The notes: generated by a model not told the origin, from the sequence alone. A stretch of DNA of 64,000 bases from an uncultured Methanobrevibacter sp. (GCF_902801725.1 NZ_CADCJB010000004.1:1-64000); one strand, 5' to 3'; shown: positions 1 through 64,000, counted from the stretch's first letter. Numbers and translations are program-made.

Positions 1-1332
1 TTCAGCCCACCAACCTTCAATACTGTCTACATATAAAGAATAACTTTGTAACCAGTCAATTGAAGGGAAGTGACGTTTATCTGCAAGAGATGCATCTAAC
101 GCCCAGAACACTTTACAGATACGTAATGTGTTTTGAGTAACAGGTTCAGATAAGTCCCCACCAGGAGGTGATACAGCACCAACTACAGAAATAGATGCTA
201 CATTTGGTTCGGTACCAATAGTTTTTACCCTTCCTGCTCTTTCGTAGAATTGTGCTAATCTAGATGCTAAGTATGCAGGGTAACCTTCTTCCCCAGGCAT
301 TTCTTCTAATCTTCCAGAAATTTCCCTCATAGCTTCAGCCCATCTTGAGGTTGAATCTGCCATGAGCGCTACGTCGTAACCTTGGTCACGGTAATATTCA
401 GCAATTGTAATACCAGTATATACACATGCTTCACGAGCTGCTACCGGCATGTTTGAAGTATTTGCAATAAGAACAGTTCTGTCCATCAATGGATTACCGG
501 TTTTAGGGTCGTCAAGGAATGGGAATTCAGTAAGTACTTCAGTCATTTCGTTACCACGTTCTCCACATCCAATATATACAACGATATCTGCGTCAGCCCA
601 TTTAGCTAATTGTTGTTGTGTAACAGTTTTACCTGATCCGAAAGGACCTGGAATAGCTGCTGCTCCTCCTTTAGCTACTGAAAAGAAAGTATCTTGTGCT
701 CTTTGACCAGTTACTAAAGGTATATCCGGATCTAATTTTTCAATATATGGACGACTTCTTTTAACAGGCCATTTTTGGAGCATTTGAACTTTTTCACCAC
801 CAACAGTAGCAATATCTTCCAATACTGTGTAATCGCCTTCTGCAGCAATTTCGGTTACTTCACCTTCAAGGGTTGGAGGTACCATAATTTTGTGTAAAAC
901 TGCAGTAGTTTCTTGAACTTCACCAAGAACGTCTCCACCTTTTAAAACATCCCCTACTTTAGCTACAGGTTTGAAAGTCCATTTTTTCTCTTTGTTTACA
1001 GAATCTACGTCAATACCTCTTGCAATGAAATCACCAGATTCTTCTCTGATGATTCTTAAAGGTCTTTGAATACCGTCGAAAATAGAACTCATTACACCAG
1101 GACCGAGTTCTACGGACAATGCTCCACCAGTACATTCAACTACTTCACCCGGTTGGATACCGGCTGTTTCTTCATATACTTGGATAGTGGCGGTGTCACC
1201 TTCAAGCTCAATGATTTCTCCGATAAGCTTTTCATCACCTACTCTAACCATCTCAAGCATCTGAGCCCCTCTCATACCATCTGCGATAATAACAGGCCCA
1301 GCAATCTTAATAATATTTCCTTCAATAATCAT
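1..1332 (-). CDS. atpA: A-type ATP synthase catalytic subunit A (3' end cut by window edge)
   Basis: Catalytic ATP-binding subunit of the archaeal A1 head, which couples ion flow through the AO sector to ATP synthesis. The first 444 codons are present; the gene runs off the window at base 1. The Walker A motif GPFGSGKT lies at about residues 229-236. The beta-barrel N-terminus and the non-homologous region typical of A/V-type A subunits precede it. The ATG at 1332 overlaps the atpF stop by four bases (ATGA), so the two are translationally coupled. Gene order upstream (H-I-K-E-C-F) is the standard archaeal order, so atpB and atpD are expected beyond the edge. Identification is firm; only completeness is unknown. 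Confidence 0.97.
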
Positions 1333-1646
1333 TTAACCATCTCTACCCCGATAACTCTTTTAATAAGGTCATTTATTTGATCAGATGATCCTTCTGAGGA
1401 CCCATCTTTATCAGGTATTTCAATTATCATTGGTAATACATCAGAACCAATTTTCCTATTAATGTGTTCTCTAATTTCATTAGCCATTAATTGAGTAATG
1501 ATAATAATTGAAACTTCATCATCTAAAAATTTATCAAAAGCTGCGATAGCTTCTTCTGAAGTGTTAACAACTTCAGCTTTTTTGACACCACCAAGTCTAA
1601 ATCCAGATACAGTGTCAATATCACCTATAATTGCTACAGAACTCAT
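1329..1646 (-). CDS. atpF: A-type ATP synthase subunit F
   Basis: Small central-stalk subunit of 105 residues, the usual length for archaeal AtpF. The N-terminus ([17 protein letters not shown]) is the family's Rossmann-like start, and the [16 protein letters not shown] stretch matches the second half of the fold. It binds subunit D in the rotor and affects ATPase regulation (family knowledge). The start overlaps the atpC stop by four bases and the stop overlaps the atpA start by four bases, so it is embedded in the operon. Confidence 0.95.
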
Positions 1647-2797
1647 ATTAACATCTCCATGATTTTAGAATTAGGGAAGCCTGCTTCTCTTTTTGCTCTT
1701 GCAATAATTTTTAAATTCTTAATTTCATTTTCTTTTTGACTTAAATAACCAATAATTGGACCAACACCTAATGGTTTTTTAACGGATAAGGATTTTGCAT
1801 AATTTGCTGCATAAACATCCAATGCTTTTTCAAATACAGCAACTGAACCAGTTTCATTGTATACTGGAATTACCTCAGTTAATGCTTCAGCATATTTTGT
1901 TCCTTCTAAACCAGACACCACATTAGTAACATCTGGGGATTCCATTAAATCTTTAAGTTTCCATTCACGTAATTGGTATCCTTCTTCTAACATATAAGGA
2001 GCAATTTGATCATAATCAAGACCATCTTGTTTTGCCCTTATAATTAATTTAAGATTAGCTACATCAACTTGAGTTCCAACATATGAATATACAATTTGTC
2101 TATTTTCATCAGCAGGAACATCAGAAGAACGTAATAAATTGCCTAAATAATATTTATCTAAAGCAGATTCTAATGGAAGAATCATATTAGTTTCTTCATA
2201 TTGTGGAAGAGCATCTTCTAAAGCAGCTGCATATTCAGTACCATCTAAACTTGTGACAATGTCAGTTACCTTTTCAGAATCAGCTAATGATTCCAAATCA
2301 CCATATAATGATCCGCAAGGAATTAATAATTCTTTGGTTTCATCAGGTGAAAGACCAACTTCCTTAGCAGTTAAAAGACTTTTAATGTTGTCTATGTCAG
2401 TTTTTTTAGACATGACAGCAAAAGGATCTTTTACTTCCTTAGGAGCGATTCTTGCAATAAAGTCATAAGTATTAGCACGTTCAACATCCAATGCTTTATC
2501 AAGAGGATATTCATCAAGAACATCAGCATATTCAGGAATACCTTTAAGATAGTTTTCAACTTCTTCTACATTGTTGGTTTCAACAATTTCAGAAATTTGT
2601 TTTTCATTAAATAGTCTTCCTTTTCTAGCTCTTACTCTTGCACTTGGGTTAAGATAAGGATAAATGTCCAAAACTGGTCTAGATGCAATGATTACAATAA
2701 CTGCACCAACAATAAGAACTGCCATTAAACAGAACACAAGAAATGTTTCATGTGTAAGTCCAACAGAACTTATTAAAGTAGCAATTTCATCTGCCAT
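1643..2797 (-). CDS. atpC: A-type ATP synthase subunit C
   Basis: Subunit C (V-type d-like) links the central rotor stalk to the membrane proteolipid ring. The protein has 384 residues, as expected. It has an N-terminal hydrophobic helix at about residues 16-38, then the three-fold repeated helical bundle with recurring features such as YxxxAxxRAK. A strong AGGAGGAT ribosome-binding site sits just upstream of the ATG at 2797. The gene follows atpE after a 15-base gap and overlaps atpF. The N-terminal membrane helix is somewhat unusual for a subunit often described as peripheral, but is seen in methanobacterial homologues as I recall them. Confidence 0.94.
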   Translation of the reverse strand: MADEIATLISSVGLTHETFLVFCLMAVLIVGAVIVIIASRPVLDIYPYLNPSARVRARKGRLFNEKQISEIVETNNVEEVENYLKGIPEYADVLDEYPLDKALDVERANTYDFIARIAPKEVKDPFAVMSKKTDIDNIKSLLTAKEVGLSPDETKELLIPCGSLYGDLESLADSEKVTDIVTSLDGTEYAAALEDALPQYEETNMILPLESALDKYYLGNLLRSSDVPADENRQIVYSYVGTQVDVANLKLIIRAKQDGLDYDQIAPYMLEEGYQLREWKLKDLMESPDVTNVVSGLEGTKYAEALTEVIPVYNETGSVAVFEKALDVYAANYAKSLSVKKPLGVGPIIGYLSQKENEIKNLKIIARAKREAGFPNSKIMEMLI

Positions 2798-2812
2798 AAT
2801 TTATCCTCCTAA

Positions 2813-3424
2813 TTATTTAAATAATATTTCAGCAACTTCACTACGTAAGATACTTTTAAATCTATCTAATCTAGCTTCAATAGTGTTATTTACTTCAATA
2901 TCTCCATTACTTGTTTTTAAAATAGCTCCACCCATAGCATCAATAGGTTCACCTAATGTAAAAGTGATATCTTCAACTTGGAAAGTAGAGCTTCCTGAAA
3001 GTTGACCTTTTATATTGTTAGTGTCAGCTTCATTTAATTGAATAATTAAATCTTTACTACCTATTTCATCAGCAGCCTCTTTAATCATTTTACTTAATGA
3101 ATCTTCATATTCATCATCACCAGAAGCAGCTTTAGCTTTCAGTTCATCAGTAGCTTTTGCGAAAGCAGCTTCAATGACTTCTTCTTTAGCGCCTAATTCT
3201 GCTCTACGAGCATTCATCTTAGCTTCAGAGATAATTTGCTGATATCTCATTTCAGATTGTTTTTTACCATTTTCTGATATTTTGGTTTTTTCAGTTTCTG
3301 CGGTTTTTTCAGCTTTTGCAGTAATTGTCGCAACTTCTGCATTAGCTTCTTGAATGATTACATCAGCTTTCTCTTGGGCTTCAGACATAATGCTTGAAAC
3401 AATTTTATCTGTGCCTGAGCTCAT
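2813..3424 (-). CDS. atpE: A-type ATP synthase subunit E (peripheral stalk)
   Basis: Peripheral-stalk subunit E, which pairs with subunit H as a coiled coil that holds the A1 head against rotation. The 203-residue protein has a long charged, alanine-rich N-terminal helix (about residues 1-100) and a globular C-terminal domain ending in the typical LDRFKSILRSEVAEILFK. A clear AAGGAGGC ribosome-binding site lies just upstream of the ATG at 3424. It sits between the proteolipid gene atpK and atpC in the operon. Confidence 0.95.
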   Translation of the reverse strand: MSSGTDKIVSSIMSEAQEKADVIIQEANAEVATITAKAEKTAETEKTKISENGKKQSEMRYQQIISEAKMNARRAELGAKEEVIEAAFAKATDELKAKAASGDDEYEDSLSKMIKEAADEIGSKDLIIQLNEADTNNIKGQLSGSSTFQVEDITFTLGEPIDAMGGAILKTSNGDIEVNNTIEARLDRFKSILRSEVAEILFK

Positions 3425-3442
3425 ATAAATTGCCTCCTTAAC

Positions 3443-3902
3443 TTATAAGATTCCACCGAATACCATAAGTAAAATAGCAATCAAGAAACCGTAAATAGCT
3501 TGTGTCTCTGGTAATGCAGAGAAAATAATACCACGAGCAAACATATCATTGTCTTCTACCGATACCTTGTCCCATACCGGAACCTAAACCTGCGAAACCA
3601 ATGGATGCACCTACACCGATAGCAATAATACCTGCTTCTAAAGTTAATTTAGTTGCATTTCCACCTAATAAACCTGAGAATACTAATAATAAGATTGCAA
3701 CCAAGAAACCGTAAATAGCCTGAGTTTCTGGTAATGCAGAGAAAATAATACCTCTTGCAAACATGTCGTTATCTTCTGCAACTGCTCCTACAGAACCAGC
3801 AGCTGCCATACCTTGACCTAAACCGGAACCTAATCCGGCAAAACCAATTGCTACTCCAGCACCAATAGCTGCTAAAGCAGCACCTAATCCTATTTCTGCC
3901 AT
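3443..3902 (-). pseudogene. atpK: A-type ATP synthase subunit K (proteolipid), frameshifted duplicated c-subunit
   Basis: Membrane rotor proteolipid made of two tandem hairpins. The first hairpin is intact: GFAGLGSGLGQG, then EDNDMFARG, then ALPETQAIYGFL with the ion-binding glutamate in PET. The second hairpin starts normally (GFAGLGSGMGQGIG) but then reads GRRQ and stops at 3546. The rest is present in another frame (EDNDMFARG, ALPETQAIYGFLIAILLMVFGGIL, stop at 3443). Compared with the first hairpin, 26 bases are missing between GQG and EDN, which causes the frameshift. The start has an AAGGTGA ribosome-binding site. A functional ATP synthase needs this ring, so I suspect a collapsed-repeat assembly or sequencing error. 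A real mutation with another K copy elsewhere is possible. Confidence 0.9.
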
Positions 3903-3965
3903 ATTTATTCACCTTTGAAATAATATCAATTTTTAAATATAATTTAAGATATAAATGAAAAATTT

Positions 3966-5969
3966 TTAATTTTTAATTTTTGTAAATGTCCTTTTTGCTT
4001 TGAAAGCTTCGAATTTACCTTTACCTTCCATGAAGAATTGAGAGAAAAATTCCACATAGTTAAGACGTAAAGCGTTAATAAATGCACCTAATACTTGGAA
4101 CAAGAAGTTTGCGATATGACCAAATACAAATACAATTATAGCAAGGATTATACCTACCATAGGAATCATTTGATCAACCATTACAGCCAAGATGTTTACT
4201 GTCATAGCAATACCACCTGTAGCCAAACATAATGCTAAAAGACGAGCATATGATAAAACATCTCCCATGAAACCGAAAACATCCATCACACCATATGCAC
4301 CATTAGCCCATATTAACATTCCAAGGGTTACAACTATTAATACTCCTCCTAATACCATACCAATAATACCTATTGAAGGTATGAGATATCCTAAAGCGAG
4401 TAAAATAATTCCAGCTTCAAATATAAACCAACAAATTTGAGAACCGATAGCTTCTTTAACATTTCCATATCTAAAGTTGTTAATAGCACCTAAGATAAAA
4501 CCAATGTTAGTATAAACAACACCAATACCGATAGCTATTTTCAAAATAGTATCTGGGTGTTTAAATGCGTCAACAGGTCCATATACAGTTGGCAACTGAG
4601 TATGTAAAATCCTACTAGCGAAATCCCCAATACATCCATTGGTTATCAAACCCAGTACAACGGCCCACAGACCAGACCAGATTAAAATCCAACCAAATGC
4701 ATTCATGGAATCACTGGTTTTACCTAAACCACGTAATAAAACAACACCAATAAGAGATACGAATAAACCATAAAATGCATCAGTTAAACAGAACCCGAAG
4801 AAGAACGGGAATGTAATTGCAACAAAAATTGTTGGATCCATAGAGTTATAACGTACCGGTGAGTACATATCCACGAGGAATTCGAAAGGTTTTGAATACC
4901 ATCCATTTTGTTGTAAAATAGGAACATCTTCATCATCTGTACCTTCAACCTCTATTGTTTCAAAGGCACAATGTCCATCAGAACTTTTTTCAACTAGTTG
5001 TTCAACTTTTTCAGTGTCTTTTTTTGGTACCCAACCTTCAAAGACATAAGCATCTTTAGTTTGAACAAAAGATGAAAGAATTTCATTCTTTTCTTTTTCA
5101 TTTTCTAATTGTTCTTTGAGAGCCAATATCTCATCATCCCACTGTTCAGCAACGGCTTTCAATTCAGCTTTAATTGAAGCACGTTCTGATTCAATGGTTA
5201 ATAATCTTGCATCAGCATTTGAAATAACCTGTTGAGGAGTACCTTCAACATCACCTATTTCAATTTTCTCAAAGTCATATTTACGAAGTGTTGAATAAAC
5301 TTCATCACTAAATTCATTTAATGTTACTACAACGATAATGTCTCCTTCTTTATCATCCGCAGGAACAGTAAATACATCTAATTCATCTGTCAAGTTACTT
5401 AATTTATTTTTGATTTCTGAAGTAGATTCAGCATTAATCCTTCCAACAGTAGTAGAAGTGTACTTTGAATCTTTTAAAAGAGCTAAATCCATGTCAAAAT
5501 TAGATAAGCGATTAGCCAAACTTTTATTAGACTTGAGTTCACTTGTTTCAGTGTCGAGTGCGGATAGTTTTCCTTCAATGACACTGGTTTTAGACTCAAC
5601 TTGAGCCAATGTATCTTCAGCTTTTTCAATAAAAGCTTCAGTATCTAATTTCTCAACTTCTTTTTGAACTGGCATGTCTGGACTAATAAAAGACATTAAA
5701 GTGTCCTTTAACCCATGGCCTTCTGATAAAGAATTTCCTAATAGTTCAGATATACCATTTGTTTTCATGAGAAGTGAAGATAATTTACCAGTGTATGGAG
5801 TAGCTTTAGCAGGAGTAACTAATTCCGCCAATTCAGGATCTTGCTGAACGCTATCAGAAATATCACTGACTTGTATGAGCCCAGATTCGTGGAGAGCGTC
5901 CACTGTAGGAGCTACATACTTATCAAGTGTAACAATTCTAATTTTACGCATTCTAGCTGTCTTGAACAT
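3966..5969 (-). CDS. atpI: A-type ATP synthase subunit I (a-subunit, membrane stator)
   Basis: Subunit I/a forms the ion half-channels of the AO sector and the membrane anchor of the peripheral stalks. The 667-residue protein has a cytoplasmic coiled-coil N-terminal half (about 1-350) and a C-terminal half with about seven or eight membrane helices beginning near PFEFLVDMYSPVRYNSMDPT. The family motif LSYARLLALCLATGGIA and the C-terminal FINALRLNYVEFFSQFF are clear, with the conserved arginine in LRLNYVEFF. It is 11 bases downstream of atpH and 63 bases upstream of atpK. Confidence 0.96.
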   Translation of the reverse strand: MFKTARMRKIRIVTLDKYVAPTVDALHESGLIQVSDISDSVQQDPELAELVTPAKATPYTGKLSSLLMKTNGISELLGNSLSEGHGLKDTLMSFISPDMPVQKEVEKLDTEAFIEKAEDTLAQVESKTSVIEGKLSALDTETSELKSNKSLANRLSNFDMDLALLKDSKYTSTTVGRINAESTSEIKNKLSNLTDELDVFTVPADDKEGDIIVVVTLNEFSDEVYSTLRKYDFEKIEIGDVEGTPQQVISNADARLLTIESERASIKAELKAVAEQWDDEILALKEQLENEKEKNEILSSFVQTKDAYVFEGWVPKKDTEKVEQLVEKSSDGHCAFETIEVEGTDDEDVPILQQNGWYSKPFEFLVDMYSPVRYNSMDPTIFVAITFPFFFGFCLTDAFYGLFVSLIGVVLLRGLGKTSDSMNAFGWILIWSGLWAVVLGLITNGCIGDFASRILHTQLPTVYGPVDAFKHPDTILKIAIGIGVVYTNIGFILGAINNFRYGNVKEAIGSQICWFIFEAGIILLALGYLIPSIGIIGMVLGGVLIVVTLGMLIWANGAYGVMDVFGFMGDVLSYARLLALCLATGGIAMTVNILAVMVDQMIPMVGIILAIIVFVFGHIANFLFQVLGAFINALRLNYVEFFSQFFMEGKGKFEAFKAKRTFTKIKN

Positions 5970-5980
5970 ATAATCTCACA

Positions 5981-6295
5981 CTACAAAATATTTTTGACAA
6001 TAATTGAAGCAGCTTCATCTACATTTGCCATTGCTGCATTTTTAATAGCTGCAACGTCCTCATCGGACTTTTTAGCAATAGATTCTGCTTCTACCTTAGC
6101 TTTATCTTCTGCATCAAAAACAGTATTTTTAGCTTCTTCTTCTGCTGCACTTTTAGCCTGTGAAATGATTTCTTCAGCTTTTACTTGTGATTCAGCAATT
6201 AAGTCTTTAGATTGAGACTCTGAATCAACAATAAGTTGTTCAGCATCAGCTTCAGCTTTTTTTATCATTGCGATTGCGTCTGATATCTCTGCCAT
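5981..6295 (-). CDS. atpH: A-type ATP synthase subunit H (peripheral stalk)
   Basis: First gene of the operon. The 104-residue protein is almost entirely a charged alanine/glutamate-rich helix (for example KKAEADAEQLIVDSESQ), the expected right-handed coiled-coil partner of subunit E in the peripheral stalk. Length and position match archaeal AhaH/AtpH. The ATG at 6295 is preceded, about 35-50 bases upstream, by a strong TATA element, consistent with the operon promoter. Confidence 0.9.
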   Translation of the reverse strand: MAEISDAIAMIKKAEADAEQLIVDSESQSKDLIAESQVKAEEIISQAKSAAEEEAKNTVFDAEDKAKVEAESIAKKSDEDVAAIKNAAMANVDEAASIIVKNIL

Positions 6296-6328
6296 AATTA
6301 ATCACCATGGTACACTTATTTTTATTGT

Positions 6329-6350
6329 GCGATATATATATCTTTTACTA
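6329..6350 (-). promoter_or_regulatory. TATA/BRE promoter of the ATP synthase operon
   Basis: On the minus strand the sequence reads AAAAGATATATATATCG, a purine-rich BRE-like stretch followed by an alternating TA box. With the usual archaeal spacing of about 25 bases, transcription would start some 10-20 bases upstream of the atpH ATG at 6295. Assigned by sequence pattern only. Confidence 0.6.
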
Positions 6351-6460
6351 TTTAATATTAGTAAAAATAGCTGAAATTTAATTTAAATTAAAAAAAAGTA
6401 TTCAAAAAACAAAAATTATATCAAAAAAACAGATAAAAAAAATAATAAAAGGATTATAAT

Positions 6461-6811
6461 TTACCTATAGAACCATTTCAAAATACTAGGAGGTAGTTTT
6501 TGTAAATAAGCAAGAATAGCTATAATAATAATGATTACGCCAACTACAAGAAATTCTATATTATACGGATGGGCCAATAAAAGATACCCACTTACGGCAA
6601 TTATTATCCCCTCAAAAAAGAAAACCGCTTTAGTCCAAGATGGGTTGAACATTATTACAAGATATGCAATGGCTATCATCAATAATATTATTGCAGTTGC
6701 AATGACCTCATTGGTCAACGGTTGATGCCTTAAAATTGGAGTTAAAGCCCAAACTATTAACATCAAAGCCAACAGTACACCCAATAATTTAAACATTTTA
6801 ACATTTGCCAT
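6461..6811 (-). CDS. Small four-helix membrane protein, function unknown
   Basis: The 116-residue protein is largely hydrophobic, with four probable membrane helices at about residues 9-27, 35-55, 62-80 and 84-104 and a basic C-terminus (LPPSILKWFYR). I do not recognise a family. It is transcribed alone: an AT-rich gap with T-runs separates it from atpH downstream, and it diverges from the gene starting at 6873 over a 61-base interval that must hold both promoters. Composition and codon use look like the neighbours. Confidence 0.75.
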   Translation of the reverse strand: MANVKMFKLLGVLLALMLIVWALTPILRHQPLTNEVIATAIILLMIAIAYLVIMFNPSWTKAVFFFEGIIIAVSGYLLLAHPYNIEFLVVGVIIIIIAILAYLQKLPPSILKWFYR

Positions 6812-6872
6812 AATAACACTAATCTTAATATCAACTTCATAATATTTATATCATTTTATCTAATGAATATAC

Positions 6873-7202
6873 ATGGAAAGAGCAGTTTGGATTATTTTAA
6901 ATAAAAATTTTTCACTTACATTGGATAGTGAAATAGCTGACGGCAAATTGACTGATAAGAAATTCTCACCGGGAGAAGACATCTGGACAGAAGAACTTCC
7001 GCGCTTGGGATTCAACAGTGAGGAAGTTCAAAAGGACTATGACGAATTCATTAATGACATCATCATGCTTTTCAGCGAACCTGATGCAGACCATGTATTC
7101 ACAGATGCAAAAATAGGTGAAGAATCAGAATATGTCAATGCAAAAAGTCCGTTATTAATAAGAAAAATAGAAGAATATAGTGTAGATGAGATTATAGGAT
7201 AG
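6873..7202 (+). CDS. Small acidic hypothetical protein
   Basis: The 109-residue protein is soluble and acidic (MERAVWIILNKNFSLTLDSE at the N-terminus). It has no membrane helix and no motif I can name. It diverges from the membrane protein at 6811 and converges with the gene at 7192-7530, overlapping its end by 11 bases. The Asp/Glu-rich middle (FSPGEDIWTEELPRLGF) and normal codon use argue for a real gene rather than a shadow. Function unknown. Confidence 0.65.
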   Translation: MERAVWIILNKNFSLTLDSEIADGKLTDKKFSPGEDIWTEELPRLGFNSEEVQKDYDEFINDIIMLFSEPDADHVFTDAKIGEESEYVNAKSPLLIRKIEEYSVDEIIG

Positions 7203-7530
7203 CATTAGCTTTATCCAATACATCATCCATGCTATCAAATTCAAGTTTCTGGCCATCTTCGTCCACTTTTTCTGTTGTAATCAATACATGAGGAGATGCC
7301 CAAAGATAGGAATATGCAAAATAAACCACATTAACAAATATAAATGGCATTGCAACAGTTAAAGCAAGTATCAGACATACTGCCTGAATCAATAAATTCC
7401 CATATCTTCTTTTTTTCATTAAAATAAACTTGTCGCCGCTTTCAACTGTTTTAAATTTATTTTCAGATAACTCCTCCGAAATTTTAGTCAAATCATTAGA
7501 GTTATCTGCACGCAATATGAAAAGTTTCAT
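7192..7530 (-). CDS. Hypothetical membrane protein downstream of nitroreductase
   Basis: The 112-residue protein has a soluble N-terminus (about 1-45, MKLFILRADNSNDLTKISEE), one long or two short hydrophobic segments at about 46-82, and an acidic C-terminal tail. No family recognised. Its ATG lies one base beyond the stop codon of the nitroreductase gene, so the two are probably co-transcribed. It ends in an 11-base convergent overlap with the plus-strand gene at 6873-7202. Confidence 0.7.
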   Translation of the reverse strand: MKLFILRADNSNDLTKISEELSENKFKTVESGDKFILMKKRRYGNLLIQAVCLILALTVAMPFIFVNVVYFAYSYLWASPHVLITTEKVDEDGQKLEFDSMDDVLDKANAIL

Positions 7531-7531
7531 T

Positions 7532-8041
7532 TTAATCTACATAAACAACAAATTCATCCAGTTCTTTTCTTGGAGTTTCCCTTGGCTCAGCATTTCCATA
7601 ACCCAATGGAGTAAAGAGAACTGGCTCTTCATTTTCATCCAAGTTCAAAAATTGATGTGCTCTATTCTTCTTGAATGCACCAATATAACATGTTCCAAGT
7701 CCCACATCAGTAGCTGCAAGAATAATGTGATCCATCACTATTGTTGCATCAATGTCTGCAATGTTTTTGCCATCCCAAGGTCTGGTCCATGCCTTATCCC
7801 TTAAAGCCACAACACACAACACATAAGGAGCTTCAACAAACCATTTTGCAGCGTAGATTTCAGACAATTCCTGTTTATATTTTTTAGCATCTATTACAAA
7901 AACCTTAAATGGCTGAGCATTGACGCCAGTAGGTGCTATTGTAGCTGCTTTTAAAACATATTCAAGCTTTTCTTTTTCAACTTCCTTATCCAAATATCCT
8001 CTAACACTGTATCTTTCTTTAATTACATCAATAAATTCCAT
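7532..8041 (-). CDS. Nitroreductase family protein (FMN-dependent oxidoreductase)
   Basis: NAD(P)H- and FMN-dependent nitroreductase-like fold, 169 residues with the start chosen here. The family start MEFIDVIKERYSVRGYLDK, the flavin-contact segment PTGVNAQPF, the conserved GLGTCYIGAF and the C-terminal PLGYG are visible. An ATG exists five codons upstream (8056), but it lies within the ribosome-binding region: GGTGAT sits three bases before the ATG at 8041, which is the better start. The gene begins four bases after the citrate-synthase-like gene and is probably in the same transcript. The physiological substrate cannot be read from sequence. Confidence 0.9.
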   Translation of the reverse strand: MEFIDVIKERYSVRGYLDKEVEKEKLEYVLKAATIAPTGVNAQPFKVFVIDAKKYKQELSEIYAAKWFVEAPYVLCVVALRDKAWTRPWDGKNIADIDATIVMDHIILAATDVGLGTCYIGAFKKNRAHQFLNLDENEEPVLFTPLGYGNAEPRETPRKELDEFVVYVD

Positions 8042-8045
8042 TTTA

Positions 8046-8843
8046 TCACCTTCCATGATATTCTATATCATCAAGATCACAAAAACGTCTAAATTCCTTT
8101 TCATCCATCTTTTCTTCATTAATATGGGCTATAATTCCCGGAATCCTTCCAATAATAAATATTCCCAATCCCATTTCAGGGTCAAATCCCAAATCAGACA
8201 GAATTGCTGCATTTGCACCGTCGACATTCAATCTGATTCCTTTCTTTTCATATGCCAAATCTTCAACTGCCAATGCAAGTTTAATATGCGGCCCAATAAA
8301 GCCTTCCTTAACAACAATGTTCATCAGTTCATCAGCTCTTGGGTCAATATCATGATATCTGTGACCAAAACCGGGTATTTTTTCATCCGCCAAAATGTAT
8401 TCGCTGTAAATATCAATAGCCAAGCTTGCAATTTGCTTATTGTCAAGTCCTGAATCCTCAGTCAAATAAAGGGAATCTATCTTTGATTGATATAATTCCA
8501 TTGTTTTTTGAATTGCGCCTGCATGCTTATGGCCAAATGACAGCAATGCTCCTGCAACTGCAGAATTGATTGGGGAACCTGATGATGCAACCAGCCTTGC
8601 AGTTTGAGTGCTTGGAGGGGTGGCACCATGATCACAAAATGAGACTAAAACATGATTAAATATTTTTCCTTCCTTAATTGATGGCAATCTCCCCTTCAGA
8701 AGCAAATAGACCATGTCACTGAATCTGATTTTATCTATCAAATCTCTCTGATTATATCCTCGAGTAATAATCTTGTCCTTTTCGACTTTGGAAATGGCTG
8801 TCTTCAATGAATGGGGATTGACTCTAAAATTATTTTCATGCAT
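8046..8843 (-). CDS. Short citrate synthase family protein (citryl-CoA lyase type)
   Basis: The 265-residue protein is shorter than true citrate synthases (about 370-430). It matches the compact group annotated as citryl-CoA lyase or as the C-terminal half of ATP-citrate lyase. Visible are DHGATPPSTQTAR (70s), GHKHAGA (about 104-110), the citrate synthase signature GFGHRYHDIDPRAD with the catalytic His near 161, and NVDGANAAIL with the probable catalytic Asp near 208. It would make or cleave a CoA-linked tricarboxylate. It sits between a nitroreductase gene and a class I fumarase-like gene on one strand. Whether the substrate is citryl-CoA, methylcitryl-CoA or a related acid is not determinable here. 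Confidence 0.88.
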   Translation of the reverse strand: MHENNFRVNPHSLKTAISKVEKDKIITRGYNQRDLIDKIRFSDMVYLLLKGRLPSIKEGKIFNHVLVSFCDHGATPPSTQTARLVASSGSPINSAVAGALLSFGHKHAGAIQKTMELYQSKIDSLYLTEDSGLDNKQIASLAIDIYSEYILADEKIPGFGHRYHDIDPRADELMNIVVKEGFIGPHIKLALAVEDLAYEKKGIRLNVDGANAAILSDLGFDPEMGLGIFIIGRIPGIIAHINEEKMDEKEFRRFCDLDDIEYHGR

Positions 8844-8899
8844 GATTTTCTTATTCCTTTTTGATTAATTAAAAATAATATCAATAAACTATATAAATT

Positions 8900-9772
8900 T
8901 TACAATTTCAAACACGCAACTCTCGGTTCGACAAAACAGGAGGGTCTGACAGAAACTATTCTTACGCCACTCGCTCTTTGATTGCCAATATTTACATAAG
9001 AGCCTAAAACTGTTGTTTTTCCTCCAAAACCTAATGGACCTATTTGAGTCTCATTTAACCTAGATGTAACAAAGTCTTCAACTTCATTCTGGTCATCTAA
9101 ATTTCCATAAGCTATCGATTTCAGCAAAAGAGATGTCGCTTCAAAATGAGTTCTTCCAATCCCGATTGATGGAATTGACGGAGTGCAACCCAACATTTTT
9201 AAAGAATCCTCCAGCCAATCAACAGCAGTATTGATAACATTTGAAAAAGAGCGTTTATGATATGCCCTAAATGTCTTAGCCCTTATTTCAGGACCCCCTC
9301 CTTCAAGCAAAAAGTGAATATTTAATGTATCCGAAGAGATATCCCTTTTATAGGTTGATTCATCACCAGCAGAATCTATCAAAATTGGAGCCGGCTTAAG
9401 CATTCCCGGTTTTTCAAATAAACCTTGGCTCTGTTCAATCCGTTCTATTTCATTGCCCCTGACTGCCATGGGCCTTGCAGGGAGACTGTTCAATCCCAAT
9501 TCAATTCCCTGATGAATCTGACCAATAAGTTCACCGGTAATCTGTCTTTCCGAACCCAATTCAATTATAACATGAGCGATTCCCGTATCATCACATAAAG
9601 GAAATTGACTCTCCTGCGCGATTTCATAGTTTTTTAAAATCTGATATAAGCACCAGGAGGCATTTTCGTTGGTTTCTATTTTAATGGCTCTTTTCAGTGC
9701 TTTCAGTTTATCATCAGACAGCTTTGTTGAAGCTTCTATAATGGAATTGGAAATCTCTTCAATAATATCCAT
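8900..9772 (-). CDS. Class I fumarate hydratase-like alpha subunit
   Basis: Fe-S hydro-lyase of the class I fumarase/tartrate dehydratase alpha family, 290 residues. CDDTG (Cys60), LGCTPSIPSIGIG (Cys196) and cysteines near the C-terminus (279, 287) are candidate 4Fe-4S ligands. GGGPE near 158-162 corresponds to the GGG(S)E loop. The frame is open further upstream, but the start at 9772 (MDIIEEIS) is preceded by GTGATT and falls just after the stop of the neighbouring gene. The earlier in-frame start would lie inside that gene. No beta subunit is encoded in this window, although class I enzymes need the beta domain. The substrate may be fumarate (incomplete reductive TCA route) or another hydroxy-dicarboxylate. 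Confidence 0.87.
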   Translation of the reverse strand: MDIIEEISNSIIEASTKLSDDKLKALKRAIKIETNENASWCLYQILKNYEIAQESQFPLCDDTGIAHVIIELGSERQITGELIGQIHQGIELGLNSLPARPMAVRGNEIERIEQSQGLFEKPGMLKPAPILIDSAGDESTYKRDISSDTLNIHFLLEGGGPEIRAKTFRAYHKRSFSNVINTAVDWLEDSLKMLGCTPSIPSIGIGRTHFEATSLLLKSIAYGNLDDQNEVEDFVTSRLNETQIGPLGFGGKTTVLGSYVNIGNQRASGVRIVSVRPSCFVEPRVACLKL

Positions 9773-9776
9773 AAAA

Positions 9777-10679
9777 TCACTCAGGAATTGATAAATCACT
9801 GGAATCTTTTGGAGAGGAGATGGCTTCCGGATAATAAGTATCAATGACTCTTTTAACTAGTTTAACTTGTTTTATGCGTGCTAGTGCTTCTTTTTCAGTT
9901 GTATCCCAATTATGATTTGATGCAACTGAACCTCCAGTCTTGAGATAAACAGGAGAAGCCACCCTAATAAAATCAGGCACTTCATAATGCCTTATGAATC
10001 CTCCGGTTGATTTTGGATTTTCAGTATGCAGATCAATGGAAATGTCAATGGCATTCCTGATAGCTGCAATCATAGGAATTTGTAAATCTCGAACCGGATT
10101 TAAAGAATTAAGACCAATAGCTTCAAGCAATTTTGCTGAAGCAGGGTTGGAATGGCCCGCATGAGCAGATAATTTGAAATGAACATTTAAAGGAAGTTCA
10201 CCTGCCTTTCTCATTCTGTTTAAAACCCAAAGCAAACCTTCATCATAAAGCAAAATTCCACGAACTCCCAATCCGCAGGCTCTCTTAACATCTTCAATTG
10301 CATAGACTAAATTATCATAACCTCTTAATCTATAGCCAATCCTGCTTCCTTCTTTTGTGTGGACAGTGGCCGAAGTATCATAAGTTGCCCTTGGACCTAC
10401 AGCCAAAAACAGTTCGCAGCCATAATCAATAGCCAGACCGACCATTTCAGAAATCTCCTCGTCGGTCAACATCATTATTCCTTTAGTTTGAGTAACCCTA
10501 TGGATGAAAAGATCATTTTCGACTGATTCCCTTAAAAGGGCATCCATTGTCTTTGGTGATTGAATTCCAGGAACTTCAAAACGGTATTGTCCCCCATCCT
10601 TAAATCTTTTTTCCGATTTAAAATCACTGCATGTTTCTTCAATGCCAATTTGTTTAAGAAAATCTTTTGTATCATCCAT
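9777..10679 (-). CDS. U32-peptidase-like TIM-barrel protein, function unknown
   Basis: The 300-residue soluble protein reads as a TIM barrel, with successive strand motifs such as DYGCELFLAVGPRA, GVRGILLYDEGLL, NVHFKLSAHAGH and NAIDISIDLHTEN. It resembles proteins annotated as peptidase family U32, but I see no recognised protease active site, and many U32 members act in other chemistry. It lies five bases after the PrpD gene and five bases before the fumarase-like gene, so it is very likely co-transcribed and part of the same pathway. Conserved His and Asp residues (SAHAGHSNP, LHTENP) suggest a metal or carboxylate site. That is inference. Confidence 0.7.
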   Translation of the reverse strand: MDDTKDFLKQIGIEETCSDFKSEKRFKDGGQYRFEVPGIQSPKTMDALLRESVENDLFIHRVTQTKGIMMLTDEEISEMVGLAIDYGCELFLAVGPRATYDTSATVHTKEGSRIGYRLRGYDNLVYAIEDVKRACGLGVRGILLYDEGLLWVLNRMRKAGELPLNVHFKLSAHAGHSNPASAKLLEAIGLNSLNPVRDLQIPMIAAIRNAIDISIDLHTENPKSTGGFIRHYEVPDFIRVASPVYLKTGGSVASNHNWDTTEKEALARIKQVKLVKRVIDTYYPEAISSPKDSSDLSIPE

Positions 10680-10684
10680 GTTAT

Positions 10685-12094
10685 CTACTCATTTAATTTA
10701 TCAACAACAAACGCCATTGAATAATCTTCCAAATTATCAATAACAGTCAAATTTTTGACATCATAATATGGATTTAATTTTTTAAGCTTATCAATCAATT
10801 CCCTTAATTGGAACGGGTTTTCAAAATCCCCTTTTGGAAGTAAAGTTAAATTTTGGAACAGACCATTTCTAAATTGCTCATCCAATTTAATAATAACATT
10901 TGAAGGCCTTTTATCAGGATATAATGAATTCAGTTTCTCATCAGAAATCAGAATTGTTTTATTTGCTATATTTTTAATACTTTTTACAATATCAACACTG
11001 GAATAGTTATCCAAAAGACCGTATTCAATTAATTGGTTAATTTTATCAACACTGACTTCACCAACTACCAATGATATCGCTACGGCATAAGGCAAACTCT
11101 GTTTTAACTCTTCCAGATTCTTCGGATGGAAATTATTGTGTTCAGCTGCAATCTTATAGGTTTTAACGGCGACATTTTCGATGTGATTATATTCATCACC
11201 AATACTGGCTTTAATCTTTAATGCAGTATCGATTGAAGAATGAAGATGTCTGCAGAACGGATATTTCTTAAAGTAAATGTCCCTTACCCTTACTTTTCCA
11301 ACTTCCTTCAGTGCACTTTCCAGGGAAAAGTTCTCAGAATTAAAATCAGTATTATCATAAACCATTGTTTTTAAAAATCCTTCATCACCCTCAAATATTG
11401 TTTCACTACCAGTAAAACCATTTCGAGCCAACAATGCAGACAACAACCCATTATATGAAGCTTTTCCGGCATGCAATACTTTACCCATGGATCCTCCATG
11501 GTCTGATTCCAAAAGACCCGCAGCCTGAGTTCCACATAATCCTAATGCATGGACAATTTGTTTTTCATCAAGATCCAATAATTTAGATGCAACCGCACCT
11601 GCAATAAAAGTACCTATAGTTCCGGTTGTATGAAATCCTTTATTCCTATGCTCCGGATTAACCAATTTTCCAAGCAAGATTCCAACCTCATATCCTACGA
11701 TAACTCCTTCCAAGAATTCCTTTCCGCTCAAGTCATGACTTTGTGAAACTGCCAATGCTGTCGGAAATATGACAGCACCCAAATGAATTTGAGCACCCCT
11801 GTGACCATCATCCAGTTCAAGTACATGAGCTGCAACCCCATTTAAAAAAGCGGCACTCAGCATATCTGTTTTAGTTTTTCTACCTATGACTGATGCCTTT
11901 AAATTTAAATTTAAGTTTCCAGAAAATATCTCTTCAACTGTGTTGAAAGCTATATTTGAAGCATCTTCGGATGATCCTCTGTAGGTTACTCCAAAAAAGT
12001 CCAAAAAAGCGGCTTTTACAGTAGTGATGGATTCTACAGTTGCTTGTTCATACCTATAGTTTGAAATAAATTTAGAAATATTTTGTAAAAACAT
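10685..12094 (-). CDS. MmgE/PrpD family protein (2-methylcitrate dehydratase-like)
   Basis: The 469-residue protein is full length for the MmgE/PrpD family, which includes 2-methylcitrate dehydratase, cis-aconitate decarboxylase and iminodisuccinate-acting enzymes. Typical segments are LNGVAAHVLELDDGHRGA, HLGAVIFPTALAVSQ, GFHTTGTIGTF, HAGKASYNGLLSALLA and KKYPFCRHLHS. These enzymes need no Fe-S cluster. AGGTG lies five bases before the ATG at 12094. It is the first gene of the enzyme run that continues into the U32-like, fumarase-like and citrate-synthase-like genes. The exact reaction cannot be assigned, but a tricarboxylate or branched dicarboxylate substrate fits all neighbours. Confidence 0.88.
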   Translation of the reverse strand: MFLQNISKFISNYRYEQATVESITTVKAAFLDFFGVTYRGSSEDASNIAFNTVEEIFSGNLNLNLKASVIGRKTKTDMLSAAFLNGVAAHVLELDDGHRGAQIHLGAVIFPTALAVSQSHDLSGKEFLEGVIVGYEVGILLGKLVNPEHRNKGFHTTGTIGTFIAGAVASKLLDLDEKQIVHALGLCGTQAAGLLESDHGGSMGKVLHAGKASYNGLLSALLARNGFTGSETIFEGDEGFLKTMVYDNTDFNSENFSLESALKEVGKVRVRDIYFKKYPFCRHLHSSIDTALKIKASIGDEYNHIENVAVKTYKIAAEHNNFHPKNLEELKQSLPYAVAISLVVGEVSVDKINQLIEYGLLDNYSSVDIVKSIKNIANKTILISDEKLNSLYPDKRPSNVIIKLDEQFRNGLFQNLTLLPKGDFENPFQLRELIDKLKKLNPYYDVKNLTVIDNLEDYSMAFVVDKLNE

Positions 12095-12125
12095 AAAACA
12101 CCTATAATTAGTATATGTAAAAGGT

Positions 12126-12138
12126 ACTATTAAATAGT
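12126..12138. promoter_or_regulatory. 13-bp palindrome upstream of the PrpD gene
   Basis: ACTATTAAATAGT is a perfect dyad around a central A, about 32-44 bases upstream of the PrpD ATG. It overlaps the position expected for a TATA box (TTTAATAG on the minus strand). It may be an operator, or only a symmetric AT-rich promoter. Confidence 0.35.
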
Positions 12139-12186
12139 TAACTTACACTGTAAAACAATTTTTCAAAAGTGAATAAAAAAAATAAT

Positions 12187-12678
12187 TTAAACTGCTGGAA
12201 CTCCAGATAAGACCAGTACAATATGAGCCACTATAGCTGCACCATAATATGTTGCTGCAATAACCAGAACAGTTACAACAATTGCTTTCCAACCTAAAGC
12301 TTTGAATTCATCCCAGCTTTTACCCATTCCAATACCGACATATGCCAGGAATACGGTTACAATAGATAAAAGTTCTATTTTTGAAACATAATAAAGAACT
12401 ATCTTTGAAGTTGGCATTCCAGGAAATGCTACTATAATACCAATTATACTTATGTAAAGAATTGATGAAACATTGAATGGAAGTTCCCTTTCCAACCACA
12501 CACCTATAAGAGTGATTAACGATAGAATCCCCATACCGACTAAAGAATCTGAAATCGGATGCTTATATCCCAAATAATTACCAATTACAGTAATGACTGA
12601 AAATATTGCAAGCAGTAAAATCCAATTGAATATTCCATGAACTGAAACATTTTCCGAACCGTCTATCAAATCAGGCAT
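12187..12678 (-). CDS. Small membrane partner of DUF3100-type protein, copy 1
   Basis: The 163-residue protein has about five hydrophobic helices (about 16-34, 42-62, 70-86, 98-116, 130-155). Its start overlaps the stop of the upstream DUF3100-type gene by one base, so the two are coupled. It is nearly the same protein as the one at 13737-14225; for example the stretch HGIFNWILLLAIFSVITVIG is identical. The two-gene unit is probably a transporter or carrier for the carboxylates handled by the adjacent enzymes. That role is inferred only from location and membrane character. Confidence 0.75.
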   Translation of the reverse strand: MPDLIDGSENVSVHGIFNWILLLAIFSVITVIGNYLGYKHPISDSLVGMGILSLITLIGVWLERELPFNVSSILYISIIGIIVAFPGMPTSKIVLYYVSKIELLSIVTVFLAYVGIGMGKSWDEFKALGWKAIVVTVLVIAATYYGAAIVAHIVLVLSGVPAV

Positions 12679-13583
12679 TATTCATCCTCCTTTTTAACAA
12701 CAGAATCTTTTCCAATTTTAGGTTCCAGCCATTTATACATTCTTTCAGTTAATGGAAGTGCAACAAATATCACAATATATATTCCAACACAGAATGAAAG
12801 TAAATTACTGAATCCTGCAAATGCTTCTATTTGGGATTCCAAACCTGGAAATGCCGCAAGAGTCGGACCGATAGCAGCCGCATTCATACTGGCACTTCCT
12901 ACACCACTGGCCATAGCAAATGCATAAGGGTGCAACGGCAGGAAAGACAATGAAAATGTTACAAGGAAACTGATGAATATTGTACCAATTACAGTACCGA
13001 TGATAAATATGGCGAATACTCCTCTTGATTCAGGAGAATTGAATCCATATTTATCGACAACAACAGCAACATTCGGCTCACGACCAATTGAATTTGTCAT
13101 ACCAATAGCTTCTTCCTTAAATCCTAAAAGTAAAGCAACAGGGAGAATAAGAATTGTTGCCAAATGCCCCAATTCCTGTAAAATTAATGCAGGACCCATA
13201 TCAAAAATCAAAGAAATGGATTGGCCACTGGAAACAGCCAACTTTGCAATCAATACCCCAATAAAGAGCATCATTGCCCCCTCAGCAATACGGGCCTGTT
13301 TTCTTTGAATCCAAGTAATAGGCTTTGCCAAATAGAATACCAATCCTAAAACAATAGTATATATTAAAGGCATGATAGTGATAGCAACATCACCAGTTAA
13401 AGGAATTTTCTGAGTGCCTATCAATTCCGCAATGATTACCAAAATAAGTACAGTACCATGTAATCTGTAATCTCTCCATGGATTTTTCCTTAAAATCCGT
13501 TTATCCGTTTTTTCACGATAAATATGTTCAACTTGCCCATCATTATCTTTATTCGGAATAAGTACACACTCCCCACAAAGCAT
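12678..13583 (-). CDS. DUF3100-type multi-pass membrane protein, copy 1
   Basis: The 301-residue protein has a basic soluble N-terminus (about 1-45) and about eight membrane helices. Conserved features shared with copy 2 are TDxRILxKNPW, the amphipathic segment TWIQRKQARIAEGAMMLF, SIGREP and the glycine-rich ASGVGSASMNAAA loop followed by GPTLAAFP. I recognise the DUF3100 type. Family function is undescribed as far as I know, but the glycine/serine-rich re-entrant-looking loop and helix content suggest a transporter. The start at 13583 is an ATG without a good ribosome-binding site. A TATA element lies about 50 bases upstream. Confidence 0.78.
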   Translation of the reverse strand: MLCGECVLIPNKDNDGQVEHIYREKTDKRILRKNPWRDYRLHGTVLILVIIAELIGTQKIPLTGDVAITIMPLIYTIVLGLVFYLAKPITWIQRKQARIAEGAMMLFIGVLIAKLAVSSGQSISLIFDMGPALILQELGHLATILILPVALLLGFKEEAIGMTNSIGREPNVAVVVDKYGFNSPESRGVFAIFIIGTVIGTIFISFLVTFSLSFLPLHPYAFAMASGVGSASMNAAAIGPTLAAFPGLESQIEAFAGFSNLLSFCVGIYIVIFVALPLTERMYKWLEPKIGKDSVVKKEDE

Positions 13584-13627
13584 TAAAAATCAATTAAAAT
13601 GCTTAATAATATTACATTTCTTAAAAC

Positions 13628-13648
13628 ATATTATATAAATCATTAGTA
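13628..13648 (-). promoter_or_regulatory. Promoter of DUF3100 module copy 1
   Basis: On the minus strand ATACTAATGATTTATATAAT places a TATA box (TTTATATAAT) just after a TACTAAT element. It sits about 47-57 bases upstream of the ATG at 13583. The same TACTAAT-plus-TATA arrangement recurs before copy 2 at 15193-15209, so each module appears to have its own promoter, probably with shared control. Confidence 0.55.
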
Positions 13649-13736
13649 TCCAATCCACATAATTTCACAAAATATGAATTGGAATAAGAAAAAACAGATT
13701 AAAAATAACACAAAATGAGAATAAAAAGAGGAGCAA

Positions 13737-14225
13737 TCACATAGGAACTCCAGTCAATACCAATATTATATGAGCCACAATAGCCGAACCGAAATATGTT
13801 GAAGCTATAACCAACATTGTAATGATAATGGCTTTCCATCCGAGAGCTTTAAACTCATCCCAACTTTTTCCAATGCCAATACCAACATATGCCAGAAATA
13901 CTGTGACAATAGATAACAATTCAATTTTTGAAACATAATAAAGCACAGTTTCAGAAGTTGGAACTCCCGGAAAAGCTATAAAAATACCAATCAAACTTAT
14001 GTAAATGATTGAAGAAATGTTTAACGGAAGTCTACGCTCCATCCAAACACCAATTAATGTAATCAATGACAATATTCCCATTCCAATTAAAGAATCATAA
14101 ATCGGATGCTTATAACCCACATAATTACCAATAACAGTAATTACTGAAAATATGGCCAGCAGCAATATCCAATTAAAAATACCATGAGTGGATACATCAA
14201 TAGGTTCATCAATTAATTCAGACAT
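13737..14225 (-). CDS. Small membrane partner of DUF3100-type protein, copy 2
   Basis: The 162-residue protein has the same five-helix layout as the copy at 12187-12678, and most residues are identical (NWILLLAIFSVITVIGNY, KIELLSIVTVFLAYVGIG, GKSWDEFKALGWKAI). Differences concentrate in the N-terminus and a few conservative membrane positions. It is directly adjacent to its DUF3100-type partner (no intergenic base). The pair duplication looks like a tandem event followed by modest divergence. Confidence 0.75.
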   Translation of the reverse strand: MSELIDEPIDVSTHGIFNWILLLAIFSVITVIGNYVGYKHPIYDSLIGMGILSLITLIGVWMERRLPLNISSIIYISLIGIFIAFPGVPTSETVLYYVSKIELLSIVTVFLAYVGIGIGKSWDEFKALGWKAIIITMLVIASTYFGSAIVAHIILVLTGVPM

Positions 14226-15158
14226 TTATTCTCCCCCAACACCGTTTTCATCGTTTGACTCACTGCCTTTAGAAGACCTTCCAATTCTAGGTTCCAAAAA
14301 GTAATACATCTTTTCAGTGAACGGAATGGCAAGGAATATTACAATATAAATTCCGATAGAAAATGAAAGCAAATTACTGAATCCCGCAAATGCTTCAATG
14401 TTTGTTTCCAATGCCGGGAATGCTGCTAAAGTAGGGCCTAAAGCAGCGGCGTTCATACTGGCGCTACCAACACCACTGGCCATAGCAAATGCATATGGAT
14501 GTAATGGCAGCAATGTTGTGCTTAAACTTGCTAGGAAACTAATGAATACAGTACCGATCATAGTACCAATAATGAACAAGGCAAAAATTCCTCTTGATTC
14601 CGGAGAATTGAATCCATATTTATCGACAACAACAGCAACTTCAGGTTCACGACCAATGGAATTGGTCATACCAATAGCTTCCCTTTTAAATCCTAAAAGT
14701 ATAGCAACAGGAAGTGCTATAATAATTGTGGCCAAATGCCCCAGTTCCTGCAATAACAATGCAGGACCCATTTCAAAAATCAAATGCATTGATTGTCCGC
14801 TTGAAACTGCCAGTTTGGCGATTAATATGCCAATAAAAAGCATCATTGCCCCCTCAGCAATACGAGCCTGTTTTCTTTGAATCCAAGTAATAGGCTTTGC
14901 CAAATAGAATACCAATCCCAAAACCATCGAATAAAGCAACGGCATTATTGAAACTTCTACACCATTGGTTATCGGTATTTTAATAGGACCGATTAATTCA
15001 GCAATAATAACTAAAACAAGTACAGTACCATGTAATCTGTAATCTTTCCATGGGTTTTTCTTTAAAATTCTTCTATCCGTTTTTTCACGGTATATATGAT
15101 TAGTTTGATTATCATTATTAGATTTATCTGAAATAATACCCTCTCCCACCCAGCACAA
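14226..15158 (-). CDS. DUF3100-type multi-pass membrane protein, copy 2
   Basis: The 310-residue protein is a paralogue of the protein at 12678-13583, with the same eight-helix plan and the same RKQARIAEGAMMLFIG, SIGREP and ASGVGSASMNAAA motifs. It has an acidic C-terminal tail (SNDENGVGGE) not found in copy 1. The start is uncertain: the longest frame begins with TTG at 15158, but a GTG at 15149 followed by GGAGAGGGT is also possible. The homologous block starts only at about HIYREKTD. The TATA box at about 15193-15203 fits either start. Confidence 0.77.
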   Translation of the reverse strand: MCWVGEGIISDKSNNDNQTNHIYREKTDRRILKKNPWKDYRLHGTVLVLVIIAELIGPIKIPITNGVEVSIMPLLYSMVLGLVFYLAKPITWIQRKQARIAEGAMMLFIGILIAKLAVSSGQSMHLIFEMGPALLLQELGHLATIIIALPVAILLGFKREAIGMTNSIGREPEVAVVVDKYGFNSPESRGIFALFIIGTMIGTVFISFLASLSTTLLPLHPYAFAMASGVGSASMNAAALGPTLAAFPALETNIEAFAGFSNLLSFSIGIYIVIFLAIPFTEKMYYFLEPRIGRSSKGSESNDENGVGGE

Positions 15159-15192
15159 ATAATCATGCTTTATTCTTTAATTCATGTAAACT

Positions 15193-15209
15193 ATTATATA
15201 AATTAGTAG
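15193..15209 (-). promoter_or_regulatory. Promoter of DUF3100 module copy 2
   Basis: The minus strand reads TACTAATTTATATAATAG, the same TACTAAT element abutting a TATA box as found before copy 1. It lies about 40 bases upstream of the likely start codons. Confidence 0.55.
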
Positions 15210-15345
15210 GATTTATTTCTCAAAAGTTCCAATATTATGAAAAAAAATAAGGAAAAATCAAATAAAAGTTCACAAAAAGTGAATAGAAAAATATTGATAA
15301 AAATTAATTATATTTAATATAAAGAATAAAAAAAATGTTATTTTA

Positions 15346-16617
15346 TTATAAATCCATTCTACAAAGTGGCTTTGATAGATGCCTCCTTGCAGAAACAGGT
15401 GTTTCATAAAATTCGGAATTTTTCAAACTACGTGTGATTTTAATAGGAACTTTTTTATCAGATTTAACTCTATTCCCACAACGTTTACATTTAAAACCCT
15501 TATTTTTACCTGCAGATGTCATACTTTTTCCACATTCGCAAATCGGATTTTTATATTCAACATCATTTAACTTAATAACCTGAAACTTCTCGATATTGAA
15601 TGTATTCTGTTCACCAATTCCCCCAAAGACTCGAATAATATCTCCAGGCCGTAAGTGGGAAACCGTTTTTCTGAAATTTTTTGTTGGCTCATATGCACCA
15701 CATTCAATCTCTCCTGACTTATCAGATATGAAAAAGAACATGTGCCCCCCATCTATAATCCTAGGCTTGTTTTTCACTTCACCAACAACCTCATAACAGC
15801 CGAACTGTTCCATCTCAGAAATGGACTCTGCCTTTTGGATATGCATGTCAGTGTGCTGATTGGTTTTGAAAATGCACCAATCGACAATAGGCTCACCCAC
15901 CTCAACAATTTCTTTTGCCTCTTTCAGCGCTTCGACATTATTGGATCTGATGCCGTATAAAACCGGACATGGAGTTTTCGGCTCTATTGCAATGTAATTT
16001 TCAGAATAGTCAATATTTTCAAAAGTATCGGGAAATGTCTTTTTATCCATCAGATAAACTGATTCATAATCAATCCGGCGTTTTGTTCCATAATTTTCAG
16101 CGCTTCTGTATGCAAGCAGTTCATAGGTATAATCAGACAAAGGAAGGCTGATGGCAGCTATTGATCCTATGATGCCTCTTCCCTTTTTGAATTTATGAAT
16201 TTCACATCCCACAGATTTCCCAAACTCTTCAGCCTCTTCGATTGTAATGAACTCATAAATTGCCCTGAATGCGTAGTTTTCCATTTTTTCAGTTATTTCA
16301 CCATCATAGAATATTACTCCAGGATTGGTATTGTCACAGTCAAACATGGATAATTTTTCGACTTCCTCCAATACAATTTGGCGGGCCAGACCTGCCTTGT
16401 CATTGTTTAAAATCTTTAAACTGACACCACCATTCCCGCGAGTTTTAAATCTTGCAAATGGATTCAACCTGATTAGTCTCGGATAGTCAACCAGTTCAAT
16501 TCCATTATCATTAAACTTATTGATAATCTGACTTGCCAAATAGGTAGTGCACATCCCGTCAGGGGAGTCCGTATCATCTATTCCGATATATAAATACTTA
16601 ATTACAATCACCTTCAA
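15346..16617 (-). CDS. tiaS: tRNA(Ile2) 2-agmatinylcytidine synthetase
   Basis: TiaS converts C34 of the tRNA(Ile) CAU anticodon to agmatidine so that it reads AUA. The N-terminus carries the catalytic start YLYIGIDDTDSPDGMCTTYLA. RLIRLNPFARFKTRGNGG follows, then an OB-fold region, and a C-terminal zinc ribbon (CECGKS ... FKCKRCGNR) near residues 358-383. About 415-423 residues is normal. The start is unusual: the longest frame opens with TTG at 16617 and GTG is at 16611, but the ribosome-binding site GGTGAT (16606-16611) would best serve the ATT codon at 16602 (giving x-KYLYIGIDD). It diverges from the regulator gene at 16673 across about 55 bases. Confidence 0.95.
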   Translation of the reverse strand: MKVIVIKYLYIGIDDTDSPDGMCTTYLASQIINKFNDNGIELVDYPRLIRLNPFARFKTRGNGGVSLKILNNDKAGLARQIVLEEVEKLSMFDCDNTNPGVIFYDGEITEKMENYAFRAIYEFITIEEAEEFGKSVGCEIHKFKKGRGIIGSIAAISLPLSDYTYELLAYRSAENYGTKRRIDYESVYLMDKKTFPDTFENIDYSENYIAIEPKTPCPVLYGIRSNNVEALKEAKEIVEVGEPIVDWCIFKTNQHTDMHIQKAESISEMEQFGCYEVVGEVKNKPRIIDGGHMFFFISDKSGEIECGAYEPTKNFRKTVSHLRPGDIIRVFGGIGEQNTFNIEKFQVIKLNDVEYKNPICECGKSMTSAGKNKGFKCKRCGNRVKSDKKVPIKITRSLKNSEFYETPVSARRHLSKPLCRMDL

Positions 16618-16672
16618 ATAATAACATATATTATAGTTATAACAATATATAGTTTACAAAGGGGCAAGTTGA

Positions 16673-17557
16673 ATGTTAACTAGAGGCCAATTGTTGCAGA
16701 ATATCGAAAAATTATTAAAATCTCAGGGATATAAAACTTCAGATATCTATGAGCAGGGTTCATTTGATATTGTAGCACGTAAAAACTTACTTATCTTACT
16801 TTTAAAAACTTTTCAAAATATAGACAGCATTAATGAGAGCAATGCTCATGAGATGAAACAGTTAGCCAATATTTTTCTCGCTTCCCCAATAATCATTGGT
16901 GAAAAATCAAGAAACGGTTATTTAGAGGAAGGAGTAATCTATGAAAGGTATGACATTCCAACCATCGGCTTTGAAACCTTAAAAAATATGATTATGTACA
17001 ACGAATATCCTGAAATTCTCGCCGACAGAGGAGGATACTTTGTTAAAATTGACGGCAACGTCATAAAACAGTATCGGGCAACTATGTACAAATACGAAAA
17101 CGAAATAGTTCGCGCCAATGCCGAAACTGCAATGATTCTGGAGGAAATCCTGAATACCAAGGTTACACTTGATATAGATTTATTGAAACAACCTAAAAAA
17201 GAAGATATTGAATTCAGCGATGCTGGAGATACTCTAGATTTATCAAAATTAGGATATGGTGTTGTTTCAACAAGCAAAAGTCCGTTTGATGCTGTGGCCA
17301 AAATGAGAAGTTCTGATGAACACTCCCCTTTGATGGCGAATGTTGAAAAAAACAGGACTGAGAAAACTTTAAAAAGAATGGCAGTCCCCCTAAAGGATTT
17401 ATCAATGGTTACAACATCAGAACCAGTATTTATAATCAACAATGAAAAGATAAAAGAATCAATCGGCACTATTCCCGTCATCAAATCCTGGGAATTGAAA
17501 GAATTTGAAAATTCAAGAGAATTATTGAAAATGATTAAAGAGAGAAAAGAAAATTAG
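16673..17557 (+). CDS. Archaeal HTH-family transcriptional regulator with an incomplete HTH
   Basis: The N-terminal half (to about residue 128) is the conserved archaeal regulator domain: TRGQLLQNIEKLL, YKTSDIYEQGSFDIVARKNLL, ASPIIIG, and GGYFVKIDG. In family members I recall, IDG is followed by a Cro/XRE helix-turn-helix ending in EYERGEM. Here IDGNVIKQYR (to 135) runs almost directly into YKYENEIVRANAETAMILEEIL, so about 20 residues that would hold the recognition helices seem to be missing. The C-terminal 120 residues are typical of the family. DNA binding may be lost, or the protein may work by another mode. It is followed at once by the small Cys-rich gene. Confidence 0.82.
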   Translation: MLTRGQLLQNIEKLLKSQGYKTSDIYEQGSFDIVARKNLLILLLKTFQNIDSINESNAHEMKQLANIFLASPIIIGEKSRNGYLEEGVIYERYDIPTIGFETLKNMIMYNEYPEILADRGGYFVKIDGNVIKQYRATMYKYENEIVRANAETAMILEEILNTKVTLDIDLLKQPKKEDIEFSDAGDTLDLSKLGYGVVSTSKSPFDAVAKMRSSDEHSPLMANVEKNRTEKTLKRMAVPLKDLSMVTTSEPVFIINNEKIKESIGTIPVIKSWELKEFENSRELLKMIKERKEN

Positions 17558-17566
17558 GTGGCAAAA

Positions 17567-17953
17567 ATGGAAAATTTGAGTATTGACGGATTGGAAAACT
17601 ATCCAATCAAATGGGTTTGTAATTATGCGGGGCAAAAAGCCATAGGGATATGTGGAAAAACACAAAAAATTGCAATGTTTGCATCAGATGAAAGAGTATC
17701 CAAAATATTGGATGACATTGTAATCGGAACCGATGAGAATCAGGAAGGATACGGCTGTGAAGAAAAGGACAGATGCTGCAACTTCAAATGCGAATATTGT
17801 AACATAAGCCCAAGACAATATCTGCAAATTACCGGCAAAAAACCATCAAACAAAAATATAAAAGACCTGATTAACGGATTAAAAGACCTGAATGAATCTC
17901 TTGAAAAAGATAACATTGTTCCATTTGATAAATATGAAGTTGTTGAGTTTTAA
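17567..17953 (+). CDS. Small cysteine-rich conserved hypothetical protein
   Basis: The 128-residue protein starts MENLSIDGLENYPIKWVCN. Its centre carries a cysteine cluster, CEEKDRCCNFKCEYCNISP, with five cysteines in 16 residues plus earlier Cys in WVCN and GICGK. This suggests bound zinc or an Fe-S cluster. A GTG at 17558 is in frame, but AGGTGG (17556-17561) is a ribosome-binding site for the ATG at 17567, which I prefer. It lies directly behind the regulator gene, probably in one transcript, and overlaps the end of the convergent gene by four bases. Function unknown. Confidence 0.75.
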   Translation: MENLSIDGLENYPIKWVCNYAGQKAIGICGKTQKIAMFASDERVSKILDDIVIGTDENQEGYGCEEKDRCCNFKCEYCNISPRQYLQITGKKPSNKNIKDLINGLKDLNESLEKDNIVPFDKYEVVEF

Positions 17954-18756
17954 TATTGCTTTAAAAGTGTGAAATCCTCACAAGCCTCTTCAACTTTAGC
18001 AACACCAATCGAGATGGCGTCTATATAATCCACATTTTTGAGAAATGTAAATGATTCACTAGGTTTTAAAACACCAGCCGCCAAAATTCTTGTGGCTATT
18101 ATTTTTTTATTCAAACTTAAAACCCTATCAACAAATTCCTGCCTTTGAGAAGCATTGAAAGCATTTATATCCATCATGTAAGAAATTGAATTGAACGGAA
18201 TCATATAAAAATCAAACAAATCCATATCCAAATTATCCGGAAGTAAATCCGTTGTTTTTGACGGGAATGCAGTAACAAGTCCTGATAGAGCCCCTGCATT
18301 GTTAATTTCAGACAATATCTTTGAAGTCAAATTCCAATCGTATCCGTCAACAATAAACTCATCAACCAACATCAGAGGACAATCATAGCTTGAAAATAAC
18401 TCAATATCCTCATCCCAATCCACTTCCTTTGCAACTTCATAATTCGGATTTAAATAGTCCACATCAGATTTTCCGATTGTTGCAACTATTTTCATCTCAC
18501 ATCCTGCATCAGCTGCAAGATCATATGCTTTAAGCAAGTTAGGATTGTTAACTAAGTTAATAGCTCTTACACCATGATTATAAGCTTCCTGAATTACTTC
18601 AGAAGCATTTTCAGGATTATTGTATAAATCATCCAAGTACAGTCTTGATCTATGACCATAATATAATTCTGCCATGAACGGACCATATCCCAAAATTGTT
18701 TGCGGAATTGACCTGCCTTTAACTTCAAAATCACCTACAAAAATAATATCACCCAT
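17950..18756 (-). CDS. Conserved hypothetical TIM-barrel-like protein
   Basis: The 268-residue soluble protein reads as an alternating alpha/beta barrel: FEVKGRSIPQTILGYGPF at the start, then EAYNHGVRAINLVNNPNLL, EMKIVATIGKSD, CPLMLVDEFIVDGYDW, GLVTAFPSKTTDL and KKIIATRILAAGVLKPSESF. The layout recalls aldo/keto-reductase-like or phosphate-binding barrels (C-terminal YIDAISIGVAKVEEA), but I cannot name a family. It lies next to serA, diverging from it across 205 bases. I recall a comparable neighbour in other Methanobacteriales, but could not check. Confidence 0.72.
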   Translation of the reverse strand: MGDIIFVGDFEVKGRSIPQTILGYGPFMAELYYGHRSRLYLDDLYNNPENASEVIQEAYNHGVRAINLVNNPNLLKAYDLAADAGCEMKIVATIGKSDVDYLNPNYEVAKEVDWDEDIELFSSYDCPLMLVDEFIVDGYDWNLTSKILSEINNAGALSGLVTAFPSKTTDLLPDNLDMDLFDFYMIPFNSISYMMDINAFNASQRQEFVDRVLSLNKKIIATRILAAGVLKPSESFTFLKNVDYIDAISIGVAKVEEACEDFTLLKQY

Positions 18757-18961
18757 CCATTTTCAACAGTGCCCGCACTTCATTAACGGATACCATATTA
18801 AACACTTATTAAATTAATATATTGATATATTTTAACATACACCATTAAAAAACATTTGTTCCTAAAAAAGATTTAAATTATAAATATAATAAAAAACATA
18901 ATTTTAACTAATATTTATTATTAAATATTCAATCTTAAAAAACAAGTATTATGGTGAAAAA

Positions 18962-20536
18962 ATGAAAGTACTTATTGCTGATGCTATTAACGAAAAAGGT
19001 ATTGAAAATCTTAAGGAAGTAGCTGAAGTTGTTGTAGATACCAGCATCACTCCTGAAGAATTGGCAAATACCATCCATGAATATGATGGAATTGTAGTGC
19101 GAAGTCGAACAAAGCTTACTGCAGACATTATTAAAAAAGCAGACAATATGAAAATCATAGCTAGAGCAGGTGTAGGAGTAGACAACATTGACCTCAACGC
19201 AGCAACCGAAAAAGGAATTATGGTTGTAAACTCACCTGAATCCACATCCATTACTGTAGCTGAACACACAATGGGATTATTGCTCACTATGGCACGTAAG
19301 TTAGCAATTGCTGATAAATCTGTGAAAGAAGGAAAATGGGAAAAGAAAAAATTCATGGGTGTTGAACTTAGAAACAAAACCCTTGGAGTTATCGGAATGG
19401 GTAGAATCGGTTCCCAAGTAGTAAACAGATGTAAAGCATTTGAAATGGACGCAATGGCATATGATCCATACTTACCTGAAGAAGTTGCAAAACAAATGGG
19501 CGTTGAACTAACTGATTTGGACACTGTGCTTAGAAATGCAGACTTTATTACAATTCACGTGCCTCTTACTCCTGAAACCAAACATTTAATTTCCACAGAA
19601 CAGTTTGAAATTATGAAAGACACTGCATTCATTACAAACTGTGCCCGTGGCGGAATTATTGATGAAGATGCACTATACGAAGCATTAACCAACAATAAGA
19701 TTGGTGGGGCTGCATTGGACGTATATGAAGAAGAACCACCAGCAAAAGATTCAAAATTATTTGAACTTGACAATATCGTATTAACCCCTCACATTGCTGC
19801 TTCAACTAAAGAAGCACAAAGGGATGCTGCAATTATTGTAGCTGATGAAATTATTGATTTATTCAAAGGCGGAACTCCTAAAAATGTATTGAACATGCCA
19901 CGTATCGACAATAAAACATATCAGGAATTATCACCGTACTTAGAATTATGTGAAAAATTAGGAAGTTTCATTTCCCAAGCTGTAAACGGTAAGATAAAAG
20001 AGATTGAAATTGTTTACAGTGGAGAATTATCCGAAATTGAGAATTTGGAAATTTTAACTAGAACCGTGCTACAAGGAGTAGTTAATCCATTTTTAAGTTC
20101 TCCAGTGAATGCAGTTAATGCAGCTCTTGTTGCTAAAGACAGAGGAATAAGCATTACTGAAGGAAGAAAAGAAAATGCAAAAGGATATGACTCCCTGATT
20201 AAAGTTACTGCAAAAAGTTCCAATGATAAATTCTCTGCCGAAGGTACAAACCTACATGAGCCAAGAATTTTAAAAGTAAACGATTACTGGGTAGACGTTA
20301 TTCCTGAAGGACACATGTTTATTGCAAAATATGAAGATGTTCCTGGAAGCATTGGTAAAATTGGAACCAAATTAGGTGAACATGGTGTAAACATCGGAAT
20401 CATGCAAGTTGGAAGAGATGAACAAGGTGGAAGAGCCATTATGATTTTAACTTTAGACAAAGAGATTCCACAAGAAATCATCAAAGAACTTCAAGAACTA
20501 GACAACGTTTACGAAGCTGTCGGACTTGAATTATAA
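18962..20536 (+). CDS. serA: D-3-phosphoglycerate dehydrogenase
   Basis: First step of phosphorylated serine biosynthesis: 3-phosphoglycerate plus NAD+ to 3-phosphohydroxypyruvate. The 524 residues match the long type. A substrate/NAD domain carries [15 protein letters not shown] (NAD binding), [13 protein letters not shown] (catalytic Arg region) and LTPHIAAST (catalytic His). An intervening domain spans about 320-450, and a C-terminal ACT domain ([20 protein letters not shown]) gives serine feedback in relatives. GGTGA lies five bases before the ATG. It is monocistronic, with T-rich sequence after the stop. Confidence 0.97.
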
Positions 20537-20537
20537 T

Positions 20538-20587
20538 AAAAAACGATTTTCACCATATTGTTTTTTATTTTTTTCCTTCTTTTTTTC
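20538..20587 (+). terminator. T-rich terminator after serA
   Basis: An AAAAAAC ... GTTTTTT pairing (20538-20544 with 20560-20566) is followed by a long T-rich tract to 20587. It fits archaeal oligo-T termination and separates serA from the convergent JAMM gene. Confidence 0.6.
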
Positions 20588-20613
20588 AAATCATTGAACC
20601 ATTAAAAAAAATA

Positions 20614-21282
20614 TTATTTCTTATAATCTCGATATATTCTTTTAACGCTACCATCCGGGTTAATTTCTATTTTTATTACTTGAGGATTATTGTTCAAGTG
20701 AGTTTCTTCATAATCCTTGTAATGGTCGACAAAAGTGTCATCAGTTGTGAAAAACTCGTCATCGGCCTCATCAAGAAGTCCTGGCTTAAATTCATCACTG
20801 TCTTTTAACACATCATCTTCATCAAAGAATTCGTCAGACTTATCTTCAACCAAATGACTGTAATCTCCGATAATATATTTTTGAGGATTTCCATATCGGT
20901 CATAAGCTTTAAATGTCGCCAATGAATATGGAAGGCAAACGATCATGTGAAAATAGCCATTTTTTGAAAAAGTCATTAAATCAGCATCAGACGGACTTGC
21001 ACTAGGCCCTGGATGTGAGTGAACAGAACCCAAATATTTTGTATTCATTGGAATTCTCTCCGTGTGTATTATGGCTCCTGTTTCACAGGTTTCACCCGGA
21101 ACAAAAATTAAGCCTGTGATAAAAAGAGTTTTATCAGTTATTTGGCCGTCAAAAAAAGCTAAAAATTCATTAGGATAAGCTTTCTTAGCATAATAAATAA
21201 CAGAATCAAGAACTTCCCTATCTACCCTTACTTCATTAAATTCCTCATCATCGTTTCCAAAGATTTTAGAAAGAAAGCCCAT
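20614..21282 (-). CDS. JAMM/MPN metalloprotease-like protein
   Basis: The 222-residue Mov34/MPN+ domain protein has the complete JAMM zinc motif: an upstream Glu (NEFLAFF) and HSHPGPSASPSDAD, i.e. HxH-x7-S-x2-D. Members remove ubiquitin-like modifiers or cut peptides in archaea. The C-terminal 80 residues are very acidic (DDVLKDSDEF, DEADDEFFTTDD) and end in a lysine/arginine tail, which looks like a protein-interaction extension. It begins nine bases after the Thg1-like gene and shares its transcript. A SAMP-type deconjugase role is possible but not shown. Confidence 0.85.
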   Translation of the reverse strand: MGFLSKIFGNDDEEFNEVRVDREVLDSVIYYAKKAYPNEFLAFFDGQITDKTLFITGLIFVPGETCETGAIIHTERIPMNTKYLGSVHSHPGPSASPSDADLMTFSKNGYFHMIVCLPYSLATFKAYDRYGNPQKYIIGDYSHLVEDKSDEFFDEDDVLKDSDEFKPGLLDEADDEFFTTDDTFVDHYKDYEETHLNNNPQVIKIEINPDGSVKRIYRDYKK

Positions 21283-21290
21283 TTTATCAC

Positions 21291-22004
21291 CTAAATTATT
21301 TTTTCGAAAAATTCCATATTGAATTTTGGCGCTTCCCAGTCAATATATGTGTAGCTTCTGTATGATACCTGTTGCCTATTTTCCTTTTTATTTAATCCGA
21401 CCACTTTTTTATTTTTCCTATATACTGCTATGCCTCTTTTCTTATATGTTTCAACATTATTTAAATTTATGCCATTTTGATATAATAATTCATGAATGTC
21501 ACTTGACTTGAGTCCATTTATCTTGTCATTGGCTTCACTATTTGAATACTTGGATTTTAAAAAAGAAATGCCATATGATGCAACACAATTTTTCCAGGAC
21601 TCATCCTGTCTCCACTTGAAATATTTATAAACATCATCATCTGAAATCGGAATGATTCTTGAATCGAATGCAGGCGGCTTTTTAAAGTCGACATCATAAT
21701 GCATTACAAAAGAACTGGCGGCAAAACTTGCAATAACAGAATCGATTTTTTCAACACGCCCATCAAAAGGAAGTTTATCCAAAAGCAAGCTTATTTCATC
21801 TGAAAAAGTATAAACAAAAGATGGTGAGAATTCCTTAAATAAATCCTCACAAACATTAGCCATAACCTTATAGAAATTTTCATCATAAGGCTTGTCCAAA
21901 TTCAAGTCCTTGGACAATTTATGAAAACTTCTCCCATCCAATCTGACAATGATTTTTGAGTTTTTTGGAACTTTCAAAGATGAATAAACTTCATATTCCT
22001 TCAT
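21291..22004 (-). CDS. Archaeal tRNA(His) guanylyltransferase-like protein (Thg1/TLP)
   Basis: Thg1 family 3'-5' nucleotide-adding enzyme, 237 residues. The palm-domain metal ligands are visible in RLDGRSFHKLSK and TFSDEISLLL. The segment FAASSFVMHYDVDF and the WRQDESWKNC region match the family. Archaeal members add templated G to tRNA(His) or repair truncated tRNA 5' ends. The start overlaps the nadX stop by one base (TAATG), indicating translational coupling. Confidence 0.92.
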   Translation of the reverse strand: MKEYEVYSSLKVPKNSKIIVRLDGRSFHKLSKDLNLDKPYDENFYKVMANVCEDLFKEFSPSFVYTFSDEISLLLDKLPFDGRVEKIDSVIASFAASSFVMHYDVDFKKPPAFDSRIIPISDDDVYKYFKWRQDESWKNCVASYGISFLKSKYSNSEANDKINGLKSSDIHELLYQNGINLNNVETYKKRGIAVYRKNKKVVGLNKKENRQQVSYRSYTYIDWEAPKFNMEFFEKII

Positions 22005-22768
22005 TACATTCCCACACTGATTGTTTCATTGAAACTCTTAAGCAATCTAATTGCTGAAAGTGCGGCCAACATACTGGTTTTCGGATTGGCAGCACAAGGA
22101 AAATTCATAGTTGTTGTTTTGAATTCACCGAAGTCTCCCTTTGCAGTTATTTCATGTACATTCCTATCCACATTAGGATCCACAATAATCTTTACATCAA
22201 TATCTCTCTGACATGCCATACTGATTGTTGCAGCAACATTAATGTTTAAAGGAAATTCCTTAACCGCTTCGGAAGCCTTACCTTCAAATAAAATTTCTTC
22301 CTTATCAATCTTTTTACCTAAAGATTTTGGTGATTTGCGGGTTACCAAATTCACTTCCTTTAAACCGAATTTAGCTACAGCCTTAATTCCATCCAAACCT
22401 ACAATAGCTCCGGAAGGAAGATGGATATTTGCATTGTTCTCTTTAGCAATTTTTTCAATTTCACTATAGAAGTTCATGTCCATAAATGCTCCTACACTCA
22501 TTATAATCATGTCAAGACCTTTGGTCAATACTTTTGGTGCAAAATATTTGACGGAATCAGGAGATGCACATTCAAGAACCATATCAACATTATCCAACAT
22601 TTCATCAAAATCAAGAGCAGCTACACCTCCAGCTAAGGAAGCTAAGTTTTCTGCTCTTTCAATATCTTTATCAAAAAAGTATGCGAGTTCTATACCATTA
22701 TCTTCCGGAACAATGCTTGATGTGATAATGTTGGCAATTGCTCCGCAGCCTATAATACCTACCTTCAT
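22004..22768 (-). CDS. nadX: L-aspartate dehydrogenase
   Basis: NAD(P)-dependent aspartate dehydrogenase that supplies iminoaspartate for quinolinate and NAD biosynthesis. The 254-residue form starts MKVGIIGCGAIANII, a Rossmann GxGxxA motif. ECASPDSV and LPSGAIVGLDGIKAV are the substrate-side signatures. Nine extra codons upstream are open, but GTGATT lies just before the ATG at 22768, so that start is chosen. It is first in the unit nadX-thg1-JAMM. Confidence 0.92.
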   Translation of the reverse strand: MKVGIIGCGAIANIITSSIVPEDNGIELAYFFDKDIERAENLASLAGGVAALDFDEMLDNVDMVLECASPDSVKYFAPKVLTKGLDMIIMSVGAFMDMNFYSEIEKIAKENNANIHLPSGAIVGLDGIKAVAKFGLKEVNLVTRKSPKSLGKKIDKEEILFEGKASEAVKEFPLNINVAATISMACQRDIDVKIIVDPNVDRNVHEITAKGDFGEFKTTTMNFPCAANPKTSMLAALSAIRLLKSFNETISVGM

Positions 22769-22800
22769 AAAAATCACACTAAATATTAAATTCAAATAAA

Positions 22801-22821
22801 AAAATTATTAAAAAAAAAAAG
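22801..22821 (-). terminator. Oligo-T terminator after the PRC-barrel gene
   Basis: On the minus strand a run of about 12 Ts follows GGCTC some 20 bases after the stop codon of the gene at 22839-23243. It lies between that gene and nadX. Confidence 0.55.
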
Positions 22822-22838
22822 AGCCAATGAAAGATTAA

Positions 22839-23243
22839 TTATAATCTTTCAGCATCGAATTGAACTTGAGTTTCGTTTTGTGGTTCAGTTTCAGTTTGTT
22901 TTGGAGATACTGGTTCAGGGATTTGTGGTTCAGCACTCATTTTTTTAATGTCCCTAGGATTAATCAACATTATGTCCCCAATTGCTTGAACTTTATCGAA
23001 ATCCACAGTCAATACATCATTTTGGAAAGATCTCATATCGTTTTCTTCAGGCACTTCCCCACGAATACTGCCTAAAAATGAATTCATAAATCCAGCAGGT
23101 TTTCTTTCCTGTTCAATAGCTCTGACTTGTAATTTTGAAATGGTTCCTAACCTAATATTAAGAACAACATCCTCTACACGTCCAACATAATGTCCAGTAA
23201 TTGTATAAATATCTAAACTACGTAATTTTGAAACTTCTACCAT
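22839..23243 (-). CDS. PRC-barrel domain protein
   Basis: The 134-residue protein has an N-terminal PRC-barrel fold (about residues 3-95: EVSKLRSLDIYTITGHYVGR, VEDVVLNIRLGTISKLQV, VDFDKVQAIGDIMLI) and a low-complexity proline/glutamine C-terminal tail. Small PRC-barrel proteins are common in methanogens and bind RNA or protein partners, for example in cell-division or RNA-processing contexts; which one applies is not visible. It is monocistronic, with a promoter in the AT-rich gap it shares with the divergent tRNA-binding gene. Confidence 0.88.
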   Translation of the reverse strand: MVEVSKLRSLDIYTITGHYVGRVEDVVLNIRLGTISKLQVRAIEQERKPAGFMNSFLGSIRGEVPEENDMRSFQNDVLTVDFDKVQAIGDIMLINPRDIKKMSAEPQIPEPVSPKQTETEPQNETQVQFDAERL

Positions 23244-23403
23244 GTTTACACCACAAGTAATAAATAATTAATTAAATATGTATAAGTTTATTTTATTGTT
23301 AATATAAATAGTTTATGTTTTAACTCATTTAAATCAGCTTTTTACAAAAAATTTATTAAATTATAAAATTAAAATATAGTTTAGAATAGAATGAGGACTT
23401 CAA

Positions 23404-24126
23404 ATGTGGGATACAACAAAAGATTATAGAATTTTAGTAGCAAGCAAAGCAAGAGAAAACTATCTGAATCTAATTCCGACAGCATCTTTTAGAGGAAGCT
23501 GGAATAAAAAGCAAGCCATTGATTTGGCAAAGCAAATGAACAGCGATTTCCAATCATTGACATACTCCTATTTAGAAGGCGATGAATTAGTTAATTCACC
23601 GGATGTTGCAGCCCTAAAAGAAAAAGCTTTAAAGATTATTGAATATCTGGGCGGAGATGACTGGAATAAAAAATTTTTAAGCAATGCTCCAAAGGAAGAA
23701 AGAGAAAAAACCCAAGAAAACATTGCAAAAGTTAGATTTTTCCTTGACACAATCATCGGCCTAAAAGAACGTTTGGCATTAGGTCCAATCAACGATCCCA
23801 TTATGGGAGTCGACATTAAAGTTGGGGAAGTCATGAGCGTAACCAGTCACCCAAAAAATGATAAGCTTATGCTTTGTAACGTAAACTTGGGCAAACGTGC
23901 AATTACTGTTGTAACAAACGATTTGAATGTTAAAGATGACAATAAGGTTGGAGTGTCCTTACTACCCCCACAGGCATTCAGCGATATTGTAAGTGAAGGA
24001 ATGTTTCTTGGAATGAATGGAAGTATCCTCAAAGAAGTCGAAGGAGATCTTGGAGCTATGCCAAAAGGCATTCCTATGGAATCCCTCAATGAAACACGTA
24101 ACCTTGTTGAAAACTATTTAAAATAA
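23404..24126 (+). CDS. tRNA-binding (EMAP/Arc1p-like OB-fold) domain protein
   Basis: The 240-residue protein has an alpha-helical N-terminal part (about 1-120, with SFRGSWNKKQAIDLAKQMN and GDDWNKKF) and a C-terminal tRNA-binding OB fold from about 135. The OB fold shows DIKVGEVMSVTSHPKNDKLMLCNVNLG, VVTNDLNVKDDNKVGVSLLPPQAFSDIVSEGMFLG. The domain resembles the C-terminus of methionyl-tRNA synthetase and Csaa/Arc1p. It probably assists aminoacylation in trans. AGGACTTC upstream gives a weak ribosome-binding site. T-rich sequence after the stop (24137-24157) suggests termination. Confidence 0.88.
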   Translation: MWDTTKDYRILVASKARENYLNLIPTASFRGSWNKKQAIDLAKQMNSDFQSLTYSYLEGDELVNSPDVAALKEKALKIIEYLGGDDWNKKFLSNAPKEEREKTQENIAKVRFFLDTIIGLKERLALGPINDPIMGVDIKVGEVMSVTSHPKNDKLMLCNVNLGKRAITVVTNDLNVKDDNKVGVSLLPPQAFSDIVSEGMFLGMNGSILKEVEGDLGAMPKGIPMESLNETRNLVENYLK

Positions 24127-24184
24127 GTTCTAACCACTTATTTTTCTTTTTTTGTAAAATGAAAAAATTAAGCAGATTGAAAGA

Positions 24185-25597
24185 CTATCTTAGATTCAAC
24201 CCTATTAATTTTGTTTTAGTCATTTCGTCTACGGCATATTTTATTCCTTCTTTGCCAACGCCACTATTTTTAAATCCACCGAAAGGCATGTTGTCTGTTC
24301 TGAATGTTGATTGCTTATTAACAAATACAGTTCCCGCTTCAATTTCATTTGCACATCTCATTGCATTTGCATAATCATTTGTAAATACTCCTGCCTGAAG
24401 TCCATATTCAGTATCATTAGCCACTTCAATAGCTTCATCAACACTATCTACACGGATTATTGGTGCAACAGGACCGAATGTTTCATTAACAACCAAATCC
24501 ATATCGGCTTTTACGTTATCAATAACGGTAGCTTCATAAAATGCCCCATCACGAATGCCCCCAGCCAATATTTTAGCGCCTGCATTTACTGCATTGTTTA
24601 CTGTTTGTTCAACCTGCATCGCCGCTTTTTCATTAATTAATGTTCCAAGAGTAGTTTCGCTATTCAAAGGATTTCCCATGACCAGCTTTTTAGTTTTATC
24701 AACAAGCCTTTGTGAAAATTCATCAGCAATATCCTCTTCAACAATGATTCTTTTAACACCCATGCATACCTGTCCTGCATTTAAAAATGCTCCATTGATA
24801 ACGCCAGTCACTGCTTTATCAATATCTGCATCCTTTAAGACAACCATAGGGTCATTTCCACCAAGCTCTAAAGTTACTTTTTTCATTCCTGCTTTTTGAG
24901 ATATCATCAATCCTGTTGTTACGCTTCCGGTAAATGATATTTTATTAACATCCTGAGAAGTCACCAGGTAATCCCCAACTTCAGAACCATATCCGGTTAT
25001 CGTATTTACAACACCATCTGGAAACTCATCGTCCAACAGTTCACAGAATTTCATTACAGTCAATGGGGCTTCGGTCGGCGGTTTTACGATTACAGTGTTT
25101 TTGCATGCTATGGCTGGCGCGATTTTGTGGATTGTCAAATTTAATGGGTAATTGAATGGAGTAATTGCTGCAACAACGCCTAACGGCACCTTTTGAGTGA
25201 ATGCAAAAAATCCCTTGCCGTTAAGACCTGCATCCAAAGGCACACTTTCACCATAAATTCTTTTTGCTTCTTCTGCTGCGAGTTTTAATGTTTCGATTGA
25301 TCTGTCCAATTCAACAAGAGATTCCCTTATTGGTTTTCCAACCTCCATAGTTAACAAATGAGCGAAATCCTTACGATTTTCTTTTAATTTATCGCAAACC
25401 TCAAATAATTTATTTGAAACTTTAAAAGCTGACATCTCCTGAAGAGAGTGCTTGGCATTATTTGCTTCAAAAATTGCCAAATCGGCAGTTTGCCTATGAG
25501 CAATCGGAACAGTATCTATTGTTTCACCATCATACGGATTTATAACCCCTGCCAAATCTTCACTTGAAATATGTTTTCCACCTATTAACATGTCCAT
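24185..25597 (-). CDS. Aldehyde dehydrogenase family protein (lactaldehyde dehydrogenase-like)
   Basis: NAD(P)-dependent aldehyde dehydrogenase, 470 residues with the start at 25597. Visible are PFNYPLNLTIHKIAPA, the cofactor Gly-rich SFTGSVTTG, the catalytic Glu in LELGGNDP, and the nucleophile Cys278 in NAGQVCMG. The C-terminus has FGGFKNSGVGKEG. Methanogen relatives (CofA type) oxidise lactaldehyde to lactate for coenzyme F420, while others act on glyceraldehyde-3-phosphate. I favour the CofA role by overall resemblance only. GGTGAT three bases before the ATG at 25597 sets the start; an ATG two codons further is the alternative. Confidence 0.9.
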   Translation of the reverse strand: MDMLIGGKHISSEDLAGVINPYDGETIDTVPIAHRQTADLAIFEANNAKHSLQEMSAFKVSNKLFEVCDKLKENRKDFAHLLTMEVGKPIRESLVELDRSIETLKLAAEEAKRIYGESVPLDAGLNGKGFFAFTQKVPLGVVAAITPFNYPLNLTIHKIAPAIACKNTVIVKPPTEAPLTVMKFCELLDDEFPDGVVNTITGYGSEVGDYLVTSQDVNKISFTGSVTTGLMISQKAGMKKVTLELGGNDPMVVLKDADIDKAVTGVINGAFLNAGQVCMGVKRIIVEEDIADEFSQRLVDKTKKLVMGNPLNSETTLGTLINEKAAMQVEQTVNNAVNAGAKILAGGIRDGAFYEATVIDNVKADMDLVVNETFGPVAPIIRVDSVDEAIEVANDTEYGLQAGVFTNDYANAMRCANEIEAGTVFVNKQSTFRTDNMPFGGFKNSGVGKEGIKYAVDEMTKTKLIGLNLR

Positions 25598-25656
25598 ATT
25601 ATCACCCAAAAAATTTCTTAAAAAAAAAGTTAAAAAAAAAGTAAAAAAAGGATTAT

Positions 25657-26367
25657 TTATACGTTGGAGTATAATAAACCAGTTGCTCTAGAGACAAAGA
25701 AAGCCAAATAAATTCCGATGATACCTTCCACTATTCCGCCGACAGTTGAATTTAGCTGAGTAATGAAACCAGCGATTATCAATAAAATAAATGTAACAAC
25801 TACAACGACAAGAGCAAATAAGATCAGGTTGACAATTCCCACTCCAGTAATATCACCAAGGGCATCGCCGATAGACAATGCATCCATAATGTCTTCAGTT
25901 TTGGCCAATCTGCATTGAGCCATGAATGCTGCCATTGCAAAAATAATAAACAGCACAATCATCAATATTGTAGCAAGCCAATCTTTGAAAATAAGTCCTA
26001 AAATCGCACTTATAATAATTGGAATAATGAAATAAGCAAGATATACAACGAGTAATTTAACTCCATTAAATGTCTGTCTTATTATATCAATTCCCGGAGC
26101 ATTATCATTTCTTTCAATACCGTACTTGACTATATCCAATTGATAACCAGAGACTATGAAACAAAGAATGATAGAAATAAGGCCTCCTATAATTCCAAAT
26201 CCGAATACCTCAATCACATTACCATCTGAAATACCTGCAAAAATAGCTGCAAAAGTTAATGCAACAACAATTCCAAGGATTACGCCCAAAATAAGATATA
26301 AAACTAATGCTTTAACGTTATTTATTGGGTAAACTAAAGCATCCTTCATAATTTCTATGATTTCCAT
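25657..26367 (-). CDS. DUF4013-type membrane protein
   Basis: The 236-residue protein has about six membrane helices and the family start MEIIEIMKDALVYPINNVKALV. A conserved central segment (SGYQLDIVKYGIERNDNAPGID) sits between helix groups. DUF4013 proteins are abundant in Methanobrevibacter and of unknown role. The in-frame GTG at 26376 is part of the AGGTGA ribosome-binding site, so the ATG at 26367 is taken. Downstream T-runs (25620-25645 region) probably end the transcript. Confidence 0.85.
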   Translation of the reverse strand: MEIIEIMKDALVYPINNVKALVLYLILGVILGIVVALTFAAIFAGISDGNVIEVFGFGIIGGLISIILCFIVSGYQLDIVKYGIERNDNAPGIDIIRQTFNGVKLLVVYLAYFIIPIIISAILGLIFKDWLATILMIVLFIIFAMAAFMAQCRLAKTEDIMDALSIGDALGDITGVGIVNLILFALVVVVVTFILLIIAGFITQLNSTVGGIVEGIIGIYLAFFVSRATGLLYSNV

Positions 26368-26521
26368 TTTGTTCACCTATTGTTTATTGAATAAAAACTC
26401 AAATTAATGAGAATCGTTTTTATTTATAATCATAATAATATTTAATGATATTGAAAAATGACAAGTTTTAAATAATAATTTAACAACAAAAGAAAATAAC
26501 AAAACTTAAAACATTGAAAAC

Positions 26522-27154
26522 ATGATTAAATTAGCTTATACAAATGTTGAAAACCTTGATTTGAAAAAAGGTTACGTGTTAGTTTCCCAAAATAGGAAAG
26601 AAAAAATTGATTTTTACAAGTTTGACAGGGACAAAAAACTGAGCTGTGGAGTTTATCTTCTACTGATGAAACTATTGGATGAAGAGGGAATTACAAAACC
26701 CATAATAAAAACTGAAAAATATGGTAAGGCATACATATCCAACTTTGAAGATATCCATTTTAATGTCAGCCATTCAAATAATATGATTTCCTGTGCAATT
26801 TCCGACAGACCTGTCGGTACAGACATTGAATATAATGACCCTCAAATTGATTTAAACATAGCAAAACAATATTTCTTCAACAGCGAGTATGAAAACATCA
26901 TGAAATCACCAAACCCGCCAGATGAATTTTTCAGCTATTGGGTTTTAAAGGAAAGTTACATGAAATATACAGGTTTAGGGTTTAATTTAAGTTTAAATAG
27001 TTTTGAAATACTCAAAGGCAAAGAAATAAAACTTAAAAATGATAGAAATAATCTTAAGTTTGGTTTATTTGATATTGAAGAATATAAATTAGGTATTGCA
27101 GGACACTACACTATAAAAAATGCCGTAAATTACAATATCAATGATTTATATTAG
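26522..27154 (+). CDS. 4'-phosphopantetheinyl transferase (Sfp type)
   Basis: Transfers the phosphopantetheine arm of CoA to a serine of a carrier protein. The 210-residue protein has the superfamily motifs: NVSHS (81-85), GTDIEY with metal ligands Asp101 and Glu103, and FFSYWVLKESYMKYTGLG with Trp140, Lys143 and Glu144. It is the larger Sfp type rather than AcpS. Methanogens lack conventional fatty-acid synthesis, so the carrier is likely an NRPS or an isolated acyl/peptidyl carrier protein. None is encoded in this window. It stands alone, with 158 bases before the next gene. Confidence 0.92.
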   Translation: MIKLAYTNVENLDLKKGYVLVSQNRKEKIDFYKFDRDKKLSCGVYLLLMKLLDEEGITKPIIKTEKYGKAYISNFEDIHFNVSHSNNMISCAISDRPVGTDIEYNDPQIDLNIAKQYFFNSEYENIMKSPNPPDEFFSYWVLKESYMKYTGLGFNLSLNSFEILKGKEIKLKNDRNNLKFGLFDIEEYKLGIAGHYTIKNAVNYNINDLY

Positions 27155-27312
27155 CTAAAAAAAACAACCCCCAATATCAGTATGCCATAACCCATTATGT
27201 GAATCTTTTCAAAACAGCGATGTTGAAAAATCAATACTATATGAAAACATAACACTTTTTTAATAAAAGGTTCATATATTACCATATAAATTGATAAAAG
27301 TTTAAAGATAGA

Positions 27313-27690
27313 ATGAAATCAATTAATCTAAACAAAGACCTTAATGAAATATACACATTAACTGAATTCATCGAAAAGATAATTCAAAAAAAAGACTTTC
27401 AAATAGATTTGATGCTTGAAGAAGTTTTAGTAAACATTGTCAATTATTCAAAATGCGAATATATCACAGTTAATGCTGAATTTGAAAATTCAATCTTGAC
27501 AGTGGAATTTATTGACAATGGAACAGTATTTAACCCACTTTTAAAAGAAGATCCCAAATTCCCAGATTGTATTGAAGATGCTGAAATCGGAGGATTGGGA
27601 ATTTACTTAACAAAAAAACTGGCTGACGAACTGGAGTACAATCATATAAATGATGAAAATCACTTAAAAATTATTAAAAAAGTGGAATAA
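27313..27690 (+). CDS. RsbW/SpoIIAB-like serine kinase (GHKL ATPase)
   Basis: The 125-residue protein is a compact GHKL ATP-binding domain. The N box is LMLEEVLVNIVNY with Glu36/37, Asn41 and Asn44. The G1 box is IDNG (Asp68, Gly70), and the G2-like loop is EIGGLGIYL (93-98). Such proteins phosphorylate an STAS antagonist and hold a target in partner-switching systems. The stop overlaps the ATG of the following SpoIIE-type phosphatase gene by one base (TAATG), so the kinase and phosphatase are made together. No STAS protein is seen here, and archaea have no sigma factor, so the output is unknown. Confidence 0.88.
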   Translation: MKSINLNKDLNEIYTLTEFIEKIIQKKDFQIDLMLEEVLVNIVNYSKCEYITVNAEFENSILTVEFIDNGTVFNPLLKEDPKFPDCIEDAEIGGLGIYLTKKLADELEYNHINDENHLKIIKKVE

Positions 27691-29567
27691 TGAAACAAAA
27701 GCTAAAAAAAATATTAATACCATTCTTTTTGATGTTAGCTTTTATAGCTATCACAGAATCATTGGATATCCTTATGGATTTTGGAATATTCACTCCCCAT
27801 GTAGGGATGTTATTTGTTTTTGGAATACTTTTTGGACCATATGGTGCAATAGGCAGCGTCATGGCAAACATAGTATCCGATGTATATAACGGATACAATC
27901 CCATCATGATAATCTGTTCCGAAATTATTAGCTTTGCGATTTCCTGCCTGGCATATAAGCTTTGGTATTCAAGTTACAGAGGACATGAAATTACAAAGCC
28001 TAAATTAGACACTACTTTCCACTTAGGATTATTTTTATCAATTATGCTAATTTGCGGAACCATATATGCTGTTTTTCATGGAGAAATATTCCATTTAATT
28101 TATAAATCCCCTTTAGAATATATAATGCAGGTATACCTAATCAGTTTTGTTAACATTGCATTTGTTTTCGGAATACTACACATTTGGGTTTCCAAAAAAA
28201 TAGACTTCATCCACACTCCAAAAACACTCAAAAAACAGTTTAACAAGAAATTATACACAGCATTATTAATTTCACTAATCACAGTTACGGTTATCACAAC
28301 TGCATCATATTTTTTGAAACTAAATAACAGCATAATAATTGGCGAATTAATATTGCTTGCGATTCTGCTTTTTGCTTATTTGACAAAACCGGTACAATAT
28401 AGCGAAACTGAAAGTGAAGGAGATTCTGTGGTAGAGAAAATAATGACCATGTTCCTTCTGACAACATTATTTATTGTAGTCTTAGGCATATTGCAGTCAT
28501 TTATACCTGAAGCCCGCCATATTGTAAATATTGATTATATTGATAATTTTTTACCTGCAATGCCAGTAATTGCATTTGCAGATATAATAACCATATTATT
28601 CTTCATTCCAGGATTTAACATCATATTGTATGTTGAAAAGAAAGTAATCAACCCAATCAAATCATTTTCCGAAATTGAAGACTTTATTGCAGAAAACAAG
28701 AAAATAGAAGCTGAAGGATTGGTAAACCTCTATTCAGAATACATTAATGAAACAGATGAAATCGGAAAACTTGCCCGAAGTTACACAGATTTAATCAAAC
28801 ACAATAACAGTTATATTGAAAACATCCATGAAATTGAAGGTGAAAAGGAACGCATTAAAGCTGAACTGGATATTGCAACTAAAATTCAGGCATCAAACTT
28901 GCCAACCAAAGCCATTGAAAATGAAAATTATATAGTTGCCGGTTATTCAAAGCCTGCAAAAGAAGTAGGAGGAGACTTCTTTGATTATTATCATCTGGAT
29001 GATGGCAGACTAGTCATTGTAATAGGTGATGCATCAGGCAAGGGAGTTCCCGCAGCATTGCTTGCAACAATTACACAGGTTATGATTAAGCAGATTCTGC
29101 AGCACAACCGAGACCCTTCAAAAGTTTTATATTCACTTAACAATCAAATATGTGAAACCAATTCCGAAACAATGTTTATCACATTATGGGTTGGAATCTA
29201 CGACAGAAACACTGGAAAAATAACATTTTCAAATGCAGGACACAACCCGCCTATAATAAAGGATAATGACGGATACAAATATCTGAAGATAAATACGGGA
29301 ATTGTTTTGGGCATTATGGAAGACTTTGAATTCACAAATGAAGAAGTGACCTTTTCAGAGGAAATAATTTTATATACTGATGGAATAACCGATGCAAACA
29401 ATACCCAACAGGAAATGTACGGAGAAGACAGGCTTCTAAACTTTTTCAACAGACATGGTGCAGATAAAAATCCTATTGCACCATTATTAAAAGATATAGA
29501 TGAATTTACCGATGGTGAAGAGCAATTTGATGATATGACACTTGTTTACCTGAAAGACAAATCATAG
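27690..29567 (+). CDS. Membrane-bound SpoIIE/RsbU-type PP2C phosphatase
   Basis: The 625-residue sensor phosphatase has N-terminal membrane helices (about 10-30, 38-58, 68-92, 110-130, 145-165, 190-230), further helices at about 250-315, a HAMP-like/coiled-coil linker (about 320-395), and a C-terminal PP2C domain. Metal-binding motifs are VGGDFFDYY (Asp429) and IGDASGKGVPAALL (Asp447), with LYTDGITDA and FDDMTLVYL towards the end. It would dephosphorylate a phosphoserine on an STAS-domain antagonist, countering the adjacent RsbW-like kinase in response to a membrane or envelope signal. Confidence 0.93.
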   Translation: MKQKLKKILIPFFLMLAFIAITESLDILMDFGIFTPHVGMLFVFGILFGPYGAIGSVMANIVSDVYNGYNPIMIICSEIISFAISCLAYKLWYSSYRGHEITKPKLDTTFHLGLFLSIMLICGTIYAVFHGEIFHLIYKSPLEYIMQVYLISFVNIAFVFGILHIWVSKKIDFIHTPKTLKKQFNKKLYTALLISLITVTVITTASYFLKLNNSIIIGELILLAILLFAYLTKPVQYSETESEGDSVVEKIMTMFLLTTLFIVVLGILQSFIPEARHIVNIDYIDNFLPAMPVIAFADIITILFFIPGFNIILYVEKKVINPIKSFSEIEDFIAENKKIEAEGLVNLYSEYINETDEIGKLARSYTDLIKHNNSYIENIHEIEGEKERIKAELDIATKIQASNLPTKAIENENYIVAGYSKPAKEVGGDFFDYYHLDDGRLVIVIGDASGKGVPAALLATITQVMIKQILQHNRDPSKVLYSLNNQICETNSETMFITLWVGIYDRNTGKITFSNAGHNPPIIKDNDGYKYLKINTGIVLGIMEDFEFTNEEVTFSEEIILYTDGITDANNTQQEMYGEDRLLNFFNRHGADKNPIAPLLKDIDEFTDGEEQFDDMTLVYLKDKS

Positions 29568-29570
29568 AAA

Positions 29571-29753
29571 CTATTTGAAATATTTTCCCAAATCATTCAA
29601 TTCACCGTTGAATTCTTTTACTTCTTTTGAATTAATTTGACCACCTAAATCAGCCATATAACTTTTATACATATAAATTGCCAGCAAAACCACCACCATA
29701 ATTCCGCCAAATAGCAATATAAATTCCGCTGAAGCCTGTGCATCATTATCCAT
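29571..29753 (-). CDS. Class III signal peptide pilin-like protein
   Basis: The 60-residue protein begins MDNDAQASAEFILLFGGI. This is the archaeal class III (QxSxExxxL) prepilin signal, with EppA-type cleavage expected before Gln6. A single hydrophobic helix follows (about 10-30) and then a short charged tail. It is likely a minor or structural pilin. Its ATG overlaps the stop of the upstream TadC-like gene (TAATG), so the two are coupled. It converges with the phosphatase gene, only three bases apart. Confidence 0.85.
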   Translation of the reverse strand: MDNDAQASAEFILLFGGIMVVVLLAIYMYKSYMADLGGQINSKEVKEFNGELNDLGKYFK

Positions 29754-30679
29754 TAGAATCCCCCCATTAAAAAAGACCCACCAAAAGTGGATACCAAATA
29801 AAAAATACCGAATGATGCTGATGCCAAAGGCAACGAGAATTTAATTCCTTTTTTAAATTCACCATACATTATCAAACTGATAATAAATGCAACCAGAATC
29901 GAATGGATAATCAAATATATTTCACCTGCAATCGGTGCTGTTAAAATAATCTCCGATTCCATCCCATAATTTTGCATAAATCCCGAATAAACACCAACCA
30001 TCCCAATTGCAAAGGGAGTAGCGACAATAGCCGAAATTAAAAGAAACATGACAGACATTATCACAGTTGATTTTCTCTCGCGTTTTAGTGCAAGCAAATC
30101 ACGCAAATCATCTGAAACTTCAAAAAGCACATTAGATATGCTGGAACCGCTTTTACGACCATCCAAAATAATGTCAAAAATTCTCTCCAATTCCCAAGAT
30201 TTTAATCTTTTACTCATTGCCCTCCACGAATCATCGAAATTACGACCCATTCGAATTTCAACAATTGATCTTCTCATTTCATCGTATAGGGGCCCTTCAC
30301 CGTACTGGGACATATCCTCCATTGCATTTTCAAAGCTGAGTCCAACCTGCAACATGCTTGACAATTGCCTTAAAAAATCAGGTGCAGTCTTTTCAATTTC
30401 CTGCGCTCTTTTTTCTTGCCGAACAATAACATATGTGAAAAGGCCAGGAATTACGAAAAACGGCAAAATCACTACTGATACCGGCAAGCCAACAGCAGCC
30501 AATGTTAATGCCAAAACAATTTCAGAAATTATAATGAAAATTATAACAATTGCCAAAACTTTACTCGCTTCTGTAAAAATGGCTCCACTTAGTAAAAATT
30601 CCTGTAATTTAGATAAATACTTTTCAGGAATAATATTATCTAAAAATACTGCTAAATCATTAATTATTTTAAATTTCAT
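29753..30679 (-). CDS. Type II/IV secretion F-family membrane protein (TadC/archaeal pilus platform)
   Basis: The 308-residue platform protein has membrane helices at about 38-60, 62-84, 210-232, 250-272 and 280-305. The T2SSF domain occupies about 100-235 (FLRQLSSMLQVGLSFENAM, MGRNFDDSWRAMSKR, DLRDLLALKRERKST). It would recruit the assembly ATPase for pilus extrusion. The pilin gene follows directly, but no GspE/TadA-type ATPase is in the window, so the ATPase must be supplied from elsewhere. The start ATG is at 30679. Confidence 0.88.
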   Translation of the reverse strand: MKFKIINDLAVFLDNIIPEKYLSKLQEFLLSGAIFTEASKVLAIVIIFIIISEIVLALTLAAVGLPVSVVILPFFVIPGLFTYVIVRQEKRAQEIEKTAPDFLRQLSSMLQVGLSFENAMEDMSQYGEGPLYDEMRRSIVEIRMGRNFDDSWRAMSKRLKSWELERIFDIILDGRKSGSSISNVLFEVSDDLRDLLALKRERKSTVIMSVMFLLISAIVATPFAIGMVGVYSGFMQNYGMESEIILTAPIAGEIYLIIHSILVAFIISLIMYGEFKKGIKFSLPLASASFGIFYLVSTFGGSFLMGGF

Positions 30680-30831
30680 AAAATAATATTAGATATCAAA
30701 ACATATAAAGTGTTGGTTGTATTCAAAATAAGTTTTACAAAGTAAAAACAATCCTTTAATAAAAAATAAATACAATCAATATAGAATTAAAATGCATTTT
30801 ACAGAAAAAACAATGAAAAATATAAAAAAAG

Positions 30832-30853
30832 AGGAGTTTATAAATAAACTCCT
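30832..30853 (-). terminator. Hairpin plus T-run after the adhesin gene
   Basis: On the minus strand GGAGTTTA (30845-30852) pairs with TAAACTCC (30833-30840) across a four-base loop. A CTTTTTTT tract follows, about 18 bases past the adhesin stop codon. It looks like a bacterial-style intrinsic terminator. Confidence 0.7.
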
Positions 30854-30869
30854 TAAACGTGTTTAAATT

Positions 30870-33800
30870 TTATTTTCTTCTTTTAATGTTTACGCCTAAG
30901 AGTGCTAAAACAGCAATCAATACCAATATTGGATTACCGGTTTCATGTTTAGCCAAACCAGATTTAGAATAATCAGCCGGTTTTTGAGCAGTAACATTAT
31001 CAACTGGATGATCTACAATAACAGTAACCGTACCTGTTCCATTTGCAGGATAGTAGATATTTGTTTCATTGGAATACACTTTTACAGGATATGTTCCAGG
31101 CTTATAGTCTTTTGGAACTGTCCAAGGTATCTTACCCCTACCGTTGACGATATCAATAACCTTTCTAGTTCCGTCAGGCAATTCTACAGTAACTTTTCCA
31201 TTAAATGTGGATCCATCACGAGGAATAACCGTTATAGGAATTGTAACATCATCACCCAGTCTTGCAGTAACCTTACCTACTACAATATCAACTGGGATTT
31301 TTATTACAGTTATTGTTCCGTCACCTTCAGAAGGCAAGTATTTTTCATTTCCAGCAAATCTGACATGGTCAGGATATTTGCCCGGAGTGTAATCGTATGG
31401 AACAAACCAAGTTGTTTTTCCATTTCCGTTGATGACATTTACAACTTTAGTACTGCCATCAGGGAATCTTATTGTAACTTTTCCAGTGAAAGGCTTACCG
31501 TCATCTGCAGTTACCTTAATTGGAATAGTAACTTCTTTGCCTGCGAAAGTTGTCACATTACCAACGCTCACATGAGTAGGAATTGGTAAAACTGTAATTG
31601 AAGATGTATTAGTTGCAGGAATATGATTTCCATCAACAATTGTAGTCCAATTAACAAGATACTCACCGACAGGCAATTGATCAACAGGAATAATTCCATC
31701 AGGACCAACAGTACCTTCTGCAACCACTTTACCGTCTTTATCGTAAATCACATAAACGACATCAGTAGCATTAGTACTGTCATAATCCACCCTAATAGGG
31801 TCACCATAATATACAGTCACATCTTCACCTTCAACAAGTGAAGGAGCAGGTAAAACTGTAATTGAAGATGTATTAGTTGCAGGAATATGATTTTTATCAA
31901 CAATTGTAGTCCAATTAACAAGATACTCACCGACAGGCAATTGATCAACAGGAATAATTCCATCAGGACCAACTGTACCGTTTACAATAGGATTGCCATC
32001 CTTATCAAAGATTTGATAAGTAACTTCAGCGGCATTAGTACTATTGTATGGAACTTCAATAGGATTGCCATAATCTACTGTCACATCAGTTCCGTTGACA
32101 AGTGAAGGAGCAGGTAAAACCTTAATGCTGGAAATGTTATTTGCAGGAATGTGATTTTCATCAACAGCATTATTCCAGTAAACAATGTAATTTCCAACAT
32201 CCAATTGCTTAACAGAGATAGTTCCATCAGGACCTACAGTACCGTTAGCAACCATATTGCCCAATTCATCATAGATTTCATAGGAAACTTCAGTGGCATT
32301 AGTACTATTATAATCCACATTGATAGGATCTCCATATACCACAGTAACATTTACTCCATTTACCAATGAAGGGTAGTTTACAGTGACATTTTCACATGAA
32401 TACTTATTGTTTGAAGTGTTCCTATCTTCCTGTGTGGAGTTTGCGACAACCACGTTTTCAACTTTGCCGAATGCCAAAGTTTTTACGGTAATTGTTAATT
32501 TAGCTATATCTCCTTTATTTAGAGTGCCGACATACCAAATTCCTTCATCCTGATTATATACTCCATCGCCTTTAATGTCGGTAATTTTCACGTTACCTGT
32601 CATATTTTCAGTAACATTTACATTAGTAGCGACAGAAGGACCTAAATTAGTAATGATAATAATGTATGTTATTTCATCACCAACAGTGACTTTTGTTTTA
32701 TCCACAGTTTTATTGATTTTCAAATCAACAACAGGAATTGCAGTAATATTGGTACTGTTAGAAGCTCCAGTTGTGTTTTCAGTTGAATTGACAGTAGCAA
32801 CATTAGGTAATGTTCCATTAGTCAAAACAATTACATTGAAACTAACACTGAAACTGGAACCGTTTTCTAAATTGCCAATATGCCAAACGATTGTCTTGCC
32901 ATCGAAATCACAAGCCACAGTAGTGCTTTTACCATCAAATTTAAATGCATCATCCAATACATCAGTAATATTTACATCAGTAGCGTTGGAAGGACCCAAA
33001 TTAGTAACGGTAATAGTGAAAGTAACATTATTACCAACCCTTACAACATCAGGATTTGCGGTTTTTATGATTTCAAATGCAACGGCAGGCAATACTATAA
33101 CAGGAATTTCGCTTGAAACGTTAGTATTATTTTCATTACAGTTTGCAACAGCGACGTTTTTGTAGATACCATTCTTAGTAGCATTAACAATAACATAAAC
33201 GCTTTTAGTTTCACCTTTAACCAATTCTGGAATTGTCCAAGTGACTTTGTTACCATCCCTTTGACCGTTGTTGCCCACTTCCATAATGTCAAATACAGTC
33301 ATTATATCATCACTTATAACAACATTGGTTGCATTTGCAGGACCATTGTTTGTTATGTTAATAATAAATCTGATTAAATCACTGACATTTGCATTTTCAG
33401 TTAAATTAGTGGATTTCACAATAGTCAAATTAAGTGGCTCAACATTAATCTTTGTAGTATTTTTCACTTCAGTCCTATTCTCATTACAAGTGACATTTAC
33501 CGCATTAGTTATTGCACCAATACCTCCGGTACGGACAACAACATAATACCTGTGAATATCATTGGCATCTAACTTAGTTAACTTCCATGAAATAACACGA
33601 GTAGACGGATTATAAGAATAACCTTCCGAAGCAATATCCTCAAAGATCAACTCTTCAGGCAATTGGTCGCAGATTGTTAAATTGGTAGCTGCCACATTAT
33701 TGAAATTTGAAACAACAATTGTGTAGTTTACTAAAGAATTGTTACCTATAACTGTAACATTGGCTGTCTTATTGATATTCAAAATGATATCATAAACTTC

Positions 33801-36800
33801 AACATCATCCTGAGCCTTAACTTCAGTATCGTTTTCTTTAGAAGTTACGGTTGCATAGTTGGTTAAAGTTTTGGCAGAAGTTACGTTTGTGCGTGCAGCA
33901 ATCCATAATTCAACAACTTCCTTGCTGTTCAATTTTGAGATATTCCATTTAGCACCGTTATTATATTGGCCAAGATAAGTAACCTGAACCTTTTGATTTT
34001 TCCTGACACCTGCATCGACAAATGTGAGGCCTTCAGGCAGCTGGTCAATGACAATCACATCAGTTGCATTTCCCAAATCGTCGTTACCTACAACAATGGT
34101 GAAGTTTACAACAGTATTGTTAGCAACAGGAGAAACGTCAACTTTTTTAGTAATGTTTAAAACTACAGGAACAACTTCAATGGAAGCATCATCATTCCTT
34201 TCTTCAGGAATTTCATCTGAAATAGCGCTTGCAACGTTAACTAGTGTACCTTCTGCGGTAGTGTTAACAAGAGCAACAACCCATAATTTAACATATGAAT
34301 TTTTAGCAATTTCGGAAATATCCCATTCAATTTCAGTATCCTCCTGAGGATAAGTCAGATTAAGGGTTACATCTGCACGGTAGGCTGAAGTTTGGCCAAG
34401 CTCAACAGTTATTGTTTTACCATCTGAAAGAGATATGCTGTTACCATTGCAGTCAATAATTCCACATTCAAAGCTCAAACCTGAAGGCATTCTATCCTTA
34501 ACAACTACATTAGTCAGCTTAATTTCTGAAGTATTATTTACTATTATTGTGTAATTAACCAAAGTATTGTTGGTAACCACTGTAACATTAGCCTCTTTAG
34601 TAATGGATAAATCTGCCGGAATGTAAGTAATATCAGTTTTATTTTTAACTTCAGTGCTGTTTTCCTCACAGGTCACATTAACGTTGTTGGTCAATATAGT
34701 TTTTACATCAGAACCGAAATTAACGCGAACAGAAACCCATAATTCGACAACAGAATTTCTGGCCATTTTGGAAATATTCCATTGGACAAATTCCCTATAT
34801 CCCGGAAGGTCACCTTTATTCCATTTAGCAACAATTCCCGGAGTAACAACTCCAGCGTCTTCAACTGTCAAGCCTTCAGGTAATACATCAACAACAGTTA
34901 CATTATTAGCATCAATGCCATGACCGTTTGCATTTGTATTGTTAACAGTTATAGTAAAGTTCACAAGATTATTATAAGTAACTTCAGAGACATTTGCAGT
35001 CTTGTTGATTTCTAAAATAACCGGACCAACATTTACAACACCAGATGCATTGGCCTTTGTAGCGTTTTCATCACAGTAAACAGTAACATTATTAACCAAT
35101 GGACCCAATCCGTTTGTGCGAACTTGAATCCATAAGATTACCTCTTTGCCGGCAGTAATATTGGAAATACTCCATTCAACACCACTGCTGCGAGTAGTGT
35201 TTGTTATGTGAGCACCATTAGCATTAACCACACCACATTTTTCAAAAATCAATGTGGCCGGCAATATATCAGTCAAATTAACGTTGGTTGCATTTCCTGC
35301 ATCAGCAGTATTTTTTACAACGATTGTGAAGTTGACTAAAGAGTCATTTAATGTGACATGGACATCTGGAGTTTTAGTGACGTTTAAAACCACATCATAA
35401 ATTACAAATGAATTTTGATTTCCAACCTCTTTGTAATACCTGTCCTCATTATGGACGGCATCAACAGTATATTTGCCTGCGTTAAGACTATTGAATTCAA
35501 TAGTAATTGATCCATCTGTCTTAGTTACAATTAGACCAGAGTCATCAGGAAGTGCAGATAGAAGACCGTTATTATTAGTAGGCTCAATACCTCCAGTAAG
35601 GTTATAGATAACACCAGTTTCATTTCTGATTATGATATCTATAAGCTGAGCATCCTCATAAGGGCTTTGCCAAATACTATCTGCATTTTTAAAACCATCT
35701 GTAGGATAAGCATAATCTCCAGTATTGAAGGATTTTAGAGCACGGCCCTTACTATCAGCAGAAAATTCACATTGAATATTATACAACTTAATTGAATCGC
35801 TACTACCGTCATTCCAAATTGCATTAGCAATGTTATCATTAGCCTCCATGGTAATATTGACAGTGACTTTAGCTAAAGCATAAGTCTCATTACCTTTAAT
35901 ATCGATTGTGATTGCTTTGCTGTGTGCTTGGTTTCTTTCAAATAATGCATTCGCAATATTAAAACCAGTAGCATCCTTTGTTTTATAAATAGCAGACCCA
36001 TTAGTTGCATTGTTATCGTTGAAATAAGTTACATTGATATCAATATTACTAGCCTCAGTGAAAATCGCACCACCATAAAAAGCAGTATTTCCAGTGAAGT
36101 TTGCATAATCAATATCCTGATCAGGTGCAAAATAGTAAATTGCGCCACCATTTTCAGTAGCAGCATTATTGGCAAAGTTAGAATTATTTAAAATTCCATT
36201 AGATCCAAATATAGAACCATAATCAGATCCCCAGTATATAGCACCACCATTATTAGCAGAATTACCGGTGAAATTAGAATCAATTACATTATTCCAATCA
36301 TCTTCAATAAGTATAGCACCACCATTATTAGTAGCAACATTCTTAGTGAAATCAGAACTACTTACAGGTGTAGCATAGTTCAAATCGAGAGCACCACCAT
36401 TATTAGCAGAATTACCGGTGAAATTAGAATAGGAAACATTACCAAATTCACCTTCCCAATAAATAGCACCACCATTTCCCTCAGCAGAGTTAGAAGTGAA
36501 ATCAGAACCAGAAACAGTACCAGAAGCACCATACCATTTAATAGCACCACCATTATTGGTAGCATTATTCAATGTAAAATTTGAACCGGTTACAGTACCA
36601 TAATCACCATCCCAATAAATAGCACCACCATCTTCCTCAGCAGAGTTAGAAGTGAAATTAGAATCAACTACCTCAGAATCATCTTCTACATTATAGATAG
36701 CACCACCCTTAGTAGCATTATTATTAATGAAAACAGAACCTGTCACAGAAGCAGTCCACTCTAAATAGATAGCACCACCATCTCCCTCAGCAGAGTTAGA

Positions 36801-37214
36801 AGTGAAATTGGAATAGGAAACAGTACAATCATCACTATACAAATTAATAGCACCACCATTATTTTTAGCGAAGTTATTAGTGAAATCAGAATATGAAATA
36901 GCACTATAATCACCTTCCCAATAAATAGCACCACCACTTCCAGCAGTAGCATTATTCAATGTAAAATTTGAAACGGTTACATTACCATAATCACCACTCC
37001 AATGAATAGCACCACCATCTCCCTTAGCAGAGTTAGAAGTGAAATTAGAACAGGACACATTACCATAACCACCATCCCACTGAATAGCACCACCATTTAT
37101 TTCAGCGAAGTTATTAGTGAAATCAGAACAGGACACATTACCATAACCACCACTCCAATGAATAGCACCACCATCTCCCTCAGCAGAGTTAGAAGTGAAA
37201 TTAGAACAGGACAC
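30870..37214 (-). CDS. Giant adhesin-like surface protein, C-terminal 2114 residues (downstream of frameshift)
   Basis: Continues the protein begun at 38.6 kb. From the N-terminus: about 390 residues of beta-helix coils with the recurring FTSNSAEGDGGAIYW-type unit (polymorphic membrane protein-like), then a cap region. Next come eight DUF11-type repeats (LVNFTIVVKNT-like, about 560-1500), three 88-residue repeats each ending in SITVLPAPS-like text, and two Ig-like repeats (GKVTIRFPDGSTKVVNVING). It ends in a membrane anchor, NPILVLIAVLALLGVNIKRRK. This is a Methanobrevibacter adhesin-like protein type, anchored at the membrane and exposed outside the pseudomurein. The listed ATG at 37214 is internal to a repeat and is unlikely to be a real start; the frame joins the upstream part through a 2-bp indel near 37278. 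Confidence 0.88.
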   Translation of the reverse strand: MSCSNFTSNSAEGDGGAIHWSGGYGNVSCSDFTNNFAEINGGAIQWDGGYGNVSCSNFTSNSAKGDGGAIHWSGDYGNVTVSNFTLNNATAGSGGAIYWEGDYSAISYSDFTNNFAKNNGGAINLYSDDCTVSYSNFTSNSAEGDGGAIYLEWTASVTGSVFINNNATKGGAIYNVEDDSEVVDSNFTSNSAEEDGGAIYWDGDYGTVTGSNFTLNNATNNGGAIKWYGASGTVSGSDFTSNSAEGNGGAIYWEGEFGNVSYSNFTGNSANNGGALDLNYATPVSSSDFTKNVATNNGGAILIEDDWNNVIDSNFTGNSANNGGAIYWGSDYGSIFGSNGILNNSNFANNAATENGGAIYYFAPDQDIDYANFTGNTAFYGGAIFTEASNIDINVTYFNDNNATNGSAIYKTKDATGFNIANALFERNQAHSKAITIDIKGNETYALAKVTVNITMEANDNIANAIWNDGSSDSIKLYNIQCEFSADSKGRALKSFNTGDYAYPTDGFKNADSIWQSPYEDAQLIDIIIRNETGVIYNLTGGIEPTNNNGLLSALPDDSGLIVTKTDGSITIEFNSLNAGKYTVDAVHNEDRYYKEVGNQNSFVIYDVVLNVTKTPDVHVTLNDSLVNFTIVVKNTADAGNATNVNLTDILPATLIFEKCGVVNANGAHITNTTRSSGVEWSISNITAGKEVILWIQVRTNGLGPLVNNVTVYCDENATKANASGVVNVGPVILEINKTANVSEVTYNNLVNFTITVNNTNANGHGIDANNVTVVDVLPEGLTVEDAGVVTPGIVAKWNKGDLPGYREFVQWNISKMARNSVVELWVSVRVNFGSDVKTILTNNVNVTCEENSTEVKNKTDITYIPADLSITKEANVTVVTNNTLVNYTIIVNNTSEIKLTNVVVKDRMPSGLSFECGIIDCNGNSISLSDGKTITVELGQTSAYRADVTLNLTYPQEDTEIEWDISEIAKNSYVKLWVVALVNTTAEGTLVNVASAISDEIPEERNDDASIEVVPVVLNITKKVDVSPVANNTVVNFTIVVGNDDLGNATDVIVIDQLPEGLTFVDAGVRKNQKVQVTYLGQYNNGAKWNISKLNSKEVVELWIAARTNVTSAKTLTNYATVTSKENDTEVKAQDDVEVYDIILNINKTANVTVIGNNSLVNYTIVVSNFNNVAATNLTICDQLPEELIFEDIASEGYSYNPSTRVISWKLTKLDANDIHRYYVVVRTGGIGAITNAVNVTCNENRTEVKNTTKINVEPLNLTIVKSTNLTENANVSDLIRFIINITNNGPANATNVVISDDIMTVFDIMEVGNNGQRDGNKVTWTIPELVKGETKSVYVIVNATKNGIYKNVAVANCNENNTNVSSEIPVIVLPAVAFEIIKTANPDVVRVGNNVTFTITVTNLGPSNATDVNITDVLDDAFKFDGKSTTVACDFDGKTIVWHIGNLENGSSFSVSFNVIVLTNGTLPNVATVNSTENTTGASNSTNITAIPVVDLKINKTVDKTKVTVGDEITYIIIITNLGPSVATNVNVTENMTGNVKITDIKGDGVYNQDEGIWYVGTLNKGDIAKLTITVKTLAFGKVENVVVANSTQEDRNTSNNKYSCENVTVNYPSLVNGVNVTVVYGDPINVDYNSTNATEVSYEIYDELGNMVANGTVGPDGTISVKQLDVGNYIVYWNNAVDENHIPANNISSIKVLPAPSLVNGTDVTVDYGNPIEVPYNSTNAAEVTYQIFDKDGNPIVNGTVGPDGIIPVDQLPVGEYLVNWTTIVDKNHIPATNTSSITVLPAPSLVEGEDVTVYYGDPIRVDYDSTNATDVVYVIYDKDGKVVAEGTVGPDGIIPVDQLPVGEYLVNWTTIVDGNHIPATNTSSITVLPIPTHVSVGNVTTFAGKEVTIPIKVTADDGKPFTGKVTIRFPDGSTKVVNVINGNGKTTWFVPYDYTPGKYPDHVRFAGNEKYLPSEGDGTITVIKIPVDIVVGKVTARLGDDVTIPITVIPRDGSTFNGKVTVELPDGTRKVIDIVNGRGKIPWTVPKDYKPGTYPVKVYSNETNIYYPANGTGTVTVIVDHPVDNVTAQKPADYSKSGLAKHETGNPILVLIAVLALLGVNIKRRK
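31590..32385 (-). repeat. Three tandem 264-bp coding repeats in the adhesin
   Basis: Identical landmarks recur at exactly 264-base spacing (for example near 31623, 31887 and 32151), i.e. 88 codons. The first two copies (by plus-strand order) share long identical stretches, such as the one around CAACAATTGTAGTCCAATTA. The third is more diverged. They encode the VxGPDGxIxVxQLxVGxYxVxW module. Confidence 0.85.
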
Positions 37215-37280
37215 ATTACCATAACCACCATCCCACTGAATAGCACCACCATTTATTTCAGCGAAGTTATTAGTGAAATA
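37041..37280 (-). repeat. Near-identical 156-bp duplicated unit in the beta-helix region
   Basis: The stretch beginning GAAATTAGAACAGGACACAT at 37041 recurs at 37197, 156 bases later (two 26-residue beta-helix coils). It stays almost identical to about 37278, where the second copy diverges at the 2-bp insertion that breaks the frame. Confidence 0.8.
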
Positions 37281-38617
37281 TTAGAACCGAAAACAGTACC
37301 AGAAGCACCTTCCCAATAAATAGCACCACCATCTCCATCAGCAGAGTTATTAGTGAAATCAGAATATAATACAGTTCCATTGGAACCAGAATCACGCCAA
37401 TATACAGCTCCAGCATAACCTTCAGTTGCGGAGTTATTCGTAAAGTTAGAATGTTTTAAAGTTCCATAGGTCCCTTGCCATTCAATAGCTCCCGCATAAT
37501 GTGTAGCGGAATTGTTAATGAAATTACAGTAGGACACATTAGTGTAATGTGAGCCACCATCCACTTTTAAAGCACCAACATAATACCCATTAGGAGCAGA
37601 TACAGTTTCAATTGCAGTATTGTTAATGAAGTTACAATACTCGACAGTTGCATTTGGAGCTTGAACTTCCAAAGCACCTGTGGCAGAAAATTCCCCAGTA
37701 TCAGCAGGATATGTATCATCATAAATAACCTTATTACCTATAAAATTACAGTGTGAAACAAGAGAATTCACAGCATCATCTTCAATAACTATAGGAGAAT
37801 GCACTGCAGTATTATTTGTGAAGTTACATTCTATCAACTTAAACTTTTTAGAGTTTGAGTTTAATGCAGCCCCATTATATAATGTAGCACCTCTTTCAAA
37901 ATTACATCTATACACATATCCATTTTCAGGAATTATCTGCTCCATAGGAGACCCCCAGGAGATTGAAGCCGAATGTTTTTTTGAATAATCATCAGTAAAG
38001 TTACAGTATGACACATTACCATCATCTCCAGTCCAGAAAATAGATCCTCCCCGAGCATGCTTATCATCACCATCTATAACGGAGTTATTATTGAAAACAG
38101 AATTAATTACTTTTCCGCCAGTACCCCTCCAGTAGATAGCACCTCCACCATGATAATCAACACTACCATTAATGGAGTTATTTGCAAAAGTACAATTATC
38201 AATAATACAATTAGAACCGGTCAACCATACAGCAGTGTGATTTGCATTTAAAAATTTGATATTTTTTAAAACAACATTATCCCCGGAGATGGTAAAAATT
38301 CTTGAAAGATGATTTCCATCAACATAATTGTTTTGCCCATCAATGGTGCATGATGCCGAAATATCGATTCCTGAATTAGGCTCGATAGGAATAGGGCCTT
38401 GCAAATCACTATCAGAAAATGTATAATTTTTATCTAATTTAACATTTTGAGGATCATTCACCAATTGATTATTAATATCATCTCTTAAATTTTTAAAAGT
38501 ACCATCACCTGGCGCTTTTAGAACATCATTATTCTCATTAGCGGACAGTGGACTTGGATTATCTTCAATTTCAGCAGCGCTTACAGCACTTAGACTTAAA
38601 AGAATTATAATTGTCAA
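37253..38617 (-). CDS. Giant adhesin-like surface protein, N-terminal part (upstream of frameshift)
   Basis: Encodes the secretion signal and first beta-helix coils. The coded text reads LSLSAVSAAE at the signal cleavage region, then SPLSANENNDVLKAPG and many coils with NFTNNSAxxxxGGAIYW. The longest frame opens with TTG at 38617, which would leave a signal peptide with no basic n-region. A good ribosome-binding site (GGGGGGTGA) instead points to an ACG at 38642-38644, followed by KSKKLIFI, exactly where ATG is expected. No in-frame ATG or GTG lies between there and the upstream stop. The frame ends at 37253 after SNISLITSLK, because of a 2-bp insertion (AATATT instead of AATT) near 37278. 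Restoring it joins the frame to the next entry, about 2,580 codons in all. Confidence 0.87.
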   Translation of the reverse strand: MTIIILLSLSAVSAAEIEDNPSPLSANENNDVLKAPGDGTFKNLRDDINNQLVNDPQNVKLDKNYTFSDSDLQGPIPIEPNSGIDISASCTIDGQNNYVDGNHLSRIFTISGDNVVLKNIKFLNANHTAVWLTGSNCIIDNCTFANNSINGSVDYHGGGAIYWRGTGGKVINSVFNNNSVIDGDDKHARGGSIFWTGDDGNVSYCNFTDDYSKKHSASISWGSPMEQIIPENGYVYRCNFERGATLYNGAALNSNSKKFKLIECNFTNNTAVHSPIVIEDDAVNSLVSHCNFIGNKVIYDDTYPADTGEFSATGALEVQAPNATVEYCNFINNTAIETVSAPNGYYVGALKVDGGSHYTNVSYCNFINNSATHYAGAIEWQGTYGTLKHSNFTNNSATEGYAGAVYWRDSGSNGTVLYSDFTNNSADGDGGAIYWEGASGTVFGSNISLITSLK

Positions 38618-38644
38618 TATAAAGATTAACTTTTTGCTTTTCGT

Positions 38645-39129
38645 ATTTTCACCCCCCTTTAAATTGTTAAGTTAATCAAGTAAATAATCATTAAACCATT
38701 TACTCATATATAATATTTTTTTTAAATATTATATAAATTTTATTAGTGAAAATAAGAAAATTTTGAAGATAATCTAAAAAAATAACTTGGTGACCTATTA
38801 AAATGCCCAAAAAAATAAAAAAAATTGAACCAAATCCATTCAATAGGCACATCACAATCAACTTTTTCACTGAAAACATATACAGTGTATAACATTCCAT
38901 ACCTAATCCCAGTTGTCTCCGGTGGTTTTTTAATTAAATATGATTATATTGAATATGACAGTTGTCCGGTGTTCTGGTCAAATATTTCTTCATTAATTGT
39001 CTTACACCCAACTATAGAATGTTTTGCATGACCGAGGTGCTTGAACCACCACCCCCAAAAGAGGATGAGGATTCCTGAATTTTTTTTCACTTAATAATGT
39101 TAAATAAATTGATGAAATTGATACCAATT
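38645..39129. other. Intergenic region between TPR gene and adhesin gene
   Basis: It holds the adhesin ribosome-binding site and leader. AT-rich TATA candidates for the adhesin lie at about 38705-38740 (minus strand TTTATATAATATTTAAA and ATATTATATATGAG). From about 38830 to 39050 the sequence is less AT-biased, with short frames in several phases (for example minus-strand GCKTINEEIFDQNTGQLSYS then a stop). It could be a decayed gene, but I cannot identify it. No RNA gene seen. Confidence 0.4.
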
Positions 39130-40137
39130 TCAATGATATCCAAAAAATCGCAAGACAACATACAAAACCAGAATTATTGCCAATGCAATCAGGGAGGTTC
39201 TAATGGAAAAGAATTTGGTTTTTCCGAATTCCTCATCCTTGACATTGCCTGCCTTTATGATTCTTTCCTTTTCGAATGAACACTTTTGATAAATTGCTTC
39301 AATGTCGTTTGGAAGTCTTCCATGTTCATTTAGCATATTGATTGTTTTATTCAGATATTTGACGGCTTCTGCATCATTTCCCATGTTCACACAACAGAAT
39401 GCTGCCTTGTAATTGAAATTGGTCTGCAATTCCAAATCGTCTTCAATTTTACCCTCAAAAGGAATACATCTTTTATAATATTTCAAAGCTTCATCGTACT
39501 GTCCAAGTTCATAAAATGCATCGGCTTTTGCATTAACTCCCACTATAGTACCTTCCTTTTGAAGAGATTTATCCAAGTATTCCAGTGCCTCATTGTTTTT
39601 TCCTGTTTTTTGAAGAGTTATTCCCATGTACAAGTCGGATTCATCATCTTCACCATATTCCTTTTCATATTGATTGAGCTGTGTTAATGCATCATCATAC
39701 ATTTTAGCATTTATCAGCAATTTAATCTTGCTCATCAAAACTTCACTTTTGGTTATTCTTGGCTCTTCAATGGAAACATAGGAATCGTATTTGTTTAGGG
39801 CTTCATCCATATATCCTAAAGATTCTTCAACATATCCCTTGTTAAATCTGGACAATGCCTTATCACATAACACATTTACGGAGTTGGGCTGTATTTTCAG
39901 GTATTGGTCAAAGTATTTTTCACCGTAATCCCCATCATCATGAGATTCATCATAATACTGATAGTACAATCCTTTTTCTTCGAGTGCAAGCAGATAATCT
40001 GCATTTATTAATAGATCCAAAATTGCCAAATACTCTTCAACCGCATCCTTTCCATGCCTTTTTCTAGCCAATTTAAGGGCATCTTGATAATTATTGTCAG
40101 AAATATATTGCTTTGCAGTTTCAATGGCATTACTCAT
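39130..40137 (-). CDS. TPR-repeat protein with C-terminal membrane anchor
   Basis: The 335-residue protein is made of tetratricopeptide-like helical pairs from about residue 60 to 285 (for example ALEYLDKSLQKEGT, ADAFYELGQYDEALKYYKR, AAFCCVNMGNDAEAVKYLNK). It ends with one hydrophobic helix (RTSLIALAIILVLYVVLRFFGYH). It is therefore likely tail-anchored, with the TPR scaffold in the cytoplasm. Role unknown. It diverges from the feo operon across about 230 bases containing the feo operators, and is not obviously controlled by them. Confidence 0.83.
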   Translation of the reverse strand: MSNAIETAKQYISDNNYQDALKLARKRHGKDAVEEYLAILDLLINADYLLALEEKGLYYQYYDESHDDGDYGEKYFDQYLKIQPNSVNVLCDKALSRFNKGYVEESLGYMDEALNKYDSYVSIEEPRITKSEVLMSKIKLLINAKMYDDALTQLNQYEKEYGEDDESDLYMGITLQKTGKNNEALEYLDKSLQKEGTIVGVNAKADAFYELGQYDEALKYYKRCIPFEGKIEDDLELQTNFNYKAAFCCVNMGNDAEAVKYLNKTINMLNEHGRLPNDIEAIYQKCSFEKERIIKAGNVKDEEFGKTKFFSIRTSLIALAIILVLYVVLRFFGYH

Positions 40138-40206
40138 CTTATCATCCTTTTAAAGTTAAAAAAATTTCATTTACTTTATATCTATCTCCCTTTAATAATA
40201 AATAGT

Positions 40207-40292
40207 TTTAGGTTAACCTAAACTTTAAATACTATAAAATCTAATGAATAAATATTTAGGTTTGCCTAAAATTTGGGGATGGCAACCTAAAA
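40207..40292 (+). promoter_or_regulatory. feo promoter with three DtxR/IdeR-like operator elements
   Basis: TTTAGGTTAACCTAAA (40207-40222) is a perfect 16-bp palindrome. TTTAGGTTTGCCTAAA (40255-40270) is a second copy with only the centre altered, and GGCAACCTAAA (40281-40291) is a third half-site. A TATA-like CTTTAAATA at 40223-40231 lies between the first two, so the second palindrome falls where transcription should start. The half-site TTAGG/CCTAA matches the DtxR/IdeR iron-box type. The likely regulator is an iron-responsive DtxR-family repressor encoded elsewhere. Confidence 0.75.
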
Positions 40293-40370
40293 AAAATATT
40301 TTTTTAAAAAACAGGATAATACTTCAAAAGGATATTATCCATTGTTAATAAAAATGGGAGAAAAAGGTTA

Positions 40371-42431
40371 ATGACAGAACTAATTGTAGGATTAGCGGGA
40401 AACCCCAATGTGGGGAAAACTACTGTCTTCAATCGATTAACCGGTATGCGCCAACATGTAGGAAACTGGCCTGGAAAAACTGTAGAAAGAGCAGAAGGGC
40501 ATTTTTCGCATGGAAGCTACGACTATGATGTTATTGATTTACCGGGTAATTACGCATTAAGTGCTCATTCCATGGAAGAAATCGTATCAAGGGATTTCAT
40601 CGTGGATGATGACTCTGATGTTATTGTTAACGTAGTGGATGCTGCTAATCTAGAACGTAATCTATATTTAACAGTACAAATGATGGAATTAGGTGCCAAT
40701 CTAGTAATGGCACTTAACATGAACGATTTTGCAAAGAAAAAAGAACATATCATAGACATTGATTTAATGAGTGAACTACTGGGGATTCCAATAATTGAAA
40801 TCAATGCAAAAAACGGAGACGGCTTTGAAGAACTATTGAACACCGTTGAAAAACAGTCAAAAAATCCGATTGATTCCAGCAAAAAACTATCATACAGCAA
40901 TGATATCAAAGGACATCTATCCGAAATTCAGGAAGTCATCGAAAAGGATGAAAGCCTATTGGATGTTCCTTCAGTCTGGACTGCAGTCAAATTACTAGAA
41001 AAAGACACAATAGTTATAGATAAAGTGCAGAATTCAAAGTACGGATCTGAAATATTAGTCAAAGTAGATAAAGTAAGTAAACATCTGTATGACGTCTATA
41101 AGGAAGGTCCTGAAGAAGTTATCGCAAATGCAAGATACGCATTCATTGACGGTTTAATGGCAGAAGCGGTTAAAAAACCTGCTGTAGAAAAAGAAACCAC
41201 AACCGACAAAATAGATAAGATTGTCACCAACAGGATTCTTGCACCGTTTATTTTTCTAATTGTGATATTTTTACTATTCCATTTGACATTCACAATATCC
41301 GCTCCTTTCTGTGATGCAATTGATGAATTTTTCGGTTGGTTGGGACCATACTTAGCAGAACGTGCTGGAAACGAAATTTTAGGTTCCTTCATTGCCGACG
41401 GTCTTATAGGTGGTGTAGGAGGAGTGCTTGTATTTTTACCTCAAATCATCATATTATTCCTATTGCTGAGCATATTGGAAGATAGCGGATATTTGGCAAG
41501 AGCTGCTTTTACATTAGACATCATCATGCACAAGATTGTCGGACTTCACGGTAAGGCATTTATACCTATGATTTTAGGATTTGGATGTGGAGTGCCTGCA
41601 GTTATGGCAACCAGAACAATGGAAAACGAATCCGACCGTCTGCTGGCCATGATGCTTATACCATTCATGTCATGTAGTGCAAGAATGCCTATCTATTTGA
41701 TGCTCACAGCAGTGTTCTTTACTGCAATTCCAGTATTTAAATTTGGACCATTCGTTTTAACTCAGGAATCACTTGTTGTAACTTCAATGTATGTTCTGGG
41801 TATTGTCGTAGCACTTATCGTTGCGGCCATTCTTAAAAGGACAATGTTTAAGGGCATGTCCGCACCATTCGTTATGGAACTTCCAACTTATAAAATCCCA
41901 TCACTAAAAGGTGTTTTACTACACACCTGGGAAAAGACAAAAGGATTCCTCAAAAAAGCAGGTACCATCATCCTTATAGCGACAATTATTATTTGGGTAT
42001 TAAGCAGCGTACCGTTTGGTGTTGAATATGCATCTGCCGACAGTGCATTAGGAATGATCGGTACAGCGGTTTCACCAATTTTTGCCCCTCTCGGTTTCGG
42101 AGAATGGCAAGCAGGTATTGCAATAGTTACCGGTTTGGTTGCAAAAGAAGTTGTTGTATCCACACTAGGAACGCTATCGGGTGTTGAAGACGTCGAAGCG
42201 GATACGGATGCGATGGATGCAATGGTTGCAAGTTTATTTACCCCACTGTCTGCAATTTCATTCATGGCATTTACATTATTGTACATTCCATGTTTTGCTG
42301 CAATCGGAGCAATAAAACAAGAAACAAACGGATTCAAATGGCCTTTAATAATGTCAGGTATTACACTAGTAACAGCATATATCGTATCATTTATAATCTA
42401 CAATGTCGGCCTGCTTGCAGGATTCGGATAG
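40371..42431 (+). CDS. feoB: Ferrous iron transport protein B
   Basis: GTP-dependent Fe(II) uptake protein, 686 residues. The N-terminal G domain has GNPNVGKTT (10-18, G1), the DLPG motif (G3) and LNMND (G4), followed by a helical GDI-like domain. The C-terminal half is the gated membrane region, with [20 protein letters not shown] and [13 protein letters not shown], the conserved Cys-containing Gate motifs. The ATG is preceded by GGGAG/AAAAGG-type sequence. It heads an operon that runs through feoA, a zinc-ribbon protein, a DUF6110-like protein and a metal ATPase, under DtxR-like operators. Confidence 0.97.
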
Positions 42432-42441
42432 GTGATTATTG

Positions 42442-42495
42442 ATGCGCAACAGAAGTGGAATCAGAGGTGTTGAAATTCCAAGGGATGATGACTGA
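42442..42495 (+). CDS. Possible 17-residue peptide between feoB and feoA
   Basis: A short frame ATG-to-TGA encoding MRNRSGIRGVEIPRDDD. It begins 10 bases after the feoB stop and has a good ribosome-binding site (GGTGATTATTG before the ATG). The arrangement could be a true small protein or a translational relay to feoA. There is no length support. Confidence 0.3.
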   Translation: MRNRSGIRGVEIPRDDD

Positions 42496-42538
42496 AATTT
42501 ACAGCCATCATTCCAAAACTTTAAGGGAGAATAGAAAA

Positions 42539-42769
42539 ATGACAAAAACTTTAAAGGATACAAAACCTGGTGAAACAGTAACACTGGTCAAATACCATGA
42601 TACTGGTGATGTGGGTTTGAGAAGACACTTATTAGGCATGGGTTTTATTAAAGGAGCAAAAATTACCATTAAAAAAGTTGCTACTTTAGGAGATCCTATT
42701 GAAATGAGTGTAAAAGGATATGACATTTGTCTTCGAAAAGAAGAGGCGAAAAATATTGAAGTGGAATAA
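42539..42769 (+). CDS. feoA: Ferrous iron transport protein A
   Basis: Small cytoplasmic SH3-like protein that supports FeoB, 76 residues from the start chosen here (MTKTLKDTKPGETVTLVKYH). The family core LRRHLLGMGFIKGAKITI and the C-terminal DPIEMSVKGYDICLRKEEAKNIEV are clear. The frame is open 28 codons further upstream, but those residues (YSHHSKTLRENRK) do not look like FeoA. The ATG at 42539 gives the normal length, with GGGAGA upstream. Confidence 0.93.
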   Translation: MTKTLKDTKPGETVTLVKYHDTGDVGLRRHLLGMGFIKGAKITIKKVATLGDPIEMSVKGYDICLRKEEAKNIEVE

Positions 42770-42809
42770 TCTTCAGTATTTTCCATATTTTTTTATTGGA
42801 GGTGTTATC

Positions 42810-43019
42810 CTGAAATGCCGTATGTGTGGTTTTGAATTTGATGAAAACAAATTAGAAAATCGTGGCTGCACTAGCTGCGGAAAACATGACTGTTGTAATC
42901 AGATTCATTGTCCCAACTGTGGATTTGGTAACCATCCAGAATTTGAAGAGGAATTTGAAATTATTAACAAACTAAAAAATAGAATAAAAACAAGTAAAAA
43001 GATTAAAATTAATTTTTAG
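42810..43019 (+). CDS. Small zinc-ribbon protein of the feo operon
   Basis: The about 70-residue protein has repeated Cys pairs: CRMCGFEF, GCTSCGKHDCC, IHCPNCGFG, which fit two zinc knuckles, followed by a basic tail. The ribosome-binding site GGAGGTG (42798-42804) is five bases before a CTG (42810). The first Cys of the CxxC pair precedes the only nearby ATG (42822), so a CTG start is the best reading. An ATG start would remove one metal ligand. It overlaps no gene and sits between feoA and the DUF6110-like gene. It may be a metallochaperone or regulator for iron uptake. Confidence 0.72.
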   Translation: MKCRMCGFEFDENKLENRGCTSCGKHDCCNQIHCPNCGFGNHPEFEEEFEIINKLKNRIKTSKKIKINF

Positions 43020-43036
43020 AAAGGGAGTTGTAAAAA

Positions 43037-43303
43037 ATGAGACGCAATGAAATTTTTGATAAATGTTACGAACATAAACATGCATTAATTTTTGCTGCAG
43101 GAATCGCTACTGCAGTTATTGGTAAAAAAGTATTAGAATCCGATGCAGTAAAAGATGCTGCAACCAAAGGAATGGCAACAATAATGTCTGCTAGAAAAGA
43201 TGCTGAAGAATGTTTTCAAGACATGAGAGAAAACGCAGAAGAAATTGTAATTGATGCTCACGAAGAAGAAAAAAAAGAGATTTACATAAAAGATGAAGAG
43301 TAA
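43037..43303 (+). CDS. DUF6110-like small protein preceding the metal ATPase
   Basis: The 88-residue protein has one hydrophobic segment with a glycine/alanine pattern (HALIFAAGIATAVIGKKVLESDAVKDAA) and an acidic helical C-terminus (AEECFQDMRENAEEIVIDAHEEEKKE). Such proteins (DUF6110/DUF1490 type) are commonly encoded just before P1B-type ATPases and are thought to assist them. Here the ATPase gene starts 27 bases later. GGGAG lies before the ATG. A small T-run follows the stop, but the operon probably continues. Confidence 0.78.
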   Translation: MRRNEIFDKCYEHKHALIFAAGIATAVIGKKVLESDAVKDAATKGMATIMSARKDAEECFQDMRENAEEIVIDAHEEEKKEIYIKDEE

Positions 43304-43330
43304 TCTTATTTTTTTTCAAGGTATAGAAAA

Positions 43331-45478
43331 ATGAAATATCAAGTAATGTATGACAACAAATCTCGCTTAAGGGTTCGTTCAGGCCAATGGGCTTTCACAA
43401 AAGAGGAAGGCTATGGCCTTGCTTCATTACTTTCAAATCAAAGCTTTATCCATGAAGTATATACTTCCCACAGAAATGGAAGCATTTTAATATATTATGA
43501 TGGAAATGCTGAAAACAGACAAAAAATTTTCAATATTCTGGATGGCATTACATTAGATGACCTATTCGAAGCGGAGCCGACACAGGCACAAACTTCAAGA
43601 GAAATTACAGACGATTTCTATCTTAAATTGACCAAAATGATTTTTAATAGAGTCGTTTATAGAATATTTTTACCAATACCAATCAGAAATGCATTAACAA
43701 TTTATAATGCTGCAGAATATATTTGGCATGGTTTAGATAGCTTAACTAGTTTTAGAATTGATGTTGCACTTCTTGACAGTGCGGCAGTAACCGGCGCATT
43801 GCTTCAAAAGCAATATAACCCTGCAAGTTCAATGATGTTCTTATTGTCTATCTCCGATGCGCTTGAAGACTACACATTACAGAAAGCCAAAAGTACACTA
43901 AAAGACAGCTTGGCTTTGAACATTGACACTGTATGGGTAGTAGGAGAAGACGGTGAGGAAAAACAATGCCCTGCTGTTGATATTGAAAAGGGAGATAGAA
44001 TCAAAGTCCATATGGGCGATGTCATACCTGTCGACGGGAAAGTAATTGAAGGTGAAGGAATGGTTAATGAAGCTTCAATGACCGGAGAACCATTGGCCGT
44101 TCATAAAAGACCTGGAAAAACAGTCCATGCAGGAACTGTTATAGAGGAAGGCAATCTGATAGTTGAAGTCTATTCGATGAATAAAGAGACAAGACTAAAC
44201 AAGATTATTGATTTGATTGAGAATTCAGAAGATTTGAAAGCCGATACCCAGAGTAAGGCTGAAAAACTAGCCGATTCTATTGTTCCATATAGTTTCCTTG
44301 CAACCGCATTAACATATCTAATTACTGGAAATTCAACAAAAGCATTATCAGTACTGATGGTTGATTTTTCATGTGCCATCAAACTTACAACACCATTATC
44401 CATTATATCCGCAATGAGAGAAGCATCAGACAATAGAATGATGATAAAAGGCGGAAAATTCTTAGAAAACTATGCTAATGCAGACACAATCATATTTGAT
44501 AAAACCGGAACACTTACAAAGGCAACTCCAAAAGTTGTTGAAGTGGTTCCAATGTCAAGACGATATAAACGTGACGACATTCTGAGAATGGCTGCCTGTA
44601 TTGAAGAGCACTTCGCACATAGTATCGCAACAGCTATCGTAAAGCAAGCCGAACAGGAAGGTCTAAAACATGAAGAAGACCACAGTGAAGTTAAATACAT
44701 TGTAGCACATGGAATAGTAACGGAATACAATGGAAAACGCGCAGTTATTGGATCCAAACACTTTTTATTTGATGATGAAAAAGTGAAAGTGACCAAAAGC
44801 CAGGAGAAAAAAGCAGTCAAAAAAGCTTCGGAACATTCTGTAGTTTATTTGGCAATTGATGGAAAGCTTGAAGGTTTAATCTGCATTGATGACCCTGTGC
44901 GCGAAGAAGCAAAATATGTCATTGAAGAACTTAAAGATTTGGGCATCGAAAATGTCATAATGCTTACTGGAGACAGTGAAAGTGGTGCAAAATCCAGTGC
45001 CAAATCACTAGGCATCACAGACTATAAATCACAGGTACTTCCAGAAGACAAGTCACGAATCGTTGAAGAATTAAAACAGGAGGGAAAAACAGTAATTATG
45101 GTTGGAGACGGCATTAATGATTCACCTGCCCTTGCAGCTGCAGATGTATCCGTTTCAATGAAACATTCATCAGATATTGCTCGTGAAGTTGCAGACATAT
45201 CATTACTCTCCGATGATTTATATGACCTTGTGACACTCAGAAAATTAAGTGTTGGAATGTTAGATAAAATCAACAAGAATTATCGCAATATCATTGCAGT
45301 AAATGGAAGCCTTCTTGTTTTAGGTGTTTTAGGTGTAATTCCTCCATCAACATCATCAATGATACACAATCTCTCCACAATGCTGTTTGGAGTAATGAGC
45401 ACCAAATCTGTTTTAAAAGATGATGATTTTTCAAAAGGTATAGAAGTAGAAGCTACTGAAATAGCGGATATTTCTTAA
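43331..45478 (+). CDS. P1B-type heavy-metal translocating ATPase, atypical SC motif
   Basis: The 715-residue metal pump has an N-terminal about 80-residue domain without the usual CxxC, an actuator domain with MTGEP, the phosphorylation motif DKTGTLT at Asp390, and VGDGINDSPALAAADV in the hinge. The membrane metal motif, normally CPC, reads DFSCAIKLTTP with Ser347-Cys348. The substrate may therefore differ from the Cu, Zn or Cd types. The feo context and DtxR-type operators point to iron or manganese, by inference. It is the last gene of the feo-led run, with a T-rich tract at 45480-45495. Confidence 0.9.
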   Translation: MKYQVMYDNKSRLRVRSGQWAFTKEEGYGLASLLSNQSFIHEVYTSHRNGSILIYYDGNAENRQKIFNILDGITLDDLFEAEPTQAQTSREITDDFYLKLTKMIFNRVVYRIFLPIPIRNALTIYNAAEYIWHGLDSLTSFRIDVALLDSAAVTGALLQKQYNPASSMMFLLSISDALEDYTLQKAKSTLKDSLALNIDTVWVVGEDGEEKQCPAVDIEKGDRIKVHMGDVIPVDGKVIEGEGMVNEASMTGEPLAVHKRPGKTVHAGTVIEEGNLIVEVYSMNKETRLNKIIDLIENSEDLKADTQSKAEKLADSIVPYSFLATALTYLITGNSTKALSVLMVDFSCAIKLTTPLSIISAMREASDNRMMIKGGKFLENYANADTIIFDKTGTLTKATPKVVEVVPMSRRYKRDDILRMAACIEEHFAHSIATAIVKQAEQEGLKHEEDHSEVKYIVAHGIVTEYNGKRAVIGSKHFLFDDEKVKVTKSQEKKAVKKASEHSVVYLAIDGKLEGLICIDDPVREEAKYVIEELKDLGIENVIMLTGDSESGAKSSAKSLGITDYKSQVLPEDKSRIVEELKQEGKTVIMVGDGINDSPALAAADVSVSMKHSSDIAREVADISLLSDDLYDLVTLRKLSVGMLDKINKNYRNIIAVNGSLLVLGVLGVIPPSTSSMIHNLSTMLFGVMSTKSVLKDDDFSKGIEVEATEIADIS

Positions 45479-45585
45479 TCCTTTCTTTTTTTTGAACACG
45501 AGCTTCATCCACTAGAAAATGAGACTATCATTTTTAGTAAAAACAGCTCGAAAAACATGATTAATTATTTAGGAAGGTACCGTTA

Positions 45586-46290
45586 ATGAGTACAATTATT
45601 GAATTTAAAAATGTGGACAAGATCTATAACTCTGGAAACCATATTTTAAAAGCTATGGACAATGTTAATTTTAAAATCAATAAAGGAGAATTCGTTATAA
45701 TTTTAGGCCCATCAGGTGCAGGAAAATCAACATTATTAAACCTGTTGGGAGGTCTTGATACACTCACATCAGGAGAAATTATCGTAAACGGCAATCATGT
45801 GGAAAAATTTTCAGACAATCAGCTTACAGGATATCGGGCCAAAAATGTAGGATTTATATTCCAGTTTTATAATTTGATTCCAAATTTAACAGCATTGGAA
45901 AATATTGAACTGATGAAAGACATTGCTGATGTGAATATCAATGGATTGGATGTTCTTGACTCTGTTGGACTAAAAGACCATGCAAATCAATTTCCAGCAC
46001 AATTATCTGGAGGAGAACAGCAAAGAGTATCCATTGCAAGAGCTGTAGCAAAACAGCCAACAATGCTTTTATGTGATGAACCAACAGGAGCGCTTGATTC
46101 AAAAACTGGCGTTTTAATTCTTAAATTACTTCAAGACATGAGTAACAACAAAGAAACTACCGTCATTATTGTAACACACAATGCAATTTTAGCAGAAGCT
46201 GCAGATAAAGTAATTAGAATTAAAAATGGGCAAATAGAAAGCATTTCAGTGAACGACAATCCAAAGAAAGTCACTGAATTAGAATGGTGA
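45586..46290 (+). CDS. ABC transporter ATP-binding protein (MacB/LolD type)
   Basis: The 234-residue ATPase has Walker [10 protein letters not shown], the Q-loop [15 protein letters not shown], signature LSGGEQQRV, Walker [12 protein letters not shown] and the H-loop VTHN. The overall form is of the MacB/LolD/FtsE group that drives FtsX-type permeases. AGGAAGG lies nine bases before the ATG. Its stop codon is part of the ribosome-binding site (GGTGAT) of the permease gene, so the pair is co-translated. Cargo unknown; such systems export peptides, lipoproteins or antibiotics in relatives. Confidence 0.93.
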
Positions 46291-46294
46291 TTTG

Positions 46295-48565
46295 ATGCTT
46301 TTTAAAAAGATGATAAGAGACATTCGAAAGCATAAGACCCAATTTCTGTCCATTTTTCTAATGGCATTTTTAGGAGTATTTGTCTTTGCTGGTGTTGGCG
46401 GAGAATCAGAAGGCCTTGAGGCAAACAGCAATGATTATTACAGCAGCACCAACCTTGCCGACGGTTGGATTTACTCTGCAAACTTGGACAGAGGATTCCT
46501 GGATGAAGTATATACATTAGGTCCAACAACCGAAATGGAAAGGCAATTGGTTGTTGATTCTGTTGCGAATTTTTCAAATGATCCCGAAATTACCCTGCAT
46601 TTTGTTGAAAACAATACAATATCCAAATTTTATTTAATCAAAGGCGAACCATTGAACATCAGCGACAGTGATGGAGTATGGCTTGACAAAAGTTTTGCTG
46701 ATGCAAAAAACATTAAAGTTGGAGACAATATCACTTTTGAGTTTAACGGCTTTAAAATTGAAAAGGAAATTAAAGGCATAGGATATTCTCCGGAATATGT
46801 TTATCACGCTTCAAAATCTTCAGTAATTCCTGATTTTTCCAAATTAGGATTCGCATATATGAGCTATAAAGCATTTCCGTCAGAAATTGTACCATACAAT
46901 GTTTTAAACGTTAAATTTGACGGAACAGCAGAAACTTTCAGCAGTCTGTTGTCTGAAAAGATGGACGGAAAGTACAACTCATTCGTTGAACGGTCCGAAC
47001 ACACAAGTGTAAGTCAATTTTCAGAGGAAATGGACCAGCATCAAATGATGGCAGGAATTTTTCCAGTCGTATTTATCCTAATTGCAATGTTAATTCTTTT
47101 AACAACAATGACAAGGATAATAACACATCAGCGAACACAGATCGGTATTTTAAAAGCATGTGGATTCAGAGACATATCCATAATGTTTCATTATGTATCC
47201 TATGGTTTCTGGTTGGTTCTAGCCGGTTCCATTTTAGGATTAATCATAGGCCCCCTGACATTACCAAAGTTATTTTATCCATCAATGAGTGCCACATACA
47301 TCTTGCCTTCATGGAAACCCGCTTGGAGCATGGATTTTTTCTATGTTGCACTGGCAATGATTATGATGTCAATACTGGTTTCATATTATGCAGTCAAAAG
47401 CATATTTAATGAGAAACCTGCAGATACCATAAAGCCAAAAGCCCCTAAAGTATCTTCATCCGGCATGATTGAAAAATTAGGACTTTGGAATCGTTTATCA
47501 TTCAATACACGTTGGAATTATAGGGATACAAAAAGAAACAAATTCCGAGCATTGATGACAATAATTGGAGTCATTGGCTGCACTGCACTTTTAGTGTCAG
47601 CATTTGGAATGTATGATGGAATGAACGATTTGAAAGAATGGGAATTTAATCAAATTAATCATTATGATTCAAAACTGGTCATTGATGAAGAAGCAAGCAT
47701 TTCAGAAATCGACAATGTTGCAAAAGAAGTTAACGGCGACAAAATAATGGAAAACTCTATAGAAATCGAATCGGATTCGGCGAAGAAATCAGGATCATTG
47801 CTGGTTTTAAACCACACTGATTTGGTAACTCCAACAGATTATGACTGGAATAAAATCAAAATAGAAGATGATGAAATCTCCATTTCACAAAAAATGGCAG
47901 ATATGCTTGATGTTGGCGTAGGAGATACTGTAAAGTGGCACATTATGGGTTCGGACAAATGGGTTAAAACTAAAATTAATAAAATTCATGCCGATCCGAC
48001 ATCACAAGGACTTATAATGTCTTCAGACAAATTAGAAGAACTAGATTTGAATTACACTCCAACAGGCATAGTAACAACAGAACATATTGATAGGAATTAC
48101 TCAACAATTAAAACAACCAATTCCATGAACGATATGACCTCAAGTTGGGATGAACTGACAGAAGCAATGTGGCTATTGATATACATTTTAATATTCTTTG
48201 CATCACTTCTGGCGGTTGTAGTATTGTATAATTTAGGATTATTATCCTTTACGGAAATCGAACGTGAAATAGCAACACTGAAAGTTTTGGGTTTTAAAAC
48301 TGGAGCTTTGAGAAAATTGCTTTTAACACAGAACTTATGGTTTACAACTATTGGATTCCTATTGGGGATTCCGGTTGGTTATTATATATTAAAAGTCATG
48401 TGGGAATCATCAGGAGATTCGTTTTACATTCTACCTTCAATATCCCTTACAAATATAATACTAACCGCTGCAATAACATTTTCATTATCCATATTTGTAA
48501 ATTTAATGTTTTCACGTAAAATTAAAAAACTAGATATGGTCGAATCGCTTAAAAGCAGCGAATAG
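46295..48565 (+). CDS. FtsX/MacB-like ABC transporter permease
   Basis: The 756-residue protein has two FtsX-like halves. A first helix (about 15-35) is followed by a large extracytoplasmic domain (about 40-245), three helices (about 250-370), a second helix (about 415-440), another external domain (about 445-615) and three terminal helices. QIGILKACGFRDISI and REIATLKVLGFKTGALRKLL are the coupling-helix motifs repeated in both halves. The ATG at 46295 is three bases after GGTGAT and is preferred to the TTG one codon upstream. Confidence 0.92.
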   Translation: MLFKKMIRDIRKHKTQFLSIFLMAFLGVFVFAGVGGESEGLEANSNDYYSSTNLADGWIYSANLDRGFLDEVYTLGPTTEMERQLVVDSVANFSNDPEITLHFVENNTISKFYLIKGEPLNISDSDGVWLDKSFADAKNIKVGDNITFEFNGFKIEKEIKGIGYSPEYVYHASKSSVIPDFSKLGFAYMSYKAFPSEIVPYNVLNVKFDGTAETFSSLLSEKMDGKYNSFVERSEHTSVSQFSEEMDQHQMMAGIFPVVFILIAMLILLTTMTRIITHQRTQIGILKACGFRDISIMFHYVSYGFWLVLAGSILGLIIGPLTLPKLFYPSMSATYILPSWKPAWSMDFFYVALAMIMMSILVSYYAVKSIFNEKPADTIKPKAPKVSSSGMIEKLGLWNRLSFNTRWNYRDTKRNKFRALMTIIGVIGCTALLVSAFGMYDGMNDLKEWEFNQINHYDSKLVIDEEASISEIDNVAKEVNGDKIMENSIEIESDSAKKSGSLLVLNHTDLVTPTDYDWNKIKIEDDEISISQKMADMLDVGVGDTVKWHIMGSDKWVKTKINKIHADPTSQGLIMSSDKLEELDLNYTPTGIVTTEHIDRNYSTIKTTNSMNDMTSSWDELTEAMWLLIYILIFFASLLAVVVLYNLGLLSFTEIEREIATLKVLGFKTGALRKLLLTQNLWFTTIGFLLGIPVGYYILKVMWESSGDSFYILPSISLTNIILTAAITFSLSIFVNLMFSRKIKKLDMVESLKSSE

Positions 48566-48651
48566 CCAGCCCAACTTATTGATTGAACCATCACCATATT
48601 TAATTTATACTCAAAAATGATTAAAATTAGTTAAGACTTTGCTTATTGAAA

Positions 48652-50082
48652 TTACCTTTTAAAGATTTCAAAAAATGCTCTGAACGTAAACAGGACAGGA
48701 ATGATTTCCAATCTTCCAATCCACATAGCAAATATGCCAACAACCTTCAATGGCCATTCAATTACCTGTGACATTTGCCCAATTTCCAAACCTACATTGC
48801 CCTGCATAGAAATAGTGAAAAACAATGAATTAAAAGGGTCATGACCATATGAACACATCAATATCCATGTAATCAAAATGCAGAGTAAATAAAGAGTTAT
48901 ATAATTTCCGCTTTCTGCCACATTTTTATCTGAAACGTTTTTACCGGAAATTTTCAGGTTGATTACACTGCGGGGAGAAAATACCTCACGCAAATTTTTA
49001 TATACTCCTTTAAAAAATGTGATTACCCTCATCAGTTTAATTGCACCTACAGTAGATCCATTAGAACCTCCCACAAGCATCAATGCCATTATAATAATGA
49101 TAATATTCGCAGGCCAGGTTCCCATTACTGTCGAACTTTGAATACTTGCCCCCGTTGTTGTAATGGCAGAAACTACATGGAATAAAATTTCCATTGGAAC
49201 AATATTTGAGATGAAAAATACCAATAAACTGACACATGCTATTACAGAAATCAATACTTTAAATTGCAAATCTTCAATCAAGGATTTTCCACGTGTTTTG
49301 ATAATCTTATAATGAACAAGAAAGCTTGTTGCACCCAATATCATTAGAATGATTGTAATCATATAAATTAAATCACTTTGATAATATCCGATGTTGGCAT
49401 TTTTAACGCTCATACCACCGGTTGAAATGGTACTGAACGTATTACAAATTGAATCAAAAACAGGCATTCCGGCAATAATATAAAGAATAATACCAAAAAG
49501 AGTATAAATTAAATAAATTTTTATTGTTTCTTTGATTGTGGCTTTTGTGGATGGTTTGATACGGTCTTCACGAGCTTCGGACTGATATAATCTTGATGAT
49601 GTAGTTCCAGGCTTTGATAGAAAAGATATTATCAACATTATAATACCTAAACCACCAATCCATTGTTGAAATGCTCTGAAAAATAATATACTATGAGGCA
49701 AGACTTCTACATCAGCATATATTGTAATTCCACTTCCAGTTAAAGCAGACATACTTTCAAAAATAGAATCTACAATACTTATACCTGTTACAAAATAAAA
49801 TACCGAACCACAGATTATTGATGCCCATAGCCATGACAGTGCAGATATAATCATTCCATGTTTTGGGCGTATCCTATCAATATCATATTTATTCAATACC
49901 TTTGAAAAAATCAAACCGACGAATATGGAGATTAATCCAGGGATGGCAAACCACATTGCATTGAATTCCAGATATATCAAATCAACAATAATCGGAACAA
50001 GACACATTATTCCTATCCCAATCATCAATATGCCGGAGTTTCTAGCAATGATAAATAAATCCCGTTTATTAACAAACCTCAT
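48652..50082 (-). CDS. trkH: Trk-type potassium uptake membrane protein
   Basis: K+ channel subunit of the TrkH/KtrB superfamily, 476 residues. Repeated pore loops are visible as SALTGSGITIY, NTFSTISTGGMSV, SAITTTGASI and SMQGNVGLEIG; each has the conserved Gly that serves as the selectivity filter. GRLEIIPVLF near the C-terminus is typical. Eight more codons are open upstream, but MRFVNKRDLF at 50082 is the conserved start. No TrkA/KtrA regulatory gene lies adjacent. It converges with the ABC permease. Confidence 0.93.
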   Translation of the reverse strand: MRFVNKRDLFIIARNSGILMIGIGIMCLVPIIVDLIYLEFNAMWFAIPGLISIFVGLIFSKVLNKYDIDRIRPKHGMIISALSWLWASIICGSVFYFVTGISIVDSIFESMSALTGSGITIYADVEVLPHSILFFRAFQQWIGGLGIIMLIISFLSKPGTTSSRLYQSEAREDRIKPSTKATIKETIKIYLIYTLFGIILYIIAGMPVFDSICNTFSTISTGGMSVKNANIGYYQSDLIYMITIILMILGATSFLVHYKIIKTRGKSLIEDLQFKVLISVIACVSLLVFFISNIVPMEILFHVVSAITTTGASIQSSTVMGTWPANIIIIIMALMLVGGSNGSTVGAIKLMRVITFFKGVYKNLREVFSPRSVINLKISGKNVSDKNVAESGNYITLYLLCILITWILMCSYGHDPFNSLFFTISMQGNVGLEIGQMSQVIEWPLKVVGIFAMWIGRLEIIPVLFTFRAFFEIFKR

Positions 50083-50106
50083 ATCCACACACTCAAAAAA
50101 ATACAT

Positions 50107-50511
50107 ATAAATATTGATATGATTAAATATTTAAATCTTGATATTTACCTTGAAAATATTCAACATACACCCTAATCATTACCCCCAAAACCAATGCCCA
50201 TTAAAAATTTTAAAAAAAAAAGTGTAAAAATGGAACAACTCCCTCATCAAAATCATCAATTTTATGACTAATTAAAAAGAACATCCCATATTTATATTTA
50301 ACTTAATTGCACAAACATTGACAATAACACCGCTTACCCCACAAACCAAATTTTCTGTTGGTTGAAGAGATATATGCCACAAGACAATAGGGAAATATCA
50401 GCCAAATTGTATCGGCAGAAAGCACCAAAATCATGGATTAAAGTCAACAATGATGCCATAGATTCAATAGCCAATATATGCCCTTTAAGAACTGCCGGCT
50501 TAAAAAATAAT
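50107..50511. other. Intergenic region between trkH and the BASS transporter gene
   Basis: About 400 bases with no confident gene. It contains the trkH upstream region (AT-rich, 50100-50160), the 3' flank of the transporter gene, and one short plus-strand frame listed separately (50374-50538). I see no RNA gene. Confidence 0.4.
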
Positions 50512-50538
50512 CTAAACAAATCTTCTAAATACATATGA
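50374..50538 (+). CDS. Doubtful 54-residue frame
   Basis: A complete short frame (MPQDNREISAKLYRQKAPKS...) lying mostly in the intergenic region and overlapping the antisense end of the transporter gene by 27 bases. The amino-acid composition is protein-like (Lys, Asn, Ile rich), but the ribosome-binding site is poor and I know no relative. It may be a gene remnant. Confidence 0.2.
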   Translation: MPQDNREISAKLYRQKAPKSWIKVNNDAIDSIANICPLRTAGLKNNLNKSSKYI

Positions 50539-51450
50539 AAGAATTGATCCTGCAAAATTCTGCCAGACAGAGTATAAAGCTCCCGGAACTGTTGCTTGAG
50601 ACAAACTTGGAAAATGGGTCTTTGCAAGACCTGTTGACAGGCCTGAATTTTGAAATGCAAGCTCAATAGCTACTGTAATCATTTGTTTTTTACCCATTCC
50701 AGCCAAATAACCTACACCAAATCCAAGCAACATTGCTAAGAAGTATTGCAATACAATAACAATAATTATTATTCCTGATGAAGTTAATATAGCCTGTTTA
50801 TTAGCACCAATTACTCCTGCAACAATTAAACAGATTACAATTGAAGAAATGGTCGGTAAATAATCCTTTAATTTCAAACAAAAATCGGGAAACTTGTAAT
50901 TTAATATCAAACCAATGATAATTGGAATGATAACAATTTCAAGAATTGAAATAAACATATCCGCTGGATTGAAATGAATCTGATTGCCTATTAAAACCAA
51001 AGTAATAATAGGAGTTAAAATCGGTGAAAATATAGTGGATACTGCAGTTAAAGAAACAGATAATGCAACATCCCCCTTTGCAAGAAAAGTAATGACATCA
51101 GATGCAGTTCCCCCAGGCACTGTTCCAACGAGAATTAATCCGACTGCCAATCCCCCGTCCAGAGAAAAAATATTTGCAAGAGCAAACGCAATAAGTGGCA
51201 TTATGAGATACTGTGCTGAAATTCCAACAGCAACCTCTTTAGGATTTTTAAATACATTAACAAAGTCATCTACCTTTAAAGTAGTACCCATTGTAAAAAG
51301 TACGATACCTAAAAGCAAATTTAAAATATTTATGTCACCATATTTACTTAATACCCATTTAAACGAATTGGGATAGATTAACGAAACCGCAACAGCCAAT
51401 AAAATAATTATGAAAAAATATTTTTCAATTAATTTAAAAATTAATTTCAT
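50512..51450 (-). CDS. Bile acid:sodium symporter (BASS) family transporter
   Basis: The 312-residue protein has about nine or ten membrane helices and BASS/SBF features: GLILVGTVPGGTASDVITFLAKGDVALSVSLT, which contains the conserved sodium-site region, and VAIELAFQNSGLSTGLAKTHF near the end. Substrates in relatives range from bile acids to keto-acids such as pyruvate and pantoate. For a gut or rumen archaeon, any of these is possible. It stands alone and diverges from the gene at 51682. Confidence 0.9.
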   Translation of the reverse strand: MKLIFKLIEKYFFIIILLAVAVSLIYPNSFKWVLSKYGDINILNLLLGIVLFTMGTTLKVDDFVNVFKNPKEVAVGISAQYLIMPLIAFALANIFSLDGGLAVGLILVGTVPGGTASDVITFLAKGDVALSVSLTAVSTIFSPILTPIITLVLIGNQIHFNPADMFISILEIVIIPIIIGLILNYKFPDFCLKLKDYLPTISSIVICLIVAGVIGANKQAILTSSGIIIIVIVLQYFLAMLLGFGVGYLAGMGKKQMITVAIELAFQNSGLSTGLAKTHFPSLSQATVPGALYSVWQNFAGSILSYVFRRFV

Positions 51451-51519
51451 AATTTAATATTTAATAGTAATCCGTTAATAAATTACTCGTTTTAAATCTA
51501 CATTCAAACATGTTCATTT

Positions 51520-51575
51520 AAAAAACTATATATATACTTCCCATTAAAATATCAACTATCAAATGAGAATTCTCA
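51520..51575 (+). promoter_or_regulatory. Strong TATA promoter with a 12-bp palindrome at the start region
   Basis: AAAAAACTATATATATAC (51520-51537) is a BRE/TATA-like element. About 27 bases after it begins TGAGAATTCTCA (51564-51575), a perfect palindrome at the expected transcription start, suggesting an operator. The first long gene starts only at 51682, implying a leader of about 120 bases. That leader contains a 15-codon frame (ATG at 51563). Confidence 0.45.
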
Positions 51576-51681
51576 AAATCTCTTCAAAACTAGCTGATTG
51601 CAAGAATTAAGAGACATAAAAATTGTCCAAGATAAAAATTTGGAAATTTAAATTGAATACAACTTTTCGGGAAGTGCTAAA

Positions 51682-52485
51682 ATGTTAGGTTTAAGCAACA
51701 ATAACCAGGAAAACGAAAAAATTAAAAATCCACCAAGTGACGATTCATATTCCATTATAAATGCAGTATATGCAAAAAATAATGAAATTAGTGTCGAATC
51801 ATTATCCCTTACAATACTTGATTTAATCAATGCAGACCAAATCAAATGTGACATTGATTTGGATGATTCATATGAAGTGGGTAAAAAATTAACACCGGAA
51901 GATATGGAGAAAATGAAAAAAATAACTCTCAGAATTACAAATAAAGGAGAGTTAAAAACTTCCGAAACATTAGCCATTAAATTACTTAAGAACATGAATA
52001 AAAATAAAAAATTCAACTTGAAAGCAATGGCAAAACAAAGCAATAACACATCAATTGCCAATAAATTTGAAAGAGACTTCACCGAATATGTTAAAGCCAT
52101 CGAAAATGAAAATGCATATGACAGTGAAAATTATAGGGAGTTCCTAAAAAACGGCAAATTAACAAAAAATGGAAAAGAAATCAAAAAAGAATGGAAAAGA
52201 TTCGAAAATTATTTAAAATCAAAAGATTTAACCGAAAAATACCCTCCGGAATCTGAAGATGAAAATTCAATGCAAATGATATATGCATCCTGCTTTGATA
52301 TTGAAAAAGATGCATTGAAAAATAGAGAAAATAATACTCCATTAACCAATTTCATTGATAAAGATGGTTATAAACTATTAAATATCATCTTCAATAATGC
52401 ATTATTAAATGTTAGCAAAAAACGAAAAGGAGATGGAATATTTTACGGAATAAATGACAAATATACAATTCCTGGCGGAGGATGA
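51682..52485 (+). CDS. Soluble DUF2207 C-terminal-like protein
   Basis: The 267-residue lysine/asparagine-rich protein begins with PPSDDSYSIINAVYAKNNEISVESLSLTILDLINADQI. This resembles the cytoplasmic C-terminal part of DUF2207 (YciQ-like) membrane proteins, where PPSDLxPA and LDLxxxGxI occur. It ends in IPGGG, recalling the glycine tail of that family. The membrane and N-terminal DUF2207 portions are missing, so it is a free-standing form. Function unknown. GGGAAGTG lies before the ATG. Confidence 0.75.
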   Translation: MLGLSNNNQENEKIKNPPSDDSYSIINAVYAKNNEISVESLSLTILDLINADQIKCDIDLDDSYEVGKKLTPEDMEKMKKITLRITNKGELKTSETLAIKLLKNMNKNKKFNLKAMAKQSNNTSIANKFERDFTEYVKAIENENAYDSENYREFLKNGKLTKNGKEIKKEWKRFENYLKSKDLTEKYPPESEDENSMQMIYASCFDIEKDALKNRENNTPLTNFIDKDGYKLLNIIFNNALLNVSKKRKGDGIFYGINDKYTIPGGG

Positions 52486-52633
52486 CAACTCCCGCCACAA
52501 TTGTTAAAAATCACTGAAAAAGTCATTTTCCCAATTTATTATTGACCACAAAATGATAGAAATCATGAAAATTTAAACGAATCATAGTTATCAATTGGAA
52601 ATTATTTATAATATTTCCAATAAATATTATATC

Positions 52634-53563
52634 ATGGATTTATTGAGTATTGTTGTTCCTTGTTTTAATGAAGAGGAATCCGTAGAAATTTTTTTTAAAG
52701 AGATTCAAAAAGTATTGGCCGACCAGAATTATGAAATAATATACATTAATGATGGATCCAGCGACAATACTCTAAAAAAGATTAAAAAATTGGCCAATGA
52801 AAATTCAAACATCAAATACATCTCTTTTTCTAGGAATTTTGGTAAAGAATCTGCAATTTATGCAGGTTTAAAAAATGCTTCCGGAGATTTGGTATGCCTT
52901 ATAGATGTGGATTTGCAACATCCTCCAAGTTTGATTCCTGAAATGATTGAAACAGTATACAACGAAGATTATGACGTTGTTGCCGCAAGAAGGGTTTCAA
53001 GAAAGGGCGAACCAAAAATCAAATCGTTCTTCTCCCATTTATTCTACAAGGTATTCAACAGAATCACCAATATGGATCTGGCGGAAGGCGCAACGGACTA
53101 TAGGGTGATGAGAAAACCTGTCGTCGATGCGATATTGAAGATGCCGGAGTACAACCGATTTTCAAAGGGATTGTTTCACTGGGTGGGCTTCAACACCAAA
53201 TGGATTCCCTATGAAAATATTGAAAGGGTGGCCGGTGAAACCACATGGTCATTTTGGGGATTGGTACAATACTCCATAGAAGGTATTGTCGCATTTACAA
53301 CAATTCCACTATCAATTTCAACATTTATCGGTACAATAATTTCAATTATAGCCTTCATTTACATGATTTTTATTGTAATTAGATATCTGATTTATTCCGA
53401 CCCCGTTCAAGGTTATCCCACAATAATGTGCGTGATACTATTTTTAGGAGGCATACAATTATTATCCATTGGAGTTTTGGGCAAATATCTTGAAAAGACC
53501 TATGTCGAGACTAAAAATAGACCAATTTTCATCGTTAAAGAATCAAACATTGACGATATATAA
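52634..53563 (+). CDS. Family 2 glycosyltransferase (GtrB/DPM1-like)
   Basis: Probably transfers a sugar to a polyprenyl phosphate at the inner membrane face. The 309-residue protein starts MDLLSIVVPCFNEEESVE and has YINDGSSDNT, the metal-binding LIDVDLQHPP (DxD-like) and the family segment GATDYRVMRKPV. Two C-terminal membrane helices lie at about 230-255 and 265-290. The open frame extends 13 codons upstream, but this start matches the family. The GtrA-like flippase gene follows 14 bases later, the usual GtrB-GtrA pairing. Confidence 0.92.
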   Translation: MDLLSIVVPCFNEEESVEIFFKEIQKVLADQNYEIIYINDGSSDNTLKKIKKLANENSNIKYISFSRNFGKESAIYAGLKNASGDLVCLIDVDLQHPPSLIPEMIETVYNEDYDVVAARRVSRKGEPKIKSFFSHLFYKVFNRITNMDLAEGATDYRVMRKPVVDAILKMPEYNRFSKGLFHWVGFNTKWIPYENIERVAGETTWSFWGLVQYSIEGIVAFTTIPLSISTFIGTIISIIAFIYMIFIVIRYLIYSDPVQGYPTIMCVILFLGGIQLLSIGVLGKYLEKTYVETKNRPIFIVKESNIDDI

Positions 53564-53576
53564 TTATGTGATTTAA

Positions 53577-53954
53577 ATGAGACTGGATAAAGAACTGTTT
53601 TTATATGTTGTTTTTGGAACTTTAACAACCCTTGTAAACCTTGTTGTTTACTTCGTCCTTGAACATCTGGGTGTCAATTACATTATTTCAAATATCATAG
53701 CCTGGTTTTTATCAGTACTGTTTGCATACGTAACCAATAGAATTTGGGTATTTGAAAGCAAAAGTCCAAATATTTTAAAAGAGATGGTACTGTTCTTTGG
53801 AGGAAGAATATTTTCAGGTGCACTCGATACTGCTTTACTGTATGTTTTCATCGATTTATTATTAATCAATAATACTATATCAAAAATCGCTGTTGAAATC
53901 ATAATAACTATTTTAAATTACGTTTTATCAAAATTAATAGTTTTTAACGAATGA
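53577..53954 (+). CDS. GtrA-family membrane protein
   Basis: The 125-residue protein has four membrane helices. It has the family start LFLYVVFGTLTTLVNLVVYFVLE and the motifs ISNIIAWFLSVLFAYVTNRIWVF and LNYVLSKLIVF. It is thought to flip the polyprenyl-phosphate sugar made by the adjacent glycosyltransferase. GTGATT lies before the ATG. Its end faces the convergent GT39 gene, with a hairpin between them. Confidence 0.9.
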   Translation: MRLDKELFLYVVFGTLTTLVNLVVYFVLEHLGVNYIISNIIAWFLSVLFAYVTNRIWVFESKSPNILKEMVLFFGGRIFSGALDTALLYVFIDLLLINNTISKIAVEIIITILNYVLSKLIVFNE

Positions 53955-53966
53955 AAAAAATAAGAT

Positions 53967-53983
53967 AAGTGCATGAAGCACTT
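53967..53983. terminator. Hairpin between convergent gtrA and GT39 genes
   Basis: AAGTGC (53967-53972) pairs with GCACTT (53978-53983) across a five-base loop. It sits between the convergent gene ends and overlaps the GT39 stop by two bases. It can act in either direction. Confidence 0.5.
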
Positions 53984-55400
53984 AATTTCTAACTAAATTA
54001 AAGTTATAATGGTCAGCATCATAGACTTTAGTCAAATTATAGTTCTTTTCAAATTTCTTATTTGATTCCTTGAGTTTCCAATTGACCAGATAAACCTTTT
54101 TACCCGTATTGTTCTTTAAGATACCTTTAAAGTCCTTGGAAAACTCCACATCATCATCATAGAAATATTGGCCGGACAGTGTATACTGTTTAGTCTTGTT
54201 CAAATCATTATGCAGAATCCTATAACCGTAATCAGTATTGTAGACAATGACACTATCATTATTGTTAATGCTGTCAAGGAAATTAGCTTTCTTTTCGTTG
54301 AATTCCAACCTGGAATTGATATCATCATTTGTAATCGCCAAACTTGCACCAACCAGAACCATTATTAAGATAAGTGCAATCATCAAAATCTTTTTATTTT
54401 CAATTTTGCCTATTAAAATTGAAGCGGAAAGCCAAAATATGCCAAATACAGGAACAAGATATCTTATTCTCATTGTATTGGAAAAAGAAAACATCAAAGA
54501 GATTATTCCAATTGCAATTGTTGCATACATCAAAAATACACCTGCACCTGCAAATCTGTCTTTTTTCTGATATATTAAATACAAAATTAGAACCAAAAAT
54601 GCAAATGCAACCAATTTAAAAATAATCATTTCAAATTCAAAATTTTGGCTTTTGATTGCAAATGCTGTGAGATAATGTATTGCATTGACCAATTCAAAAC
54701 CCTCATTAGGCTCACCGGACTGAGTTTGGATTTGATGAACAAAAACAATCATCCACGGAGCATATAAAATAATCAACGCCAAAACGGATTTCCCAAACTG
54801 TTTTAATTTATCCTTATTGTTGTTTAGAATTTCCACCAAAATCAGCAAATATATCAATCCACAGGTAATTGCAAAGAAATATTGTGTATAAGCAGATAAA
54901 AGCGTAAATAAAGTCAGTAACACCCAAGATTTCCTATCCCAATGAGTTATAACTTCCTTATAATAAATAAATGACATTAAAACGAAGAATAAACCCCATG
55001 AATACATCCTAATTGTTAAAAACTCAATAAAAAAATCAGTCATTAATCCTAAACAAAAAACAAATAACCCTGCAGTCAGCCAGCCATAATCTTTCCTGAT
55101 CTTAGTAGCTGAAACCACCATTATAAGAATATATGGAATTATTGAAACAACTTTTGAAAGATAAAGATTAGCTAAGCCAAAAGGGGCAAATAAATACAAA
55201 ATCATGTAATACAATGGAGGATGAACATCGTGAACTGCTACGATCATACCCTGCATAAATGGAAGATTTACCAAACTGTAAGTCCAGTATTCATCAACAT
55301 TTATGAACATATTAGTCAAGGGAGAGATGAACATGTAAAGCAATACCAAAATTGCCACTCCAAAAAATATTTTCCCTAAAAGATCCCTTTTTTCGTACAT
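53982..55400 (-). CDS. GT39-type membrane glycosyltransferase (ArnT/PMT-like)
   Basis: The 472-residue protein has about eleven or twelve membrane helices and the family's catalytic N-terminal loop: NVDEYWTYSLV, then AVHDVHPPLYYMILYLF with the conserved acidic and His-Pro-Pro residues. The last about 90 residues form an external domain. It transfers sugars from a polyprenyl-phosphate donor to proteins or lipids outside the membrane, so it may be the final enzyme using the product of the adjacent GtrB/GtrA pair. Confidence 0.88.
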   Translation of the reverse strand: MYEKRDLLGKIFFGVAILVLLYMFISPLTNMFINVDEYWTYSLVNLPFMQGMIVAVHDVHPPLYYMILYLFAPFGLANLYLSKVVSIIPYILIMVVSATKIRKDYGWLTAGLFVFCLGLMTDFFIEFLTIRMYSWGLFFVLMSFIYYKEVITHWDRKSWVLLTLFTLLSAYTQYFFAITCGLIYLLILVEILNNNKDKLKQFGKSVLALIILYAPWMIVFVHQIQTQSGEPNEGFELVNAIHYLTAFAIKSQNFEFEMIIFKLVAFAFLVLILYLIYQKKDRFAGAGVFLMYATIAIGIISLMFSFSNTMRIRYLVPVFGIFWLSASILIGKIENKKILMIALILIMVLVGASLAITNDDINSRLEFNEKKANFLDSINNNDSVIVYNTDYGYRILHNDLNKTKQYTLSGQYFYDDDVEFSKDFKGILKNNTGKKVYLVNWKLKESNKKFEKNYNLTKVYDADHYNFNLVRN

Positions 55401-55472
55401 ATTGATATATTTAACAAAAATATTATTTAAAATTGTACCATATGCACTTTAATAGTGAAAAAAAATAGCAGT

Positions 55473-56273
55473 TCACTCATTGTCATCCACTTTTTTTTGA
55501 CTGTGAATATCTGCAAACTCAGTATAAGTTATAAACCTATGACCCTGTTGCTTCAACATCTTAACCAAACGGTCCAAACGCTCCACCATGTCATGCCCGC
55601 TGTGATTACGTATGATAAAAGGCATTTTAAACTCAGGATGTTCTTTTAGTTCATAAAACTCCCATGGATGGAAATAAGTCACAAAATAACCGTCTTTACG
55701 AAGTACCCTACGAACCATCCAGTGATATAATCCTTCAGGCAGGTTGTGCAAGGATAGCCAAAATAACGGAAAACGCAGCAATGGAGTTACTGAAGCGGGA
55801 ATCTGCATCACCCCATCCTTCATAAACCAAGTTCTTGGAGTTTTCAGATTCATGTAACGGCCAGGAATGAATGCCGGATTAAGTGAAGAGTTATAACGAT
55901 AACCGACTCGTTTAATTTCAGATTCCACCACAGGAAACATGCGGGGCTGTCTGTAACCATTGACAGTGATTCCTGTAACCTGCTCAACAATCTCCTTTGA
56001 CAGTGCAAAATCAGTCTCCTTCGGTTGCCAATGATCCACACCATGGCATGCCACCTCATGGCCTTCATCCATAATGCGTTGCATCACTTCAGGAGCATTT
56101 TCAGCGAAGTTGCCTGTACAAAAGAATGTTGCACACACATCATTGGACTTTAACACATCCAAAATCTTGTTTGTACCTTCTACAGACACTTCCATACCTT
56201 CTTCCAAAGAATAATCAACGCCATGCTCTAGAGGTCCATCAAACTCTTCAATATCAAAACTCAGCAATATCAT
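55473..56273 (-). CDS. Polysaccharide deacetylase family protein
   Basis: The 266-residue NodB-homology enzyme has LSFDIEEFDGPLEHG with the catalytic/metal Asp, HEVACHGVDHW with the metal His residues, and later FHPWEFYE. There is no signal peptide, so it would act in the cytoplasm on a sugar intermediate, as in capsule or O-antigen style loci. The sequence recalls Bacteroidales proteins of the same length, and the gene is visibly less AT-rich than its neighbours, with Trp-rich, His-rich text. I suspect transfer from gut bacteria. Confidence 0.88.
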   Translation of the reverse strand: MILLSFDIEEFDGPLEHGVDYSLEEGMEVSVEGTNKILDVLKSNDVCATFFCTGNFAENAPEVMQRIMDEGHEVACHGVDHWQPKETDFALSKEIVEQVTGITVNGYRQPRMFPVVESEIKRVGYRYNSSLNPAFIPGRYMNLKTPRTWFMKDGVMQIPASVTPLLRFPLFWLSLHNLPEGLYHWMVRRVLRKDGYFVTYFHPWEFYELKEHPEFKMPFIIRNHSGHDMVERLDRLVKMLKQQGHRFITYTEFADIHSQKKVDDNE

Positions 56274-56582
56274 CTTATCCCTCTTCAGATTTTTTAAAAT
56301 TTGTGATTAAATGATTTATTTATTTGCCATCAATAATATAACTTATGATTTAAAAAAAAAATCCTGATAACCTTAATTAAACAGATTAAATCCAATGAAA
56401 AATTTACATGATGTAGCTTATTGACATTTAGTCATTATTTTGAGTCCAATCCAAAAATATTTTACGAAATCATCGAAAAATTAAATAACATTATCAAGCA
56501 TATTAAATTATGAGCAATGTTTAAACAGATGATAAGTGAAATGTTCAAAACATAGCTTAATAAAATTAAAATTTAAAATAAC
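56274..56582. other. Intergenic region between deacetylase and MFS genes
   Basis: About 309 bases of AT-rich sequence between divergent genes, holding both promoters. Short A-runs and TAAAATTTAAAAT-like text near 56570 precede the MFS gene. No frame, RNA or strong repeat recognised. Confidence 0.4.
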
Positions 56583-57971
56583 ATGAAAGAAAAAACACTC
56601 AATACAAAAACACGGAATTTAATACTTATCCTATTTTTAATTGGAGTATTCATGGGTTCATTAGATACGGGAATAATAGGTCCCGTACTACCTTCGATTG
56701 AACAGAGCTTCCATTTAACCAGCAGAGAATCCAGTTGGATATTTACACTATTTGTAATTGCTTTTATGATTGGTTCACCTGTTATGGCCAAGTTTTCAGA
56801 CTTTTATGGGAGAAAAAAGATTTTCATATTGGATGTTGTGCTATTTGGAATCGGATCCTGCTTAATCGCATTTTCACCAAATATCGAAACAATATTTTTA
56901 GGTAGAATCATACAGGGCTTTGGCTGCGGAGGAATTTTTCCGGTAGGAGGAGCATTTATAGGAGATGAATTCCCACTGGAAGAAAGAGGAAAAGCATTGG
57001 GAATACTTGGGAGTGTATTTGGAATTTCTGCAATTGGAGGTCCATTAGTCGGAGCGGCTTTAATTCCATTCGGTTGGAACTGGTGTTTTACAATCAACAT
57101 CCCCATCAGCATTTTTATTATAGTATTTGCATGGCATATTCTTCCCGATTTGGAAAATAAAAGAAAACTAAAAATAGATTATATAGGAATCATCCTACTT
57201 AGCCTGCTTGCAGTGTTGTTATCATATGGCCTGAATCAAATTGATTCAAGCAATTTCATAAATAGTTCAATATCAGTGAATGTGGCTCCATTCTTAATAA
57301 TGTTTATAGTTCTAATTCCTATTTTTTTAAAAATAGAAAAAAGAGCAGAAGAATCAATTGTAGCAATACACATGTTGAAAAATAAGGAAATTAGAATTGC
57401 ATGCATCGAAACTTTATCATACGGGATAATATATTCATCAGTAATTTTCATTCCGTCACTGGTAATCCTTTCCATGGGTTTAAATGACCAGTATGCCAGT
57501 TTAATGTTAATCCCAATTTTAGGAGCCAATGCCGTTGCAGCACCAATACTTGGCAAAATCCTGGATTCAGTGGGTTCACGTAAAATCATGATGATTGGGA
57601 CATTAATATTGACTATCGGTTTGCTTACTATTTCAATCTATCCAGATAATTTAATATTATTCATCATAGCAGGCTGTTTGGCTGGCGTAGGTATGGTAAC
57701 CATTATCGGCGCCCCATTAAGATATATCGTATTAAGTGAAGCGAAGCCTACAGAAAGAGGTGCTGGTCAAGCTATCGTTAATATGCTGTCAAGTGCAGGG
57801 CAGTTAATAGGTGGAGCGCTTATCGGAGGGATTATTGCATCTTTTTCAGGAATCATAGGTTATAAGGTCAGCTTAATCCTGGCTGCAGTTGTAGCATTCA
57901 TCGCATTTTTATTCACATTTCAATTAAAAAACAGGGACAAACAGATTGAAACCATGAAATCCAACCAATGA
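56583..57971 (+). CDS. MFS multidrug transporter (EmrB/QacA-like)
   Basis: The 462-residue major facilitator has about 13-14 helices. MGSLDTGIIGPVLPSIEQSF is the DHA2/DHA1 family first-helix motif. FSDFYGRKKIFI is motif A between helices 2 and 3, and GFGCGGIFPVGGAFIGDEFPLEERGKALG is motif C-like with the following loop. It probably exports drugs or small molecules by proton antiport. A convergent TetR-type gene lies 1.3 kb downstream, but a regulatory link is not evident. Confidence 0.92.
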   Translation: MKEKTLNTKTRNLILILFLIGVFMGSLDTGIIGPVLPSIEQSFHLTSRESSWIFTLFVIAFMIGSPVMAKFSDFYGRKKIFILDVVLFGIGSCLIAFSPNIETIFLGRIIQGFGCGGIFPVGGAFIGDEFPLEERGKALGILGSVFGISAIGGPLVGAALIPFGWNWCFTINIPISIFIIVFAWHILPDLENKRKLKIDYIGIILLSLLAVLLSYGLNQIDSSNFINSSISVNVAPFLIMFIVLIPIFLKIEKRAEESIVAIHMLKNKEIRIACIETLSYGIIYSSVIFIPSLVILSMGLNDQYASLMLIPILGANAVAAPILGKILDSVGSRKIMMIGTLILTIGLLTISIYPDNLILFIIAGCLAGVGMVTIIGAPLRYIVLSEAKPTERGAGQAIVNMLSSAGQLIGGALIGGIIASFSGIIGYKVSLILAAVVAFIAFLFTFQLKNRDKQIETMKSNQ

Positions 57972-58113
57972 TGTAAGTGTAACCTAATTTGGTGCACTAT
58001 GAAAAATATGACATCAACGGAAAATTAATTATTTAGAAAAACAAATATCTAAATATCAAGTAATTCAAAAAAATATTTGAAATTATAGAAAAATAGTAAA
58101 ACGGAGAAAATCA

Positions 58114-59157
58114 ATGAGTCAGAATAGAATTGAATGGATTGATCTTGTGCGTGCAATAGCAATTTTAACAGTATTGTATATTCATGCAACTGACGGAATT
58201 TATATCATCACTTCAAGTGAGATAGTGCATTATACAATATATTCAAGATTATTTAATTTTGCATCACTATTTATTGGGCGTATTGGTGTTCCTTTCTTTT
58301 TAATGATTACTGGTTATCTTCTTCTGGACAGATCATACAATGACGAGAAAGTTAGAAAGTTCTGGGAGAAAAACTGTAGAGGATTGATTGCAGTTACAGT
58401 TATCTGGTCCGTAATATATGCTATCAGCTTACAGTACATTACCGTTTGGTATGATGTGGTTAACGTTAATGAAGCCGGAAACTTATTCTTTAGCCACATG
58501 TGGTATATGCCAATGATTATAGGAATGTATCTTTCAATGCCATTTGTTGCAACAGCATTAAAACAATTTGATGATAAAACCATTTGGAGAGCGACAATCG
58601 TATTTACCCTTTTAGCATTCCTATTGCCTTTTATTACAACCCTATTGGACATGCACGGCATTCAAAACGTGAATATTCAATATTGTCTAGGATTCAGTGG
58701 AGGAGTTTATGGAATCTACATAATCCTAGGATATTTAGTTAAAAAGGGATTTTTCAAAAATGTTGGAAGCATAAAATTAGGATTAATTGCGATTATATCA
58801 TTTCTAATATGCGTATTATTCCAGTATTATTCATTTACTAAAGGATATGACTTTTTCTTATGGTATGATTTCCCATTCGTATTGACAGGTTCATTTGCAC
58901 TATTTGAATTGTGTTCCAGAATTGGAAAAGTAAGGTCCTATCCATTTATAACCTTTTTATCCAAATATTCATTTGCAGTATTCTTAATCCACAACGTATT
59001 CAGATTGCCGTTACTGCCTACTATTGTGATGCTGCCTTATTCAGAACCTGTTAAAGCTCTAATACTATGGATATTGTTAATTATCCTAAGTTATACAGCA
59101 GTGGTAATCATCTATAGAATACCACGGGTCGGAAAATATATATTATACATGAGATAA
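58114..59157 (+). CDS. Acyltransferase family 3 membrane protein
   Basis: The 347-residue protein has about ten membrane helices and the family start RIEWIDLVRAIAILTVLYIHATDG, which carries the conserved Arg and His. GVPFFLMITGYLLLDR and the later FAVFLIHNVF fit the family. It is likely an O-acetyltransferase for surface polysaccharide or lipid sugars, fitting the local glycan genes. GGAG lies before the ATG. A perfect hairpin with T-run directly follows the stop. Confidence 0.9.
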   Translation: MSQNRIEWIDLVRAIAILTVLYIHATDGIYIITSSEIVHYTIYSRLFNFASLFIGRIGVPFFLMITGYLLLDRSYNDEKVRKFWEKNCRGLIAVTVIWSVIYAISLQYITVWYDVVNVNEAGNLFFSHMWYMPMIIGMYLSMPFVATALKQFDDKTIWRATIVFTLLAFLLPFITTLLDMHGIQNVNIQYCLGFSGGVYGIYIILGYLVKKGFFKNVGSIKLGLIAIISFLICVLFQYYSFTKGYDFFLWYDFPFVLTGSFALFELCSRIGKVRSYPFITFLSKYSFAVFLIHNVFRLPLLPTIVMLPYSEPVKALILWILLIILSYTAVVIIYRIPRVGKYILYMR

Positions 59158-59180
59158 CAATCATTATCTCTTTTTATTTT
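59151..59180 (+). terminator. Hairpin terminator after the acyltransferase gene
   Basis: GAGATAA (59151-59157, overlapping the stop codon) pairs perfectly with TTATCTC (59164-59170) and is followed by TTTTTATTTTT. It is an intrinsic-type terminator. Confidence 0.75.
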
Positions 59181-59312
59181 TAAAATAATAATTTAGTGCC
59201 GTTAAAACAAATCAAGCATTCCAACCAAATAAAAGAAATAATAACTGTTTTTAATTAGAATTTAAGTCATAAATGAAAAAAAATGAGTTAAAAAATAATA
59301 AAAAAAAGTTAT

Positions 59313-59903
59313 CTATGGTTTAATACCATTAAATAACAAATCTAAAAAGTCATCAGAATAATCCTTGTTTTCAACATCATGACGGTCATCGTATATCTTC
59401 CACAATATAACAGATTGGAAAATCATACTGAAACACATCAATGACAGTACCTTAGGATTAATTTCCCTGACTTTGCCCTTTTCAATCTGAAACTTGAAAA
59501 AGTCCTCCAGTTTTTCAATAACTATGTCAGTAAAATTTGAAATTAAATGTTTGCGATCAGGAACTGCCCTAACATCTTCCATTGCTATTTTGATAATGCT
59601 GAAATCATTTTCAGGAATGTCTAAAATTTTATAAAAACAGCGATTAAGATAGTCGGCAATTTCATCATCATCACTAAACTCGAAAATGTCCTCCAATTTC
59701 CCAACAAAACGAGCAACATAGTACTCTTTCGTGATTTTTATTAGATTTTTTTTGGATTCAAACTTTCTGAAAATAGTTACTTCATTAACTCCTGCTTCTG
59801 CAGCAATTCTTTTGGTAGTTGCTTTTTTGGAACCCTCTTTTTGAAGAATGCCAAATGTAGCCTCCACAATTTTTTCTTCAGTGTTATCCAATTCAATAAC
59901 CAT
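59313..59903 (-). CDS. TetR/AcrR family transcriptional regulator
   Basis: The 196-residue protein has an N-terminal TetR HTH (TEEKIVEATFGILQKEGSKK, TTKRIAAEAGVNEVTIFRKFESKKNLI) and a helical ligand-binding C-terminus. It has typical TetR length with the start at 59903 (MVIELDNTEEK); the open frame runs 24 codons further, but that text is not family-like. Its target may be itself or a nearby exporter such as the MFS gene. No operator was recognised. Confidence 0.9.
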   Translation of the reverse strand: MVIELDNTEEKIVEATFGILQKEGSKKATTKRIAAEAGVNEVTIFRKFESKKNLIKITKEYYVARFVGKLEDIFEFSDDDEIADYLNRCFYKILDIPENDFSIIKIAMEDVRAVPDRKHLISNFTDIVIEKLEDFFKFQIEKGKVREINPKVLSLMCFSMIFQSVILWKIYDDRHDVENKDYSDDFLDLLFNGIKP

Positions 59904-60008
59904 AATTATTAATATAAATTTTAAATAATTAAAAGTTATCCAATCTTCAAGAAAATAGGCCATACGAATGTGCAAAAAAAGAAATTAAAAAAATGGAATA
60001 TGAAAATT

Positions 60009-60230
60009 TCAAAATCCATCATATGTATAAGCATCGTATGCTGCAAATAATCTCACGATTATACCGACGATTGTGTGGAGAAGAGCTATGCCTAAGAATA
60101 AAAGAGCAAACCACAAAATTATAAATCCTATTAAAAAAATCAATCCCCTTTCAATATAACCATTCATGAATTGCCCAAGGCCAGGTACAAAAAATGAGCA
60201 TACTGCTTTAACTAACCTGTCTGAATCCAT
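60009..60230 (-). CDS. Small membrane protein (TM2/DUF5683-like)
   Basis: The 73-residue protein has two hydrophobic segments around a short loop. It begins MDSDRLVKAVCSFFVPGLGQFMNGY with the conserved PGLGQFxNG(Y/K) motif common to TM2-like and similar small membrane proteins. The start at 60230 follows GAGGGTTATT. Four extra codons upstream are open. Function unknown. Confidence 0.8.
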   Translation of the reverse strand: MDSDRLVKAVCSFFVPGLGQFMNGYIERGLIFLIGFIILWFALLFLGIALLHTIVGIIVRLFAAYDAYTYDGF

Positions 60231-60301
60231 AATAACCCTCACTTAAATCAATATATCTAAGAAATACTTACAATAATTTTTATACTTGATTGTATTTAAT
60301 C

Positions 60302-61321
60302 CTATTCATTAATCATCAACGGCAAATTTCCAATGATTTTCGCCCCATTATTTATTTCGACAGTGTCTTCAAGGCGAACTCCGAATTCTCCTTCCAAATA
60401 AATTCCTGGCTCCACTGTTAGAACCATGCCCTTTTCAATTACTGTTTCATCACGCGGAGAAAAACCCGGACTTTCATGAATATCCAGTCCAAGACTATGG
60501 CCTGTAGAATGGATAAATTTATCCCCATATCCATAATCTTCAATGATGTCTCGAGCAACTTTATCTACTTCACAACATTTCATGCCAGGTCGGATAGCTT
60601 TAATTGCCTTGTCATGGGCTTCGGCCACAATATCCCAAATTTCATGCTGAAATTCAGTATAAACCATTGTACGAGTATTATCAGAGCAATAACCATCATA
60701 AATAGCTCCCCAATCAACCAATATTGGCTGAGACAATTTTTTATCTTCAGGAATAGCATGCGGAAGACTTGAACTGGCACCACTAGTCACTATAGTATCA
60801 AAAGATTCCTTTGAAGCGCCATTTTCAATCATGTGCCTTACAAGATCGAATGCCACCTCTTTTTCACTGCAATTATTGTTTAGAATATCCAGCTGTTTGA
60901 ATGACTCTTGAGCAATTTCAGTCGCTTTTGTGATTTTTTCAATCCCCGAAGGAGTTTTAATCATTCTTTGCCTGTTAACATATGTCTTGGAGTCCACTTC
61001 AAAATCATCCCTGATCTTAACATATGTGCTAAAAGGCAGGCTGGGCTCGATAGCCAGACTTTTTACAGACTCTTTTTTTAGCTCATCAATAATGACTTCA
61101 AAAGATTCATATTTCCTTACTTCAATTGATGAATTCTTATTTGCAAGTTCCATATCCATGCCAGATGCATAAACAACAGGATTTTCTTTTATAATGCAAA
61201 AGGCAAAGCTAGTTGGCCTGTATCCTGAAATATATTCAACATTCGTAAATTCTGTAAGCAAATAAGCCTGAAAATCATCTTTTTCCAAATCTTTTAAAAT
61301 ATTACTGATATGCAGATTCAT
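60302..61321 (-). CDS. pepQ: M24 family metallopeptidase (Xaa-Pro aminopeptidase/prolidase)
   Basis: Cleaves Xaa-Pro peptides. The 339-residue protein has an N-terminal creatinase-like domain (about 1-115) and a pita-bread catalytic domain. Metal ligands appear in DWGAIYDGYCSDNTRTM (two Asp), STGHSLGLDIHE (His), LTVEPGIYLEGE (Glu) and VRLEDTV (Glu). This is the complete five-ligand set. It is monocistronic and probably cytoplasmic. Confidence 0.93.
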   Translation of the reverse strand: MNLHISNILKDLEKDDFQAYLLTEFTNVEYISGYRPTSFAFCIIKENPVVYASGMDMELANKNSSIEVRKYESFEVIIDELKKESVKSLAIEPSLPFSTYVKIRDDFEVDSKTYVNRQRMIKTPSGIEKITKATEIAQESFKQLDILNNNCSEKEVAFDLVRHMIENGASKESFDTIVTSGASSSLPHAIPEDKKLSQPILVDWGAIYDGYCSDNTRTMVYTEFQHEIWDIVAEAHDKAIKAIRPGMKCCEVDKVARDIIEDYGYGDKFIHSTGHSLGLDIHESPGFSPRDETVIEKGMVLTVEPGIYLEGEFGVRLEDTVEINNGAKIIGNLPLMINE

Positions 61322-61437
61322 ATTTAATTATTTAGAAAAAGTATTATAAAAAAATAAGGAAATCCGAAAAACTGTTTTTCAATAAAATGCTTGAAAAAAG
61401 ATAATTTTATTAAAGTCAAATTAGATATTTTAACATT

Positions 61438-62079
61438 ATGATTAAATTTACAAGTAGTGAAGTGAGAGATTTAATAATTGCATTTATTGTTATTTCACTT
61501 TGTTTTGCAATAGCAAATGCAGGAAGAGACATGAATGCCATACTTCACCTATTACCTATGATTATGGTTGGTGTAGGTGCAGGTTTCATACTGCACGAAC
61601 TGGGACATAAATTTGTGTCAATAAAATATGGTTATTGGGCTGAATTCAAATTATGGCCTCAAGGATTAATATTTGCACTTGTTACATCCTTTTTCGGATT
61701 TGTATTTGCAGCACCTGGTGCAGTTTACACATATGCAAATTACATGACTGATGAAATTAACGGTAAGATATCAATTGCAGGCCCTATTGTCAATATAATT
61801 CTTGCAATAATCTTTTTAGCAATATGCGTTGTGATTTACCCTAATGCATTATATTCACAGACTTCAATATTAATATTGAACGTTTGCGCTTTAGGTTTCA
61901 ATATCAACAGTTTTCTTGCATTATTCAACTTGCTTCCAATCGGAAACCTTGACGGATCAAAAGTATTGAGATGGAATGTCGGAATCTGGATAATTACAAT
62001 AGCCATTGCGGGAATCATGACATACATGTCAATGACAATTGGTGTTGAAAATATCATTAGATTAATTATAGGATACTGA
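61438..62079 (+). CDS. Site-2 protease-type membrane metalloprotease (M50)
   Basis: The 213-residue intramembrane protease-like protein has about six hydrophobic segments. HELGH (His53, Glu54, His57) is the zinc motif, and LFNLLPIGNLDGSKVLRW carries the second conserved Asp. It is smaller than typical S2P and has no PDZ domain. The ycaO gene begins three bases after its stop, so the three genes to 63940 form one transcript. Whether it has a role in MCR maturation is unknown. Confidence 0.88.
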   Translation: MIKFTSSEVRDLIIAFIVISLCFAIANAGRDMNAILHLLPMIMVGVGAGFILHELGHKFVSIKYGYWAEFKLWPQGLIFALVTSFFGFVFAAPGAVYTYANYMTDEINGKISIAGPIVNIILAIIFLAICVVIYPNALYSQTSILILNVCALGFNINSFLALFNLLPIGNLDGSKVLRWNVGIWIITIAIAGIMTYMSMTIGVENIIRLIIGY

Positions 62080-62082
62080 ACC

Positions 62083-63285
62083 ATGAGCAAAGAACTTACA
62101 TACTTCAAGGGAACTCATAGAGTAATTGCGCCCAAAAAAACCATTGAAAATACTGAAGACAAGTTAAAGACAGCTGGAATCACCCGTATTGCAGACATTA
62201 CTGATTTGGATAGAATCGGACTTCCAATATATACTGCCATCCGACCCACAGCAGAAGACGGGGCAGTCAGCATTTATGGAGGAAAAGGAATTTCAAAAGA
62301 CCATGCAAAAGCATCAGCAATGATGGAAGGATTTGAAAGATATTCCGCTGAAATGCAAGAAAGCGACAATACCACAATAGCCAATTTAGATGAAATAAGC
62401 AAAAAGGGCAATTATATTGATCCAAAATTCCTAAATTTAGGTCAAAAATTAGAAAAGCAAGATTTAAGTGAATTGAATTTGGAGTGGAATCTGGCGAAAG
62501 ACATAATTTCCGGTGACGAGTATTATGTTCCATCAAATGCAGTTTATCACCCATATACCCATGACAATTCTATCGATGGACTGTTCAAATCAAATACCAA
62601 CGGCCTGGCATCAGGAAATGTTCTTGAAGAAGCAATTCTGCATGGTATGTTTGAAGTAATTGAAAGAGATGCATGGAGCATCTTTGAGTTAACCCATAAA
62701 AATTATGCTCAAATTGATTTGGACACTATTGAAAGCGATATCATTAATGATACTGTTGACAAGTTCGAATCTGAAGGCATTAAAATAAAGCTGATGGATT
62801 TCACTGCAGACATCAAAGTTCCAACAATAGCTGCCTCAGCAGATGATACAATTCTAAAGGATGCAGGGCTTTTGACTTTGGGAATGGGAACACATCTTGA
62901 TCCAGAAGTTGCAATCCTAAGAGCATTGACAGAAGTGGCGCAAAGCAGAGCAACTCAAATCAATGGTGCTCGTGAAGACACCGTCAGAGCCGATTTTGCT
63001 CGTGAAGCAGGCTATGAGCGAATGAAAAGAATCAACAAATATTATTTCAGAGAAGAAGATGAAAAAATTAGTCTGGCAGATATCGAAAATAAGGCTACAA
63101 CATCAATAACTGAAGATATTGAAATTGTTAAAGACGAACTGGTATCCAATGACATTGGTAAAATTTTATATACTGATCTGACAAGACCTGAATTAGGTAT
63201 CAGCGTTGTTCGTGTAATTATTCCAGAAATGGAACTTTATGCACTTGACCAGACCCGCGCAGGCTACAGATTTTTAAAAGTATGA
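62083..63285 (+). CDS. ycaO: YcaO-related McrA-glycine thioamidation protein
   Basis: ATP-dependent YcaO cyclodehydratase-type enzyme, 400 residues. It works with TfuA to turn a glycine in the alpha subunit of methyl-coenzyme M reductase into thioglycine. Family features include YGGKGISKDHAKASAMMEGFERYSAE, NGLASGNVLEEAILHGMFEVIERDAWS and ILRALTEVAQSRATQING, with the Glu/Arg residues used for Mg-ATP. The next gene is tfuA, five bases later. This pair is a strong sign of a methanogen. Confidence 0.96.
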   Translation: MSKELTYFKGTHRVIAPKKTIENTEDKLKTAGITRIADITDLDRIGLPIYTAIRPTAEDGAVSIYGGKGISKDHAKASAMMEGFERYSAEMQESDNTTIANLDEISKKGNYIDPKFLNLGQKLEKQDLSELNLEWNLAKDIISGDEYYVPSNAVYHPYTHDNSIDGLFKSNTNGLASGNVLEEAILHGMFEVIERDAWSIFELTHKNYAQIDLDTIESDIINDTVDKFESEGIKIKLMDFTADIKVPTIAASADDTILKDAGLLTLGMGTHLDPEVAILRALTEVAQSRATQINGAREDTVRADFAREAGYERMKRINKYYFREEDEKISLADIENKATTSITEDIEIVKDELVSNDIGKILYTDLTRPELGISVVRVIIPEMELYALDQTRAGYRFLKV

Positions 63286-63289
63286 TACC

Positions 63290-63940
63290 ATGACAAAAAT
63301 CATCATTTATACAGGACTATCACTTCCATTCAAGGAAGCAAAAGAGATTTTGGATTCACACGATGACATTGAAGTGATATACAAAAGGCCAATTAAAAGA
63401 GGAGAGTTAAATTTAGCATTGAATGAAAATCCAGACATCATTGCCATAATCGACGGCGTTTTTCATCAAAGCTCCGCTGTAGGACATAAAGAAATCTTAA
63501 ACGTTTTAAGAAAAGGAATTAAAGTTTATGGAGCATCAAGTATGGGTGCTTTGAGAGCATCTGAACTTGACACATTAGGAATGATTGGCATAGGATACTG
63601 TTATGAACAATACACCTCTGGCGCGATTGATTCCGATGATGAAGTTGCAGTAATGCTGGACAGTGAAAGTTTAGAAGCACTTTCCGTGCCTTTAATAAAT
63701 ATGAGATATGTTTTTACAAATGCCGTCAGTGAAAATATTATAACCGAAGAAGAAAAAGATGAACTGTTAATCATCGCCAAGAAAACCCATTACCCAAAGA
63801 GAAACTACTCTTCAATATTAAGCGAATCCGATTTGGATATTGACAAAAAAGGAAATCTAATAAATTTCATTCGTGAAAGTGATGACATTAAAAAAGAAGA
63901 TGCAAAATCTTTATTGAAACATCTAAAATCAATTGCATGA
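63290..63940 (+). CDS. tfuA: TfuA-related McrA-glycine thioamidation protein
   Basis: Partner of YcaO in McrA thioglycine formation, probably delivering sulfide. The 216-residue protein has the TfuA core: DIIAIIDGVFHQSSAVGHKEIL, KVYGASSMGALRASEL, GMIGIGYCYEQYTSG and DDEVAVML. Its start follows the ycaO stop by four bases. After its stop, the last 60 bases of the window contain no further gene. Confidence 0.95.
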   Translation: MTKIIIYTGLSLPFKEAKEILDSHDDIEVIYKRPIKRGELNLALNENPDIIAIIDGVFHQSSAVGHKEILNVLRKGIKVYGASSMGALRASELDTLGMIGIGYCYEQYTSGAIDSDDEVAVMLDSESLEALSVPLINMRYVFTNAVSENIITEEEKDELLIIAKKTHYPKRNYSSILSESDLDIDKKGNLINFIRESDDIKKEDAKSLLKHLKSIA

Positions 63941-64000
63941 TATATCATGAATGAAAAAATATTTAGAAATTGAACGGTAAAATAAATTTAAACCAAACAA

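Follow-up and report, generated by a model that had tools for sequence, protein, structure and literature searches.

A syntenic set of polycarboxylate-type enzymes in Methanobacteria as a candidate for synthesis of the methanofuran side chain

Methanofuran side chains and related pathways

Methanofuran is the CO2 acceptor in the first step of methanogenesis. In M. thermautotrophicus it bears 4,5-dicarboxyoctanedioate (1,3,4,6-hexanetetracarboxylic acid, HTCA) and in M. smithii a 2-hydroxy form of HTCA, while in Methanosarcina and Methanococcales glutamates take the place of this acid. The distribution of the side chains among methanogens was reportedly worked out by Leigh in 1984, Bobik in 1987, White in 1988 and Allen and White in 2014. 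The tetracarboxylate end of the methanofuran of Methanobacteria has been known since the 1980s and, to our knowledge, its genes have never been assigned. No Mfn enzyme known to us is a member of the PrpD, U32, fumarase or citrate-synthase family. Five distinct side chains have been described on one common core, and the known Mfn enzymes (MfnA-MfnF) make this furan-tyramine-glutamate core (PMC11365854). An inventory from 2011 comprised MfnA (MTH1116) and put the number of methanofuran proteins still unknown at an estimated seven (PMC3087415).

The gene set described here was found in a window of 64,000 nucleotides from an uncultured Methanobrevibacter sp. (NZ_CADCJB010000004.1:1-64000). Its link to the MfnA-MfnF pathway is that one of its genes, FumB2, adjoins mfnA in several lineages and that its carriers, the Methanobacteria, make methanofuran. 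With the methylcitrate cycle (PrpC/PrpD/AcnD/PrpB) it shares the logic of a condensation of the citrate-synthase type and a subsequent dehydration of the PrpD type. However, the citrate synthase of the window (CS) has the short form typical of citryl-CoA lyase, PrpD does not reach the cut-offs of the methylcitrate dehydratase models, and the operon contains neither PrpB nor an aconitase. Unlike the citryl-CoA lyase (Ccl) system represented by PDB entry 6hxp, it is also devoid of a citryl-CoA synthetase. The two-gene DUF3100 modules that precede the enzymes have the same pair layout in bacteria and in one haloarchaeon; the bacterial copies are often found beside M20 aminoacylase-type genes and the haloarchaeal one beside an amidohydrolase gene, whereas the copies in the window have neither alongside.

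The gene cluster and its conserved core

ORF calls and profile searches recovered all the genes of the initial annotation on the minus strand and in their expected places (Table 1), including the two DUF3100-type modules upstream of PrpD. The core genes are tightly spaced, with 5 bp between PrpD and the U32-like gene, 4 bp between the latter and FumA2 and 56 bp between FumA2 and CS, and the CS and nitroreductase genes overlap by 11 bp. The listed ORF of FumA2 opens at TTG 9844; alignment of homologues favours ATG 9772 as the likely start. Judged by eye, a TATA-like A+T box precedes each DUF3100 pair, PrpD and CS, so that a single transcript is not required and several are possible. No match to the protein with one transmembrane (TM) segment was found among the Pfam and NCBIfam profiles.

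Table 1. Genes of the cluster, with positions counted from the first nucleotide of the window.
Feature	Position	Strand	Remarks
MmgE/PrpD-family enzyme, core gene 1 (PrpD)	10685..12094	-	PF03972 + PF19305; may dehydrate a citrate-like tertiary alcohol
U32-like TIM-barrel enzyme, core gene 2	9777..10679	-	Putative C-C bond former
FumA2, class I fumarase alpha-like hydro-lyase subunit, core gene 3	8900..9772	-	PF05681
Short citrate-synthase / citryl-CoA-lyase-type enzyme (CS), core gene 4	8046..8843	-	NF004866
Nitroreductase-family flavoprotein	7532..8056	-	PF00881, 96.4 bits; candidate ene-reductase
Small protein, one predicted TM segment	7192..7530	-	Conserved 3' of the nitroreductase in Methanobrevibacter
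DUF3100 membrane protein, module 2	12678..13583	-	PF11299, 283.6 bits; lineage-specific neighbour
Small membrane partner of DUF3100, module 2	12187..12678	-	1 bp overlap with the DUF3100 gene
DUF3100 membrane protein, module 1	14226..15158	-	PF11299, 287 bits; lineage-specific neighbour
Small membrane partner of DUF3100, module 1	13737..14225	-	Abuts the DUF3100 gene with zero gap

PrpD is the only gene of its family in the genome, and both its N- and C-terminal MmgE/PrpD domains score above the cut-off (PF03972, 235.8 bits; PF19305, 78.1 bits). Its nearest relatives of solved structure are IRG1 of B. subtilis (5.7e-57), an iminodisuccinate epimerase and a cis-aconitate decarboxylase, and it stays far below the cut-offs of the 2-methylcitrate dehydratase equivalogs (48.5 of 950 bits for NF042438, 38.9 of 575 for NF006943 and 28.9 of 458 for TIGR02330). 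CS, the sole PF00285 gene of the genome, passes the citryl-CoA lyase model NF004866 (PRK06224 subfamily) with 408.9 bits against a cut-off of 245 and matches the citryl-CoA lyase 6hxp, presumably from Hydrogenobacter, over almost its full length (E=5.6e-79). Residues H72, H161 and D208 of CS, which we take to be the His/His/Asp catalytic triad of citrate synthase, are invariant in four families. Its role in the window is probably a condensation with another 2-oxo acid.

The protein initially labelled U32-like turned out to be a core member of the set, as described below, but the label itself corresponds to a sub-threshold Pfam match, as the score against PF01136 (16.0 bits) does not reach the gathering score of 22.4. 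With this sub-threshold match and no relatives in a sequence search of the PDB, identification as a U32 peptidase was dropped. The AlphaFold2 model is a TIM barrel (pLDDT 87), and its best Foldseek matches are class II aldolases and the U32 protein Mk0906, at TM of about 0.5; the aldolase matches reach E 5e-8, but with this low TM and an rmsd of 6-9.

The initial annotation had proposed a search for the gene set in other genomes, and there the order PrpD-U32-FumA-CS is kept in four families, namely those of Methanobrevibacter, Methanothermobacter and Methanothermus and one more family (f3). Synteny over four families of the class is far beyond chance. The conserved di- or tricarboxylate-type gene set that had been suspected is thus real and apparently undescribed. 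The U32-like gene was detected in 38 of the 41 genomes of the first set and in 129 of 152 genomes of the phylum (129/132 with Methanosphaera set aside), at 65-91% identity across Methanobacteria. It is missing from all 20 genomes of Methanosphaera, a single genus of the same family as Methanobrevibacter (17 among the genomes listed, the other 3 by elimination), and the remaining three genomes without it are 67-72% complete. Gene counts in 17 genomes gave two FumA, two FumB, CS and PrpD in the 11 operon carriers, and one FumA, one FumB and neither CS nor PrpD in all six Methanosphaera. Neither of the two control genomes, M. jannaschii and M. acetivorans, has PrpD. In sparse sampling of archaeal phyla beyond that of the Methanobacteria, a search of two yielded one distant U32 relative (L047), whose 3.9 kb locus contains none of the other genes of the set.

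The membrane modules, initially described as dedicated to the pathway, are not co-conserved with the enzymes. A DUF3100 pair lies next to them in most Methanobrevibacter loci; in the Methanothermobacter, Methanothermus and f3 loci no pair was found alongside the four core genes. In some relatives DUF3100 and its partner appear as one long ORF (e.g., L050:1617-2903), the product of which was modelled with a pLDDT of 70 and gave no Foldseek match at E < 0.001. With the queries used, the nitroreductase was not found in the Methanothermobacter, Methanothermus and f3 loci and, like the one-TM protein, appeared in Methanobrevibacter-type loci only. As all these genes were found only in such loci, the core consists of the four enzymes, and the DUF3100 pairs and the nitroreductase are lineage-limited neighbours outside it.

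A second pair of fumarase-type subunits and their relatives

FumA2 scores 167 bits against PF05681 and 114.6 bits against the fumarase equivalog NF004885, for which 276 are needed. Its residues C60, C196 and C279 are invariant in the four families and, by analogy, may be the ligands of an Fe-S cluster. In the FumA tree it stands apart from the canonical subunit and beside FumA of the clostridial clusters described below, a grouping unaffected by one spurious long row from locus L172 in the tree. An additional fumarase-beta gene, FumB2, lies away from the operon (in the genome of the window it is found on contig C8, 24859-25344) and forms a clade distinct from the canonical beta subunit. Its presence or absence matches that of the operon in the 17 genomes checked. 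As the carriers have FumA and FumB in two copies each and Methanosphaera has one of each, FumB2 is part of the set despite its distance, and is the missing partner subunit of FumA2.

FumB2 is located directly 3' of mfnA in Methanothermus, in two genomes of Methanothermobacter, in family f3 and in genome G053, and 0.5 kb from it in genome G059. At loci L133 and L136, which represent two families, the two genes overlap by 4 bp. The products of these mfnA genes match TIGR03812, the model for the tyrosine decarboxylase MfnA, with 550-572 bits (cut-off 299.4). In the genus of the window (g1) mfnA is elsewhere, and FumB2 retains some of the neighbours that it has in G059, so that the linkage of FumB2 and mfnA looks ancestral.

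In a scan of named genomes, the U32-like gene was also met in gut Clostridia, with 66-68% identity to the window protein; some of the contigs belong to metagenome bins, the host labels of which are not proof of origin. The 11 clostridial loci contain FumB and a PF15617 C-C bond lyase without exception, and PrpD and FumA in 10 cases each. The lyase replaces the CS of the archaea. Additional to the archaeal set are aldo-keto-reductase-type (AKR) and phosphonopyruvate-decarboxylase-type genes, or in some loci a 2-hydroxyacid dehydrogenase, and in many ATP-grasp genes; several are surrounded by glycan genes (glycosyltransferases, flippase, GalE/GlmS). We know of no function for this cluster, and gut Clostridia are not expected to make methanofuran. 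The clostridial FumA and FumB group with archaeal FumA2 and FumB2, respectively, in the trees, which shows that these subunits belong with one another and that the chemistry extends beyond methanofuran.

Proposed role in methanofuran synthesis and alternatives

We consider it rather probable that PrpD, the U32-like protein, FumA2 and CS, together with the unlinked FumB2, make the HTCA side chain of methanofuran in Methanobacteria. The proposal is built on the gene set itself, its synteny and co-loss, the linkage of FumB2 to mfnA and the relationships of FumA2 and FumB2, all of which were observed directly. The enzyme classes involved suit the joining, dehydration and reduction of polycarboxylates, and the set is best read as biosynthetic, not catabolic. 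Methanosphaera retains FwdA, MfnB and MfnA, which fits a role in the side chain rather than in core synthesis and rules out that the set was lost together with formylmethanofuran dehydrogenase. On this reading Methanosphaera appears to make the methanofuran core and to lack the extra acid. The absence of PrpD from M. jannaschii and M. acetivorans, the methanofurans of which are not known to carry HTCA, brings the distribution of the genes into agreement with that of the side chain.

As for the product, the substrates and the order of steps, we infer a route in which CS would join acetyl-CoA or a C5 acyl-CoA to 2-oxoglutarate, giving a homocitrate-like tertiary alcohol that PrpD would dehydrate. 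The U32-like barrel, the fold of which may be aldolase-like, might then attach a three-carbon unit such as pyruvate through a second C-C bond, or ready the C5 donor, and FumA2 with FumB2 could remove or add water where the intermediate is a 2-hydroxy acid. The double bonds would be saturated by reductases, perhaps by the nitroreductase in Methanobrevibacter, and the finished acid would be joined to methanofuran at its glutamyl end. Such a passage from 2-oxoglutarate to HTCA by condensation, dehydration, second C-C bond formation, hydration or dehydration and reduction would be chemically sensible.

Against the methanofuran reading, the linkage to mfnA involves a single gene of the pathway, outside the four-gene operon, and has disappeared in the genus of the window, and the loss in Methanosphaera is a single evolutionary event. 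The chief ground for caution, however, is that Clostridia carry related enzymes, which therefore need not be bound to methanofuran. The idea looked weak once the clostridial homologues were considered and was retained because FumB2 adjoins mfnA. Tentatively, both occurrences could be accommodated by an undescribed five-protein polycarboxylate pathway (MmgE/PrpD, U32-like protein, FumA2B2 and either the short CS or the PF15617 lyase) common to two domains. It may lead to the methanofuran side chain in Methanobacteria and to an acid on surface glycans in gut Clostridia, with the C-C bond former swapped for one of another family.

The same or a similar polycarboxylic acid might instead serve chiefly as a solute or counter-ion, free in the cytoplasm, and be attached to methanofuran secondarily or not at all. 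Free HTCA was reportedly described as a major solute in M. thermautotrophicus by Gorkovenko, Roberts and White in 1994, and the gene distribution fits, but it is a methanofuran gene, mfnA, to which FumB2 is linked, and we think this unlikely to be the chief role. A solute function and the methanofuran reading are compatible and not exclusive. It is also improbable that the archaeal set makes a carboxylic acid decorating a cell-surface polymer, as the gut-clostridial clusters, with PrpD, the U32-like protein, C-C lyase, FumB and FumA amid glycosyltransferases, flippase, GalE/GlmS and ATP-grasp ligases, probably do. No glycan or ATP-grasp genes were seen beside the archaeal operon, FumB2 sits with mfnA, and Methanosphaera, which has a pseudomurein wall, does without the set.

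In the initial annotation, citrate, methylcitrate, itaconate or a citramalate-type acid would be imported and broken down, or made and exported, with the DUF3100 modules as transporters. The modules do adjoin the enzymes in most Methanobrevibacter loci, CS scores as a citryl-CoA lyase and PrpD is nearest to decarboxylase- and epimerase-type MmgE proteins. Nevertheless, in the deeper families the enzymes have no such pairs next to them, and the bacterial DUF3100 copies often accompany M20 aminoacylase-type genes; profile searches of the operon revealed neither a CoA-transferase nor an acid-CoA ligase. Furthermore, the set is near-universal in the class, thermophilic autotrophs included, as expected of a core biosynthetic pathway. 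A catabolic operon with DUF3100 import was dropped for want of co-conservation, and as the tie of FumB2 to mfnA favours coenzyme biosynthesis, both over this process and over the TCA route, we regard it as very unlikely. The other suggestion of that annotation, an incomplete reductive TCA route, is prompted by membership in the fumarase-alpha and citrate-synthase families and is barely credible, because canonical fumarase alpha and beta subunits are encoded elsewhere in the genome in 17/17 of those counted, including Methanosphaera without the set, and FumA2 and FumB2 are extra and form distinct groups.

If the methanofuran reading is true, there are now five candidate genes for the tetracarboxylate end of this coenzyme, and Methanosphaera is predicted to make a shorter methanofuran. 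The lone fumarase-alpha gene of the operon is explained by its partner, which was found beside mfnA. The pathway of the Methanobacteria is present in the main methanogens of the gut and the rumen.

Neighbouring and other genes of the window

A gene whose product we take to be TiaS lies beside the operon, and a TiaS-like gene adjoins it in most of the loci compared, among them those of Methanothermobacter and Methanothermus. Elsewhere in the window, a SpoIIE-type phosphatase is encoded by this methanogen. In bacteria and in one haloarchaeon, M20-type or amidohydrolase genes adjoin those of the membrane protein family DUF3100 (loci L176, L177, L178, L179, L180); DUF3100 is perhaps a transporter of N-acylated compounds.

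Coordinates of the features discussed
Feature	Position	Remark
FumA2	window 8900-9772	
Putative TiaS gene	window 15346-16617	authors' reading of the sequence
SpoIIE-type phosphatase	window 27690-29567	625 aa
DUF11/PMP-repeat protein	window 30870-37214	2114 aa; adhesin-like surface protein
FumB2 and neighbours	L132:4795-9360	window genome
Distant U32-like relatives	L128:8001-8936; L129 about 8001-8822; L131:7914-8852	32-40% identity

U32-like genes in bacteria

In gut Clostridia, genes for a U32-like protein, C-C_Bond_Lyase, FumB and FumA are clustered (loci L115, L117, L119, L122, L124-L127), together with PrpD in all of these except L115. To our knowledge such clusters are undescribed. Several also contain AKR and phosphonopyruvate-decarboxylase-type genes, and ATP-grasp and glycan genes adjoin them. 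Thermomicrobium and Streptomyces carry more distant U32-like genes, which there have enolase-superfamily and sugar ABC genes as neighbours; a further one is plasmid-borne in Enterobacter, within an aminotransferase/MFS cluster.

The fumarase-like subunits

In the window genome FumB2, the unlinked partner of FumA2, is adjoined on the opposite strand by genes for a 2-oxoacid (probably a 2-oxoglutarate) oxidoreductase and by an ATP-grasp gene resembling succinyl-CoA synthetase beta. Sequence comparison revealed the motifs LGCTPS and CF in FumA2 of Methanobrevibacter and close kin, including the window copy; LGC(T/S)PC and CC stand at the matching positions in Methanothermobacter, Methanothermus and Clostridia. 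The methanofuran side chain of M. smithii is a hydroxylated form, to which the Methanobrevibacter-type variant of FumA2 may be linked.
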